NCBI GenBank assembly: GCA_032622095.1
Contig: CP136068.1
Span: 56,878,025 to 56,942,024, forward strand
Direction: 5' to 3'
DNA from: Siphonodentalium dalli
Lineage: Eukaryota; Mollusca; Scaphopoda; Gadilida; Siphonodentaliidae
DNA: 64,000 nucleotides
Shown here one piece after another: positions 1 to 64,000 of the stretch; position 1 is the first letter of the stretch; each line of letters begins with the position of its first letter. The notes under the pieces are model-generated. The model was not told the origin of the DNA. It did not search any database and saw only the letters and a list, made by a program, of their open reading frames with translations. Both the position numbers and the translations under genes were made by a program.

Positions 1-660
1 AGTCGCGATGCATTACATTGATCGCTATAGCTCTACTAATTTATGTCAGTTCATCATATGAACTCCTATTACTCCATATAACCAACCCAACATCTAATCC
101 CAGCCCAAATTATTATTTGTCTTTTCATCGGTATAGTTGTGTTAGATACATATTTTATAATTTGATTCTAATTTGCATTGTACCACTATAGAAGTCGATA
201 AATAACTATTCTGGCACTATATAGATATAACTACTAGTAAGTTAGAGTGAGTGGTTCGGGGGGCTAGCCCGGGATTGTCGAAAGGGCCGAGAGGCACCTT
301 TCCTTAATCCCTCATGATTTTGCCTTTATTTGATAAACATAACAACAACAAAAGTGAGCAATTTAGTGATGTTATCTATTTTTTATTTTTTATTTTTTTC
401 TTCGGATTAGGTTTTTCCGTTGATGATACTAGTAAGTTTCTGACACCCCCTCTATTTTATAGCCTTGTCGCAACAATACAGTTGAGATGCGTAATATATC
501 AACATTGGTCATTATCGCTCTTCAAATCTATATCGGTATCAACCCATATTTCCCCGTATCGCCCACCCCTCCCCAAGTTTTTCATTTGTATTATATACTC
601 GTTACATATACATTTTATCATTTGATACTGATTTGTATTCTGTATTTCTCTTCAACAATG
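1..660. repeat. Two diverged tandem units inside copy A
   Basis: The stretch around 1-250 and the stretch around 480-660 share an ordered set of degenerate blocks: a GATGC...ATT start, 'TCGCT' followed by a pyrimidine block, and a TTTTATAATTTGAT-like end. Related units appear in A' near 48960-49110, 49184-49430 and 49560-49810. No gene is supported. Confidence 0.5.
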
Positions 661-821
661 CCAAAATCATAATGGTGCAATGCCTTGTAACGTTTGCTTC
701 AACATGCCGAGTTCCGCTGCAGATGATACAAAATTGACAACATTTCAAAATGTAAACAGGCTTCAAACTCACCAAAAAACAAAGGTCCCAAGTCAAGGTC
801 CAAAATCCCCAACACACTGAT

Positions 822-1032
822 GTGAGGTATAATGACAACTCCATCTAAATAACCAATATAAGGATGTGAGGTATAATGATAACTCCATCTAAATAACCTG
901 CAATATAAGGATGTGAGGTTTAATTATAACTCCATCTACATAACCAATATAAGGATGTGAGGTTTAATGATAACCCCATATGCATAACCAATATAAGGAT
1001 GTGAGATTAATGATAACTCCATCCACATAACT
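822..1032. repeat. Minisatellite, ~45-bp unit
   Basis: About five copies of a unit containing 'ATAAGGATGTGAGGT' and 'ATAACTCCATCTA'. The A' counterpart at about 48470-48770 carries the same units in reverse, interrupted by a MITE. Confidence 0.8.
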
Positions 1033-1632
1033 AATAAATATGTCTGAAAATTAAACAAAAACATTTAATTCCATGATGGCGTCCAATATGGACTACCCGG
1101 TACCTAATTCTGCTCCAAAAACATATATTTTGAATATATGGATGTTTATGGGGAGAAACCGATTATTTCAATGACATTTTAATTCACTTGGGGCCAAAAC
1201 CCGACCTATATGTACGGGAGCGCGTTTTGCGCGCGATTGTATCTTCAGCATATGTGCATCTTTAATAAGCCAACAATTGGAATCCCAACAGAGAAGATTA
1301 GCGTGGGTCCCATATAAGGATGTGAGGTTAATGATAACTCCATCCACATAACTAATAAATATGTCTGAAAATTAAACAAAAAAAATTAATTTCATGATGG
1401 CGTCCAATATGGACTACCCGGTACCTAATTCTGCTCCAAAAACATGTATTTTGAATATATGGATGTTTATGGAGAGAAACCGATTATTTCAATGACATTT
1501 TAATTCACTTGGGGCCAAAACCCGACCTAGATGTACGGGAGCGCGTTTTGCGCGCGACTGTATCTTCAGCATATGTGCATCTTTAATAAGCCAACAATTG
1601 GAATCCCAACAGAGAAGATTGACGTGGGTCCC
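991..1632. repeat. Tandem duplication, 321-bp period
   Basis: 991-1311 and 1312-1632 are near identical, including the block around 'GGGAGCGCGTTTTGCGCG'. A' (48120-48480) has only one copy, so the duplication is specific to A or was lost from A'. Confidence 0.85.
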
Positions 1633-1719
1633 TTGCGCATAGACATCATTGGTGATCTCTATGGGAATCAAAATTGACATTATAATAGACAATTTCGATT
1701 AACCGCAATAACTTAAGGA

Positions 1720-2125
1720 ATCTCTAATGGCGCTTAAGCCTAATGAGAATGCAATAAGACATTCCTTGTTACGCTTAACTGCAATTACTTCCCATTGCAC
1801 TTGAACACAATTAATATCTCTCTCATTAGATCACCCTTCTGCAAATAGTAGAAAAATCCTATATTTGTTCCGCCCATTGTACCATGGAGATGGACTACAC
1901 CACCTGAATTATAAGGAGTTTATGTATTATATAATATATTATTCCCTATTAAGAGATTCATTATTGGGCTTTATCAGCGCAATTTGAATATTCTTCATTG
2001 CGCTTAAGCGCAATTAAATATTCCCTTATTGCGCTTAAGCACAATAGAGATTCCATTATTCCCTTATTGAACTTATAAGCGCAATAAGGAATATCCCTTA
2101 TTGTGCTTAAGCACAATTAGCTCTT
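1720..2125. repeat. Cluster of GCGCTTAAGCGC palindromes
   Basis: Many copies and near copies of the 12-bp palindrome GCGCTTAAGCGC, usually as TTGCGCTTAAGCGCAATAA, are spaced irregularly. The inverted counterpart is 47600-48085, and two further copies sit at 57176-57214. Confidence 0.8.
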
Positions 2126-2207
2126 CTTGCGCTTAATTAAAAAAAAAGTTATAATTGTATTGTAACTATTGGTTTGTCCTTTAATATTTCCATACATCAT
2201 GCCCACA

Positions 2208-3322
2208 TCTACTATATAATTTGAGACTTCCGTATATGTGTATATATGTATATATGTGTGTACTTCATGGAATCGAAAACGCGTGTACAGATTGAGCTCA
2301 AATTTCGTATGTAAGTGGAGAAGCTCAGAGCACCGATTCTCCAATCTCAGTCACAAAAAAATGGCACTGCGGTGGTTAATCAAGTGATTATTTAATGAGC
2401 GTTTGTTTTTGACGCATCGCTATAAAGAGCGTCTGTTTACCATTCAACGTTATTAGCATCTGCAGAGAGATATACGGGAACATTGAGTGGTTTCCTATGC
2501 GGGGAGATTTATTGGATGCCATAGTACTCTTACAACATCATTGTTATAGTATGTATGACACTTAGGTCAGGGCTTAGGGGGGTAGTTATAGGCATAATGC
2601 TTCTCAGAAATCCCGGTTACAAACCAACACTCACAATTTCGTATTTACGCAAACGCAACGTTATCGCTCGAAATTTATTATGCAGAGAGATATACTGGAA
2701 CAAGTGCTTTCCTATTTTTAGAACGCAACACATGATACCAAACAAAATTACGTCGCGTTGGTGATCGGGTTCACGACGGGATTAATTGACTGTCCGCTCT
2801 TTGCGAGGATGGGGTTCACGACGGGATTAACTTTGCGGGGACTATTGACCATCTCGTAAGGGTGGACAACCTCTGTCAGGGGCTGCTCAATGGCCACGGG
2901 CAGGTTAAAAAAATCATACCTCTTCTGGGTCCGGGCGTGTATAGACATGAGCGTGTTGTGTTCCTAAGAACGCGGAGCGTGTTGTGTTCCTAAGAACGCG
3001 GATCGGGTAAGTTTTTCCGCCCTAGGTGAGCTCAAACTTCGTATATAAGGATCGTCGACGTCGCATTGTGTGAAACATTCTTATGTCTGTCGTTCCTAGG
3101 AACGGGGGAATTTTTCATCGGGTCAGTCTTAACCTTCAAACGGGTACCCACAAATTATATATTGTGACCCTGACATGACCTTGCCTTTGAAAATGATCAA
3201 TTCAAGGTCAAATCGGGTAAAATATTGAAAAACCTAATATTAACTCATTGAAAAACACAAACAAAACATAAAACATTGTCATGTTTCTGACCAAGCACGC
3301 CAGTGGCGGGCTAACCTGCTAG
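2208..3322 (+). mobile_element. Non-autonomous Helitron (family 2)
   Basis: The element begins TCTACTATATAATTTGAG after an A and ends with a CGCC-AGT-GGCG hairpin (3298-3308), then a 10-base spacer and CTAG, followed by T. This is the canonical Helitron layout: 5' TC, 3' hairpin plus CTRR, insertion between A and T without target duplication. The inverted copy A' retains the uninterrupted site (reverse complement of about 47525-47535, reading CACA-TATATTATG). At 1115 bp there is no Rep/helicase, so it is non-autonomous. The short ORFs inside have no recognisable domain. Confidence 0.85.
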
Positions 3323-3645
3323 TATATTATAAAAGAATAGTACTATTATTAATAATAGTGCTCGTAGTAGTTAATACCACCTTACCTTCAATATTCTAGC
3401 ATGGTTAGTTTCAAAATCACAACGTTAATTGTTATTTCTATTTGTGAGTAGTGTATATGTACGTCAGTCATCAATTGAGAAACTTAAGCACAGCCTGGTT
3501 GAATATCTACCATTATATGGTGGGTTATTCTCACATTCAAGCTGCTGTCATTCGTGTTATTTTGCATGCGAAGTGGTAGACCCCCCAATAGCTTATCAAT
3601 ACCACTCAGGACAGTGGGTGTTTTTCCTCAATTAATTGAATTTCT

Positions 3646-4068
3646 TGTTTATATAACGACTGTCACTATTACAAGATGCATACGCACACCTAGACATCTT
3701 TAAAATCTCGGAAAGAAGTTATGTTATCGTGTTAAACAACGTTTTAAAACGAGTGTAAATGCATCATCGAGAGGTTCTTTTGTTTTGGAATGCATCGTCC
3801 CTGAACTTCGTTAGCTGTAAAGCGATTGGTCAGTTACCACTGTCAGTCAATAATCTGAGATTCGTCAATTGAGATGTTACGTGGTTACAATTATGCTCGT
3901 CTATAGTAAGTTGCATGCGTCATAAATGGTAATGCCACCAAGATCATATTATTAGCCATAAATATAAATTATAATATAAAATATATTGGTTACATGAATG
4001 CACCGCCTCAGAATTCCGTTAAAACAACTAATCCTTCAAATTATTACAAAAAACTACGGCTCATTACT
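3646..4068. other. Gene-free spacer
   Basis: AT-rich sequence between copy A and a MITE. I see no coding region, RNA gene or clear repeat. Confidence 0.5.
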
Positions 4069-4392
4069 GCTGAAGGGGTCACTCTCACCAAAAAAAGTGC
4101 TGAAGGGTACATAGGATTTTCAAAATGTGCTGAAGGGTACACAGGGTTTGAAATGTCATTATAAAGGACATTCAGTCTTCGTATATGCCATGATATCTGT
4201 CAGAGAATAATTGTTTACGTTCCAATGAATATTAAAATGTACTGAAAACAAACTGCTAATGGGCGCCAGACTTTCATTAACACAATTTATGTAATGGTGT
4301 TCGTGCCGATCACAAACCCTGTGTACCATTCAGCACATTTTCAAACCCTGTGTACCCGTCAGCACTTTTTTGGTGAGAGTGACCCCTTCAGC
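4069..4392. mobile_element. MITE family M2, copy 1
   Basis: Terminal inverted repeats begin GCTGAAGGGGTCACTCTCAC and continue for some 70 bases with internal 'GTGCTGAAGGGTACA' repeats; the right end is the reverse complement. A second copy lies at 52506-52805, sharing the termini and the core ('ACTGAAAAC', 'CTGCTAATGGGCGC'). The target duplication is not clear. There is no coding capacity. Confidence 0.85.
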
Positions 4393-4466
4393 CTTATTAC
4401 TGCAGGTTTTTCATTCGCCAAACCAGAAAGCTTCTAAATGTGGATAACAAAATTGCGTTCCCGCCA

Positions 4467-5951
4467 GGGGGGGGGGGGTCGGAAAAAATTTCCAGGCACG
4501 TATGATCATTTAAATTTTTTCCGGCCACAGGGGACCCACCCACCCAATTTCTTCCGTTTCTGGCCTTTTTTTCCAGGCAATTTTGGACACCCACCCTTTT
4601 TTCAGTTTCAGGAAGTTTTTTCCGGTCAGTTTTGGACACCCACCCCCCTTAAATTTGAGAAAAATTATCAATTGAGCAACCAAATAGCTGATTATCCTGC
4701 ATTATCATAATTTATTGCGCTATATTTGAATAGAACAGTGCATAATGAGATAACTATACTATTTGAATTTATCATATGTGTCATTAATCAAGAAATGTGT
4801 CAACATAATCACATTTCTAGGGATATATAGGCAGAGTGCAAAGGTTTTTATTAACATTCATTTTCATAATATATAGTCACATGATCTAGTCACATAATCA
4901 CATTTGAGTATTCTACAGAATACATGGTACCGGTACAACAAATTTCAGATTATTTGATATTTTGATATTTGCTATGTGATATACAGTAATGCCCTAATTA
5001 ATCGACTCCATAACCACAGCAGAATAATGGTAATTTAATTTTAATTTCCGACTAAATCCTGAAAAATTACCCATTATTCTGCTGTGGTTATGGAGTCGTT
5101 TAATTAGGGCATTACTGTATTGCTGGAATCAAATTGTTTATCAAAACATGTGGAAATACAACTGTTCATCCCAGTTCATCCCAGTTTGAAGAATAATGCT
5201 AATACCAAACATAACAATGATATACATGTGTGACTCTTCTTGGGGCATCTCAGAAACCAGAACTGAGGAAACATGTTATAGCGTGTAATGGCAGGCTGGT
5301 AGCCACTGCCTGAAGTAATAGGCTTCGTAATAATTGGGAATAATATGGATGGATAGCCCAATTTCACTTCTTTTTCGCTCACGATATCAGTGACGATAAA
5401 ATCTTCGTTACTGTGATTAACATTACAAGCTGATCCACATTAACATGGAAAACAATGTGAAATTGTTCAAGCTGGCCCGGCTGGCCTTCAATTTATTTGT
5501 TAAGATTTTGTTTTACGTTGTCAAAAGTCTATTTTATTCCATTATTTATTATATCTTTATTTCCAAGTCACATATGGTCAAGTGTGCTTTCATTTTATTG
5601 CTTATTTTCAGCTGAGTTCTGCATAGTTAATCTTATTTTGCTGTATCAGTAGATGGAATCCTGATTAAATTTTATTTTTCCATAGCGCAGTGTCTAGTTC
5701 TATCAAGTTGAATTTGGGTTATTGTTGGCCATTGTGCAACTGATCCAACTTCTGATAACCTCTATATGTAGAATAGCATGAGTATTAACTATATTTGACC
5801 TGTTTCTGTTCAAAACACATCAAACTAAGACTCAATAGCAGGAATGGAAAAAAAATTTGGCATATGGAAAAAACTGTTTTTTGGACCCAAGAGACACCCA
5901 CCCACCCCATCATACGTGCCTGGAATTTTTTTCCGACCCCCCCCCCCCCTG
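4467..5951. mobile_element. Poly-G-ended TIR transposon, copy 1 (1485 bp)
   Basis: The left end is a run of 12 G followed by TCGGAAAAAATTTCCAGGCA; the right end is the reverse complement, ending in 13 C then TG. TTCCCGCCA occurs immediately before (4458-4466) and after (5952-5960), a 9-bp target duplication (7 bp if the terminus is CAGGG). Subterminal 'GACACCCACCC' motifs repeat. No transposase is visible; a TA-type MITE (4984-5117) is nested inside. The 9-bp length recalls Mutator-like elements, but I do not assign a superfamily. Confidence 0.85.
4984..5117. mobile_element. TA-target MITE family M1, copy 1 (134 bp)
   Basis: Perfect-looking termini CAGTAATGCCC...GGGCATTACTG are flanked by TA on both sides (4982-4983 and 5118-5119). 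The inverted arms share 'CCATAACCACAGCAGAATAA'. The CAGT start and TA duplication fit a Tc1/mariner-mobilised MITE. Other members are 48553-48681 and 36619-37238. Confidence 0.9.
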
Positions 5952-5960
5952 TTCCCGCCA

Positions 5961-6510
5961 TAAAATCTTCAAGTGTGCATGACCCAGCCATTGTTCATAC
6001 CTAAACATCGAACGCAATTAACGCGTCATAATGCATGTAGTTATATACTGCAACTATAAGACATCCAGCGAATACACACCCCACGAAAACCCGAAATGTG
6101 TTGTTCTGCGAGATATCCCATCGTTATAACTCAATTTGACACGGCCAGATTAGCTTTTCTACAATATCCTAAAACAATAAAGATTCTCAAATCATCGGCA
6201 TAGTCAATAGAACTTTCACGAACTTGGACATTCCAACTACAGCTTTTACCGTACTCGGGGTCGCAGTACAACTTTAACGCGTCCCAAAATAACCGGAAAA
6301 AAACAATTATCTATTTATAAAACCTACATAGGACCATGGATTTCTATAATTTGGCCAACAGTATACACCGGTGGCTTTAATAAGCTCGTCGAACGCGGAC
6401 GAACCTTGGGCCTATGTCCGATTAACATGTTCAGTGTGGTGTCCAGGCTATATATTTTTTGTGGGCGAAAATGTCGCGTTCTGATATAAATCACGTTCGG
6501 TTGACGTTTT
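5961..6510. other. Gene-free spacer
   Basis: No convincing ORF, RNA gene or repeat; moderately AT-rich unique-looking sequence. Confidence 0.4.
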
Positions 6511-6519
6511 CGTCGTTTC

Positions 6520-7815
6520 TCAAGCGATGGGGTTAAGTGTATGGAGGGTAATTATGGTCACAAATCCAAGTGCTATCTTATATATTATAGAATGTGAAAA
6601 GCTATTGTCAAATGGCAGAATTTAGTGCTCACTTGTATACAGTAGAATGTGAAATGCTATTGTAAAATATTGTCTTTGTGTCTTATATTGCTTCACTTCA
6701 CTTCAGCACCCACGATGCTACAGTACTAATGGACAGGTGTGTTAAATGTATATACGGTCGAAGAGGACGCCTCCGGCGTATTAACGTGTACTATATATAC
6801 CAATCAATATACATCAATGATAGCACCAAAAACCCGACCTAAATTCGTTCATGTGTACTCAAACGGCATCAAAACGTACAGCGACCACTACCCGCACGTC
6901 CGAAACCTCGAATGACGTCGACCGTTAAAGCAGCACCCTTATGACGTCATACCATAAAGCCCACAAGGCGGTGACGTCACTAACGTATGATTACGGACGA
7001 ATAAAAAAAAACTTAACAATACTACAGCTTAAAATGTGCTGTTGAGGTCCTGACGCAAACGTATTTTACGTGTCTGGACACAGACACCAGAGTATATAAA
7101 GGTGGACCTCTCATAGAAATCGGATATAAACAGACATTTTATATCCGATTTATACTGATTTATATGGGACCGCTCAATTGTTTGGTGGCGCCCTCTGTCG
7201 TCATAATTTGAGAGTGCACCGCAATGGTCATAAACATTGTGTAAAATCTAGACGATAACATTTAATTGTATAGACGATAACTGTCATATTTCTCAACTAG
7301 TTCATACTTTTCAACTTCTTACTTCTAGTTTTTAATTTTTAAAACCTGATTTTCAGAATTTAAAATGTTAGTTACAAGTTTCATCAATGACGTTGAGAGA
7401 TACATGATGCTGTTTATAATAAAATACGATATTTAAGTTTTAATTATTTAAATTTGCAATATAATCTTGAATTTTATCATTTAGAATTAAGAAATGAAAA
7501 GGTTAATTCGGGAATTTTACAATTGAAATAGCATTTCACATTCTGCAATATACAAGTTAGCACTAAATTCTGCCATTTGACATTTGAAAAATAATTATTC
7601 ACATTCTGCAATATACAAGTTAGCACTAAATTCTGGCATTTGGCAAACTGACAATAGCTTTTCACATTCTACATTATATAAGATAGCACTTGGAATTGTG
7701 ACCATAATTACCCTCCATAAATTCTGGCATTTGACAATAGCATTTCACATTCTACAATGTATAAGTTAGCACTTGGAATTACCCTCCATAGAAGTGTCGC
7801 TTGATCGGGCGAAGA
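6520..7815. repeat. Inverted-repeat element with ~66-bp units
   Basis: The left arm (about 6520-6680) and right arm (about 7520-7815) are inverted copies sharing 'ATGGAGGGTAATT', 'CCAAGTGCTATCTTATAT' and 'TTTCACATTCT'. The right arm holds several tandem copies of a ~66-bp unit. The interior contains the TGACGTCA cluster and an imperfect hairpin near 7120-7160 ('ATCGGATATAAA' versus its complement). There is no gene. Confidence 0.65.
6913..6979. promoter_or_regulatory. Three CRE-like sites at ~30-bp spacing
   Basis: TGACGTCG at 6913, TGACGTCA at 6942 and TGACGTCA at 6972. TGACGTCA is the palindromic CREB/ATF recognition sequence. The even spacing is striking, but no gene adjoins it, so a regulatory role is only a suggestion. 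Confidence 0.3.
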
Positions 7816-8272
7816 GTCGACTCTATATGGATATTTCAAGCGATCGGGAGAAGTGTCGTATCTATAGAGTCTATGGGTATATTTGGGTTTCTCGCACAAT
7901 TACGTAAGCATATATATGTCAGATATTTAGATTACCTCAACTATATAATTATGTAGATGTGTAATTTTAAAGTTTCAATATAAAATTTATACTATTTCCC
8001 TAATTCTTCATAAAATAACTCATGGGTAATATGATGCATGCGGGTTTTTTTCTTGTATCTATTGGTGGTGAGTGAACGTGCCAGATCGACGTCGCCCCCA
8101 ACGAACTGCCTCTGTGATAAGCTATACCTTTATAAACAGGAAATGATACCCCAGTCATGTCTGAAATTCTACAATCGGAGGCAATAAATTGTTGAATTAG
8201 ACACAGCGCTGAAAGCTCTGTCTGCAAGCTCTCCAATATAATGGAATTATTTATAGTGAGACTGGCGTTCCT
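7816..8272. other. Gene-free spacer
   Basis: AT-rich sequence without a supported gene. The stretch just before 8273 may be more of the decayed retrotransposon, but I cannot read it in frame. Confidence 0.35.
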
Positions 8273-8455
8273 GATAAAACAAAGACAACGTGCGCAGTAG
8301 CATGTGACATCTCGAAAGATTTAAAATCAGCAGATGTTGTCTCCTGGGATTTTCTCCAACTAAAAGGATATCACATCAAGGGAGATATTTTGCAAAGGTT
8401 GTCAAATTATCTTAAAAGCCGTCAACTATACGAACAAGAATCAATTTTAGTTTGT
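8273..8455 (+). pseudogene. Relic of a non-LTR reverse transcriptase
   Basis: Translated from 8273 the 61-codon stretch contains 'ACDISKDLKSADVVSWDF', followed by 'GDILQRLSNYLKSR'. This matches the conserved palm region A of non-LTR retrotransposon reverse transcriptases (CDISKAFDxVxW, then WLxxYLxxR). The catalytic aspartate of the ISKAFD motif is altered in this copy. No flanking RT blocks are readable, so this is an isolated decayed fragment, unrelated in detail to the element at 24740-27546. Confidence 0.7.
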
Positions 8456-8853
8456 CAAATTATTCGCGCTTAAGGCCGTCATTCACGTTTTGCATCGATT
8501 CAAGCAAGAGTGGAGATTCATTTATGTCAAAATCTTGAGTTAATTATTTTAATTACATGATATAACATTATACCCTATACTTTATGAAGAAGAAATCAGA
8601 CACATATATTTCAGCCCAATGGAAAACTGTTTGGGTCCACTGAAATAGAATACAAACAATATTAAAGATACCATCGCTGGTATTTGGTTATGGTCTCATC
8701 TCAGTTCAATTTTTCTTTGATTAACAGGAATGCCATGAAAACTCTCAACTTCAGAAATGTATGTATGGGTGGTAGTCATTATAAATTTAAAATTATTGTG
8801 AAATTTTCTTGAATAAAGAATAACAAGTGCACCGCCCCAAAGTATACCCCCTC

Positions 8854-9112
8854 GCCAGGTGGCTTCCGCTGAGGTTTATATCCCCCGCCAAGGTGGCTTC
8901 CGCTGAGGTTTATATCCCTCGCCAGGCGGCTTCCACTGAGGTTTATATCCCTCGCCAGGTGGCTTCCGCTGAGGTTTATATCCCCCGCCAAGGTGGCTTC
9001 CGCTGAGGTTTATATCCCACGCCAGGTGGCTTCCGTTGAGGTTTATATCCGCCGCCAAGGTGGCTTCCGCTGAGGTTTATATCCCCCGCCAATGTGGCTT
9101 CCGCTGAGGTTT
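8854..9112. repeat. Minisatellite, ~31-bp unit
   Basis: About eight tandem copies of a unit containing 'GGTGGCTTCCGCTGAGGTTT' followed by 'ATATCCC'. Two minus-strand ORFs with Lys-Pro-Gln repeats over this stretch are products of the repeat, not genes. Confidence 0.9.
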
Positions 9113-9572
9113 ATTCATTTTGTGATGTGGCTTAATTTCGAAAGATGTCTTAGTTTGGCCTGTGATGATTGAATAAAATCTGCATGAATTCAAACAAATA
9201 TTTAAATAGGTTCATATCTGTTTGAATTATCAAGCCGGACAAACGAAAATCACGCAAAATTGACAAACTAAGGTTGGTAACTCAGACAAAATTAAAATGT
9301 AAGCAACGTCATTGGGCATTGTTTTGGAAGCATTCGTGATACCTCCATCAAATTTTATTCAGATTCGATCACCCATGGCTGAGATATCTGCACGAACGGA
9401 CAAAAAAGAAATAATTTCCAGATAAACAAAGAAGGATAACTCTAAATTGGAAAACGTGAACAACTTCATTTGCCCCTCTTTTGAAAGCAGTCATGATAAT
9501 GAACCTCCATGTAAAATTCCATTTAGATCCTAGAGAGAGATGATTTATTAGCAAAAGTGTATACATTATACA

Positions 9573-10271
9573 ATATTATTATGCATCCCTTTAATCCCTT
9601 CCCTTAACTAACACTATTTCTGATTGGGCAAAAGCCGTCACATGATAATCAGGGAAAAGGTCATATTGGACTACCGAAAGTCATATTGGACTCAATCGAG
9701 TCCAATATTATAAAGTTATTATACAATGTTGTGTACAGTATGTGTTTTTCTTGTACGAGTCCAGGTTGTGGTGAAAAGTCATATTAGACGAGACACACCA
9801 GTGTCGAGTCCAATATGACTTTTCACCACAACCTGGACGAGTACAAGAAAAACTCATACTGTACACAACATTTGTATTATCCATCTGTATGTTTATCCAA
9901 AATTTTGGAAATAAAACTTTTGTGGTTATTTTTGGTATTTGTCGGCACTTAATTCTCTATAAAAGCCTGAACAGTATATTGATCATCAGAAAGCATGATT
10001 GGAAAAGTAAACACGGAATTGAGAAAAAACTCAATGCGGAAGTGAAACGTCTGCTAAAATCCATCAATGTTGCGCGCGCATCACAATTTCACCGATTCAT
10101 TTCACAATAGAGTTAATTCGTGACGTCACGGAGTCCAATATGAAAAGTCATATTGTACAGTCGGGAGTCCAATATGACTTTCGGGAGTCCAATATGACTT
10201 TTTCCAGGACTATCACGTGGCGGCTTTTGCCCAGTCGGAAATGGTGTTAGTTAAGGGATGGATAATAATAT
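9573..10271. mobile_element. Foldback element with nested hairpin (~700 bp)
   Basis: The outer inverted repeats share 'TTAACTAACAC', 'GGGCAAAAGCCG' and 'ATTATTAT' outside them. Inside, 9725-9871 forms an almost perfect ~65-bp-stem hairpin. The 15-mer GAGTCCAATATGACT recurs in both orientations. An internal 73-codon ORF (9889-10110) has no family signature. Confidence 0.75.
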
Positions 10272-10567
10272 AAGTTACGGGACGCTTAGTGAGATCAATA
10301 TTAGGCTCAGCGATCACATATAATAGGGGTTTCTGAATGTAGCGTTTAAAACAATTCTTGTCAAAACCACTTTATATATTCCCATCAAATAAAATTCACA
10401 TGCATAAGGCTTATGTTTGGTGGGGTAATTATAAATAGTTATATATGTTGTCGAGAGTGCATGGAACTGAAACTAACCATTATAGGGCCTATTATACTTG
10501 GCGTGCTGGGGAGCTCTCCGCTTCAGATACTCAGGATGTTCATTTCATCCATATATAACATGTCATC

Positions 10568-10795
10568 ATGTCGATTTCAACGATAGTCGACAAACAACGT
10601 CATCGTGTAACTTTCACCATTGACCGAATTCGCGTGGAAATGAATGTATCTTCTGCTTTGTTCATAAGTATGTGCTTTCATTCTATTCAAGAAAATAGGA
10701 TATATATGGATTATCAGATGCATGTAAGTATACAGACTTATGATAACAAACAAATCCATATTAAATATTATCTCATTTCCTGTCGCACGGTATAG
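10568..10795 (+). CDS. Possible small ORF of 75 codons, unrecognised
   Basis: ATG at 10568 opens a 75-codon frame ending in TAG; an AATAAA lies about 50 bases after the stop (near 10848). The protein has no recognisable domain, signal peptide or repeat. Chance is a good explanation at this length in AT-rich DNA, and the opposite strand is also open over much of it. I list it only because of the polyadenylation-like signal. Confidence 0.12.
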   Translation: MSISTIVDKQRHRVTFTIDRIRVEMNVSSALFISMCFHSIQENRIYMDYQMHVSIQTYDNKQIHIKYYLISCRTV

Positions 10796-10799
10796 TCTC

Positions 10800-13590
10800 T
10801 ATACAGAACCATGCAGTATTGTTCAACTGCTGTGCATCAATTGGAAAATAAAGCTTTGAGATAAACGTAGATCGTGTTGAGTTGTGGTGATTTTAGTTTA
10901 TTTAAAAAAATATTAAAACTTCCCAGGGTCCGATGATTTGATCCAGTAGAGTGCCGGAGTAGACCCGTTAGAAATTCATCATGGACCTACTTTCCCTTAT
11001 AAATAAAAACAAATAAATGATTTTCTGACGTTTATATAAATAGGAGAATGTTGCACGTCGACTGATTTGGGTTGGCCTCTTGACAGCCGATTACGACATT
11101 AATGATTTAAGCCCACCGATCTACTGTGAAACATTCGCGCTCCCGAAATTCAAAACAACAGCGTCGTATTAGAATATGAATCGTACGTGACATGATGTGC
11201 CTCAAATTTCCTTTTTTCGGCGACATAACGCTAAGAATAATTTATGTAACATCATGCAGTGGTCACGACGGAGACGACATGCCAAATTGACAAGACGTGT
11301 CATGGATTGTAAAATCTTGTCTTGATTATCGTCATGACTTCTTAATTTTTCGTTTTCATTAAGCTGACCAACGAAATTGGGCTAAATGAAATTAATAGAC
11401 TTAAATCACATGTGAATTTTATCGCGACGCTTCATTTCCATTTCCGCGTTTTTTGCAATCTCCACACGGTTGTCAACCGGAAGTCACGTGACAATTTCTC
11501 CAAAATCTATACCCGCGATCTTGAAAAATCACTGATGGATATAGAAAAAAATATATGACGTCATTCACCTGCCTTAGGTATAAGCACCCTTGGTGGTTGC
11601 TATAACAATTGGTGATGTCACAAAATCATATATATAGTCTATATACGACACAAAGCGTCCGGCTTTGGTTCGTTAATAATTGGTGACGCCACAAAATCAG
11701 ATATAGTCTATATACGACTCGTTATAACAAGGTGTACAAGCATGTCCAATGCTGAGGCATATGCCACTATAATGCCAGCTACCAGACGTGTGCTTCTATA
11801 ATGCAAGCTTGTACGTTTGGCCAAACTAGACCAACGTGTGTGCTCTTGGAACAATCATAGCTGCCACAAGGTGTCCATGTTCAAATTGCCATTGGTCTAC
11901 ACAGGGACGTCCGTAACACAATAGGTTGAGTGAATAAACACTTCTTCTGGTCATTTGCCACTTGCCCTTATCAGCAACTTGCATGGTTTGCGCTATGTTT
12001 ACATTTATGTAACTAAATAACGCTATTGTTGGAAGTCCGGTGGCTGGAAGCTACTAATATGGTGTTCATTGATATGATCGGTCGCTTATCTGCCACGTGA
12101 AGACATTCCACAAATTATTCACAGTAAGTAGTATGCACGTGGACATGACACCTTTAATTCATAAGCATTACTTCACTGGTGGCTTATTTTGTAGGTGCTA
12201 TAGATTGTTTTGCTTTTAATATCCTTGCTGTCTTTCCAAACATTAGCTTAGCAGCTGACATGAGTATATCAGAAGACCATCCTTAATGGATGGGATGCTA
12301 AATTGAGTTCATATTTCACCTGACACTTATATATTTCCAATTTCCAATATGCATGTAGGACAGCTCCGTACATCAAGTAATTACACAACTTTTGTGAGTA
12401 TACGTGAACTAGTTTCATTCTAGTTGCTGAGCCAAGACATCATTATGGTGTGTACGATATATAAGTCCATCTCTCGAATAGTATTGTTTTACTGTGATGT
12501 TGGTACTCATTTAAACCAACTTGACCAAAGTAGTTTACTTGGGACAAATGGGGCTCCCAAAGGTGTAGAAAATCAATCTGTTCTTCCGGTGAATAGAGTG
12601 TATAGTTTAACTCGCAGTTGTCCTATAAGTTCCAAAATGACATATTTTTCGCAACATGTGACAAACTTGCCCTGAAATAGAGTTAAGGTCTTAACTGTCA
12701 TCCGCGTATTCAACAACAAATATTTAGTTCCATTTTATTCTAAGCGCAAAATTTCATACCTTGGTCTACATTTCTCCAAAATTTAGAGATAAATTAGTCT
12801 AGTGCGGATTGGTCCTGATAAAAATTAATAGGTAAGACATTAAGGTATCCAACGATGTGAAGTTTTCCACTGAGTCGTGACAGCAATTCAAAACGATAAT
12901 CATTGTTCGTGGGAAATCGTCTATTGGTTTGAAATATCTTTATCGATTAAGAAAATATGGCTATTGAAACGGAATGTACGATTATTGAATATGCGCGAAT
13001 CTTACTAAATGTGTGTTATTAGATATTAGTTGAACAATGAATACTATTAAATTAAAATAGAACATTAATTTTGCATCGGTCAACATTGATTATGAATCTA
13101 TATCTATTAAAACGGAACTGTCTCTTATTGAATCCAAGAACGACTATTGGTTTGAAAATAGAGAATATTGGTTTGAAAATAGAGACTATTGTTTTCACAA
13201 ACCACCATTAACTTTTATTTCATGTAATTTCCGACCGAATGGCCGCCCATACCATCTCCTTCGAAAATATAATGTTCAAATTTAAACAGTGTTCTATCTG
13301 GATCTCATCATAAGATGGAAGGAGGGGGTTTGAGTGATTGAAGGAGATTGAAGGAGGGGGTTTGAGTGATTGTAATGTGCATACGAAGGAGCGTCCCACC
13401 CATATGCTAAGTAGCAAAACGCCAACAACAAATCCAAAGCGAATAATACATACAGTTGAACTTTATGATACCATCATCATGAACGTACGAATTATGGACA
13501 GTATGGGTTATTACAAGTCGCTGACGTGGGATAGGAACCGATGAATTTACTGATCAATCCTTTTTTTTTATTTGTATCGTATATATACTA
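10800..13590. other. Gene-free stretch with small local duplications
   Basis: No gene recognised. Two copies of a short unit 'TCACAAAATCA...TAGTCTATATACGAC' occur at about 11610-11650 and 11680-11720. A 'GGAGGGGGTTTGAGTGATTG' unit is duplicated at 13321-13373. An 83-codon ORF at 12424 starts with TTG and has no signature. Confidence 0.4.
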
Positions 13591-16500
13591 CTAGCTGATG
13601 TGCCCGACGTTGTCCGGGCTATTCAAAAACCAAATTTCAAGTCGATAGCTCTACCCAGCCCGACGTGGTCCGGGCTATTCAAAAACCAACTTTCAAGTCG
13701 ATAGCTCTACCCGTTTACCAAATTTCAAGTCGATAGCTCCACCCGTTCCCGAGATCTCGTCTGCGCATGCGCGAAGCTGGCGTCGCACGGGCTCGGCGAC
13801 CCGATAAAATTCGTATCCGGGGCAAGATACATTCACATACCAAATTTCAAGTCGATAGCTCTACCCGTTTCCGAGATCTGGTCTGCGCATGCGCGAAGCT
13901 GGCGTCGCACGGGCTCGGGGACCCGATAAAATTCGTATCCGGGGCAAGATACATTCACATACCAAATTTCAAGTCGATAGCTCCACCCGTTTCCGAGAAC
14001 TGGTCTGCGCATGCGCGAAGCTGGCGTCGCACGGGCTCGGCGACCCGATAAAATTCGTATTCGGGGCAAGATACATTCACATACCAAATTTCAAGTCGAT
14101 AGCTCCACCCGTTTCCGAGATCTCGTCTGCGCATGCGCGAAGCTGGCGTCGCACGGGCTCGGCGACCCGATAAAATTCGTATCCGGGGCAAGATACATTC
14201 ACATACCAAATTTCAAGTCGATAGCTCAACCCGTTTCCGAGATCTCGTCTGCGCATGCGCGAAGTGGGCGGCGCACGGGCTCGCCAATACGACAACGTCG
14301 ACCGCCTGGTCAAACTACACACACGTACCAAGTTTCGTCCCGATCGGTCGAGAATCGTAGATTTGTATAAATGACAGACAAACAGACAAACAGACAGACA
14401 GAGGTCTTCAAAATATATATGAGACTAGCCGCACGGGCTCGGCGACCCGATAAAATTCGTATCCGGGGCAAGATACAATCACATACCAAATTTCAAGTCG
14501 ATTGCTCCACCCGTTTCCGAGATCTCGTCTGCGCATGCGCGAAGCGGGCGCCGCACGGGCTTGCCAATACGACAACGTCGACCGGGCTATTCAAAAACCA
14601 AATTTCAAGTCGATAGCTCTACCCGTTTCCGAGATCTGGTCTGCGCATGCGCGAAGCTGGCGTCGCACGGGCTCGGCGACCCGATAAAATTCGTATCCGG
14701 GGCAAGATACATTCACATACCAAATTTCAAGTCGATAGCTCCACCCGTTTCCGAGATCTCGTCTGCGCATGCGCGAAGCTGGCGTCGCACGGGCTCGGCG
14801 ACCCGATAAAATTCGTATCCGGGGCAAGGTACATTCACATACCAAATTTCAAGTCGATAGCTCCACCCGTTTCCGAGATCTGGTCTGCGCATGCGCGAAG
14901 CTGGCGTCGCACGGGCTCGGCGACCCGATAAAATTCGTATCCGGGGCAAGATACATTCACATACCAAATTTCAAGTCGATAGCTCCACCCGTTTCCGAGA
15001 TCTCGTCTGCGCATGCGCGAAACGGGCGCCGCACGGGCTCGCCAATACGACAACGTCGACCGCCTGGTCAAACTTCACACACGTACCAAGTTTCGTCCCG
15101 ATCGGTCGAGAATCGTAGATTTCTATTAATGACAGACAAACATACAGACAAACAGAGGTCTTCAAAATATATATGAGACTAGCCGATAAAATAAAGCGAC
15201 CCGATAAAATTCGTATCCGGGGCAAGATACATTCACATACCAAATTTCAAGTCGATAGCTCCACCCGTTTCCGATATCTCGTCTGCGCATGCGCGAAGCT
15301 GGCGTCACACGGGCTCGGCGACCCGATAAAATTCGTATCCGGGGCAAGATACATTCACGTACCAAATTTCAAGTCGATAGCTCCACCCGTTTTCGAGATC
15401 TGGTCTGCGCATGCGTGAAGCTGGCGTCGCACGGGCTCGGCGACCCGATAAAATTCGTATCCGGGGCAAGATACATTCACATACCAAATTTTAAGTCGAT
15501 AGCTCCACCCGTTTCCGAAATCTCGTCTGCGCATGCACGAAGCTGGTGTCGCACCGGCTCGGCGACCCGATAAAATTCGTATCCGGGCCAATATACATTC
15601 ACATACCAAATTTCAAATCGATGGCTCCACCCGTTTCCGAGATCTCGTCTGCGCGAAGCGGGCGCCGCACGGGCTCGCCAATACGACAACGTCCACCGCC
15701 TGGTCAAACTACACACACGTACCAAGTTTCGTCCCGATCGGTCGAGAATCGTAGATTTGTATTAATGACAGACAAACATACAGACAAACAGAGGTCTTCA
15801 AAATATATATGAGACTAGCCGATGAGCCCGACGTTGTCCGGGCTATTCAAAAACTAAATTTCAAGTCGATAGCTCTACCCGTTTCCGAGATCTGGTCTGC
15901 GCATGCGCGAAGCTGGCGTCGCACGGGCTCGGCGACCCGATAAAATTCGTATCCGTGCAAAGATACATTCACATACCAAATTTCAAGTCGATAGCTCCAC
16001 CCGTTTCCGAGATCTCGTCTGCGCATGCGCGAAGCTGGCGTCGCACGGGCTCGGCGACCTGATAAAATTCGTATCCGGGGCAAGGTACATTCACATACCA
16101 AATTTCAAGTCGATAGCTCCACCCGTTTCCGAGATGTGGTCTGCGCATGCGCGAAGCTGGCGTCGCACGGGCTCGGCGACCCGATAAAATTCGTATCCGG
16201 GGCAAGATACATTCACATACCAAATTTCAAGTCGATAGCTCCACCCGTTTCCGAGATCTCGTCTGCGCATGCGCGAAACGGGCGCCGCACGGGCTCGCCA
16301 ATACGACAACGTCGACCGCCTGGTCAAACTTCACACACGTACCAAGTTTCGTCCCGATCGGTCGAGAATCGTAGATTTCTATTAATGACAGACAAACATA
16401 CAGACAAACAGAGGTCTTCAAAATATATATGAGACTAGCCGATAAAATAAAGCGACCCGATAAAATTCGTATCCGGGGCAAGATACATTCACATACCAAA

Positions 16501-19500
16501 TTTCAAGTCGATAGCTCCACCCGTTTCCGAAATCTCGTCTGCGCATGCACGAAGCTGGTGTCGCACCGGCTCGGCGACCCGATAAAATTCGTATCCGGGC
16601 CAATATACATTCACATACCAAATTTCAAATCGATAGCTCCACCCGTTTTCGAGATCTCGTCTGCGCGAAGCGGGCGCCGCACGGGCTCGCCAATACGACA
16701 ACGTCCACCGCCTGGTCAAACTACACACACGTACCAAGTTTCGTCCCGATCGGTCGAGAATCGTAGATTTGTATTAATGACAGACAAACATACAGACAAA
16801 CAGAGGTCTTCAAAATATATATGAGACTAGCCGATGAGCCCGACGTTGTCCGGGCTATTCAAAAACCAAATTTCAAGTCGATAGCTCTACCCAGCCCGAC
16901 GCTATTATAAAAAACCAAATTTCAAGTCCATAGCTCTACCCGTTTCCGAGATCTGGTCTGCGCATGCGCGAAGCTGGCGTCGCACGGGCTCGGCGACCCG
17001 ATAAAATTCGTATCCGGGGCAAGATACATTCACATACCAAATTTCAAGTCGATAGCTCCACCCGGTTCCGAGATCTCGTCTGCGCATGCGCGAAGTGGGC
17101 GCCGCACGGGCTCGCCAATACGACAACGTCGACCGCCTGGTCAAACTACACACACGTACCAAGTTTCGTCCCGATCGGTCGAGAATCGTAGATTTGTATA
17201 AATGACAGACAAACAGACAAACAGACAGACAGATGTCTTCAAAATATATATGAGACTAGCCGCACGGTCTCGGCGACCCGATAAAATTCGTATCCGGGGC
17301 AAGATACATTCACATACCAAATTTCAAGTCGATAGCTCCACCCGTTTCCGAGATCTCGTCTGCGCATGCGCGAAGCGGGCGCCGCACGGGCTCGCCAATA
17401 CGACAACGTCGACCGACTGGTCAAACTACACACACGTACCAAGTTTCGTCCCGATCGGTCGAGAATCGTAGATTTGTATTAATGACAGACAAACATACAG
17501 ACAAACAGAGGTCTTCAAAATATATATGAAACTAGCCGATGAGCCCGACGTTGTCCGGGCTATTCAAAAACCAAATTTCAAGTCGATAGCTCTACCCGTT
17601 TCCGAGATCTGGTCTGCGCATGCGCGACGCTGGCGTCGCACGGGCTCGGCGACCCGATAAAATTCGTATCCGGGGCAAGATACATTCACATACCAAATTT
17701 CAAGTCGATAGCTCCACCCGTTTCCGAGATCTGGTCTGCGCATGCGCGAAGCTGGCGTCGCACGGGCTTGGCGACCCGATAAAATTCGTATCCGGGGCAA
17801 TATACATTCACTTACCAAATTTCAAGTCGATAGCTCCACCCGTTTCCGAGATCTGGTCTGCGCATGCGTGAAGCTGGCGTCGCACGGGCTCGGCGACCCG
17901 ATAAAATTCGTATCCGGGGCAAGATACATTCACATACCAAATTTCAAGTCGATAGCTCCACCCGTTTACGAGATCTCGTCTGCGCATGCGCGAAGCTGGC
18001 GTCGCACGGGCTCGGCGACCCGATAAAATTCGTATCATTTCAAGTCGATAGCTCCACCCGTTTCCGAGATCTCGTCTGCGCATGCGCGAAGTGGGCGCCG
18101 CACGGGCTCGCCAATACGACAACGTCGACCGCCTGGTCAAACTACACACACGTACCAAGTTTCGTCCCGATCGGTCGAGAATCGTAGATTTGTATAAATG
18201 ACAGACAAACAGACAAACAGACAGACAGAGGTCTTCAAAATATATATGAGACTAGCCGCACGGTCTCGGCGACCCGATAAAATTCGTATCCGGGGCAAGA
18301 TACATTCACATACCAAATTTCAAGTCGATAGCTCCACCCGTTTCCGAGATCTCGTCTGCGCATGCGCGAAACGGGCGCCGCACGGGCTCGCCAATACGAC
18401 AACGTCCACCGCCTGGTCAAACTTCACACACGTACCAAGTTTCGTCCCGATCGGTCGAGAATCGTAGATTTCTATTAATGACAGACAAACATACAGACAA
18501 ACAGAGGTCTTCAAAATATATATGAGACTAGCCGATAAAATAAACCGACCCGATAAAATTCGTATCCGGGGCAAGATACATTCACATACCAAATTTCAAG
18601 TCGATAGCTCCACCCGTTTCCGATATCTCGTCTGCGCATGCGCGAAGCTGGCGTCACACGGGCTCGGCGACCCGATAAAATTCGTATCCGGGGCAAGATA
18701 CATTCACGTACCAAATTTCAAGTCGATAGCTCCACCCGTTTTCGAGATCTGGTCTGCGCATGCGTGAAGCTGGCGTCGCACGGGCTCGGCGACCCGATAA
18801 AATTCGTATCCGGGGCAAGATACATTCACATACCAAATTTCAAGTCGATAGCTCCACCCGTTTCCGAAATCTCGTCTGCGCATGTACGAAGCTGGTGTCG
18901 CACCGGCTCGGCGACCCGATAAAATTCGTATCCGGGCCAATATACATTCACATACCAAATTTCAAATCGATAGCTCCACCCGTTTCCGAGATCTCGTCTG
19001 CGCGAAGCGGGCGCCGCACGGGCTCGCCAATACGACAACGTCCACCGCCTGGTCAAACTACACACACGTACCAAGTTTCGTCCCGATCGGTCGAGACTCG
19101 TAGATTTGTATTAATGACAGACAAACATACAGACAAACAGAGGTCTTCAAAATATATATGAGACTAGCCGATGAGCCCGACGTTGTCCGGGCTATTCAAA
19201 AACCAAATTTCAAGTCGATAGCTCTACCCGTTTCCGAGATCTGGTCTGCGCATGCGCGAAGCTGGCATCGCACGGGCTCGGCGACCCGATAAAATTCGTA
19301 TCCGGGGCAAGATACATTCACATACCAAATTTCAAGTCGATAGCTCCACCCGTTTCCGAGATCTCGTCTGCGCATGCGCGAAGCTGGCGTCGCACGGGCT
19401 CGGCGACCCGATAAAATTCGTATCCGGGGCATGGTACATTCACATACCAAATTTCAAGTCGATAGCTCCACCCGTTTCCGAGATCTGGTCTGCGCATGCG

Positions 19501-22500
19501 CGAAGCTGGCGTCGCACGGGCTCGGCGACCCGATAAAATTCGTATCCGGGGCAAGATACATTCACATACCAAATTTCAAGTCGATAGCTCCACCCGTTTC
19601 CGAGATCTCGTCTGCGCATGCGCGAAACGGGCGCCGCACGGGCTCGCCAATACGACAACGTCGACCGCCTGGTCAAACTTCACACACGTACCAAGTTTCG
19701 TCCCGATCGGTCGAGAATCGTAGATTTCTATTAATGACAGACAAACATACAGACAAACAGAGGTCTTCAAAATATATATGAGACTAGCCGATAAAATAAA
19801 GCGACCCGATAAAATTCGTATCCGGGGCAAGATACATTCACATACCAAATTTCAAGTCGATAGCTCCACCCGTTTCCGATATCTCGTCTGCGCATGCGCG
19901 AAGCTGGCGTCACACGGGCTCGGCGACCCGATAAAATTCGTATCCGGGGCAAGATACATTCACGTACCAAATTTCAAGTCGATAGCTCCACCCGTTTCCG
20001 AAATCTCGTCTGCGCATGCACGAAGCTGGTGTCGCACCGGCTCGGCGACCCGATAAAATTCGTATCCGGGCCAATATACATTCACATACCAAATTTCAAA
20101 TCGATAGCTCCACCCGTTTCCGAGATCTCGTCTGCGCGAAGCGGGCGCCGCACGGGCTCGCCAATACGACAACGTCCACCGCCTGGTCAAACTACACACA
20201 CGTACCAAGTTTCGTCCCGATCGGTCGAGAATCGTAGATTTGTATTAATGACAGACAAACATACAGACAAACAGAGGTCTTCAAAATATATATGAGACTA
20301 GCCGATGAGCCCGACGTTGTCCGGGCTATTCAAAAACCAAATTTCAAGTCGATAGCTCTACCCAGCCCGACGCTATTATAAAAAACCAAATTTCAAGTCC
20401 ATAGCTCTACCCGTTTCCGAGATCTGGTCTGCGCATGCGCGAAGCTGGCGTCGCACGGGCTCGGCGACCCGATAAAATTCGTATTCGGGGCAAGATACAT
20501 TCACATACCAAATTTCAAGTCGATAGCTCCACCCGTTTCCGAGAACTGGTCTGCGCATGCGCGAAGCTGGCGTCGCACGGGCTCGACGACCCGATAAAAT
20601 TCGTATTCGGGGCAAGATACATTCACATACCAAATTTCAAGTCGATAGCTCCACCCGTTTCCGAGATCTCGTCTGCGCATGCGCGAAGCTGGCGTCGCAC
20701 GGGCTCGGCGACCCGATAAAATTCGTATCCGGGGCAAGATACATTCACATACCAAATTTCAAGTCGATAGCTCAACCCGTTTCCGAGATCTCGTCTGCGC
20801 ATGCGCGAAGTGGGCGGCGCACGGGCTCGCCAATACGACAACGTCGACCGCCTGGTCAAACTACACACACGTACCAAGTTTCGTCCCGATCGGTCGAGAA
20901 TCGTAGATTTGTATAAATGACAGACAAACAGACAGACAGAGGTCTTCAAAATATATATGAGACTAGCCGCACGGGCTCGGCGACCCGATAAAATTCGTAT
21001 CCGGGGCAAGATACAATCACATACCAAATTTCAAGTCGATTGCTCCACCCGTTTCCGAGATCTCGTCTGCGCATGCGCGAAGCGGGCGCCGCACGGGCTT
21101 GCCAATACGACAACGTCGACCGCCTGGTCAAACTACACACACGTACCAAGTTTCGTCCCGATCGGTCGAGAATCGTAGATTTGTATTAATGACAGACAAA
21201 CATACAGACAAACAGAGGTCTTCAAAATATATATGAGACTAGCCGATGAGCCCGACGTTGTCCGGGCTATTCAAAAACCAAATTTCAAGTCGATAGCTCT
21301 ACCCGTTTCCGAGATCTGGTCTGCGCATGCGCGAAGCTGGCGTCGCACGGGCTCGGCGACCCGATAAAATTCGTATCCGGGGCAAGATACATTCACATAC
21401 CAAATTTCAAGTCGATAGCTCCACCCGTTTCCGAGATCTCGTCTGCGCATGCGCGAAGCTGGCGTCGCACGGGCTCGGCGACCCGATAAAATTCGTATCC
21501 GGGGCAAGGTACATTCACATACCAAATTTCAAGTCGATAGCTCCACCCGTTTCCGAGATCTGGTCTGCGCATGCGCGAAGCTGGCGTCGCACGGGCTCGG
21601 CGACCCGATAAAATTCGTCTGCGCATGCGCAAAACGGGCGCCGCACGGGCTCGCCAATACGACAACGTCGACCGCCTGGTCAAACTTCACACACGTACCA
21701 AGTTTCGTCCCGATCGGTCGAGAATCGTAGATTTCTATTAATGACAGACAAACATACAGACAAACAGAGGTCTTCAAAATATATATGAGACTAGCCGATA
21801 AAATAAAGCGACCCGATAAAATTCGTATCCGGGGCAAGATACATTCACATACCAAATTTCAAGTCGATAGCTCCACCCGTTTCCGATATCTCGTCTGCGC
21901 ATGCGCGAAGCTGGCGCCACACGGGCTCGGCGACCCGATAAAATTCGTATCCGGGGCAAGATACATTCACGTACCAAATTTCAAGTCGATAGCTCCACCC
22001 GTTTTCGAGATCTGGTCTGCGCATGCGTGAAGCTGGCGTCGCACGGGCTCGGCGACCCGATAAAATTCGTATCCGGGGCAAGATACATTCACATACCAAA
22101 TTTTAAGTCGATAGCTCCACCCGTTTCCGAAATCTCGTCTGCGCATGCACGAAGCTGGTGTCGCACCGGCTCGGCGACCCGATAAAATTCGTATCCGGGC
22201 CAATATACATTCACATACCAAATTTCAAATCGATGGCTCCACCCGTTTCCGAGATCTCGTCTGCGCGAAGCGGGCGTCGCACGGGCTCACCAATACGACA
22301 ACGTCCACCGCCTGGTCAAACTACACACACGTACCAAGTTTCGTCCCGATCGGTCGAGAATCGTAGATTTGTATTAATGACAGACAAACATACAGACAAA
22401 CAGAGGTCTTCAAAATATATATGAGACTAGCATATGAGACTAGCCGATGAGCCCGACGTTGTCCGGGCTATTCAAAAACTAAATTTCAAGTCGATAGCTC

Positions 22501-22734
22501 TACCCGTTTCCGAGATCTGGTCTGCGCATGCGCGAAGCTGGCGTCGCACGGGCTCGGCGACCCGATAAAATTCGTATCCGGGGCAAGATACATTCACATA
22601 CCAAATTTCAAGTCGATAGCTCCACCCGTTTCCGAGATCTCGTCTGCGCATGCGCGAAGCTGGCGTCGCACGGGCTCGGCGACCTGATAAAATTCGTATC
22701 CGGGGCAAGGTACATTCACATACCAAATTTTAAG
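13591..22734 (-). mobile_element. Tandem array of a non-autonomous Helitron (family 1)
   Basis: On the minus strand each unit starts TCTCATATATATTTTGAAGA and ends with the hairpin GCCCGGACAACGTCGGGC, TCATCGG and CTAG. At each junction CTAG directly abuts the next TC with no spacer: CTAG begins (plus coordinates) near 14425, 15179, 15815, 16435, 16827, 17256, 17532, 18252, 18528, 19164, 19784, 20298, 20963, 21239, 21791 and 22440. Internally each unit has one or more copies of a 122-bp monomer (about 'CAAATTTCAAGTCGATAGCT' plus a GCGCATGCGCGAA core) and a (CAGACAAA)n tract. Because 122 is not divisible by 3, dozens of 60-135-codon ORFs appear on both strands; none is a gene. The right end is truncated at 22734 inside a monomer. 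Confidence 0.9.
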
Positions 22735-23249
22735 AGTATAATTCATGGTAGATTATGTTAGAAATTCGAAATGTGAAATTTGTAGAAGTTTTTAAAATCT
22801 ATTTTTTCGAACCAAAATTCAACAAACACAAAGATTATATCTAACAAAAAGATATGGGTATGTGTACTGAACACTGTGAAGAATGATGAACAATAAAGAT
22901 ATACTCACATTTCTTCAGTTTTATTGAGAGTTTTGGCTTGGAAGCAGTTGTTTACAAATGGTAAATTGTATTGCTCAGCAAAGCTATTTGGGAACTGAAT
23001 TTGATGGGTCAAGATAATGTTCACTCAAGCCAGCTGGGATTATGACCAGCCAGTGCTGAACCACGAGAGTGCTTTATCCTGACTCAGGCTGATTGGTGAC
23101 CTAGTTTCTGGGCTATGGGGTAAACCAGATTGGGGATTACATATATTCTCCTTATTAGATGGTGCACCAACGCACAAGGAAAAAGTTAGAAAAGAGTTAA
23201 GAATGTTGTCATCCCAAACTGAGGAAAATAAAATAAATATATATATATA
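22735..23249. other. Spacer between array and single Helitron
   Basis: No gene, RNA or repeat recognised. It ends in a short (AT)n run into which the single Helitron is inserted. Confidence 0.4.
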
Positions 23250-23644
23250 TCTCATATATATTTTGAAGACCTCTGTCTGTTTGTTTGTATGTTTGTCTGT
23301 ATGTTTGTATGTTTGTCATTTATACAAATCTACGATTCTCGACCGATCGGGACGAAACTTGGTACGTGTGTGTAGTTTGACCAGGCGGTGGACGTTGTCG
23401 TATTGGCGAGCCCGTGCGGCGCCCGCTTCGCGCATGCGCAGACGAGATCTCGGAAACGGGTGGAGCTATCGACTTGAAATTTGGTATGTGAATGTATCTT
23501 GCCCCGGATACGAATTTTATCGGGTCGCCGAGCTCGTGCGACGCCAGCTTCGCGCATGCGCAGACCAGATCTCGGAAACGGGTGGAGCTATCGACTTGAA
23601 ATTTGGTTTTTGAATAGCCCGGACAACGTCGGGCTCATCGGCTA

Positions 23645-23645
<1 letters not shown>
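23250..23645 (+). mobile_element. Complete single Helitron, family 1 (396 bp)
   Basis: It starts TCTCATATATATTTTGAAGA after an A (23249) and ends with hairpin GCCCGGACAACGTCGGGC (23617-23634), TCATCGG and CTAG (23642-23645), followed by T. It holds a (TGTTTGT)n tract and about two 122-bp monomers. Orientation is opposite to the neighbouring array. It defines both ends of the family, and there is no coding capacity for Rep/helicase. It inserted in an (AT)n microsatellite. Confidence 0.9.

Positions 23646-23694
<49 letters not shown>
23646..23694. repeat. (TA)n microsatellite
   Basis: An uninterrupted TA run of about 24 repeats directly after the Helitron 3' end. The (AT)n before 23250 is the other half of the target. 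Confidence 0.95.
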
Positions 23695-23697
<3 letters not shown>

Positions 23698-24727
23698 AAT
23701 GATGAAATATGAAATTGGATACTGGATCTTATGGAGGTTTATTCCATACTAGATGGGGCTACACATAAGTATCCAGTGATGATTTAGTAAGTTTGTACTT
23801 GAATTTAAATTAAACCGCTTGTCGGATGTAATGAAAATAAAATGTAAGTTTGCTCTGAGACATTTGAATGTGAATTCGATTGGATTTGAATTTAGGCATC
23901 TAACATGTCGTTTAAATGTCTTGGTATAAATTCATATTAACTGGGACATAGTTGAATAATCTTGGTAATGGTGTGGGTTGCGGAACTTTATATCATACTA
24001 TGGAATCCTATTAGGGCCACTTGCTAATGGCGCGCCGAAACATGCGCTAATATAGCACATTAGCAAGTGGCCCTAATAGGATTCCATATCATTCTGTTGT
24101 TTAGTCATGAGAGAACAAATGCCTTGACCTCATAAGCAACGGTTTATGCCAAATGAAAATAATAAAAACAAAAATATAACTAATGTACGAGGTGAGTTAT
24201 AACATATCAATTGAAACATAGAGGTATGAGACATGTAAGTTCTAAGGACTGTAATTAAAAAGCGCATAACTGTGTATTGTGTCGCAGATCTTCCACGGAT
24301 ACTTTTCTTTATCATGCATGCAAACATATATTATAAAACAACTGAATATGTGATATGGGGGGGGGGGGCTAACCCCATAATGATTCAAGTCATTATAGTC
24401 TCATCGGTAGTGACTTAAAGTGGTATGCTGTTCAAAGCACTGCATGTGACATTATGCATGGATAAAGGAGATGTGTCACATTCGTCACCATGGATTTCAA
24501 TTAAATTTATTTATTTATTTGGGTGAATCCCTTGCGATTATCAGTCAAGCGATTAACTAAATTAGTTCGAGCTCTCATGCGATTTACTTATGGCGGTTTT
24601 CGTTACAATAGATAATCATGAACAATGTGCATCAATGTGTATCAATTGTACGTGTTTTATAGGAATTGGTTTCGACACTATTTATACGATCATGCGAATT
24701 AATTGGGATTTAAAACATGATCAGATT
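23695..24727. other. Gene-free spacer with a perfect hairpin
   Basis: No gene recognised. A perfect 31-bp inverted repeat (23999-24029 and 24058-24088, 28-base loop) has the look of a short MITE. A run of 11 or so G lies near 24357-24368. Confidence 0.5.
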
Positions 24728-24739
24728 AAGGGATTTTAA

Positions 24740-27259
24740 TCTAATGTCCCCTTCCCCCGACTAGTTAGGAATTATGACAGAGGCAAATTCAACGAAGCTA
24801 TAAAGCTCATTAATGATCCAGAGTGGTTGCACGCTATCGAAACAGCACCCGACATAGACTTGGCGACTGATATTTTTACCACCAAATTTCTCGAAATTAT
24901 AGACCAAACTGTTCCACAATCAAAAGTTTTAATAAGACCTAAAGACAAACATTGGTTCACTTCAGAATTGAGAACGATGATTCGGGAAAGAGATAGACTG
25001 CGTAAAATTGCTTTGAAATCAAAAAAGGAAACTGACTTGTCCAAATTCAAAAAAGCTCGAAACACTGTCAATAACATGAAAAAATATGCCAGAGCCCGTT
25101 ATGAACAAACACTACAAAAAAATGTCCGTGAACACCCTTCCTCAAAATATTTCTGGCACTGTATAAAGGATATTATGCAAACTAAGGATAAGGGCGCTAT
25201 CCCCCCTCTAACTAATGGCAAAGGAAACTTAGTAATTGATGACCATACCATACGGTGCGTTCATCTCAAATTCAGAACTCGACGAATCGTCGTGCAGTTT
25301 ACCGATATTCACCCTGAAATGTAGTAACACAGTAACAGACATTGAATTCACTATCGATGATATCATTTCTGCTATTGGGACCCTGAAACCTAATAAAGCA
25401 TCTGGCCACGATGGAATTACAGTTAAAATGATCCAATACACAAGCCCAGCTATCGCCACCCCACTTAAAGCATTATTTGAAAAATTGCTTGAACTTTGTG
25501 CATTCCCAACACAATGGAAGCTCGCAAATGTTATCCCTATATACAAGAAAAATGACAAATCAAGCTGCAAAAACTACCGCCCAATATCCTTACTCCCATG
25601 CCTTAGCAAGATCTTAGAGAAAATTGTACTAAAATACTTAATGGTCCACTTTTCAAATAATGATATACTATATCAATACCAATCAGGGTTTGTTCCTGGA
25701 CATAGCACAACTTTCCAGTTACTCCAGATATACCACACCCTGTGCCAGGCCCTCGATGAGAAGTCAAATACGTCGGCAATTATTTGTGATATTTCCAAAG
25801 CATTTGAGAGAGTCTGGCACAGGGGGTTGTTATTCAAACTGGAACAATTCGGAATAGCCGGAAATGTCAACTGTTGGTTGAATAGCTATCTCTGTAACAG
25901 ATCACAACGCGTCCTAGTGGGTAAATCTTTCTCGGTTTATCGTAGTATCCCAGCAGAAGTCCCCCAGGGCTCAATTCTTGGACCTTTTTTTACGTATATA
26001 AACGACCTAGCAACGACAATACATTCCCTTACTCGTATGTACGCAGATGATACTTGCTTTGATGACTGTCACAACTTTGATGACTGTCACAACTTGATGA
26101 CTGTACACGCGAACTTTTTGAAGATCTGGATAGAGTTTCTTGTTGGTCGAAACAATGGTTGGTTACATTCAATGCAGACAAAACAAAATCAATGGTGTTC
26201 TCACTTACTCCCTCGACAGATTGTTTGGATCTCGAACTTGGTGATAACGAAATAGAGCAAGTTGACTGTCATAAACATCTTGGAGTATCTATACATTCGA
26301 ATCTTCATTGGGACACCCATATAAATGAAATTTGTAGCCGAGTGTCAACCAGACTGTCACAACTGAGGAGAATAAAATTTCTTGTAAATAGACTAACCCT
26401 CGAGATAATGTTCAAAACTTACGTACTTCCTATAATGGAGTACGGAGATGTTGTTTGGGATAATGCACCCGATTGCCTCCTCCGGAAACTCGACCGCCTG
26501 TATACAGACGCTGGTAGAATAGTAAGAGGTCTCACGCGCTCGGTGTCAGATGGAAAAGTCTTATTTGAACTTAGATGGCCTCCATTAAGCGAAAGACGAA
26601 ACCTCCATAAAATGCACACCTGGAACAAAATAATTGCTCATCATGTACCTTCTTACCTTACCAATCTATTACCAGCTACCGTCGCTGAAGCATCTCGATA
26701 CCCCATCAGAAACCCCTTGCGATACATAAACTACTTTACGAACACGACTCATTTCAAATCGAGTTTCGTCCCATCCATGATAGCTGAATGGAATATATCA
26801 TGTAAAACTACTACCGATAACAAAAACGTTGATGACCCCTCATCAGAACCAACTAAAGACGAAATCATAAGTTACATGTATAGAACATTCTGTAATAAAG
26901 AACTGACTTTGAAACCCCCACCATATTTCAATACAGGTCAAAGGAGATTAAATATTTTGCACTGTAGACTTAGAAATAACTGTAGCGACCTAAACTTTGA
27001 TAAATATGAAAACTACATCTCAGCTCATCCAAATTGTACTTGTGGAAATTCATGTGAAGACGCAAACCATTTTTTCTTCAGTTGTCCTATGTACGCAGAA
27101 GCGAGAAATCGGATGTGGGCTCGTATGAATGAACTTAACGTGACTATTGTCTCCGAAAAAGATCTCCTGTTTGGTGTACAACACTACAGAGGAAAGCTAA
27201 ATGCGCGCCTGTTTGAGACAGTACAATCATTTATCTCATCTACAGACCGTTTCTCTTAA
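24740..27259 (+). pseudogene. Reverse transcriptase ORF2 remnant, frameshifted
   Basis: Three segments in different frames cover one protein. Segment 1 (24740-~25230) is the basic linker ('KHWFTSELRTMIRERDRLRK'). Segment 2 (~25240-26100) carries 'KPNKASGHDGI', 'IPIYKK', 'NYRPISLLP', the palm A motif 'ICDISKAFERVWH', 'VPQGSILGP' and the catalytic 'YADD'. Segment 3 (~26100-27259) has 'FNADKTKSMVF', 'KHLGV' and a C-terminal 'CTCGNSCEDANHFFFSCP' cysteine/histidine motif typical of CR1/Jockey-type ORF2. Frameshifts lie near 25240 and near 26060-26105, where an 18-bp unit is tandemly duplicated. The usual LLFLIYINDL block reads FFTYINDL, two residues short. The element cannot encode an intact enzyme. 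Confidence 0.9.
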
Positions 27260-27546
27260 TCTCATAATTATAAGAATTCTCTCGTTATAGTTTCCCTTAC
27301 CCCAATTCTGCGAGACCACAGTCACTCCAACAGCCACACTTAAACAGTAACTTCTACAATACAACTGAATTAAAACCATCTCCGATATTTGAATTTATTA
27401 GCAATTGAATGCCAGGGGAGAGGAGCTCCGATAAGTTCGGCAACTTGTGCTCCGATCCTCTGTGCCCACACTCATATCATCATTGTTATATCTAATCTGT
27501 GTAATATATATTGTATATAGTGGGTCACAATAAATATGTTCAAATC
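24740..27546 (+). mobile_element. 5'-truncated non-LTR retrotransposon (CR1/Jockey-like)
   Basis: A 12-bp target duplication AAGGGATTTTAA flanks it (24728-24739 and 27547-27558). It retains the linker after the endonuclease, the reverse transcriptase, the C-terminal region and a ~285-bp 3' tail with AATAAA. The endonuclease is missing, consistent with abortive target-primed reverse transcription. The clear duplication suggests a fairly young insertion despite coding lesions. Confidence 0.9.
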
Positions 27547-27558
27547 AAGGGATTTTAA

Positions 27559-28137
27559 AACTTGGTACATTCAGGTCTATTCTGCACGATAGGGCATGCC
27601 CCACCTCGGTCGGTCCCATGGGGGCGGTGCGGTCGGCGGGTGTTATTTTCGTCGTACATTCATAGCGAATATTTGGCAGTATCGTGTGGGTTAATTTATT
27701 CACTTCCGCTGCAGCTAGCTACTTGTCCGACCACCCATGGATGCATAGGGGTATTCGCTGCATGATATAATGTACATTTCCGTGGTCAGGTAGCCATGGG
27801 AGGTGCGGTCGGTGCCTTTTTTGGTTATGCGTACCTGACGGAACCGGCCGCAATTTAGGGTTAACAGTGCCGTGTCCGCTCGAGCTATCGACTTGGGGGG
27901 TTGAAACTTTGGTATATTCAGGTCTATTCTGAACGATAGGACATGCTAAATCTCGGTCGGTCCCATGGGGGCAGTGCGGTCGGCGGGTGTTAATTTCGTC
28001 GTGTTTGGGTACATTCATAGCGAAGTTGCATGGTATCAGCGTATGGGTTAATTTATTTACTTCCGCTGCAACTAGCGACTTGTCCGATCGCCCATGGATG
28101 TATAGGGGTATTCGCTGCATGATATAATGCCCATTTC
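27559..28137. repeat. Two-copy tandem repeat related to the Helitron monomer
   Basis: Copies at 27559-27780 and 27895-28137 share 'TCGGTCGGTCCCATGGGGGC', 'GGGTTAATTTATT' and 'GGGGTATTCGCTGCATGATA'. The spacer contains GAGCTATCGACTTG, which also occurs in the Helitron family-1 monomer in that orientation. A 133-codon minus ORF over both copies is a repeat artefact. Confidence 0.7.
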
Positions 28138-28145
28138 CGGGGGGG

Positions 28146-28201
<56 letters not shown>

Positions 28202-28312
28202 GAGAGAGAGGGGGAGAGAGAGGGGGAGAGGGAGGGGGAGAGGGAGGGGAGAGGGAGAGGGAGAGGGGGAGGGGGAGGGGGAGAGAGGGGGGAGAGAGGA
28301 GAGAGAGAGAAA
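28138..28312. repeat. (GA)n / G-rich purine microsatellite
   Basis: A nearly pure purine run of GA, GGGA and GGA repeats. The Arg/Glu ORF over it is not a gene. Confidence 0.95.
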
Positions 28313-28796
28313 GCCTAGGCTTACTGCCAGATCTCTTTATCTCTTATGTCTGTGTGTGTGTGTTATATTTGTTAATACTCTTCCCCATGTTGGTTCATCA
28401 GCATACCGAAAATCATTAAAATCCACCTGTCGATGACCAAGATATCGAGCTTCAAAGTTTTTATGGACGAACGGACGGGCGGACTCACGGACTGCTCGAG
28501 GACGGACAAACGCCCCCACGGACGGACGGTCGACAGACGTGACACGTGTACATTTATATATCCCCCGCCAGACTTCGTTAATAATATCGCCAGACTTCGG
28601 ATAATAAGTTCCCTCTCATGAGTTTCAGATATAATATCATCGATATATATATAATAATGCATTCGTGAAAGATTCAATTTTGCGGAGGTTCTTGGTACGT
28701 GAAATCAGTGAACTTTTAAGAATAATTTATATCATAGAAATATAGAAAGTGCCCTCATAATTTCCAACTGATTGGTGTTTCTTTATGTGCATGTCA
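28313..28796. other. Gene-free spacer
   Basis: Includes a short GGACGGAC-type repeat (28465-28540). No gene recognised. Confidence 0.4.
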
Positions 28797-28805
28797 CATC
28801 AATCA

Positions 28806-29360
28806 GGGGGGGGGGGGTCGGAAAAAAAAATTCAGGCACGTATGGCATTTTTTCCCTTTCGATAATTTTTTTGTACCCACCCACCCCCCACCGCCAAATT
28901 TTTTTTCCGTTTTCGGCAGTTTTTTTCCGACCATTTTTTGACACCCACCCCCCCTTTTAACACTAAAACAGAGATTTGCGGGGGGAAATTCACTGTAAAC
29001 AGCTGTATATGAATTTCTGTGCATACTATTTATCATGGATGTTAACATGGACATGTAAATAGGAATGAGTCATTTTGAGGTCATTCGGCCAAAACAACAT
29101 GGCTGCCAGCGGCCATCTTGGATTTCAAAATTTGCAACAAAATACAACACGATAACTGCCTGCAGTCAGTTTACAGTTAGAATTACATTATTTCTCTCAT
29201 TCAAAGTGGGTTTGAAGCCCAACTCATTGCCAAAACACTAAAAAACAAGCAGGAAATTTTTTTTTTAGTTGCGGAAAAAATTGCTTGTTGGTGGCTTTGA
29301 CCACCCACCCACCCCGGCATACGTGCCGGAAAATTTTTGTTCACCCCCCCCCCCTCCCTG
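28806..29360. mobile_element. Poly-G-ended TIR transposon, copy 2 (555 bp)
   Basis: The left end is 12 G then TCGGAAAAAAAAATTCAGGC; the right end is the inverse, ending CCCTG. CATCAATCA occurs immediately before (28797-28805) and after (29361-29369). The family is that of 4467-5951, but the interior differs: it holds a block with 'AGCGGCCATCTTGGATTTCA' also found in the DOMON-gene intron. No transposase. Confidence 0.85.
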
Positions 29361-29369
29361 CATCAATCA

Positions 29370-29769
29370 CATATAATACATACACTTTGTTTTGTAAACA
29401 AAAGCCAAAACAGTCACAGAACCTGGCTTTTGTTACATAACAAAGCGTACAAACTTGACAATAACATACTATATATTTACATATATGTATGATTGGTATA
29501 AGAATAAAATATATTTATATTTTTAATATTATTTTTTGTTTATGGCAGTTTTAACGACTGTGACTTTATTTCTTCGCAGCATATCCACAGCGAAAAACCA
29601 CCCGTGCCTTTAATGTGCCATACAAAACATCATTTTCTAAAATTTTCTCTGCACGTGTAATCATTATGATTCTACCTTTGTAATCATGACAAAAGTCCCC
29701 CTTCTATCAGTGTAACATATATAATGATTGAATTGAACTCTGAAGTCAGGAAAAATATTCTATTCACAG
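29370..29769. other. Intron or upstream sequence of the DOMON gene
   Basis: AT-rich, no repeat recognised; ends in a TTCACAG splice acceptor at 29769. I could not find an earlier exon. Confidence 0.45.
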
Positions 29770-29914
29770 GATTGGAGAACATGCGTGCGGACCAACTGAC
29801 TGCATTTACTTCCTTACCTACAAAAAGTCTCACGACATGTCTATGCTAGATTTGGAGATCCATGGGAAAACTGAAGGATGGGTGGCCATTGGCTTCTCGT
29901 CTGATCAACAAATG
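29770..29914 (+). CDS. Ferric-chelate reductase 1-like DOMON exon (first visible)
   Basis: The exon lies between an acceptor (TATTCACAG, 29769) and a donor (GTATGT, 29915). It enters with one base completing a split codon and leaves in phase 0. It reads 'IGEHACGPTDCIYFLTY', then 'GKTEGWVAIGFSSDQQM'. The Cys-rich start, the alternating beta-strand pattern and 'GWVAIGFSxDQxM' are signatures of the DOMON domain of FRRS1-type proteins, which bind haem or sugar on the non-cytosolic side; in FRRS1 the domain is followed by cytochrome b561 helices. It continues in phase into 30588. I infer the family, not the exact orthologue; no b561 exons are visible. Confidence 0.85.
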
Positions 29915-30587
29915 GTATGTGATTTTGAGAGAAAACATATTGGTTGCAAACATGGATTTCGTCTACACCCGCTATATCCTGCTTCCTTAATAGAGAAAAA
30001 TGTTCAATCGGCGCGATATAAACATCTTTGAAATTACTCTTTTTTTGGGGAAAGCATCGATAGTCGCTTTTTAGCTCAACTATACTTTGTAAAGTTGAGC
30101 TATTGGCATGGGTCGTATCCGTAGTTTGTGTGTGTGGTTCGGTTGGGTGTGTGCTCAAGTGCGCCCGTCAACAATTTCCATTAGCACGGGCTACATGGGT
30201 GCCTTTGGTGGGATCATTATGAATATTGTCATGGCTGTTGACATTGAAATGTAGTTGTGTCTGAGTCATTTTGGGGTCATTTGGCAAAAATACATGGGCG
30301 CCAGCGGCCATCTTGGATTTCAAAATTCAATCCATTAGAACGGGCTACAAGCCATACTGTTGAGATAACACGATTACCACAAGACTCCAACATATTCGTA
30401 TTCGTGTATTAGTAACATTGTATGGCGAGATAACCCGACCACCTTCAAGACCCCATGTACAGTGTATCTGTAACCGTGTATGAGATATAACACGAATACC
30501 ACCATGACTCAAATCTACAGTGAATGCATAGTCGTTCGGAATTGTAATGTTTTATTTCGTATATATACGTTGTTTCTTTGCACTCAG
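29915..30587 (+). other. Phase-0 intron of the DOMON gene
   Basis: A 673-bp intron with GTATGT donor and a CACTCAG acceptor. Its first ~610 bases are duplicated at 32425-32862 plus 40995-41155. Positions 30359-30364 (GTTGAG) are the paralogous empty site of the palindromic element. Confidence 0.85.
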
Positions 30588-30843
30588 GGATCTGATGAAA
30601 TAGTGAGCTGCAAACGAACGGCGCCCTCGACAAATGAAGTAGTTGTGACATCATTATGGAGCGAAGGACGAATACGACCAATGGAACACCATAGCGATTT
30701 CAACGTCACTGCAACAAAATACGCAAATGGTCGGATTTTCTGCCAGATCACTAAGGAGTTGCTCAATTTGGAAACAAAACCTAAGTCTTTGGATTGGACC
30801 AACGACTGGTACCAGCTATATGCTATTGGTAACATTACCAGAG
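30588..30843 (+). CDS. Ferric-chelate reductase 1-like DOMON exon (second visible)
   Basis: Bordered by acceptor CACTCAG (30587) and donor GTACGT (30844); enters phase 0, leaves phase 1. It begins 'GSDEIVSCKRT', completing the 'M-x-D-D/E-x-V-x-C' strand of the DOMON fold, and ends 'SLDWTNDWYQLYAIGNITRG', the conserved 'L.L..DWYLLYAxG' strand near the domain C-terminus. Together the two exons cover about 134 codons, nearly the whole domain. The open frame runs without lesion, so the gene looks functional here. Downstream exons must lie past the repeats, or the gene is cut off. No FRRS1 versus FRRS1L distinction is possible. Confidence 0.85.
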
Positions 30844-31689
30844 GTACGTGGTAAATCGTATAATCAAATTCTGGATTTACTGGAACATAGTTGTGAGTCA
30901 TCCTAATTAGTACACAAGTCTGTGTATATCGTGGACTGACATCAAAGTCCCTCAAAGATAACCCACCCTCTTATAAAGCTGCTACATCTACAGATATGGA
31001 CTTTTGATATAGGAGGCAGTTTGTCCGGTTTTATGGCGCCCATTATGTGAAGATTTTTATTTAATATCGATGTCAACGAGAATAAAGTCGTGGCAAACGA
31101 TAATAGGTCGTGGCCACGAGAATCTAAAATCGTTGACACGATAGTAAATTAATAATGTAACGTGTGCTTTAAGTGTGAGTCGTCCCAAGAATTGGACACC
31201 CCAAAAACTGATAAATGCAAACACTCATTTTATTTCAAAATATATAGACCTGTAAATGTTCATATATTGTTAAAACAGACAAATCGCCTTGAGAGGTTTG
31301 TGTAGAACACTATGGGAGCTCCATTTACAATAAGAGGCCTCAGTATCCCAAATCACGTAATTTCTACCAAAAAAAAAAATACTCTACATTCATTTAAAAC
31401 TAGATATTATCATAGAACTCCGAAATATTACAAGCCTATCTCAATTTGTGCATGAAAAGTCAACACTTGAAATACGTCACTGCCACTTCAGTAAAGTTAA
31501 ATCCGAAAATGCCAATAATAATATTTAGCAAAATAGCATCCATGTCCGTTCTCCCAAATGTATACGTATACTACGACCATTTCTTACACTTACTTTTTGT
31601 TGTCGTGCATAATCTCGTGGATACGACGGTTTTATATATTTTGGTGACCCTGCCTTTATTCGCGTCTATAGACACGCCATTATTCGAGT
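30844..31689. other. Probable intron of the DOMON gene
   Basis: Follows the GTACGT donor. No further exon recognised; an 81-codon ORF at 31446 has no signature. Confidence 0.4.
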
Positions 31690-32424
31690 GAACACGACTT
31701 TATATGAATGGACATAGCTTTATTCGCGCGGACACGACTATATTTGCACGGAAATGATTTTATTCGCGCCTCGCTGACATATGACTTTATACACGCACAT
31801 GCCTTTAATCAAGCGAGCAATACGCCTGTATTCGCATGGAGACACCTTTATTCACGCTGTCACGACTTTATTCGCGTGTACACGACTTTATTCGCGTCGT
31901 CACGACTTTATTCGTGTCGTCACAACTTTATTCACGTCGTCACGACTTTATTCACGTCGTCACGACTTTATTCCCGTCGTCATGAGATTATATTCGTGTC
32001 GTCACGACTTTATTCGCGTGTACACGACTTTATTCGCGTCGTCACGACTCTATTCGGGTCGTCACAACTTTATTCACGTCGTCACGACTTTATTCGCGTG
32101 TACACGACTTTATTCGCGTGTACACGACTTTATTCGCACTTTATTCGCGTGTTCACGACTTTATTCGCGTGTACACGACTTTGTTCGCGTCGTCACGACT
32201 GTATTCGTGTTGTCACTACTTTATTCACGTCATCGCGACTTTATATCCGCTGACACGGCTTTATTCGCTGCATGGGAACTATTTTATTCGCGTATACACT
32301 ATATTTTAGTCACGTATTTACACTACAGTTTATTGGCGTCTCGTGGATATGACTTTATTCGCTTTAACTCTACATTATTCGCATGGAAATGACATTATTC
32401 GCACGAAAACACGACTGATAAAAA
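31690..32424. repeat. 20-bp minisatellite, left block
   Basis: Tandem units of CACGACTTTATTCGCGTCGT-like sequence, 20 bp each. Three units make 60 bp, so all three frames stay open and give 20-residue periodic ORFs up to 203 codons; these are not genes. The same array resumes at 41156. Confidence 0.95.
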
Positions 32425-32862
32425 AAATGGTATGTGTTTTTGAGAGAAAACATATTGGTTGCAAACATGGATTTTGTCTACACCCGCTATATCCTACTTC
32501 CTTAATAGAGAAAAATATTCACATGGCGCGATATAAACATCTTTGAAATTAGTCTCTTTTTTTGGGAAAGCTTCGATAGTTACTTTTTAGCTCCACTATA
32601 CTTTGTAAAGTTTGAGCTATTGCCATGGGTTGGTGTCCGTAGTTTGTGTGGTGTGTGTGCGCACGTCAACAATTTCCATTAGCATGGGCTACATGAGTAC
32701 CTTTGGTCGGCTCATTATGAATTTTGTCATGGCTGTTGACATTGAAATATAGTTGTGCCTGAGTCATTTTGGGGTAATTTGTCCAAAAAAACATGGGCGC
32801 CAGCGGCCATCTTGGATTTCAAAATTCAATCCATTAGCACGGCTACAGGTTATACTGTTGAG
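32425..32862 (+). repeat. Duplicated DOMON-gene intron fragment, left part
   Basis: Matches 29911-30364, starting at the last exon codon (ATG) and the GTATGT donor. It ends in GTTGAG (32857-32862), the left copy of the palindrome's target duplication. The fragment continues at 40995. Confidence 0.9.
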
Positions 32863-34078
32863 AGAAGATATAGGGCCTCGTTAGACCCACATCTAAAAAT
32901 AGAATCTTTGGGTCTAAAATTGGTTGTACTAAAATATTCCTAAAATATCAAAAACCCAAAAAAAAAAATTCAAAACTTCAAAAATTTATTTTTTCCAAAA
33001 AATTTCAAAAACCCGAAAATTAATTTTTTCCACAAAAAATTTCCAAACTTCCAAATTATCAAAACCCCAAAATTTCAAAACCCTCAAAATTATTTCTCTA
33101 AAAAAAAAGGTTAAATAAAAAATTTATAACGAGTTTTTTCGGTTTCTGATAATCTCGATATTAAAAAATATCGAATGTTAAATTATTTGCTCGTAATATC
33201 TTTCGTTATTTTTTTGTTCAAATATTTTTCATGAATTTATTAATCGATGTTTAGAAATAGCTTTATTGGACATTGTGACCAACGGTATGAATGCATACAT
33301 TCCAGTGTTTTATCGGACGCAGTTCATATAATTGTCATACCTGAAAATAGACACTATTACTTTTTACATAAATAATAAAGAGCGTTTATTCTTTACACTC
33401 TCTCTATCCCATATGACAGGCGTGTATTTTCGTCAATTATTGGAAGTATTGAAATGTACTATGTTGAATCCCTAACGGTCGAAAATTGTAAGGCGAAATT
33501 ACAACCCCCCAGAATGAACTGTCATATTGAATGAATGATCATTTAATCTCAGCCATTTTTACATGGAACATGAGCGATGTACACTCAATCACACACGCCA
33601 CATTGGTGTTAACAATGTGTCTTTCACACCTTTGCTTTACCAAATGAATTATATTATTTCCCCGGTCACAGCTATATGGTATTCAGAAAACAAATCGATT
33701 TAGAACAAAACGAGTTAGTATCAATTAAGGTTGATAAACTGTGTCATTCACGCGATAATTAGTTATCCATAAAACATGCATACATATTACGTCAGGTCGT
33801 GAGACACTCAATTATGCAAATTGCTTTGATCACATTGTTATAACAACATTACGTAATAACCCCTTATCACTCCAGTCACACTTACGATCATTTTGTATAC
33901 CGAAAACTCCAGGTAGCACCGATGATGTAACATTATATCACTGCTATTGTGCCAATTATAGGTTCAGACATGTTCCATGTTTAGAAAAATAGATAATCTG
34001 CAGGTGTTCACTTGACAAGAAATTTTGTACACTCAATCACAGACCAACGTGATAATACCAGCCCACACCCAACCCCCA

Positions 34079-34137
34079 AGTTACCTATAATTCTGCTGTG
34101 GTTAAGCCACAACAACAACAACAACAACAACAACACC

Positions 34138-34180
<43 letters not shown>

Positions 34181-34333
34181 GTCACCAAGCGACATAACAT
34201 CCTGTTTTGATGATCCAATGGCCAATGTCCATAAAGATTTTATTTCCGATGCAAGTCATATTTCAGACTAACTCCTGAAAAGTTACCTATAATTATGCTG
34301 TGGTTAAGCAGTCCATTATTTAGGGCATACCTG
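34079..34333. repeat. M1-like MITE end plus zinc-finger 3' tail relic (left arm)
   Basis: Two M1-type right-end blocks ('AATTCTGCTGTGGTTAAGC' and one ending GGGCATACCTG) flank a (CAA)n run and 'CACCAAGCGACATAACATCC', which resembles the tail after the small C2H2 gene's polyglutamine tract. It is probably a rearranged copy of that region. The mirror lies at 39527-39778. Confidence 0.6.
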
Positions 34334-34925
34334 TATGTAGGCCTACCAGTGGATGAATAGTCTGCCGGAGAAGTACTGTGTAGACAGGTCTTGTCGGTAA
34401 GAAAGTCAGACGAGTAGTGAAGGCTCGGCTATTAAAACATAGTAATGCGATAGCGAACATCAAACGAGTCTGCGCACGCATATCTGTCAAAGGATACAAG
34501 GGCAGTCATTGGTCAATTTATCCCCGGTGTCAGCTCAGTACAATGGCAGTCATTGGTCAATTTATCCCCGGTGTCAGCTCAGTACACAATCGGCACGAAG
34601 CCGCAGGTCATAATTACTCTTACGAATGAAGAGCGTTGAACATATACGAAATTATTACACGAATGAACTGAAATTTATATTTCACATCTTACCAACAACA
34701 GATACAGACATAGTCATAGTGTTATATTATCTTACATGTACCCATGCTATCACATACTTAAAGGGGGATAATGCACACACGGTGTGTGGAATGTTAAAGT
34801 GACACGAGGGGTAAGGGACGTTATGTAATATTGATGTGTGAATATTAAAGGAGCATTCTCGCTATACAAACCCCCCTCCCCACTTATAGATATATAACGA
34901 AGACGAGAATAACATGTTGATGAAG

Positions 34926-34931
34926 TTTATT
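34926..34931 (-). terminator. Polyadenylation signal of left-arm 189-residue gene
   Basis: AATAAA on the minus strand, about 5 bases beyond the stop codon. The mirror is 38929-38934. Confidence 0.6.
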
Positions 34932-34936
34932 GAAAT

Positions 34937-35506
34937 TTAATCATTGTCTGAATCTTCGACCGTTAGATTTACTTCTAAGAGTTTCTTGAATTTTCTCATC
35001 GCTTCATCTGCAGCCCATTCATTATTATATCCGCGTTTGGTCAGTTTGACCATTTTCTTCATGATCGTGTTATGTATGGGTGATGTTTTCAATCGATACT
35101 GGTATTCTATTAATCGTCTATAACTTTTGAGAAACAGAACAAACTCTGTGTCGATGGTATCCTCTTTTCCCGACATGCTCTCATCTCCCGAAATGCTCTC
35201 TTCTTCTTTCACATCTTTGGTGACGCGTTTCATCATACTTTTGAATGTGTCCATCTCGTTGACACATCGCGCAGCTTTCTTAAGACCGAATACCGTTCTA
35301 CTACCGACGCCATTACCATCATCTGAATCTGATAGCGTTCCACGTTCATCTTCATCTGAATCTAGAACCGCTTCGTCAGATTCATCGGTATCTTCTCCGA
35401 AGAGAGTTGGTTTTGTCTCGGACATAACTCCGTGTTTAATCTGTTTATGTCTTTGTAGATTGTAGTTCGTCGATAAAATAATGCCACATAAATCACACCC
35501 GTGCAT
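34937..35506 (-). CDS. 189-residue C2H2 zinc-finger protein, left-arm copy
   Basis: Identical in sequence to the right-arm copy at 38354-38923. The N-terminus is a C2H2 finger (Cys4, Cys7, His20, His25). Residues ~38-62 are acidic (Asp/Glu/Ser-rich). Residues ~70-110 are mixed and charged. The C-terminal ~70 residues are basic and likely helical, ending in acidic 'VEDSDND'. It has no known enzyme domain; DNA or RNA binding is plausible from the finger. A TATAAGAG box lies at 35534-35541 and AATAAA follows the stop. The identity of the copies means the arms are young or homogenised by gene conversion. Confidence 0.75.
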   Translation of the reverse strand: MHGCDLCGIILSTNYNLQRHKQIKHGVMSETKPTLFGEDTDESDEAVLDSDEDERGTLSDSDDGNGVGSRTVFGLKKAARCVNEMDTFKSMMKRVTKDVKEEESISGDESMSGKEDTIDTEFVLFLKSYRRLIEYQYRLKTSPIHNTIMKKMVKLTKRGYNNEWAADEAMRKFKKLLEVNLTVEDSDND

Positions 35507-35533
35507 TATCGCGAATTATTGGAAGAACCATCA

Positions 35534-35541
35534 CTCTTATA
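35534..35541 (-). promoter_or_regulatory. TATAAGAG box, left-arm 189-residue gene
   Basis: TATAAGAG on the minus strand, 27 bases before the ATG. Mirror of 38319-38326. Confidence 0.5.
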
Positions 35542-35694
35542 AGTAGCGATAAAAAGAGAGAATAAGTTGTGGTATACAACCGTCGCTCTAAGAGTACGTT
35601 CGTCCCGGGGCTAGGGTATAGATATTTGACCGCCGGTGATTCAATTAATGCCAATTTATCAGTATGGTACTCTATGTATTCATTCATGATTTGG

Positions 35695-36018
35695 CTAATC
35701 GTATGACACTGATCTTTTCATTTTCTTCTTATTATTAGACAAACCTCCATCAGACACTCTCTTGTTGGTTTGTTTGGACGCTTTACGTGTGTTTGTCAAC
35801 TTATTTGCTGCAACTTCTGCTTTGGCCATTTCAATCGCTTGCGCTAGGGGTGTCACCACGTTAATAATTGGTTTTAGAACGTCTTCTTCACTATCACTAG
35901 TTTTAGTTTTGTCAATAAAGTAGCGACCCTCATTATCTGGCGTTAACTTCCCATCAACCATATCTCTGAAATGTTTTCTCCACATTTCAATATCGGCTGG
36001 AATATACGTGATCGACAT
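35695..36018 (-). CDS. 107-residue basic-tailed protein, left-arm copy
   Basis: Identical to the right-arm copy at 37842-38165. The N-terminus 'YIPADIEMWRKHFRDMV' looks like a short amphipathic helix with conserved-type Trp and His-Phe; the middle is acidic ('TSDSEEDV') and the C-terminus is Lys/Arg-rich ('NNKKKMKR'). No known domain. I have a vague memory of similar short 'Trp..His-Phe' proteins in animal Polinton-like elements, which is not evidence. A TATAAGAGA box at 36077-36085 precedes it. Confidence 0.65.
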   Translation of the reverse strand: MSITYIPADIEMWRKHFRDMVDGKLTPDNEGRYFIDKTKTSDSEEDVLKPIINVVTPLAQAIEMAKAEVAANKLTNTRKASKQTNKRVSDGGLSNNKKKMKRSVSYD

Positions 36019-36076
36019 GTTTCTTCAAAATGTACAGGTCACTCTTTTTTCTGCATTTATTTTAGAAAGTTTATCG

Positions 36077-36085
36077 TCTCTTATA
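36077..36085 (-). promoter_or_regulatory. TATAAGAGA box, left-arm 107-residue gene
   Basis: TATAAGAGA on the minus strand, about 60 bases before the ATG. Mirror of 37775-37783. Confidence 0.5.
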
Positions 36086-36226
36086 AAAATCGATTATTGG
36101 CCATGAATGCCAAATGCACCATGATAGTTATCGATGTCAATAATGCGTTTCGTTGAGATCTTGATTGAGTATGCACCAATCAATGAGCAAATAAATGAGC
36201 AAGCAGGATGTTATTCGCTTGGTGGC

Positions 36227-36275
<49 letters not shown>

Positions 36276-36303
36276 GGGGGTGATGATACTGTTGTTGTTG
36301 TTG

Positions 36304-36441
36304 TTATTGTTGTGGCTGATGATACTGTTGTTGTTGCTGTTGTTGTTGTTGTTCTGAAGGCGTGTGTTTAACTTTGATATGACGCTTCAAACTATCTTGC
36401 CAAGCATATACACTTAAGCACTCTTCACATTGATACTTCAT
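36304..36441 (-). CDS. 45-residue C2H2 polyglutamine protein, left-arm copy
   Basis: One classical finger (Cys5, Cys8, His21, His26) followed by a nine-residue polyglutamine tract and an ochre stop. Beyond the stop the frame continues through more CAA codons to a second stop, so the stop may be a CAA-to-TAA mutation that truncated a longer protein. The same stop is present in the other arm. The length of the following CAG/CAA tract differs slightly between arms. Confidence 0.6.
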   Translation of the reverse strand: MKYQCEECLSVYAWQDSLKRHIKVKHTPSEQQQQQQQQQYHQPQQ

Positions 36442-36618
36442 TTAACTAGTTCAGGCTGTCGTTCACAACGTCTCTTAGTGTTGTTTGTACTGGATACAAA
36501 TTTATCACATTAGCTACAATACAACCTACCTATCCAAATGTCAATGCAATTATGAGTGATTTCAATATGAACACTCTATTATATAGATATGTGTAACCTG
36601 GTGACTGACATGATGATA

Positions 36619-36761
36619 CAGTTATGCACTAAATAAAGGACTGCTTAACCACAGCAGAATTATAGGTAACTTTTCAGGAGTTAGTCGGAAATATGGCTTG
36701 TTGCCATTCATCGGAAAGCTCTCGCCGCCGGCGGATGTTGTTGGCGGCGGCATTGCGGTGG

Positions 36762-36797
<36 letters not shown>

Positions 36798-36853
36798 GAC
36801 GCCGGCGGCGCCGGCGGCGGCGGCGGCATTGCAGTATTTTTACTGCGGGGGTC

Positions 36854-36884
<31 letters not shown>

Positions 36885-36969
36885 ATTGCAGTATTTTACT
36901 GCGGCGGCGGTGCCGCCGCCGCCGCCGGGGTCCGCCGCCGGCGGACCCCCGCAGTAAAAATACTGCAAT

Positions 36970-37010
<41 letters not shown>

Positions 37011-37238
37011 ACCCCCGCAGTAAAAATACTGCAATGCCGCCGCCGCCGCCGGCGCCGCCGGCGTCACAACATCAACAACAACAACAACAACAACACCACC
37101 GCAATGCCGCCGCCAACAACATCCGCCGGCGGCGAGAGCTTTCCGATGAATGGCAACAAGCCATATTTCCGACTAACTCCTGAAAAGTTACCTATAATTC
37201 TGCTGTGGTTAAGCAGTCCTTTATTTAGTGCATAACTG
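36619..37238. mobile_element. Long M1-type MITE at the palindrome axis (620 bp)
   Basis: The ends CAGTTATGCACTAAATAAAG and complement are flanked by TA (36617-36618, 37239-37240), with the shared family block 'CTTAACCACAGCAGAATTAT'. Between the ends are long mirror tracts of (GTT)n and (CGG/GCC)n. The axis of the whole palindrome (36930-36938) lies in this MITE. Long Ala/Gly/Pro/Gln ORFs across it come from triplet repeats and are not genes. Confidence 0.8.
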
Positions 37239-37415
37239 TATCATCATGTCAGTCACCAGGTTACACATATCTATATAATAGAGTGTTCATATTGAAATCA
37301 CTCATAATTGCATTGACATTTGGATAGGTAGGTTGTATTGTAGCTAATGTGATAAATTTGTATCCAGTACAAACAACACTAAGAGACGTTGTGAACGACA
37401 GCCTGAACTAGTTAA

Positions 37416-37553
37416 ATGAAGTATCAATGTGAAGAGTGCTTAAGTGTATATGCTTGGCAAGATAGTTTGAAGCGTCATATCAAAGTTAAACACACGCCTT
37501 CAGAACAACAACAACAACAGCAACAACAACAGTATCATCAGCCACAACAATAA
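37416..37553 (+). CDS. 45-residue C2H2 polyglutamine protein, right-arm copy
   Basis: ATG at 37416; finger Cys5-x2-Cys8-x12-His21-x4-His26, then Gln31-Gln39 and a TAA stop at 37551. After the stop the frame stays open through CAA codons to a second TAA at 37647-37649, ending 'PPSE'. A TATATAATAGAG element at 37273-37284 may be its promoter, although it is 130 bases upstream. It is the innermost gene of the arm, followed by the 107- and 189-residue genes on the same strand. A nucleic-acid-binding role is inferred from the finger only. Confidence 0.6.
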   Translation: MKYQCEECLSVYAWQDSLKRHIKVKHTPSEQQQQQQQQQYHQPQQ

Positions 37554-37581
37554 CAACAACAACAACAGTATCATCACCCCC

Positions 37582-37633
<52 letters not shown>

Positions 37634-37774
37634 GCCACCAAGCGAATAACATCCTGCTTGCTCATTTATTTGCTCATTGATTGGTGCATACTCAATCAAG
37701 ATCTCAACGAAACGCATTATTGACATCGATAACTATCATGGTGCATTTGGCATTCATGGCCAATAATCGATTTT

Positions 37775-37783
37775 TATAAGAGA
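37775..37783 (+). promoter_or_regulatory. TATAAGAGA box, right-arm 107-residue gene
   Basis: TATAAGAGA lies 58 bases before the ATG at 37842. The same core precedes the 189-residue gene, so the two probably share a promoter class. Confidence 0.5.
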
Positions 37784-37841
37784 CGATAAACTTTCTAAAA
37801 TAAATGCAGAAAAAAGAGTGACCTGTACATTTTGAAGAAAC

Positions 37842-38165
37842 ATGTCGATCACGTATATTCCAGCCGATATTGAAATGTGGAGAAAACATTTCAGAGATAT
37901 GGTTGATGGGAAGTTAACGCCAGATAATGAGGGTCGCTACTTTATTGACAAAACTAAAACTAGTGATAGTGAAGAAGACGTTCTAAAACCAATTATTAAC
38001 GTGGTGACACCCCTAGCGCAAGCGATTGAAATGGCCAAAGCAGAAGTTGCAGCAAATAAGTTGACAAACACACGTAAAGCGTCCAAACAAACCAACAAGA
38101 GAGTGTCTGATGGAGGTTTGTCTAATAATAAGAAGAAAATGAAAAGATCAGTGTCATACGATTAG
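37842..38165 (+). CDS. 107-residue basic-tailed protein, right-arm copy
   Basis: The ATG at 37842 is chosen because a TATAAGAGA box lies just upstream and the frame has no earlier start. The product has an N-terminal amphipathic segment with Trp13, His16 and Phe17, an acidic serine-rich middle (~residues 40-46) and a Lys/Arg-rich tail (~residues 78-102) that could bind nucleic acid. The 64-codon frame that follows (38173-38367) overlaps the next promoter and start, and I reject it as a gene. Function unknown. Confidence 0.65.
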   Translation: MSITYIPADIEMWRKHFRDMVDGKLTPDNEGRYFIDKTKTSDSEEDVLKPIINVVTPLAQAIEMAKAEVAANKLTNTRKASKQTNKRVSDGGLSNNKKKMKRSVSYD

Positions 38166-38318
38166 CCAAATCATGAATGAATACATAGAGTACCATACTG
38201 ATAAATTGGCATTAATTGAATCACCGGCGGTCAAATATCTATACCCTAGCCCCGGGACGAACGTACTCTTAGAGCGACGGTTGTATACCACAACTTATTC
38301 TCTCTTTTTATCGCTACT

Positions 38319-38326
38319 TATAAGAG
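38319..38326 (+). promoter_or_regulatory. TATAAGAG box, right-arm 189-residue gene
   Basis: TATAAGAG ends 27 bases before the ATG at 38354. A TATA-directed start at the usual ~30 bases would leave almost no 5' leader. Confidence 0.5.
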
Positions 38327-38353
38327 TGATGGTTCTTCCAATAATTCGCGATA

Positions 38354-38923
38354 ATGCACGGGTGTGATTTATGTGGCATTATTTTATCGACGAACTACAA
38401 TCTACAAAGACATAAACAGATTAAACACGGAGTTATGTCCGAGACAAAACCAACTCTCTTCGGAGAAGATACCGATGAATCTGACGAAGCGGTTCTAGAT
38501 TCAGATGAAGATGAACGTGGAACGCTATCAGATTCAGATGATGGTAATGGCGTCGGTAGTAGAACGGTATTCGGTCTTAAGAAAGCTGCGCGATGTGTCA
38601 ACGAGATGGACACATTCAAAAGTATGATGAAACGCGTCACCAAAGATGTGAAAGAAGAAGAGAGCATTTCGGGAGATGAGAGCATGTCGGGAAAAGAGGA
38701 TACCATCGACACAGAGTTTGTTCTGTTTCTCAAAAGTTATAGACGATTAATAGAATACCAGTATCGATTGAAAACATCACCCATACATAACACGATCATG
38801 AAGAAAATGGTCAAACTGACCAAACGCGGATATAATAATGAATGGGCTGCAGATGAAGCGATGAGAAAATTCAAGAAACTCTTAGAAGTAAATCTAACGG
38901 TCGAAGATTCAGACAATGATTAA
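38354..38923 (+). CDS. 189-residue C2H2 zinc-finger protein, right-arm copy
   Basis: A single C2H2 finger begins at residue 4 ('CDLCGIILSTNYNLQRHKQI'; Cys4, Cys7, His20, His25). An Asp/Glu/Ser-rich stretch spans ~38-62 and a second acidic-serine patch ~105-120. A helical basic C-terminal part (~125-180) holds 'SYRRLIEYQYRLKTSPIH'. The architecture (N-terminal finger, acidic linker, basic helical end) looks like a small virus-like regulatory or packaging protein, but no family is identified. AATAAA at 38929 follows the stop, and a TATAAGAG box precedes the start. It is the gene nearest the element's right terminus. Confidence 0.75.
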   Translation: MHGCDLCGIILSTNYNLQRHKQIKHGVMSETKPTLFGEDTDESDEAVLDSDEDERGTLSDSDDGNGVGSRTVFGLKKAARCVNEMDTFKSMMKRVTKDVKEEESISGDESMSGKEDTIDTEFVLFLKSYRRLIEYQYRLKTSPIHNTIMKKMVKLTKRGYNNEWAADEAMRKFKKLLEVNLTVEDSDND

Positions 38924-38928
38924 ATTTC

Positions 38929-38934
38929 AATAAA
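38929..38934 (+). terminator. Polyadenylation signal, right-arm 189-residue gene
   Basis: AATAAA five bases after the stop codon. Confidence 0.6.
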
Positions 38935-39526
38935 CTTCATCAACATGTTATTCTCGTCTTCGTTATATATCTATAAGTGGGGAGGGGGGTTTGTATAGCG
39001 AGAATGCTCCTTTAATATTCACACATCAATATTACATAACGTCCCTTACCCCTCGTGTCACTTTAACATTCCACACACCGTGTGTGCATTATCCCCCTTT
39101 AAGTATGTGATAGCATGGGTACATGTAAGATAATATAACACTATGACTATGTCTGTATCTGTTGTTGGTAAGATGTGAAATATAAATTTCAGTTCATTCG
39201 TGTAATAATTTCGTATATGTTCAACGCTCTTCATTCGTAAGAGTAATTATGACCTGCGGCTTCGTGCCGATTGTGTACTGAGCTGACACCGGGGATAAAT
39301 TGACCAATGACTGCCATTGTACTGAGCTGACACCGGGGATAAATTGACCAATGACTGCCCTTGTATCCTTTGACAGATATGCGTGCGCAGACTCGTTTGA
39401 TGTTCGCTATCGCATTACTATGTTTTAATAGCCGAGCCTTCACTACTCGTCTGACTTTCTTACCGACAAGACCTGTCTACACAGTACTTCTCCGGCAGAC
39501 TATTCATCCACTGGTAGGCCTACATA

Positions 39527-39679
39527 CAGGTATGCCCTAAATAATGGACTGCTTAACCACAGCAGAATTATAGGTAACTTTTCAGGAGTTAGTCTGAAAT
39601 ATGACTTGCATCGGAAATAAAATCTTTATGGACATTGGCCATTGGATCATCAAAACAGGATGTTATGTCGCTTGGTGAC

Positions 39680-39719
<40 letters not shown>

Positions 39720-39778
39720 GGTGTTGTTGTTGTTGTTGTTGTTGTTGTGGCTTAACCACAGCAGAATTATAGGTAACT
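39527..39778. repeat. M1-like MITE end plus zinc-finger tail relic (right arm)
   Basis: Mirror of 34079-34333; its (CAA)n tract is one triplet shorter. Confidence 0.6.
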
Positions 39779-40994
39779 TGGGGGTTGGGTGTGGGCTGGT
39801 ATTATCACGTTGGTCTGTGATTGAGTGTACAAAATTTCTTGTCAAGTGAACACCTGCAGATTATCTATTTTTCTAAACATGGAACATGTCTGAACCTATA
39901 ATTGGCACAATAGCAGTGATATAATGTTACATCATCGGTGCTACCTGGAGTTTTCGGTATACAAAATGATCGTAAGTGTGACTGGAGTGATAAGGGGTTA
40001 TTACGTAATGTTGTTATAACAATGTGATCAAAGCAATTTGCATAATTGAGTGTCTCACGACCTGACGTAATATGTATGCATGTTTTATGGATAACTAATT
40101 ATCGCGTGAATGACACAGTTTATCAACCTTAATTGATACTAACTCGTTTTGTTCTAAATCGATTTGTTTTCTGAATACCATATAGCTGTGACCGGGGAAA
40201 TAATATAATTCATTTGGTAAAGCAAAGGTGTGAAAGACACATTGTTAACACCAATGTGGCGTGTGTGATTGAGTGTACATCGCTCATGTTCCATGTAAAA
40301 ATGGCTGAGATTAAATGATCATTCATTCAATATGACAGTTCATTCTGGGGGGTTGTAATTTCGCCTTACAATTTTCGACCGTTAGGGATTCAACATAGTA
40401 CATTTCAATACTTCCAATAATTGACGAAAATACACGCCTGTCATATGGGATAGAGAGAGTGTAAAGAATAAACGCTCTTTATTATTTATGTAAAAAGTAA
40501 TAGTGTCTATTTTCAGGTATGACAATTATATGAACTGCGTCCGATAAAACACTGGAATGTATGCATTCATACCGTTGGTCACAATGTCCAATAAAGCTAT
40601 TTCTAAACATCGATTAATAAATTCATGAAAAATATTTGAACAAAAAAATAACGAAAGATATTACGAGCAAATAATTTAACATTCGATATTTTTTAATATC
40701 GAGATTATCAGAAACCGAAAAAACTCGTTATAAATTTTTTATTTAACCTTTTTTTTTAGAGAAATAATTTTGAGGGTTTTGAAATTTTGGGGTTTTGATA
40801 ATTTGGAAGTTTGGAAATTTTTTGTGGAAAAAATTAATTTTCGGGTTTTTGAAATTTTTTGGAAAAAATAAATTTTTGAAGTTTTGAATTTTTTTTTTTG
40901 GGTTTTTGATATTTTAGGAATATTTTAGTACAACCAATTTTAGACCCAAAGATTCTATTTTTAGATGTGGGTCTAACGAGGCCCTATATCTTCT

Positions 40995-41155
40995 GTTGAG
41001 ATAACACGATTACCACAAGACTCCAACATATTCGTATATTCGTAACATTGTATGGCGAGATAACCCGACCACCTTCATGACCCCATGTACAGTGTACCTG
41101 TAACCGTGTATGAGATATAACACGAATACCACCATGACTCCAATCTACAGTGAAA
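40995..41155 (+). repeat. Duplicated DOMON-gene intron fragment, right part
   Basis: Begins GTTGAG (40995-41000, right target duplication) and matches 30359-30523 up to 'CAATCTACAGTGA'. The minisatellite then resumes. Confidence 0.9.
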
Positions 41156-42552
41156 ACGACTTTATTCACATGAAGACGACTTTAATCAAAACAAATTTAT
41201 TCACGTGAATACAACTTTATTTACATACAACTTTATTCACGCAGACACGACTTTATTCACGTGAACAACAGGTCTGTATTAGCATGCATGGAAGATCTAT
41301 TCGCATAGACACGACTTTATTCGCGTCTTCACGACTTTATCCATGCATGTCGTCACGACTTTATTCACGTGGACACGGCTGTATTCGTGTAGTCACACGA
41401 CTTCATTCGCATGGATACAACATTATTCGTGTCGTCATGCACGACTTTATGATTTTGTTCCCGCGAACCCGGCTTCAGTAGCAGGGGACTATATTTTTCG
41501 CGTATATACACTATATTGTATTCGCGTATGTATACACTATATACTTTATTAACGTCTCGTATCGTATTCACGACTTTATTCGCGGACATCGAACGTTATT
41601 CGAGCGAATTCGACTTCAATTGCGCATATATAAACGCTTTTATTTGCATATATATATACACACTCCTCTATTTGCGATGACACGACTTTGGAGACGATTT
41701 CATTCGCGTAGGCAGACTGTATTTGTGTGGATACGACTTTATTCGCCGAAACGCGACTTTATTCACATGGAAACGACGTTATTCGTGTGGAAACAACTGT
41801 ATTGGTGTTGCACTACTTTATTCGAATTTCGTGGACTCGACTTTATTCGCACGAAAACGCGACTTTGTTCCCGTGGACACGACTATATTCGTATGGAAAC
41901 GACTTTATTAGCATCAACACGACTTTATTCGTATTGACACGACTTTACCCCCGTGGTTACGACTATATTCGTATTGAAACGATTTTATTCCCGTTGATAC
42001 GACTATATTCGTATAAGGAAACGGCTTTATTCCCATGTACATGACTAAATTCGTATGGAAACGACTTTATTCACATCAACACGACTTTATTCGTATGGAC
42101 ACGACTTTACTCCCGTGGTTGCGACTATATTCGAATGGAAACTATTTTATTCCCGTTGACAAGACTATATTCGTATGGAAACGGTTTTATTCCCGTGGTT
42201 ACGACTATAGATATTCGTATGGAAACGACTTTATTCGCATCAACATGACTATATTCCCGTGGACACGACTTTATTCCCCTGGACACGACTTTATTCCCGT
42301 GGACACGACTTTATTCACGTGGACACGACTTTATTCCGTGGACACGACTTTATTCACGTGGACACGACTTTATTCAAATGGAGATGACTTTAATCGTGTA
42401 GATACTACTTTATTCACGTCTCGTGAAAACGACTTATTCACATGAAAACAAATTTATTCACGTGAAGACAACTTTATTCACGACTTTATTTACATATATA
42501 CAACAAACTTTTTTCACGCAGACACGACTTTATTCACGTGAACAACACACGT
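41156..42552. repeat. 20-bp minisatellite, right block
   Basis: CACGACTTTATTC-type units, more diverged than the left block, many with 'GGAAACGACTTTATTCG' or 'GGACACGACTTTATTC'. ORFs of 105-136 codons over it are artefacts. Confidence 0.93.
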
Positions 42553-42555
42553 AGT

Positions 42556-42577
42556 GGGGGGGGGGGGGGGGGGGGGG
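42556..42577. repeat. Run of 22 G
   Basis: Uninterrupted G run at the junction between minisatellite and foldback. It could form a G-quadruplex. Confidence 0.95.
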
Positions 42578-43949
42578 TAATTGCAGGAAAACATAAAAAT
42601 CGTTCACTTTGTGATAGAAGCGCCAAACTTTCAGAATTAGTTAAGTGGTTGGTGAGTATCACTAAACTGGCTGGTTCCAGATTTTGGAGGTCACCTTGAT
42701 CTTCAATTTGACCTTGACCTTTTTGAAAATCTCAGTTTTTGGGTTGGGTGGTTTATGCCATCCTTTTCTTGTGAAAATCGCATCTTCTCACAGTTTTCTC
42801 AATACAGTTATAGTTGGGAGGTGACCACGGTTCATTTGGGCCAAAACATATCTAATTTTCATAAGATGGCCGCCAATATGGCCGCCGGAAGTTGAAAATA
42901 TGACATTTTTTCACAAATATCTCCTAGTTCAATTCATGCTGTTTGGAACTGGTTGAGTAATGCAACTTTATTTTGTGTTTTGTATATTAACTGATCATTG
43001 ATCATTAAATATGCAATTATTGGGGTCCTAACCCCTTCCAATCCCTCAAAAATTTGATTTTACAGAACGCGGTACAAAATTTTACCAAAAAATCACAATT
43101 GGGATTCTAGTCATATTTCAACTAGAAATGAAAAGAACATTGTAATGCAAGTGAGGCATATCATTACCTATGAATATTCCAACTCTCTGGAACCAAACAT
43201 CTTACCTTGGCTCAAAATGGCTGCCAAAATGGCCGCCAAAATAAGGAAAATTGTAAATATTGCACCAGGGTGTCATTCAATTGCTTACAAGTTGTGGTTG
43301 ATGTTCAAAATTGGCTAATCTGTATTCTATACATTGAATACTAACATGTCTGATACACCATGTGTCATTGTTACTATTGTCACCACTGACATCACCAGAT
43401 ATATTGGATTTTTCTCTCACAAACTTGACATATATATCGGCAAAAAAATCACTTTTCAGGGTTCGACCAATTTTTCAAATAAAATGCAACTACCTTTGGT
43501 ATCAAATGTGTTTATTGTTTTGACCTATCTTAAATGTGTCGCACTATGGTGTTTATAGACTAAATTGCTCAAGATGGCTTCCAAAATGGCAACCAAATTT
43601 GTAAAAAGTTAATTTTTTACACATATCCAGAAAATTATTCTCTGCGTTATCCGAAAAGGTAGCAAATTGTGACTCACTTGGTTATTATACCTGTTAGTTA
43701 ATTAACTGACAACTATGTTCTATTATGTTTATCCTAGATCCGTATGGGGCATGACAAATTCATTTTAAAGTTGCAGTATGGAATTTTGCGGATAACCTCT
43801 TTTGTGATTATGGCCATATTATTGAAAGGAAATGGGCATAACTTTGAGACGGAACAGAGATGAACCATGAGATGTGGGTAGTCTGGCCCATTATGATAAA
43901 AATTTATCAACTGGATACAGGGTGGAAGCCAAGATGACAGCCAGGGAGT

Positions 43950-46345
43950 TACTCTATGATCGTAGATGAGGATAATAGGTATACCGCGAGTTATTGTATG
44001 GTCATGGATGATGTGTGGGTATATTGGGAGTGCCCTGTTGGCAACGGTGGGTTATATATTTATGTATGTTGTGGATGTGTTATCATTGATGGTGTATGGG
44101 GAGTAGATGCATGATCATGAGTATGGCAAGTGTGGAACTTATGAGAGGTCGTATGTGCGGGTATTGGTATATCTGGAAGGGCTCACTATTGGTGAAGTGC
44201 ATATGTATACCTGGATTGACTCTATGGTAATGGATATGGCGAATAGTATACATGTAGTGGCTGTATAGTCCATGGTGAGGTGAATAGGATTACAACGGTT
44301 GACCGTATGATCGTGAATGTAGTGAATATGTATACATAGAGTGACTATATGGCCATGTGTCGGGTGTATGTGTATACCTGGTGTCCATACATGGTGACTC
44401 GTGGCTGTATCGTCATTTGTGGTATGTACGGGTATAACCAAGAATGGCTGTATGATCAGGTGTACGTGTATAAAGTGGGTGACTGTGTTGTCATTTGTGT
44501 TGTGTTTATGTACATATGGAGTGACTGAGGTAATGGGTGGATTGTATATGTGTACCTTGGGTGGCACAATAACTCAAGGATATGTTAATCAATGGAGAGG
44601 TCAAGTCAGAGAGTTCTCTCTATCTTGATGGTGTTTATATACATGGGGGGGGGGCGTAAAACACGGAAAACGATGGCCACCTATTACCACACAGTCATTA
44701 CATATATACATAAACACCACAGACATAACAATATAGTGACCCACTGTATACATGTACACCTGACCCATGACCACGGGTGACCTTACAGCCACGCGTCACG
44801 ATACAGGCACACCGGGGATACTCATAAACATGACCGATAACCATATAGTCATTCCTTGTATACCCATTCAGCTCACCATTGGCCATAAGGTCATCCCCTG
44901 TATACATATTCTCCAAACACGTGGTCAAATAGACAATCAATATATATATCAACAATGACCATAAAGTTACTCCGGGTATACATATGCACCTCACCAATGG
45001 CCATATAGCCACTCGCTTCATACACATACCTTCACCAATGGTACCTGACCTATGGTCATATAGTCACACCGTGTGTACCTATTCAAAACATTCATAAACG
45101 ACCATGGTCAATTCTTGCATACATATTCACCTCAACATTGGCCATGTCACTCCCTGTATCCCTATTTGTCACACCATAGCCGCATAGTCACTCAAGATAT
45201 ACTAATACACCATAGCTATGTCAGTATAGTCACTCCATGTATGCATATGCACTTTATCCATGGACATATAGCCACTTGCTATATACACATATCCCTTGCC
45301 CATGACAATAAAGCAACACATGTGTAAACTGGTATAACCTACACATGATCATACCGCCACGAGTCACCAAATAGGAACACCAGGTATACTCATACGCCTG
45401 ACACATGACCATTTTAATAGTCACCTCCTGTATAGATGTCCATTATATTTATGACCATACAGTCACTACTTGTATACCTACATGTACTCATCTCACCATT
45501 GACCATACATTCACTACATGTATACATATATCGACAGACATAGTCATATAACCACTCGATATACATATACAGCCCACCCTAGACCATAGATTCACTCCAA
45601 GCATACAAGTAAACCTCATTAATGGCCATTCAGCCCTTCCAGATATACACACAATCACTCAAACAATCCATACTTGCATATACACCTCACACATGACAAT
45701 TCAGCAATTCACTGTATAATCATACATGCCATCCATGATGATACAGCTAATCCCTATACACCCACCAATGATAATACATCCATGAGATATATAAATATGC
45801 ATCCCACCCGTCACCACAAGGACACTCCCTATATACCCACACACTCGATAATGTCCACCCAGCTTACTCCAGGTAATCATATTCAATCATGACCGTACAG
45901 TCATTCGCTGTATACCTATACCCATTACCCGTAACCATAAAATCACACCCTATTTACCAACACACCCATCCATGATCATACAGACAACACATGTACATCC
46001 CACCCATGCCCTTACAGTCACTCCGTATATACATAATCAACACATAGATGACCATGTAGCTATATCCATACACACACCAATGCCCATACAGGCACACCTG
46101 GTGCACCCGTACTGGATATACACAATCATACACCATACAGTCACTCCATGCATACCGATTCACCTCACACCTGACCATGACATTTCCTTGTACACATAGA
46201 TGCATCTTACAATGGACAACCCACTCATAACAATATAGTCACTCATTGTATACCTATTCACATAAGTCATGACATACAATAACTCACTGTATACCTATTC
46301 ACCTCATGTATGATCATAGAGTAACTCCCTGGCTACGATCTTGGC
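43950..46345. repeat. Inverted degenerate minisatellite, ~60-bp unit
   Basis: Units such as 'CATATAGTCACTCC...TGTATACATATTCACCTCACC' run in one direction right of ~44640 and in reverse to its left. All ORFs here (up to 142 codons) are repeat translations. Confidence 0.8.
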
Positions 46346-47599
46346 ATCCACACTGTATTCAGTTGACATTTTCTTAGCATAATGGACCAGAATAGCCAAA
46401 TATTATGGTCCATCTCAATTCTGTCTCAAAGTTCTGCCCATTTCCTTTCAATAACTATGGCCAAAATCACAAAAGAGGTGCTCGGCAAAATTACATACTT
46501 TAAAATGAATACGGAAGTGGGACAACCAGAATAGAACATTTAGTTGTCAGTTAATTAACTAACACGTATAATAACCAAGCGAGTCACATTTTGCTACATT
46601 TTCGGATAATACAGAGAATGTTCGGGATATATGTAAAAAAAATTAACATTTTACAAATTTGGTTGCCATTTTGGAAGCCATCTTGAGCAATTTGGTCTAT
46701 AAACACCGTAGTGAGACACATTTAAGATAGACCAAAACAATAAACACCTTTCAATCCAAAGATAGTTATATTTTACCTGAAAAAATGGTCCAAACCTGAA
46801 AAGTTAATTTTTGCCAATATTTATGTCAAGTTTTTGAGAGAAAAGTCCAATATTTTTGACGATGTCAGTAGTGACAATAGTAACAATTAACCATGGTGCA
46901 TCAGACATGTTAGTATTCAATGTATAGAATGCAGAATTGCCCATTTTATACATCAACCACAACTTGCAAACGATTGCAGGAGACGCTGGTGGAATATTTA
47001 CCATTTTCCATATTTTGGCGGCCATATTGGCAGCCAATTTGAGCCAAAGTAAGAATTTTGGTTCTAGTGATTTGGAATATTCATAGATAATGATATGTCT
47101 CACTTACATTACAAAGTTATGTTCATTTCTTGTTGAAATATGACTAGAATCCCAATTGTGATTTTTTTTGTGAAATTTTATACCGCATCCTGTAAAATCG
47201 AAGTTTTGAGGGATCGGAAGGGGCTAGGACCACAATAATTGCATATTTAATTGCTCCAATGGTCGGTTAATATAACAAGAAATTCAATTAATTGAGGAAA
47301 AACACCCACTGTCCCGAGTGGTATTGTTAAGCTATTGGAGGGTCTTCCACTTCGCATGCAAAATAGCAAAATATTATTAATTGATGACTGATGTACATGT
47401 ACAGTACACACATAGTAATAACAATTAACGTTATGATTTGAAACTAACCATGATAGGATATTGACAGTAAGGTGGTATTAACTACTACGAGTGGTATTAG
47501 TAATAATAGTACCATTCTAGCATAATATATGTGTACATGATGTATGGGAAATATTAAAGGACAAAACAATAGTTACAATACAATTAGAACCTTTTTTTT

Positions 47600-48085
47600 T
47601 TATTAATCGCAAGAAGAGCTAATTGCGCTTAAGCACAATAAGGGAATCTCTATTGTGCTTAAGCGCAATAAGGATATATTTAACTGTACTCAAGCGCAAT
47701 AATGGAATTTACAAATTGCGCTTATATAATAAAACCCAATAAGGAATCTCTTAATAAGGAATATATTATATATAGTACATAAACTCCCTATAATTCAGGT
47801 GGTGTAGTCCATCTCCATGGTACAATGGGTGGAACAAATATAGGATTATTCTACTATTTGCACAAGGGTGATCTAATGAGAGAGATATTAATTGCGCTTA
47901 AGTGCAATATTGATGTAATTTCGCTTACGTGTAATAAGGAATGTCTTATTACACTTAAGCGCAATAAGAATATTCCTTATTGCACAGGAATATCACATTG
48001 TGCTTAAGCGCAATAATGTATCTCTAACTGCGCTTAAGCACAATAACTGAAGGAATATTCTTATTGGGCTTGAGCTCAATTAGAG
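47600..48085. repeat. GCGCTTAAGCGC palindrome cluster in A'
   Basis: Counterpart of 1720-2125; motifs such as TTGTGCTTAAGCGCAATAA repeat about ten times. Confidence 0.8.
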
Positions 48086-48552
48086 ATTCCTTAAGTTATT
48101 GCAGTTAATCGAAATTGTCTATTAAATGTCAAGTTGGTTTCCCATAGAGATCATCAACGATGTCTATGCGCAAGGGACCTACGCCAGTCTTCTCTGTTGG
48201 GATTCCAATTGTTGGCTTATTAAATACAGTATGCACATATGCTTAAGATACAGTTGTGCACGAAGCGCGCTCCCGTATGTCGGGTTTTGGATCCCAGTGA
48301 ATTAAAATATCATTGAAATAATCGGTTTCCCCCTCCCCCCAATAAACATCCATATATTGAATATACATGTTTTTGGAGCAGAATTAGATAGTCCATATTG
48401 GACACCATCATGGAATTTAATTTTTTTATTTAATTTTCACACATAGTTATTAGTTATGTGGAATCGTGGATGGCGTTATCATTAAACATCACACCCTTAT
48501 ATTGATTATGTGGATAGAGTTATCATTAAACCTCACATCCTTATATTGGTTA

Positions 48553-48681
48553 CAGTAATGCCCAAAGTAATTGACCACTTAACCACAGCATAATTATTGG
48601 TAATTTTTCAGGATTTAAAAGCCTGAAAAATTACCCATAATTCTGCTGTGGTTAAGTGGTCAATTACTTTGGACATTACTG
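48553..48681. mobile_element. TA-target MITE family M1, copy 2 (129 bp)
   Basis: CAGTAATGCCC...GGACATTACTG flanked by TA (48551-48552, 48682-48683). It inserted into the 45-bp minisatellite; the unoccupied unit in copy A ('GCATAACCAATATAAGG', near 983) shows the single TA. The arms share 'CCACTTAACCACAGCA'. Confidence 0.9.
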
Positions 48682-48959
48682 TATGTGGATGGAGTTATCA
48701 TTACACCTCACATCCTTATATTGGTTAGGTTATGTAGATGTGAGTTATCATTAAACCTCACATCAGTGTGTTGGGGATTTTGGACCTTGACTTGGGACCT
48801 TTGGTTTTTAACGCAACAAATGCGAGTACACCTTATACACAAGTTTCTTGGATAAGATGAGTTTGAAGCCTGCTTACATTTCGAAATGTTGTCAGTTTTG
48901 TATCGTCTGCAGCGGAACTCGGCATGTTGAAGCAAAAGTTACAAGAGATAAAATATGTA

Positions 48960-49840
48960 CGTAACGAGACTATAATACAAATGAAAAAATAAATTGAGGG
49001 AGGAGTGGGCGATACAGGGAACTAAGGGTTGAACCAATATAAATTTGTAGAGCGATAACGACCAATGTTGACATATCATGCATCTCAACTCTACTGTTGC
49101 AACAAGGCTATAAAATGGGGGGGGGGGGGGTGTCATAATCTTAGTTATCTCTATATAGTGCCAGAATAGTCATTTATGGACTTCTATAGTGGTACAATGC
49201 AAATTGGAATCAAATGATAAAAATATGTATGTATTAACACAACTACGGTATACCGATGAAAATAAAAATAATAATTTAGGCCGGGATTAGATGTTGGGTT
49301 GGTTAAATAGACTCGGAGAAAAAGGGGAACGATGAACTGCCATAAATTAGTAGAGCGACAGCGATCAATGTTGCCATGTGATGCATCGCGACTGTACTGT
49401 AGCGGCAATGATATCAAATTGGGGGGGGGGGTCTGAAATTATCTTTATCTCTATAGATGGCACCAGGATTATATAGAAAGGAATAGCAATTGATATACGT
49501 ATACCGTATACTATAGTAATACCATAGACATATACATGTAAGTACAAGTATCACGTGATAAAATATTACGTAACTTGACTATAGCGATGAAAAAAATTGG
49601 ACGGGATTAGAGGTTCGGTTGGTTATATGTGGATAATTGGATATGGAATTCATACCGATGAGACGATAAAAATTAGTGGAGCGATAAAGACCAATGTTAA
49701 CACTTAGTCAGGCTGCATGGGGGTTGATACGATAGACCGAAATAAATTTGTCGGGTGATAATGACCAATGTTGACGTATAAAGTAACGCGACTGTACTGT
49801 CACACAATTATCAGGTAGAACTTGTCAAATATGGACTCTG
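48960..49840. repeat. Three diverged tandem units in A'
   Basis: Units near 48960-49140, 49184-49440 and 49560-49810 share 'GAGCGATAA/CGACCAATGTTG' and 'CGACTGTACTGT'; two carry G runs (near 49118 and 49420). Confidence 0.65.
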
Positions 49841-49884
49841 GTGGCCAATATGGAACAGTTCAGAAAACATTCGCAGGGCCCTAA

Positions 49885-50415
49885 AATTTATTTAACATGG
49901 GATCTGCCATTAAAATTGATTTATGTCGATAAAATTCTTATTTTTCAAAATTTGAAGCTGATACTTGGTGTGTCTGTGTGGAATACTTATATATTCCTAA
50001 AATGACAGGGTACAGCACGTAATTATTTTTTAGATGGAAGAAATTAATTTTTTTCGATGATAAATTTTAACATGGGATTTGCTATTCAAATCGATTTATG
50101 TCGATAAAACTCTTATTTTTCAAAATTTTGAGCTGAGACTTGGTGTGTCTGAGTGGAATACTTATATATTCCTAAATTGACAGGGTACAGCACGTAATTA
50201 TTTTTTAGATGGAAGAAATTATTTTTTTTCGATGATAAATTTTAACACGGGATTTTCCCATTCAAATCGATTTATGTCGATAAAACTGTTATTTTTCAAA
50301 ATTTTAAGCTGAGACTGAGGTATGTCTGCGTGGAATACTTATATATTCCTAAAATGACAGGGTCCAGCACGTAATTATCTTTTAGATGGAAGAAATTGAT
50401 TTGTTTCCATGATAA
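49885..50415. repeat. Tandem repeat, 174-bp period, three copies
   Basis: 'AACATGGGAT', 'GATTTATGTCGATAAAA' and 'ACTTATATATTCCTAAA' recur at 174-bp spacing (49895, 50069, 50243). No gene. Confidence 0.85.
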
Positions 50416-51241
50416 AAATCGAGCGTGTTCTGTGCCGCAGGCAGTGTGCGCTCAAAATGTAAACAACTTTCTCAAGTGTCGTTTTGGTCAACATATCGCT
50501 TTCTCGACGGGGAGATCTGATCCGAATAATAGCTAAGATGTATTTAGATAGAATTATTGAAAGAATTTGACCGATTATTGTGCATTTTGAGAGAAACGAG
50601 TGAAGAAAACGTTTAGTCAAACACGCGAATTCTGCCAATTAGTTGAAGACGAGCGCTGTCGGAATCAGATAATCTACAGATTGACAACAAATGCAGGCCT
50701 GAAACTCACCTTTTTGGGAGGTAAATCCCACTTATTAGATATCAAAACAATCCTTCCTAAGCACATTCCACAAGTTTTTAATATCTTAGGACACAGTAAC
50801 AGTCAAAATGAATGAATTTAAATCACGATTCCGAGACGAAGCGAGACATGTACTGTGTACGATTTTTGACTCATTTTGAGGCGCATTGGTTACGATGACG
50901 TCATTTGCGTTGCCCCACAACCTTAACCCTTTCCAATGCCAACGGCATTTCAATTGGTTGAAATTAAAATTTTCTCAAGTTCCAGCTCAACCTGAATCTA
51001 GTTACCCAATTGGTAGAATTACTTTAGCAGTACAATTTAGTTTTATCAATTATAACTATAATTTTATTGACGATATGAGCTCAACATCATAATATGAAAC
51101 TGTTTATGGCGGTGTTATCCAAACGTGTGCTTTGATAATGGTTATAATTTTATTTTGCGATCAAACGTCAGTGCAGCTCAGCAGAAACGCATAGGCACTA
51201 TTTCAATTCAGCAGAAACGCATGAGTCCTACGATAATAGTA
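50416..51241. other. Gene-free part of the A' extension
   Basis: ORFs of 71-87 codons overlap on both strands here and show no family signature; the 71-codon one starts with GTG. I cannot call a gene. Confidence 0.35.
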
Positions 51242-51279
51242 CACCCACTGAACGCGCTTCGCGCGTTGGTCAGTGGGTG
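51242..51279. repeat. Terminal hairpin CACCCACTGA...TCAGTGGGTG
   Basis: A 38-base imperfect palindrome with GCGC-TTC-GCGC at its tip, at the right edge of the insert. The left edge of the insert also carries CACCCACTG (near 47309). Confidence 0.7.
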
Positions 51280-51732
51280 AAAAAACACAAAATAAAGTTG
51301 CATTACTCAACCAGTTCCAAACAGCATGAATTGAACTAGAAGATATTTGTGAGAAAATGTCATATTTTCAACTTCCGGCGGCCATCTTATGTAAATTTAG
51401 ATATGTTTTGGCCCAAATGAACCGTGGTCACCTCCCAACTATAATTGTATTGAGAAAACTGTGAGAAGATGCGATTTTCACAAGAAAAGGATGGCATAAA
51501 TCACCCAACCCAAAAACTGAGATTTTCAAAAAGGTCAAGGTCAAATTGGAGGTCAAGGTGACCTCCAAAATCTGGAACCAGCCAGTTTAGTGATACTCAC
51601 CAACCACTTAACAAACTCTGAAAGTTTGGCGCTTCTATCACAAAGTGAACGATTTTGCAATGATTCAATTCTATATTGAGATATACATATACGCATACGA
51701 CATATAATCATGCTACATGTATAACATCATGA

Positions 51733-52218
51733 CCGGGACGGTGTGAACAATGGAAAGTTTCTCATGTTACTGTTTTCACCAACTACAATGTTTATGGTAT
51801 TTTTTGCAGACGGGATGATGTTGAAACACTCGATGGTGACAGTCTCAGAAAAGAAAATTTCAACCATAAACAATGTCGACATCTTGATACATGTATCATC
51901 ATCTCACTACGTACATGGCAACAGAATACTGACAACTATCGCCACCGTAACGACCATATGGACCACTCTCAAGATTCCTCCCTGATGACATTCCGAACAT
52001 TCATGTTGCTGTCGCCACGTGCTTGCTTCGTTTCCGCCAGTGCCTCGATTTCGAGACCTGATCTGAGTTGCATGGTCGTGCTGCGTTCGAGAAAATGTAC
52101 TTGCCAGAAAGGATTGTCACTGAAGATTCATTGTTGGGTGTTGTGTATTTTACCTCGCGTTATAATTACGCTTTGTTTTGTGGGTGAGTGGGCGATATAT
52201 GGTAGACAATTTGAATAG
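51733..52218 (+). other. 161-codon open frame without a convincing start
   Basis: The frame is open from after a TGA at 51730 to a stop at 52218; its first ATG is at 51958, leaving 86 codons. A splice-acceptor-like TTTTTTGCAG lies at about 51800-51810. A second frame (51743-51985) is also open. I see no domain. It could be a decayed exon or chance. Confidence 0.2.
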
Positions 52219-52505
52219 TGCTATTCCCGATCATATCCCCTTTAGTCTCTCGTTGATTTCATCATTATTTCTGGTTCAAGTTAAAATAGCCACGAAACGG
52301 CGAAAAAATACTTTTTTACCCCGTCTGCAGAACGCATGACAGAGACAAACAGAAACAAATAGCCAACTTCGTCAATACAAACGACGCGAAACCCCAATAG
52401 ATTACCACCCCCTCTCGTCGCCTCTCATCATGCAATGCACAACTTTGTACAGGTACACTTTTTTCTTCGTGTTTAAGACTGCACCCCATAGTATCTATAT
52501 AATAA

Positions 52506-52805
52506 GGCTGAAAGGGGTCACTCTCACCAAAACAAATGCTGAAGGGTACAGAGGTTTTGAAAATGTGCTGAAGGTTACACATGTTTTGATATCTCGTTCT
52601 TTCAGTTTTCATGTCTGTCATAATTTCTGTGCCTGCATATGTTCCAAGGAAAATCAAAATGAACTGAAAACGAACTGCTGATGGGCGCTATACTTTCAGG
52701 TACACTTAAAGTAACTGCCGAACACAAACCCTGTGTACCCTTCGGCACATTCTCAATTCATGTGCACCCTTCAGCACCTTTTATGGTGAGAGTGAACTAT
52801 TCGGC
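52506..52805. mobile_element. MITE family M2, copy 2
   Basis: Same termini (GCTGAAAGGGGTCACTCTCA) and 'TGCTGAAGGGTACA' repeats as 4069-4392; core homology around 'CTGCTGATGGGCGC'. Confidence 0.85.
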
Positions 52806-52968
52806 TATATTGTCATGAGGCCATAACCACGATACTCGTTTAACCATGGGATCGATCTATGATTATCCCCTGTGATTTTTTTTTAATTTCATGCATGTGG
52901 GAAGGTATAATAGACTAGACTAGTGCAGAGTCGAAGGGGCCCGATAACTCATTTCGTAAGGTGTAATG

Positions 52969-53420
52969 GCGCATTACGTTATCATGACTGGTTATTATGT
53001 CGCATTATGTTAACACGATTGGTTCATGTCGCATTATGTTAACATGACTGGTTCATGTCACATTAGGTTAACACGACTGGTTCATGTTGCAATACGTTAA
53101 CACGACAGCATGGTTAATGTCGCATTGTGTTAACACGGCTGGTTCATGTCACATCAGGTTAACACGATTAGTTATCATGTCGCATAAGGTTAACACGGTT
53201 GGTTCTCATGTCGCATTACGTTAGCATAACTGGTTCTCGTGTCGAATTACGTTAATACGACTGGTTCTCATGTCGCATTACGTTCACATGACTGGTTCTC
53301 ATGTCGCATAGGTTAACACGACTGGTTCTCATGTCGCATTAGGTTAACACGACTGGTTCATGTACCATTAGGTTAACATGACTGATTCTCATGTCGCATT
53401 AGGTTAACATGACTGGTTCT
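52969..53420. repeat. Minisatellite, ~30-bp unit
   Basis: About 15 copies of 'TCGCATTACGTTAACACGAC' plus 'TGGTTCATG', with variable length. Confidence 0.9.
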
Positions 53421-56400
53421 AAACGATGTATGCATAATCTAATCAGCTTTCAATCCACGGAAAACGAGTTACAGTTAAGACGGACGCGAACGCATTTTTA
53501 CTCTATAAGTGGCATAACTGCAAAACAAAAAATGGACGAACCCCATTCCATGTGAATACCCTTTATATAGTTGTGGTTCGTCTGCATCCCAAACATAATT
53601 TGAATCCGAGCACAGATATGTGAGATATAGAGATTCAAAGTTCGGAAGGACGCGCATGCATTTTTCACTCAATAAGTGGCATAGCTCTACAAAAATAATG
53701 GGTATACCGATGACTGATATATGAAGCACCAAGCTTCGGGCGGACGGACGACTCTACCCCCATAAATGTATGCACTTGTGAGGTGACCTTCATATATGAG
53801 CTGCAGACAATCCTCCTGGGTTTCGACGTCCACTGCTCGAGAAGTATAATGGGGTGCAGGCCAAATTACTGGGGTGCGATAACTTTCTTGTTGATGAGTC
53901 AAACTTCATTCAATAAATAATGAATTTTTGTGTCAGTTTTTACATGATGATAATCTATAAAACTACCGTCTGTGGTGTTGCCAAATACGGTGCACACCGC
54001 AAACCAATGATAACCGATTGGCTTAACTGATGTCTCATGATATATAGGCATACGTTATACGTAAAAATACATTTGTGAGGAACGAGGAATCGGCGAAAAT
54101 TCAGCTTCATATTATGATTTAAAATTCGAGCTTGGCGTCATCTAAAAGTCAAAAATTCTTTGTATATAATGTTCAAAACCGCCAAGCTCGACTATGAGAG
54201 TGATAAATGATAACCATTCAACATGTTTCGAATAAAAAACTTAGTCCAACTGGTGTTTAAAAAGAGAAATCGACCAAAAATCGACAAGAAATCTGCGTAA
54301 AAAGACGATGTTTTGATTTTGTGACCACGCCCCCTATTAACCAACCAATCGGGGACATTACTGCCACTATTGTCGATTAATTTACGAAAATGGGCCATAT
54401 AAGTAATTAACTGGTGCTATTCCCGCATAATTCACGCGAAAACAGCGTTTAGAAGGCTTTTAAAAAATTTCAAACCGCCAAGCTTGTCTTTTAGTCATCT
54501 GCCTTAAAAACTGCCAAGCTTGGCGCCAAGCTTGCATTTTAGCCACTCTCTAAAATGTACGTTAATTTTTACTTGTGAGGGGAAAAACCAAAATCTTCAT
54601 CTACAGCTCAGAATTGCATTTTATACTCATATCAACATTATCATTTTCTAGGTGCACTTTTCCACAAGCATTATATCCCAAAAAAACGCATTGAAGTCAC
54701 GAAAATACAACTTCGAACACAATGTACGTAATAAAACGGCACCATTTGTTTTCATTGGGATTCTGGAATCGGAAACGAAATGGCCGGAAAAGGTATATTG
54801 TGTTATCTTAACTACTAAACAAAAATACAGGCATTGCTTTCTCTTCGTTTTAATCACCAAACTTATGAAGTATCATATACAGTATGCAAATTTTACGCGA
54901 CCGCTGACTAAAACGTTAAACCGGCACAAACGAAACGCGATCTCAAATTTATAGAAAATATAAGAAACATGCAAAACACTCATTTTCAGCGCTATATCGT
55001 CTGTCGACGAATTTGTTTCGAAATCATCCTCGTAAGTATGTTTTTAAATATCGCTTACAATATTGGGACTCGAACGAGCCATGACCGTTTAATCTTCTCA
55101 TATTCTTCAATTTAAGAGAACGCGAGCTTATGGCCCATATAATAACTGAGGTCACTGCATGGGTGGTGGTCGTATTGGATTCATCCAGCTCCGTTCCGTG
55201 GTTTTAGTGCTTTAGGTCAAAGTTTTGGAGTAGCATTTCCATATATGGAGCTTTTTAGTTATTCATGACTTCCATATATGAAATTCTACTCCACAGCATT
55301 GACATATGTAGCACTAAAACCTTGGAACCGGAATGGTGGATCAATATGGCCGCGAGTTAGTGTCAGGGCGTATTGTACAGCGATATTTATAATCGTTATA
55401 AATAGACTGTTAACCCATTCCGTGTATGCTGACTTTTTATAGATGCAATATCAATTATTATGAGGATGTTGTTGACACCTTTGATAAACATAGTACCACT
55501 TGGTTCAAACCATTATGATGGGTTCAAATATAAGAATATACAGTTCTTGCGAAGTTTTCAACTTGCTGTGTATATATAAGTGGGTCGTGTGAGTGTATAA
55601 GCAGTTTGGTACATGTTTTAAAGCATTTTTATATGCATGTGCCGAAAGCAGTGGAGTTCTAAGTAACTATTATTTCATAATGGTAAACGACTCAATGCAT
55701 GGTCATTAACTGTCTTGTATTTTTGGTGTGACTACTCCTAAGGCCTAGACGCACATTTTTCCTAAAATTATTAATATTTCAACAGGGATTTCCCCAAAAT
55801 ATGTCTGGATTTTTTGTTATATCACCATCTATTATATGAATCGGGTATATGGTACACGTGATTGGATTCGTCTGGTGTGATAAACTAAAACATGTGATTT
55901 TTCTCCCAATATAACACATGATTTACACCAAATAATGGTTGGAAATTTAAATATCAGCGAGTTTTCCAGTCTGAAATATTTGCAGACATTAAATTCCGAA
56001 TTGTTGAACAGTTTTACTGCTGGGTGGTGTTCTGGGGTGGTGAAACACCAACAAGCCAACCAGCTCGCATCGTTCCTGTATGTGCAATAGTCTGGTGAGT
56101 GAAACCGCTGGGGTATCATATTATCCTCGATTGTAGGCTATAGCTATGGGCAGCCGTTTGGTCGGAAAATACGTCAAATAAAAATTAATAGTTGATTGTT
56201 TAACTAAATACATGCATCAAGCATCAATGTAGGTATATTCCGTATTAATATCAATCTTTTCTAAATCAATATATTATTTCCCGACCAATGCATGGTGTTA
56301 ATTTCCAAACCAATAGTCTTTCTTATATTCAATATGAGACAATTTCATTCTAATATATATCGTTTTCTAATCAATGTTGATATAATGATAACCGCTGTCA

Positions 56401-58745
56401 ACATATGGTATAACAAAATTCCCAAAAAACGTGTTATTTATCAACATGTTGTTCAACGAAATATGGCCGTATTATCACGAAATGTTGCCATATTACCACT
56501 TGATTTTATAATTATCCATCTTCATCCGCAATTTTGTCAGAGACCTTCGATTTGACGTCTCTTTTCTGGGCCAAAAACATTTCGAGAAATAACAAATTTC
56601 AAAAATCGATATCTGATCACCCTGAGCTTTGATGGGTAGGTTCCTCGAATCAAATATTTTTTACCCCCTAAGCCAAAGAAATAGTAATTTGGGAGCGTTA
56701 TTTCGGTTTATGCATCTTTAATATAAGTCAATTTCCATTTATATCAATACACGACAATCCGAAACTAACAGCAGTCCATGAAAATCTAACAGTCAAATCC
56801 CGAACTAATATGAATCGATTTATAACCAATAGACAAAATCAAACAGACACAAGAGGGAGCTGCGTCATGATCAGTGGTCCGCCAATCTGACCTTTGCGAC
56901 CCAATCTGCAAGATAGAGTTCCCCCTTGCTACAATATTGCGGTCGAAACATCGATTACATTAAGCATTCCGTGCAATATTTTGATCGCTATTCTTAACAC
57001 TTGAGCGTTTCTGTTGGAAGATTTTTTATGTTGGAACAGAAAGTTAACTAATAATCTTCATAAGATATAGTATCTGTATAAACTTGTCGCCAATTCAGCT
57101 TAATGATTTGAATGTACTTTTATTATACATGTAAAGGCACGATATATATGGGAGGCCAAATTCACATTTAATAATGATTGCACTTAAGCACAATTAATTG
57201 CACTTAAGCGCAATTCATGGTTATATGTAACTAAACACCCCAGGGGCCTATAGTATAGAATACATTTTTTTGTAATATCAGAGTTAATTTGTGATTTACT
57301 AATTTTGTAATACATATTTTGTGTTCTATAGTATTCGATTGTATTTCTATCAGTGTATTTCGTTCATTGTAGATTGAAACTAAACATATGCCCAAAACTC
57401 TTTATATGCCAAATATATTGACATGTAATGACTTTTATGATCTTTTTTGGCGAACCATCTATATACCGGGATTCACTTGACCGGAAAATCTTTGCATTTG
57501 GTGGATAAAAAGGGGGCCTGAAAGTTTCATCTTTGCATGTTTCCATATATATAGTACTCGAACTCTACAGCTTTGTAATATGTAAAAAATCGCAATACGG
57601 AATGATAAAGTACTGACTAAGCGGGTTCTATAGTACAGCAATAATACCTTTTTGTAAAAAAAATCATTATTAGATTACAACTCCATAGGCTACATTATTT
57701 ATTTTTCACGTCGTGTTCACAACGATTTATCGTGCGAATAATGGTGAGTGCGATTAGCTGGATACATGTTCTTTGTAATGCGGTCACCGAATCTCAATTG
57801 TTAACCCATTGAGATGGTTTACGCTCAATGGAGTTGAAAGGAGATAGCCATGTCAGCGGCCTAGATTTTAATTATGAATGGAATTAAAGAGTTACAGTAA
57901 ATTGTCGGGCTTGGACTCTTTGTGTGAAGGTACACGGATACGGTGAATCGGGGGTGGTGGCTTTTCGTGTTGAAACAGCCACTGATAATTCCAGGCTAAG
58001 TTGCGTTAAGAATCAGTAGACCACAAATATTTACCATGACATTATGCAACCTATTTGAACCGCATGGCATTTGTGTGCTCAAGAAGTTTGCGTTCACCTT
58101 GTGGTCTGGACAATTTAATTTGGCCAATAGTGCCGCACATAATATTCCATGAGTGAATTCTTAGAAAAAATCGGGGTCCCCTGATCCTTAAAGGCCCACT
58201 TAATTTTCGAATCACCAGATCACATTATACACAACATATTCCATATTATAAACCATTTGAAAGAGGAAGCTCCAACACATTGTATTATTAACAGATCCGG
58301 TCAAATAAACTGGTACATGTTGTTTCTGTTGAGGTACGTACCAAGTTGTGTCCTGTATTTAATTTTTTATCCGGACTGTACTATAAAATATATTATACTC
58401 AATGGAAGGGGAATAACTCTATCACTTAGTTTGAATTCTGATTAATTCTGGGTTGACAAGGGGGGGGGGGTCTCGGAATGAATCTCTATGACTTGGTGGA
58501 CAGTCCTAGGCCACAGCTGCTTCTTATCCTGGTGGAATATATTTTTTTTGGTTCCTCTTCCAAATGGTATATAATATGGAATAATGTTATCTGGATATTC
58601 GAAAATTAAGTAGGCCTTTAACTTACCAATGTAGTAGTGCGTGTTGGTTATAAACCAAATGTCATAGCTTTACCTAAATGCAGCCGCTTGGTGGGGTATA
58701 AATTAAGTATAGGTATAGTTTAAGTAGATGGTGCAAAATATAGGC
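53421..58745. other. Gene-poor stretch with small repeats
   Basis: No gene recognised. Two 'CCGCCAAGCT' inverted motifs occur near 54130-54190 and 54470-54540. A MITE-like imperfect hairpin spans about 55171-55348 (arms share 'TTTTAGTGCT' and 'CCATATATG'). Two TTAAGC palindromes lie at 57176-57214. ORFs of 60-100 codons have no signature, and some begin with GTG. Confidence 0.4.
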
Positions 58746-59135
58746 CTATGTTTTAAAATCGAGGTTGGATTTCCCAGGAGATCCTGGACGAGGGAGTGTT
58801 GGTCCACATTGGAATTTCCAAATGAACACCCATCCTTGACACAGGTCGAAAATACCAAGTCCGAGAATAGCCATCGCACCCCCATCACGGGTTGAAATTT
58901 TCCAGCTGCATGATATCTCAAACTTTTCAACTATTATTCCAACTAATATTTCAGCCGCTGTCCCTGCACAAAGCTTGCTAGACAAATCAGGTTCCACCCG
59001 TGGTAATATTACTATATAAAGTTGATGTGGCCATTTGAAGGGCAACCGATATGCATGTTTGCCGACCATTTTCGACAAACCGCTAAGAAACATGTAACAT
59101 AAAACAACTGAAAATGGTAAGTATATATTCCACAT
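58746..59135 (-). CDS. Uncertain 129-residue ORF
   Basis: The longest ORF in the right third outside repeats. It starts with a hydrophobic segment ('YLPFSVVLCYMFLSG') that could be a signal peptide or membrane helix, then a mixed region with four cysteines and a Gly/Pro-rich end ('PRPGSPGKSN'). No family recognised. An acceptor-like TTTTCAG overlaps the first codons, and a second minus frame is also open, so chance or a partial exon are both possible. Confidence 0.2.
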   Translation of the reverse strand: MWNIYLPFSVVLCYMFLSGLSKMVGKHAYRLPFKWPHQLYIVILPRVEPDLSSKLCAGTAAEILVGIIVEKFEISCSWKISTRDGGAMAILGLGIFDLCQGWVFIWKFQCGPTLPRPGSPGKSNLDFKT

Positions 59136-61221
59136 GATATGATACCGAAGGAATTACATTTCATCGTGCGCAATTGTGGTCAAAATAACCCAAGTATCGG
59201 AAACTAGTCACACATAATGTACCTTTATTCATCAACTAAATCACTCACCAACTGACACAAATAGGCATTGCCATATCATTCGCATATATCATTAGAGTAA
59301 TTTCTCTTGACAAAATCACAAATGTTTACATGTGCGTTTAACGAACGGTGGTCGATATAACTCGATTTGCCGTCTTTTTGTGATTTACAAGAAATCGCGT
59401 TCGCTGTTAAATTACAGTGGTCTATAGTACTCGACACCTTCTGTACGGCTCAAATAAGCCTGCTATTACAAAAATTGTTTCAGCCAAACCTTGGCTGTTT
59501 ATTTCACAGGAGTTTCTGGGATAACCTGTGTGTCGGCTCAGAACATGCGTGCCAATTGAGGAGAACACGCGAAGGATTTGTGTAAATGTTAGCCCAAACG
59601 ACATTTCGAAGTAACGACTGCTTTGTTGTTTATTTCGAGGAATAATACCGCATCATATGAATTCAGCCCAAATATATTGACAGGTGTCAAGGGTCAAACT
59701 CAAAACTGAGCAATAAAAAACTAATATTAATAAATACCGAGTATATTTAATTTAACGCCAATGGGTCGTTTATGTGCGTTCAAGAGTGTATTTATGCCTA
59801 AAGCAAAGTGAAATAACGATCTTAAAATGAATTGGCCGGTATATTGTATTAGTTATCAGGGTTACCAGGATCGTAGTTGTATAAATTACAATATATTTTT
59901 ATGCTAAGATAATTGCGTGGTAATTTGTTTGCAATTTATTGATCGGTATTCAGGTCCCATATATGGAAATTCCAAATATGGAAAGTGACGTGCGCAAAAC
60001 AGCTGCATCTGGGTCAGATATATTTATAGCGAAGAAATGTTGTCAAATTGCACGTCTGAATACGCGTCTTATTCTCACTTATACCGTGTTTATATCAGTT
60101 TTATTCTATGTGTTGTTGTGTATTGTATTACTTTGATCAAGGTTGCGCTTTTGTTATTCTCACAAAAGGTAAATTTGATGCGTGTTTGATGCGTGTTTAC
60201 ATTTCAAAATTTCGTCGGCCATGTACAGTAACACTACAGTGCGACGGAATTCCATATCCTTAATTACGAGACTAATTTATCGAATGAGGTCAAATTTTCG
60301 CATATAAGAAGACTCGTATGTTATTCTGCACCATTCTGACGAGTGCTGAAATTCGCATTATTTTCGTTTTTATCGAAAAATAATCGTTCTCTATGTAAAT
60401 TTTTTCAACCAAAAAAAAATTCATTGTTTTGCCAATTTCAAGCTAGTTTATAGCATGGTCATGGCATAATTTGACATAGCGAGTGTCGGTAGACGTTTCT
60501 TGAGTGTGCACAACAAATTTTGGTCCCAACGAAGCAGGCTAAAATCCTGAAATTTGTCAATTTTACTTTGCGTGTGAAGAAAATATTCATTTAAACTTCC
60601 AAAATTGGTTGAAATATGCTCAACAACATTCAGTTGAATGGTGACATTATTTATAGTCACCGACTAACTTCCACGATGAATCAAATTTGTTTTTATTGGT
60701 GACAATTATGTCGCGAGAGATAAAAATGTAAATTTTTTAAAGAAAATGTAAAATTTTAGCTCATTTTAAGACTTTAATTGCTTGTAGATCGGTGTTAATT
60801 ATCCACGTCAATGATGTCATGTCACGCTTGTTAATAATTCATTTGTTCGGAAATACTTATTGGGGGTCGAAATGTATAAAATTTAACTACCACCACTTCC
60901 AAAAACAACACCAATAAACAATAACGCTCTTTGTTCCATGCAATGGAAATGGCTATTTATTGTCCTGATATCAGTGATATAAATGAATGCCTAAAATTAG
61001 TATTATCCTGAAATAAATTTATGCCACTTTGGCGAACATGGGAACCACGGTACAATTTATGCCATTTAGGCACACTTCAGAGTGAAATCAGGGCTTATAT
61101 TTCGGCGAAAATCCAAATCTAGATTCTCGTAAATATTCTCGCAAATTACCCTGGATTCTCGTGAAAAAGTATATATGGATTCTCGCTAAATCAGATGAAA
61201 TATATGCCTTGGAAATATAGC
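59136..61221. other. Gene-free stretch
   Basis: AT-rich sequence with only short ORFs lacking signatures; no repeat recognised. Confidence 0.4.
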
Positions 61222-64000
61222 AAATCGTTTAATGCTTTATAATTTTTGTTTTTCGGAGATTTATATATATGCTTAAAGACATATTATGGACTTGTTATGG
61301 ACTTTTTCAGGTGCGAGAAATTGATAAGTTAGTGCTCAGGGACTTTGCCAAATCACTGAAATTTTCCAAAAAAATCTGCCACACCACTTCATAGAGAACA
61401 TCGTCTGAACTACTCCAAATTGTAAATATTTACATCTCGATTCGGGGCGCAACTATCGGCTATAATTAAACAAAAATGATTTCGCCATCGAGAGTCATTG
61501 CATTTAACTAATATATAAGAATGACGTTGTGTATCATCCATTTGGATTAATATTCGTAACGAATAACTACTTTGAGAAAGATTATTCTTAATTTCTATTT
61601 GATCACTCTGCCCGGTGTCTGCCGGAGTGTTTCACATCACTTTAATCAAGGAAGACTGTTCAGAAAAACTGTATTTCAAGAAATCGTTTAATGCTTTAGA
61701 ATTTTGGTTTTCGGAGATTTATATATATGCTTAAAGACATATTATGGACTTGTTATGGACTTTTTCGGGTGCGAGAAATTGATAAGTTAGTGCTCAGGCA
61801 CTTTGCCAACCTGGGGAATTTTATCATTCTACTAACATCACTGAAAATTTCCCAAAAAATCTGCCACACCACTTCATAGAGAACATCGTCTGAACTACTC
61901 CAAATTGTAAATATTTACATCTCGATTCGGGGCGCAACTATCGGCTATAATTAAACATAAATGATTTCGCCATCGAGAGTCATTGCATTTAACTAATATA
62001 TAAGAATGACGTTGTGTATCATCCATTTGGATTAATATTCGTAACGAATAACTACTTTGAGAAAGATTATTCTTAATTTCTATTTGATCACTCTGCCCGG
62101 TGTCTGCCGGAGTGTTTCACATCACTTTAATCAAGGAAGACTGTTCAGAAAAACTGTATTTCAAGAAATCGTTTAATGCTTTAGAATTTTGGTTTTCGGA
62201 GATTTATATATATGCTTAAAGACATATTATGGACTTGTTATGGACTTTTTCGGGTGCGAGAAATTGATAAGTTAGTGCTCAGGCACTTTGCCAACCTGGG
62301 GAATGTTATCATTCTACTAACATCACTGAAAATTTCCAAAATAATCTACCACACCACTTCATAGAGAACATCGTCTGAACTACTCCAAATTGTAAATATT
62401 TACATCTCGATTCGGGGCGCAACTATCGGCTATAATTAAACAAAAATGATTTCGCCATCGAGAGTCATTGCATTTAACTAATATATAAGAATGACGTTGT
62501 GTATCATCCATTTGGATTAATATTCGTAACGAATAACTACTTTGAGAAAGATTATTCTTAATTTCTATTTGATCACTCTGCCCGGTGTCTGCCGGAGTGT
62601 TTCACATCACTTTAATCAAGGAAGACTGTTCAGAAAAACTGTATTTCAAGAAATCGTTTAATGCTTTAGAATTTTGGTTTTCGGAGATTTATATATATGC
62701 TTAAAGACATATTATGGACTTGTTATGGACTTTTTCGGGTGCGAGAAATTGATAAGTTAGTGCTCAGGCACTTTGCCCACCTGGGGAATGTTATCATTCT
62801 ACTAACATCACTGAAAATTTCCAAAATAATCTACCACACCACTTCATAGAGAACATCGTCTGAACTACTCCAAATTGTAAATATTTACATCTCGATTCGG
62901 GGCGCAACTATCGGCTATAATTAAACAAAAATGATTTCGCCATCGAGAGTCATTGCATTTAACTAATATATAAGAATGACGTTGTGTATCATCCATTTGG
63001 ATTAATATTCGTAACGAATAACTACTTTGAGAAAGATTATTCTTAATTTCTATTTGATCACTCTGCCCGGTGTCTGCCGGAGTGTTTCACATCACTTTAA
63101 TCAAGGAAGACTGTTCAGAAAAACTGTATTTCAAGAAATCGTTTAATGCTTTAGAATTTTGGTTTTCGGAGATTTATATATATGCTTAAAGACATATTAT
63201 GGACTTGTTATGGACTTTTTCGGGTGCGAGAAATTGATAAGTTAGTGCTCAGGCACTTTGCCAACCTGGGGAATGTTATCATTCTACTAACATCACTGAA
63301 AATTTCCAAAATAATCTACCACCCCACTTCATAGAGAACATCGTCTGAACTACTCCAAATTGTAAATATTTACATCTCGATTCGGGGCGCAACTATCGGC
63401 TATAATTAAACAAAAATGATTTCGCCATCGAGAGTCATTGCATTTAACTAATATGTAAGAATGACGTTGTGTATCATCCATTTGGATTAATATTCGTAAC
63501 GAATAACTACTTTGAGAAAGATTATTCTTAATTTCTATTTGATCACTCTGCCCGGTGTCTGCCGGAGTGTTTCACATCACTTTAATCAAGGAAGACTGTT
63601 CAGAAAAACTGTATTTCAAGAAATCGTTTAATGCTTTAGAATTTTGGTTTTCGGAGATTTATATATATATGCTTAACGACATATTATGGACTTGTTATGG
63701 ACTTTTTCGGGTGCGAGAAATTGATAAGTTAGTGCTCAGGCACTTTGCCAACCTGGGGAATGTTATCATTCTACTAACATCACTGAAAATTTCCAAAATA
63801 ATCTACCACACCACTTCATAGAGAACATCGTCTGAACTACTCCAAATTGTAAATATTTACATCTCGATTCGGGGCGCAACTATCGGCTATAATTAAACAA
63901 AAATGATTTCGCCATCGAGAGTCATTGCATTTAACTAATATATAAGAATGACGTTGTGTATCATCCATTTGGATTAATATTCGTAACGAATAACTACTTT
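61222..64000. repeat. Satellite array, 485-bp unit, about 5.7 copies
   Basis: AAATCGTTTAATGCTTTA recurs at 61681, 62166, 62651, 63136 and 63621 (period 485). The first copy (from 61222) is diverged and lacks about 30 bp; the others differ by only a few bases. The array continues past the window. An 88-codon ORF in the last unit (GTG start) exists only because of an extra AT dinucleotide; it is not a gene. Confidence 0.95.

What the first reader, a model, noticed from the sequence alone, without database searches (positions are those of the whole stretch)
32863..40994. An 8.1-kb perfect-armed palindrome with 6-bp target duplication and a preserved empty site
Seen: inverted arms of ~4 kb, AG...CT termini, GTTGAG on both sides, and the same site uninterrupted at 30359-30364 in the paralogous intron. 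Known: Polintons/Mavericks make 6-bp duplications and start with AG. Inferred: an integrated symmetric genome built from one end of a Polinton-like element, comparable to symmetric defective genomes known for protein-primed adenoviruses. No core Polinton gene is present.
Basis: partly seen in the sequence, partly recalled or inferred. Interest (0 to 1): 0.92.

Follow-up and report, generated by a model that had tools for sequence, protein, structure and literature searches.

The report
Integrated mirror-image, Polinton-like element
An animal chromosome carries an 8.1-kb mirror-image piece of mobile DNA, inserted with the footprint of virus-like Polintons; it looks like one end of such an element, copied back on itself at a hairpin, which would make it a rare trace of how these elements replicate outside the chromosome.

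Summary
Observation confirmed. 32863-40994 is two inverted ~4.0-kb arms without a spacer (99.6% identical; one substitution in 3867 columns outside the centre), with an exact 6-bp duplication GTTGAG and an uninterrupted paralogous site at 30359-30364 (632-column alignment across the junction, 88.8%). It is a true insertion, hardly a fold-back read. Termini are (AGA)2...(TCT)2, a doubled short motif of the kind reported for vertebrate Mavericks, with the Polinton TSD length; of the 6-bp-TSD groups I checked in print, only Polintons begin AG. The arms carry small ORFs, two with a C2H2 finger; no core Polinton gene was recognised.

New here: the symmetry axis lies inside a nested MITE-like unit (36617-37240) whose GC-rich half is the strongest hairpin former of the arm. 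Best model: an inverted repeat in a linear, probably protein-primed genome caused strand switching, giving a one-end palindrome that was integrated in trans. Inverted repeats are reported to rearrange replicating adenovirus vectors.

Polinton ancestry is inferred, not shown: no homologue was found, and the host-genome search did not complete (15 tries). Rivals: in-situ gap repair of a full element; a TIR-only transposon of another superfamily.

The parts
32857..32862 (.). left target-site duplication GTTGAG
   Evidence: direct reading and empty-site alignment
40995..41000 (.). right target-site duplication GTTGAG
   Evidence: direct reading and empty-site alignment
32863..36938 (+). left arm, from terminus (AGA)2 to the axis of symmetry
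   Evidence: 99.6% inverted match to right arm
36938..40994 (-). right arm, mirror image of the left
   Evidence: 99.6% inverted match to left arm
36927..36949 (.). axis of symmetry: 10-bp stem with a 3-base centre (GGGGTCCGCC-GCC-GGCGGACCCC)
   Evidence: stem scan
36617..37240 (.). nested MITE-like unit spanning the axis, ends TACAGTTATGCAC / GTGCATAACTGTA, GC-rich triplet-repeat interior
   Evidence: same family as stand-alone copies at 4982-5119 and 48551-48683
36901..36925 (.). GC-rich hairpin ending two bases from the axis stem; lies mostly in the 23 extra bases of the left arm
   Evidence: only stem of 9 bp or more with a loop of 12 or less in 32863-36938; centre alignment
34078..34335 (+). 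second, partial copy of the MITE family in the left arm, with a (CAA)n tract
39525..39779 (-). mirror copy of the partial MITE in the right arm
   Evidence: terminal motif at 39525-39537 and inner motifs at 39552-39578 and 39751-39777
34937..35506 (-). 189-aa ORF, N-terminal C2H2 finger and acidic middle (left arm)
38354..38923 (+). 189-aa ORF, right-arm copy
35695..36018 (-). 107-aa ORF with basic tail (left arm), no family found
   Evidence: searches made with the right-arm copy
37842..38165 (+). 107-aa ORF, right-arm copy
35493..35687 (-). 64-aa ORF (left arm), coding status uncertain
38173..38367 (+). 64-aa ORF, right-arm copy
36304..36441 (-). 45-aa ORF with C2H2 finger and polyglutamine (left arm)
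   Evidence: mirror of 37416-37553, position worked out by hand from the arm alignment and the sequence
37416..37553 (+). 45-aa ORF with C2H2 finger (zf-H2C2_5 E 3.5e-4, below Pfam cut-off)
29898..30524 (+). paralogous empty site (uninterrupted GTTGAG at 30359-30364)

Best explanation
It is a symmetric, gene-poor derivative of one end of a linear Polinton/Maverick-class element. Shown: it is a mirror-image insertion with identical termini, one exact 6-bp duplication and a known empty site, and the mirror axis is inside a nested hairpin-forming MITE-like unit. Inferred, step 1: a host MITE had inserted about 4 kb from one end of the parent element. Step 2: while the parent replicated as a linear molecule, probably by protein priming at the repeated terminal triplet with strand displacement, single-stranded DNA folded at the MITE, the polymerase switched strands and copied the same arm back to its own terminus, giving an 8.1-kb genome with two identical ends and none of the core genes. 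Step 3: integrase supplied in trans by a full-length relative joined both ends to the chromosome with a 6-bp stagger.
For: (a) True insertion: exact 6-bp duplication and uninterrupted paralogue. (b) End anatomy: terminus is a doubled triplet beginning AG, (AGA)2//(TCT)2. Vertebrate Mavericks have (AGT)2//(ACT)2 or (AG)3//(CT)3 ends and 6-bp TSDs (PMC8097293, section 7 read, passages). Chance of an AG start with a doubled triplet at a fixed boundary is about 1/1000 (arithmetic, post hoc). (c) Other 6-bp-TSD groups have different ends: IS3EU TA..TA, GingerRoot TA..TA or TG..CA, Ginger2 TGTNR, Dada no terminal inverted repeats (passages). (d) Mechanism: axis within the MITE-like unit 36617-37240. 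The three innermost of 199 windows of the left arm are its most stable ssDNA hairpins, -41.5 to -47.8 against a median of -7.2 kcal/mol. The half-unit alone, without its mirror partner, folds at z = -6.85, 0 of 100 shuffles as good. The only compact stem of the arm ends 2 bases from the axis stem. [quoted passage not shown] (f) Genes: a longest ORF of 189 aa or more in 1 of 1000 dinucleotide shuffles; 2 C2H2 motifs against a mean of 0.03 in 300 shuffles. Zinc-finger regulator genes occur in some adintoviruses (PMC11071296, passage) and accessory ORFs flank the core modules of most intact vertebrate Mavericks. (g) Uniform near-identity of the arms from the very terminus inward fits one event at or just before a recent insertion.
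Against: No pPolB, integrase, ATPase, protease or capsid gene recognised in the 13 arm ORFs scanned. No homologue of the 189-aa or 107-aa ORF in the protein database or in viral contigs, and no terminus match in viral contigs. The parent was not seen: the own-genome search did not complete in 15 tries. (AGA)2 is not literally one of the three vertebrate end motifs. Arms of 4 kb exceed the 46-1447-bp vertebrate TIR range. A single copy cannot show that the palindrome itself, rather than a precursor, was the integrating molecule. The axis hairpin evidence is partly circular: GC-rich triplet tracts are hairpin-prone in any model, and the 100% identity of the two ends of the axis unit follows from the palindrome itself.
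Confidence: 0.48

Rival explanations
1. Made in place: a full-length Polinton-type element inserted first; later a break inside it was repaired from its own left end, starting in the right terminal repeat and copying the left arm inward until the MITE hairpin, replacing the right part by a mirror copy.
For: Gives the same structure with the same TSD. Breaks near inverted repeats drive inverted duplications in yeast (PMC10622511, abstract only). Long TIRs of Galileo are proposed to attract recombination and conversion (PMC3573991, passages).
Against: The outermost kilobase, which would be the old and not re-copied terminal repeats, is as identical as the inner part (no difference before 34137). 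The yeast fold-back pathway described in the abstract leads to dicentric chromosomes, not TSD-bounded inserts. Weak discrimination if the insertion was recent.
Confidence: 0.17
2. A TIR-only (Foldback-like, '2T') non-autonomous cut-and-paste transposon of a superfamily other than Polinton, mobilised by a transposase elsewhere.
For: Elements made only of long TIRs are known, e.g. Galileo (passages), and that paper calls TIR length unreliable for classification. No Polinton gene recognised here.
Against: Galileo has 7-bp TSDs. The 6-bp groups checked have other termini. Arms carry ORFs with two zinc fingers, which I would not expect in a Foldback arm (own judgement).
Confidence: 0.2
3. Assembly or library artefact: fold-back (template-complement) reads or a collapsed repeat made a one-armed element look double.
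For: Long spacer-free palindromes are a known artefact type (recalled), and no reads were available.
Against: A fold-back read would mirror the flank too; here the two flanks differ and the TSD and empty site fit exactly. The arms differ by whole microsatellite units, one substitution and 23 bases beside the axis.
Confidence: 0.05

Closest known systems
Polinton/Maverick elements
   Same: 6-bp TSD; termini beginning AG with a short motif repeated (PMC8097293; 6 bp for Polinton also in PMC10045372, passage)
   Different: 8.1 kb instead of 12.7-24.6 kb; arms of 4 kb instead of 46-1447-bp TIRs (vertebrate ranges); no core gene recognised; exact letters (AGA)2 not among the three vertebrate motifs
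Adenovirus vector genomes rearranged at inverted repeats
   Same: A linear genome in which internal inverted repeats lead to replication-induced rearrangement (PMC2518115 passage)
   Different: Adenovirus has no integrase and leaves no TSD (recalled); details of the cited 1999 study are recalled, as the paper is not held
Symmetric adenovirus 12 recombinants (SYREC) and the pGKL1-derived inverted-dimer plasmid F1
   Same: Symmetric linear DNAs made from one end of a protein-primed replicon (recalled)
   Different: Episomal, not integrated; both recalled from memory, and no listed title or 37 treats them
Galileo '2T' and Foldback transposons
   Same: Elements consisting only of long inverted repeats (PMC3573991 passages)
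   Different: P-superfamily, 7-bp TSD; internally repetitive TIRs; no ORF-bearing spacer-free arms in the passages seen
Adintoviruses
   Same: Some carry zinc-finger regulator genes (PMC11071296 passage)
   Different: None of their defining genes (PolB, hexon, rve integrase) was recognised here

Membership tests
Polinton/Maverick | 6-bp target-site duplication | tested here: met
Polinton/Maverick | inverted termini beginning AG with a repeated short motif | tested here: met
   (AGA)2//(TCT)2; same kind as but not identical to (AGT)2 or (AG)3, and one vertebrate species has (AC)3A instead
Polinton/Maverick | protein-primed DNA polymerase B, rve integrase, ATPase, protease, capsid genes | tested here: not met
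   no Pfam match in 13 arm ORFs scanned other than weak C2H2 fingers and one chance-level hit; so not filed as a Polinton proper, only as a likely derivative
Polinton/Maverick | full-length parent sharing the terminus in the same genome | not testable with these tools
   own-genome search not answered in 15 tries
Polinton/Maverick | size 12.7-24.6 kb, TIR 46-1447 bp (vertebrate range) | tested here: not met
   8.13 kb, arms about 4.0 kb (range)
Galileo/Foldback (P superfamily) | 7-bp TSD | tested here: not met
   TSD is 6 bp (7 bp from passages)
IS3EU/GingerRoot, Ginger2, LTR elements | TA..TA, TG..CA or TGTNR termini | tested here: not met
   termini AGAAGA..TCTTCT (end letters of IS3EU, GingerRoot and Ginger2 from passages; TG..CA for LTR elements recalled)
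Dada | no terminal inverted repeats, insertion in small-RNA genes | tested here: not met
   long inverted arms; no Rfam match at gathering scores in the window; features from passages
Adintovirus | OTU-PolB, hexon, chromodomain integrase | tested here: not met
   (13 arm ORFs); definition from passage

The most novel reading that the evidence does not exclude
A chromosomally fixed, defective-interfering-type genome of a Polinton: a symmetric one-end molecule born by strand switching at a nested MITE during protein-primed replication outside the chromosome, then integrated by a helper's integrase. It would be a fossil of the extrachromosomal linear stage of Polintons, and possibly a satellite that carries zinc-finger regulators in two copies.
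Probability: 0.4. Interest if true: 0.85.

Novelty: new variant of a known kind. Interest (0 to 1): 0.64.

Why it matters
Protein-primed, extrachromosomal replication of Polintons is inferred from their polymerase (own knowledge; PMC6431247 passage, names the protein-primed PolB). A symmetric one-end genome is a product expected from strand-displacement replication of a linear molecule and hard to get from cut-and-paste. [quoted passage not shown] I found no description of such an element: one search returned 0 papers, and no title among the 20 of 62 listed or the 10 of 26 listed describes one; the library holds open-licence PMC papers only.

Tried and rejected
Fold-back read artefact: held unlikely because the two flanks differ, the TSD is exact and the arms differ by whole repeat units. 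Two head-to-head insertions of a 4-kb element: rejected, because the axis unit 36617-37240 has no copy of the AGAAGAT terminus on either strand. Chance ORFs: rejected for the 189-aa ORF and the two zinc fingers; the 64-aa ORF stays uncertain, and 53 of 1000 shuffles had a longest ORF of 107 aa or more, so the 107-aa ORF alone is not significant. Homologue searches that led nowhere: protein database, viral contigs by protein and by terminus DNA, solved structures (none; one chance hit at E 1.7), PHROGs (one hit of unknown function at E 0.089), AlphaFold2 of the 189-aa ORF without an alignment (mean pLDDT 43, discarded), Rfam (none at gathering scores). Paper searches listed no title on symmetric adenovirus or pGKL1-derived genomes (11 of 11, 15 of 643, 10 of 137 and 15 of 20 hits seen).
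Full report
What was checked. The window looks like animal DNA (inference): a DOMON-like exon (29744-30028, Pfam E 6e-7, just below Pfam's own cut-off), a reverse transcriptase (25236-26252, RVT_1 E 1.2e-22) and many tandem arrays. The claimed palindrome is there. Aligned with gaps, the arms match over 4025 columns at 99.63%. Outside the last ~190 bases of each arm I count one substitution in 3867 columns and two indels of one CAA/TGT unit. Ten of the 13 groups of differences lie in the last ~180 bases before the axis, as TGT and CGG units, single substitutions and 23 extra bases in the left arm. The termini are AGAAGATATAGGG, mirrored on the right, and GTTGAG stands directly outside both.

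Empty site. Joining the flanks with one copy of GTTGAG gives a sequence that aligns without a break to 29898-30524 (632 columns, 88.8%), with the uninterrupted GTTGAG at 30359-30364. This shows insertion with a 6-bp stagger into one of two paralogous stretches. It also argues against a fold-back read, which would have mirrored the flank.

Whose ends are these? The first six bases are one triplet twice, (AGA)2. In vertebrate Mavericks the ends are most often (AGT)2//(ACT)2, commonly (AG)3//(CT)3, and in one species (AC)3A//T(GT)3; intact elements have 6-bp TSDs, TIRs of 46-1447 bp and sizes of 12.7-24.6 kb (PMC8097293, passages, section 7). A doubled triplet at the very end is what protein-primed replication with slide-back would need (recalled from adenovirus and phage work, not tested here). 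Other 6-bp groups fit worse by their reported ends: IS3EU TA..TA, GingerRoot TA..TA or TG..CA (PMC10045372 passages), Ginger2 TGTNR (PMC2836005 passages), Dada without TIRs (PMC3706591 passages). Galileo, a well-studied TIR-only element, has 7-bp TSDs (PMC3573991 passages).

What the arms contain. From the terminus inward: about 400 AT-rich bases (22-25% GC), about 1.6 kb in which I recognised no gene and which holds a partial MITE copy, then ORFs read outward. These are a 189-aa protein with one N-terminal C2H2 finger, a 64-aa ORF, a 107-aa ORF with a basic tail, and a 45-aa ORF with a second C2H2 finger followed by glutamines. Both finger matches are below Pfam's cut-offs (E 0.004 and 3.5e-4). 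A longest ORF of 189 aa or more appears in 1 of 1000 dinucleotide shuffles; two canonical C2H2 motifs compare with a mean of 0.03 in 300 shuffles. On its own a 107-aa ORF is not significant (53 of 1000 shuffles). Neither the 189-aa nor the 107-aa ORF has a homologue in the collections searched. No core Polinton gene was recognised in the 13 arm ORFs scanned; shorter ORFs were not scanned. Zinc-finger regulators are mentioned for some adintoviruses (PMC11071296 passage), which is compatible but weak.

The axis. Comparison of the arm with the rest of the window found an interspersed repeat. Two stand-alone copies, 4982-5119 and 48551-48683, are MITE-like: TACAGTAATG(C/T)CC inverted ends with TA at the boundary. 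The element carries a partial copy in each arm and, at its centre, a unit 36617-37240 with the same kind of ends (TACAGTTATGCAC). Its outer 69 and 62 bases are 85.5% and 82.3% identical to the two host copies. The mirror axis, 36938, is inside this unit, in a GC-rich triplet tract. Among 199 windows of the left arm the three innermost form by far the most stable DNA hairpins. The half-unit alone folds with z = -6.85 (0 of 100 shuffles as good). The only compact stem of the arm, 36901-36925, ends two bases from the axis stem and lies mostly in the 23 bases missing from the right arm. So the place where the copy turned round is the place where single-stranded DNA of this arm would most readily fold. 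The limit of this argument: the arm necessarily ends there, and the GC-rich tract would be hairpin-prone under any model.

Mechanism. I infer that a MITE inside a linear replicating parent acted as the inverted repeat for a strand switch, giving a molecule with two copies of the same end, which an integrase supplied in trans inserted. [quoted passage not shown] Symmetric adenovirus 12 recombinants and the pGKL1 inverted-dimer plasmid are recalled parallels that no listed title in the library treats. The step 'Polinton parent' is inference from the ends. The step 'replicated outside the chromosome' is inference from symmetry: an in-place repair of an integrated element could also give it, though the outermost kilobase is as identical as the rest, as expected if everything was made at once.

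What is missing. So I do not know whether full-length relatives or further palindromes exist. That single search would decide between the main readings.

Verdict. I rate it a new variant of a known kind: a TIR-only, mirror-image derivative with Polinton-type ends.

Noticed in passing
4982-5119 and 48551-48683: Two stand-alone near-palindromic MITE-like repeats (138 and 133 bp) with TACAGTAATG(C/T)CC ends; the same family is nested three times in the palindrome (one axis-spanning, one partial per arm).
   Followed up: partly
32881-32917 (and mirror): A 9-bp stem (TTAGACCCA / TGGGTCTAA) 18 bases inside each terminus could form a terminal hairpin (folded as DNA).
   Followed up: no
13716-23634: About 10 kb of dispersed and tandem repeats with roughly 122-base periodicity; the listed pairs are 89-99% alike.
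   Followed up: no
31846-32268 and 41689-42415: Arrays of a 20-bp unit with the core CGACTTTATTCGC on either side of the insertion.
   Followed up: no
42980-44023 and 46249-47278: A second, more diverged inverted pair: about 1.05 kb at 84% identity.
   Followed up: no
61222-64000: Tandem array with a unit of about 485 bases running off the window end (97.8% identity between offset copies).
   Followed up: no
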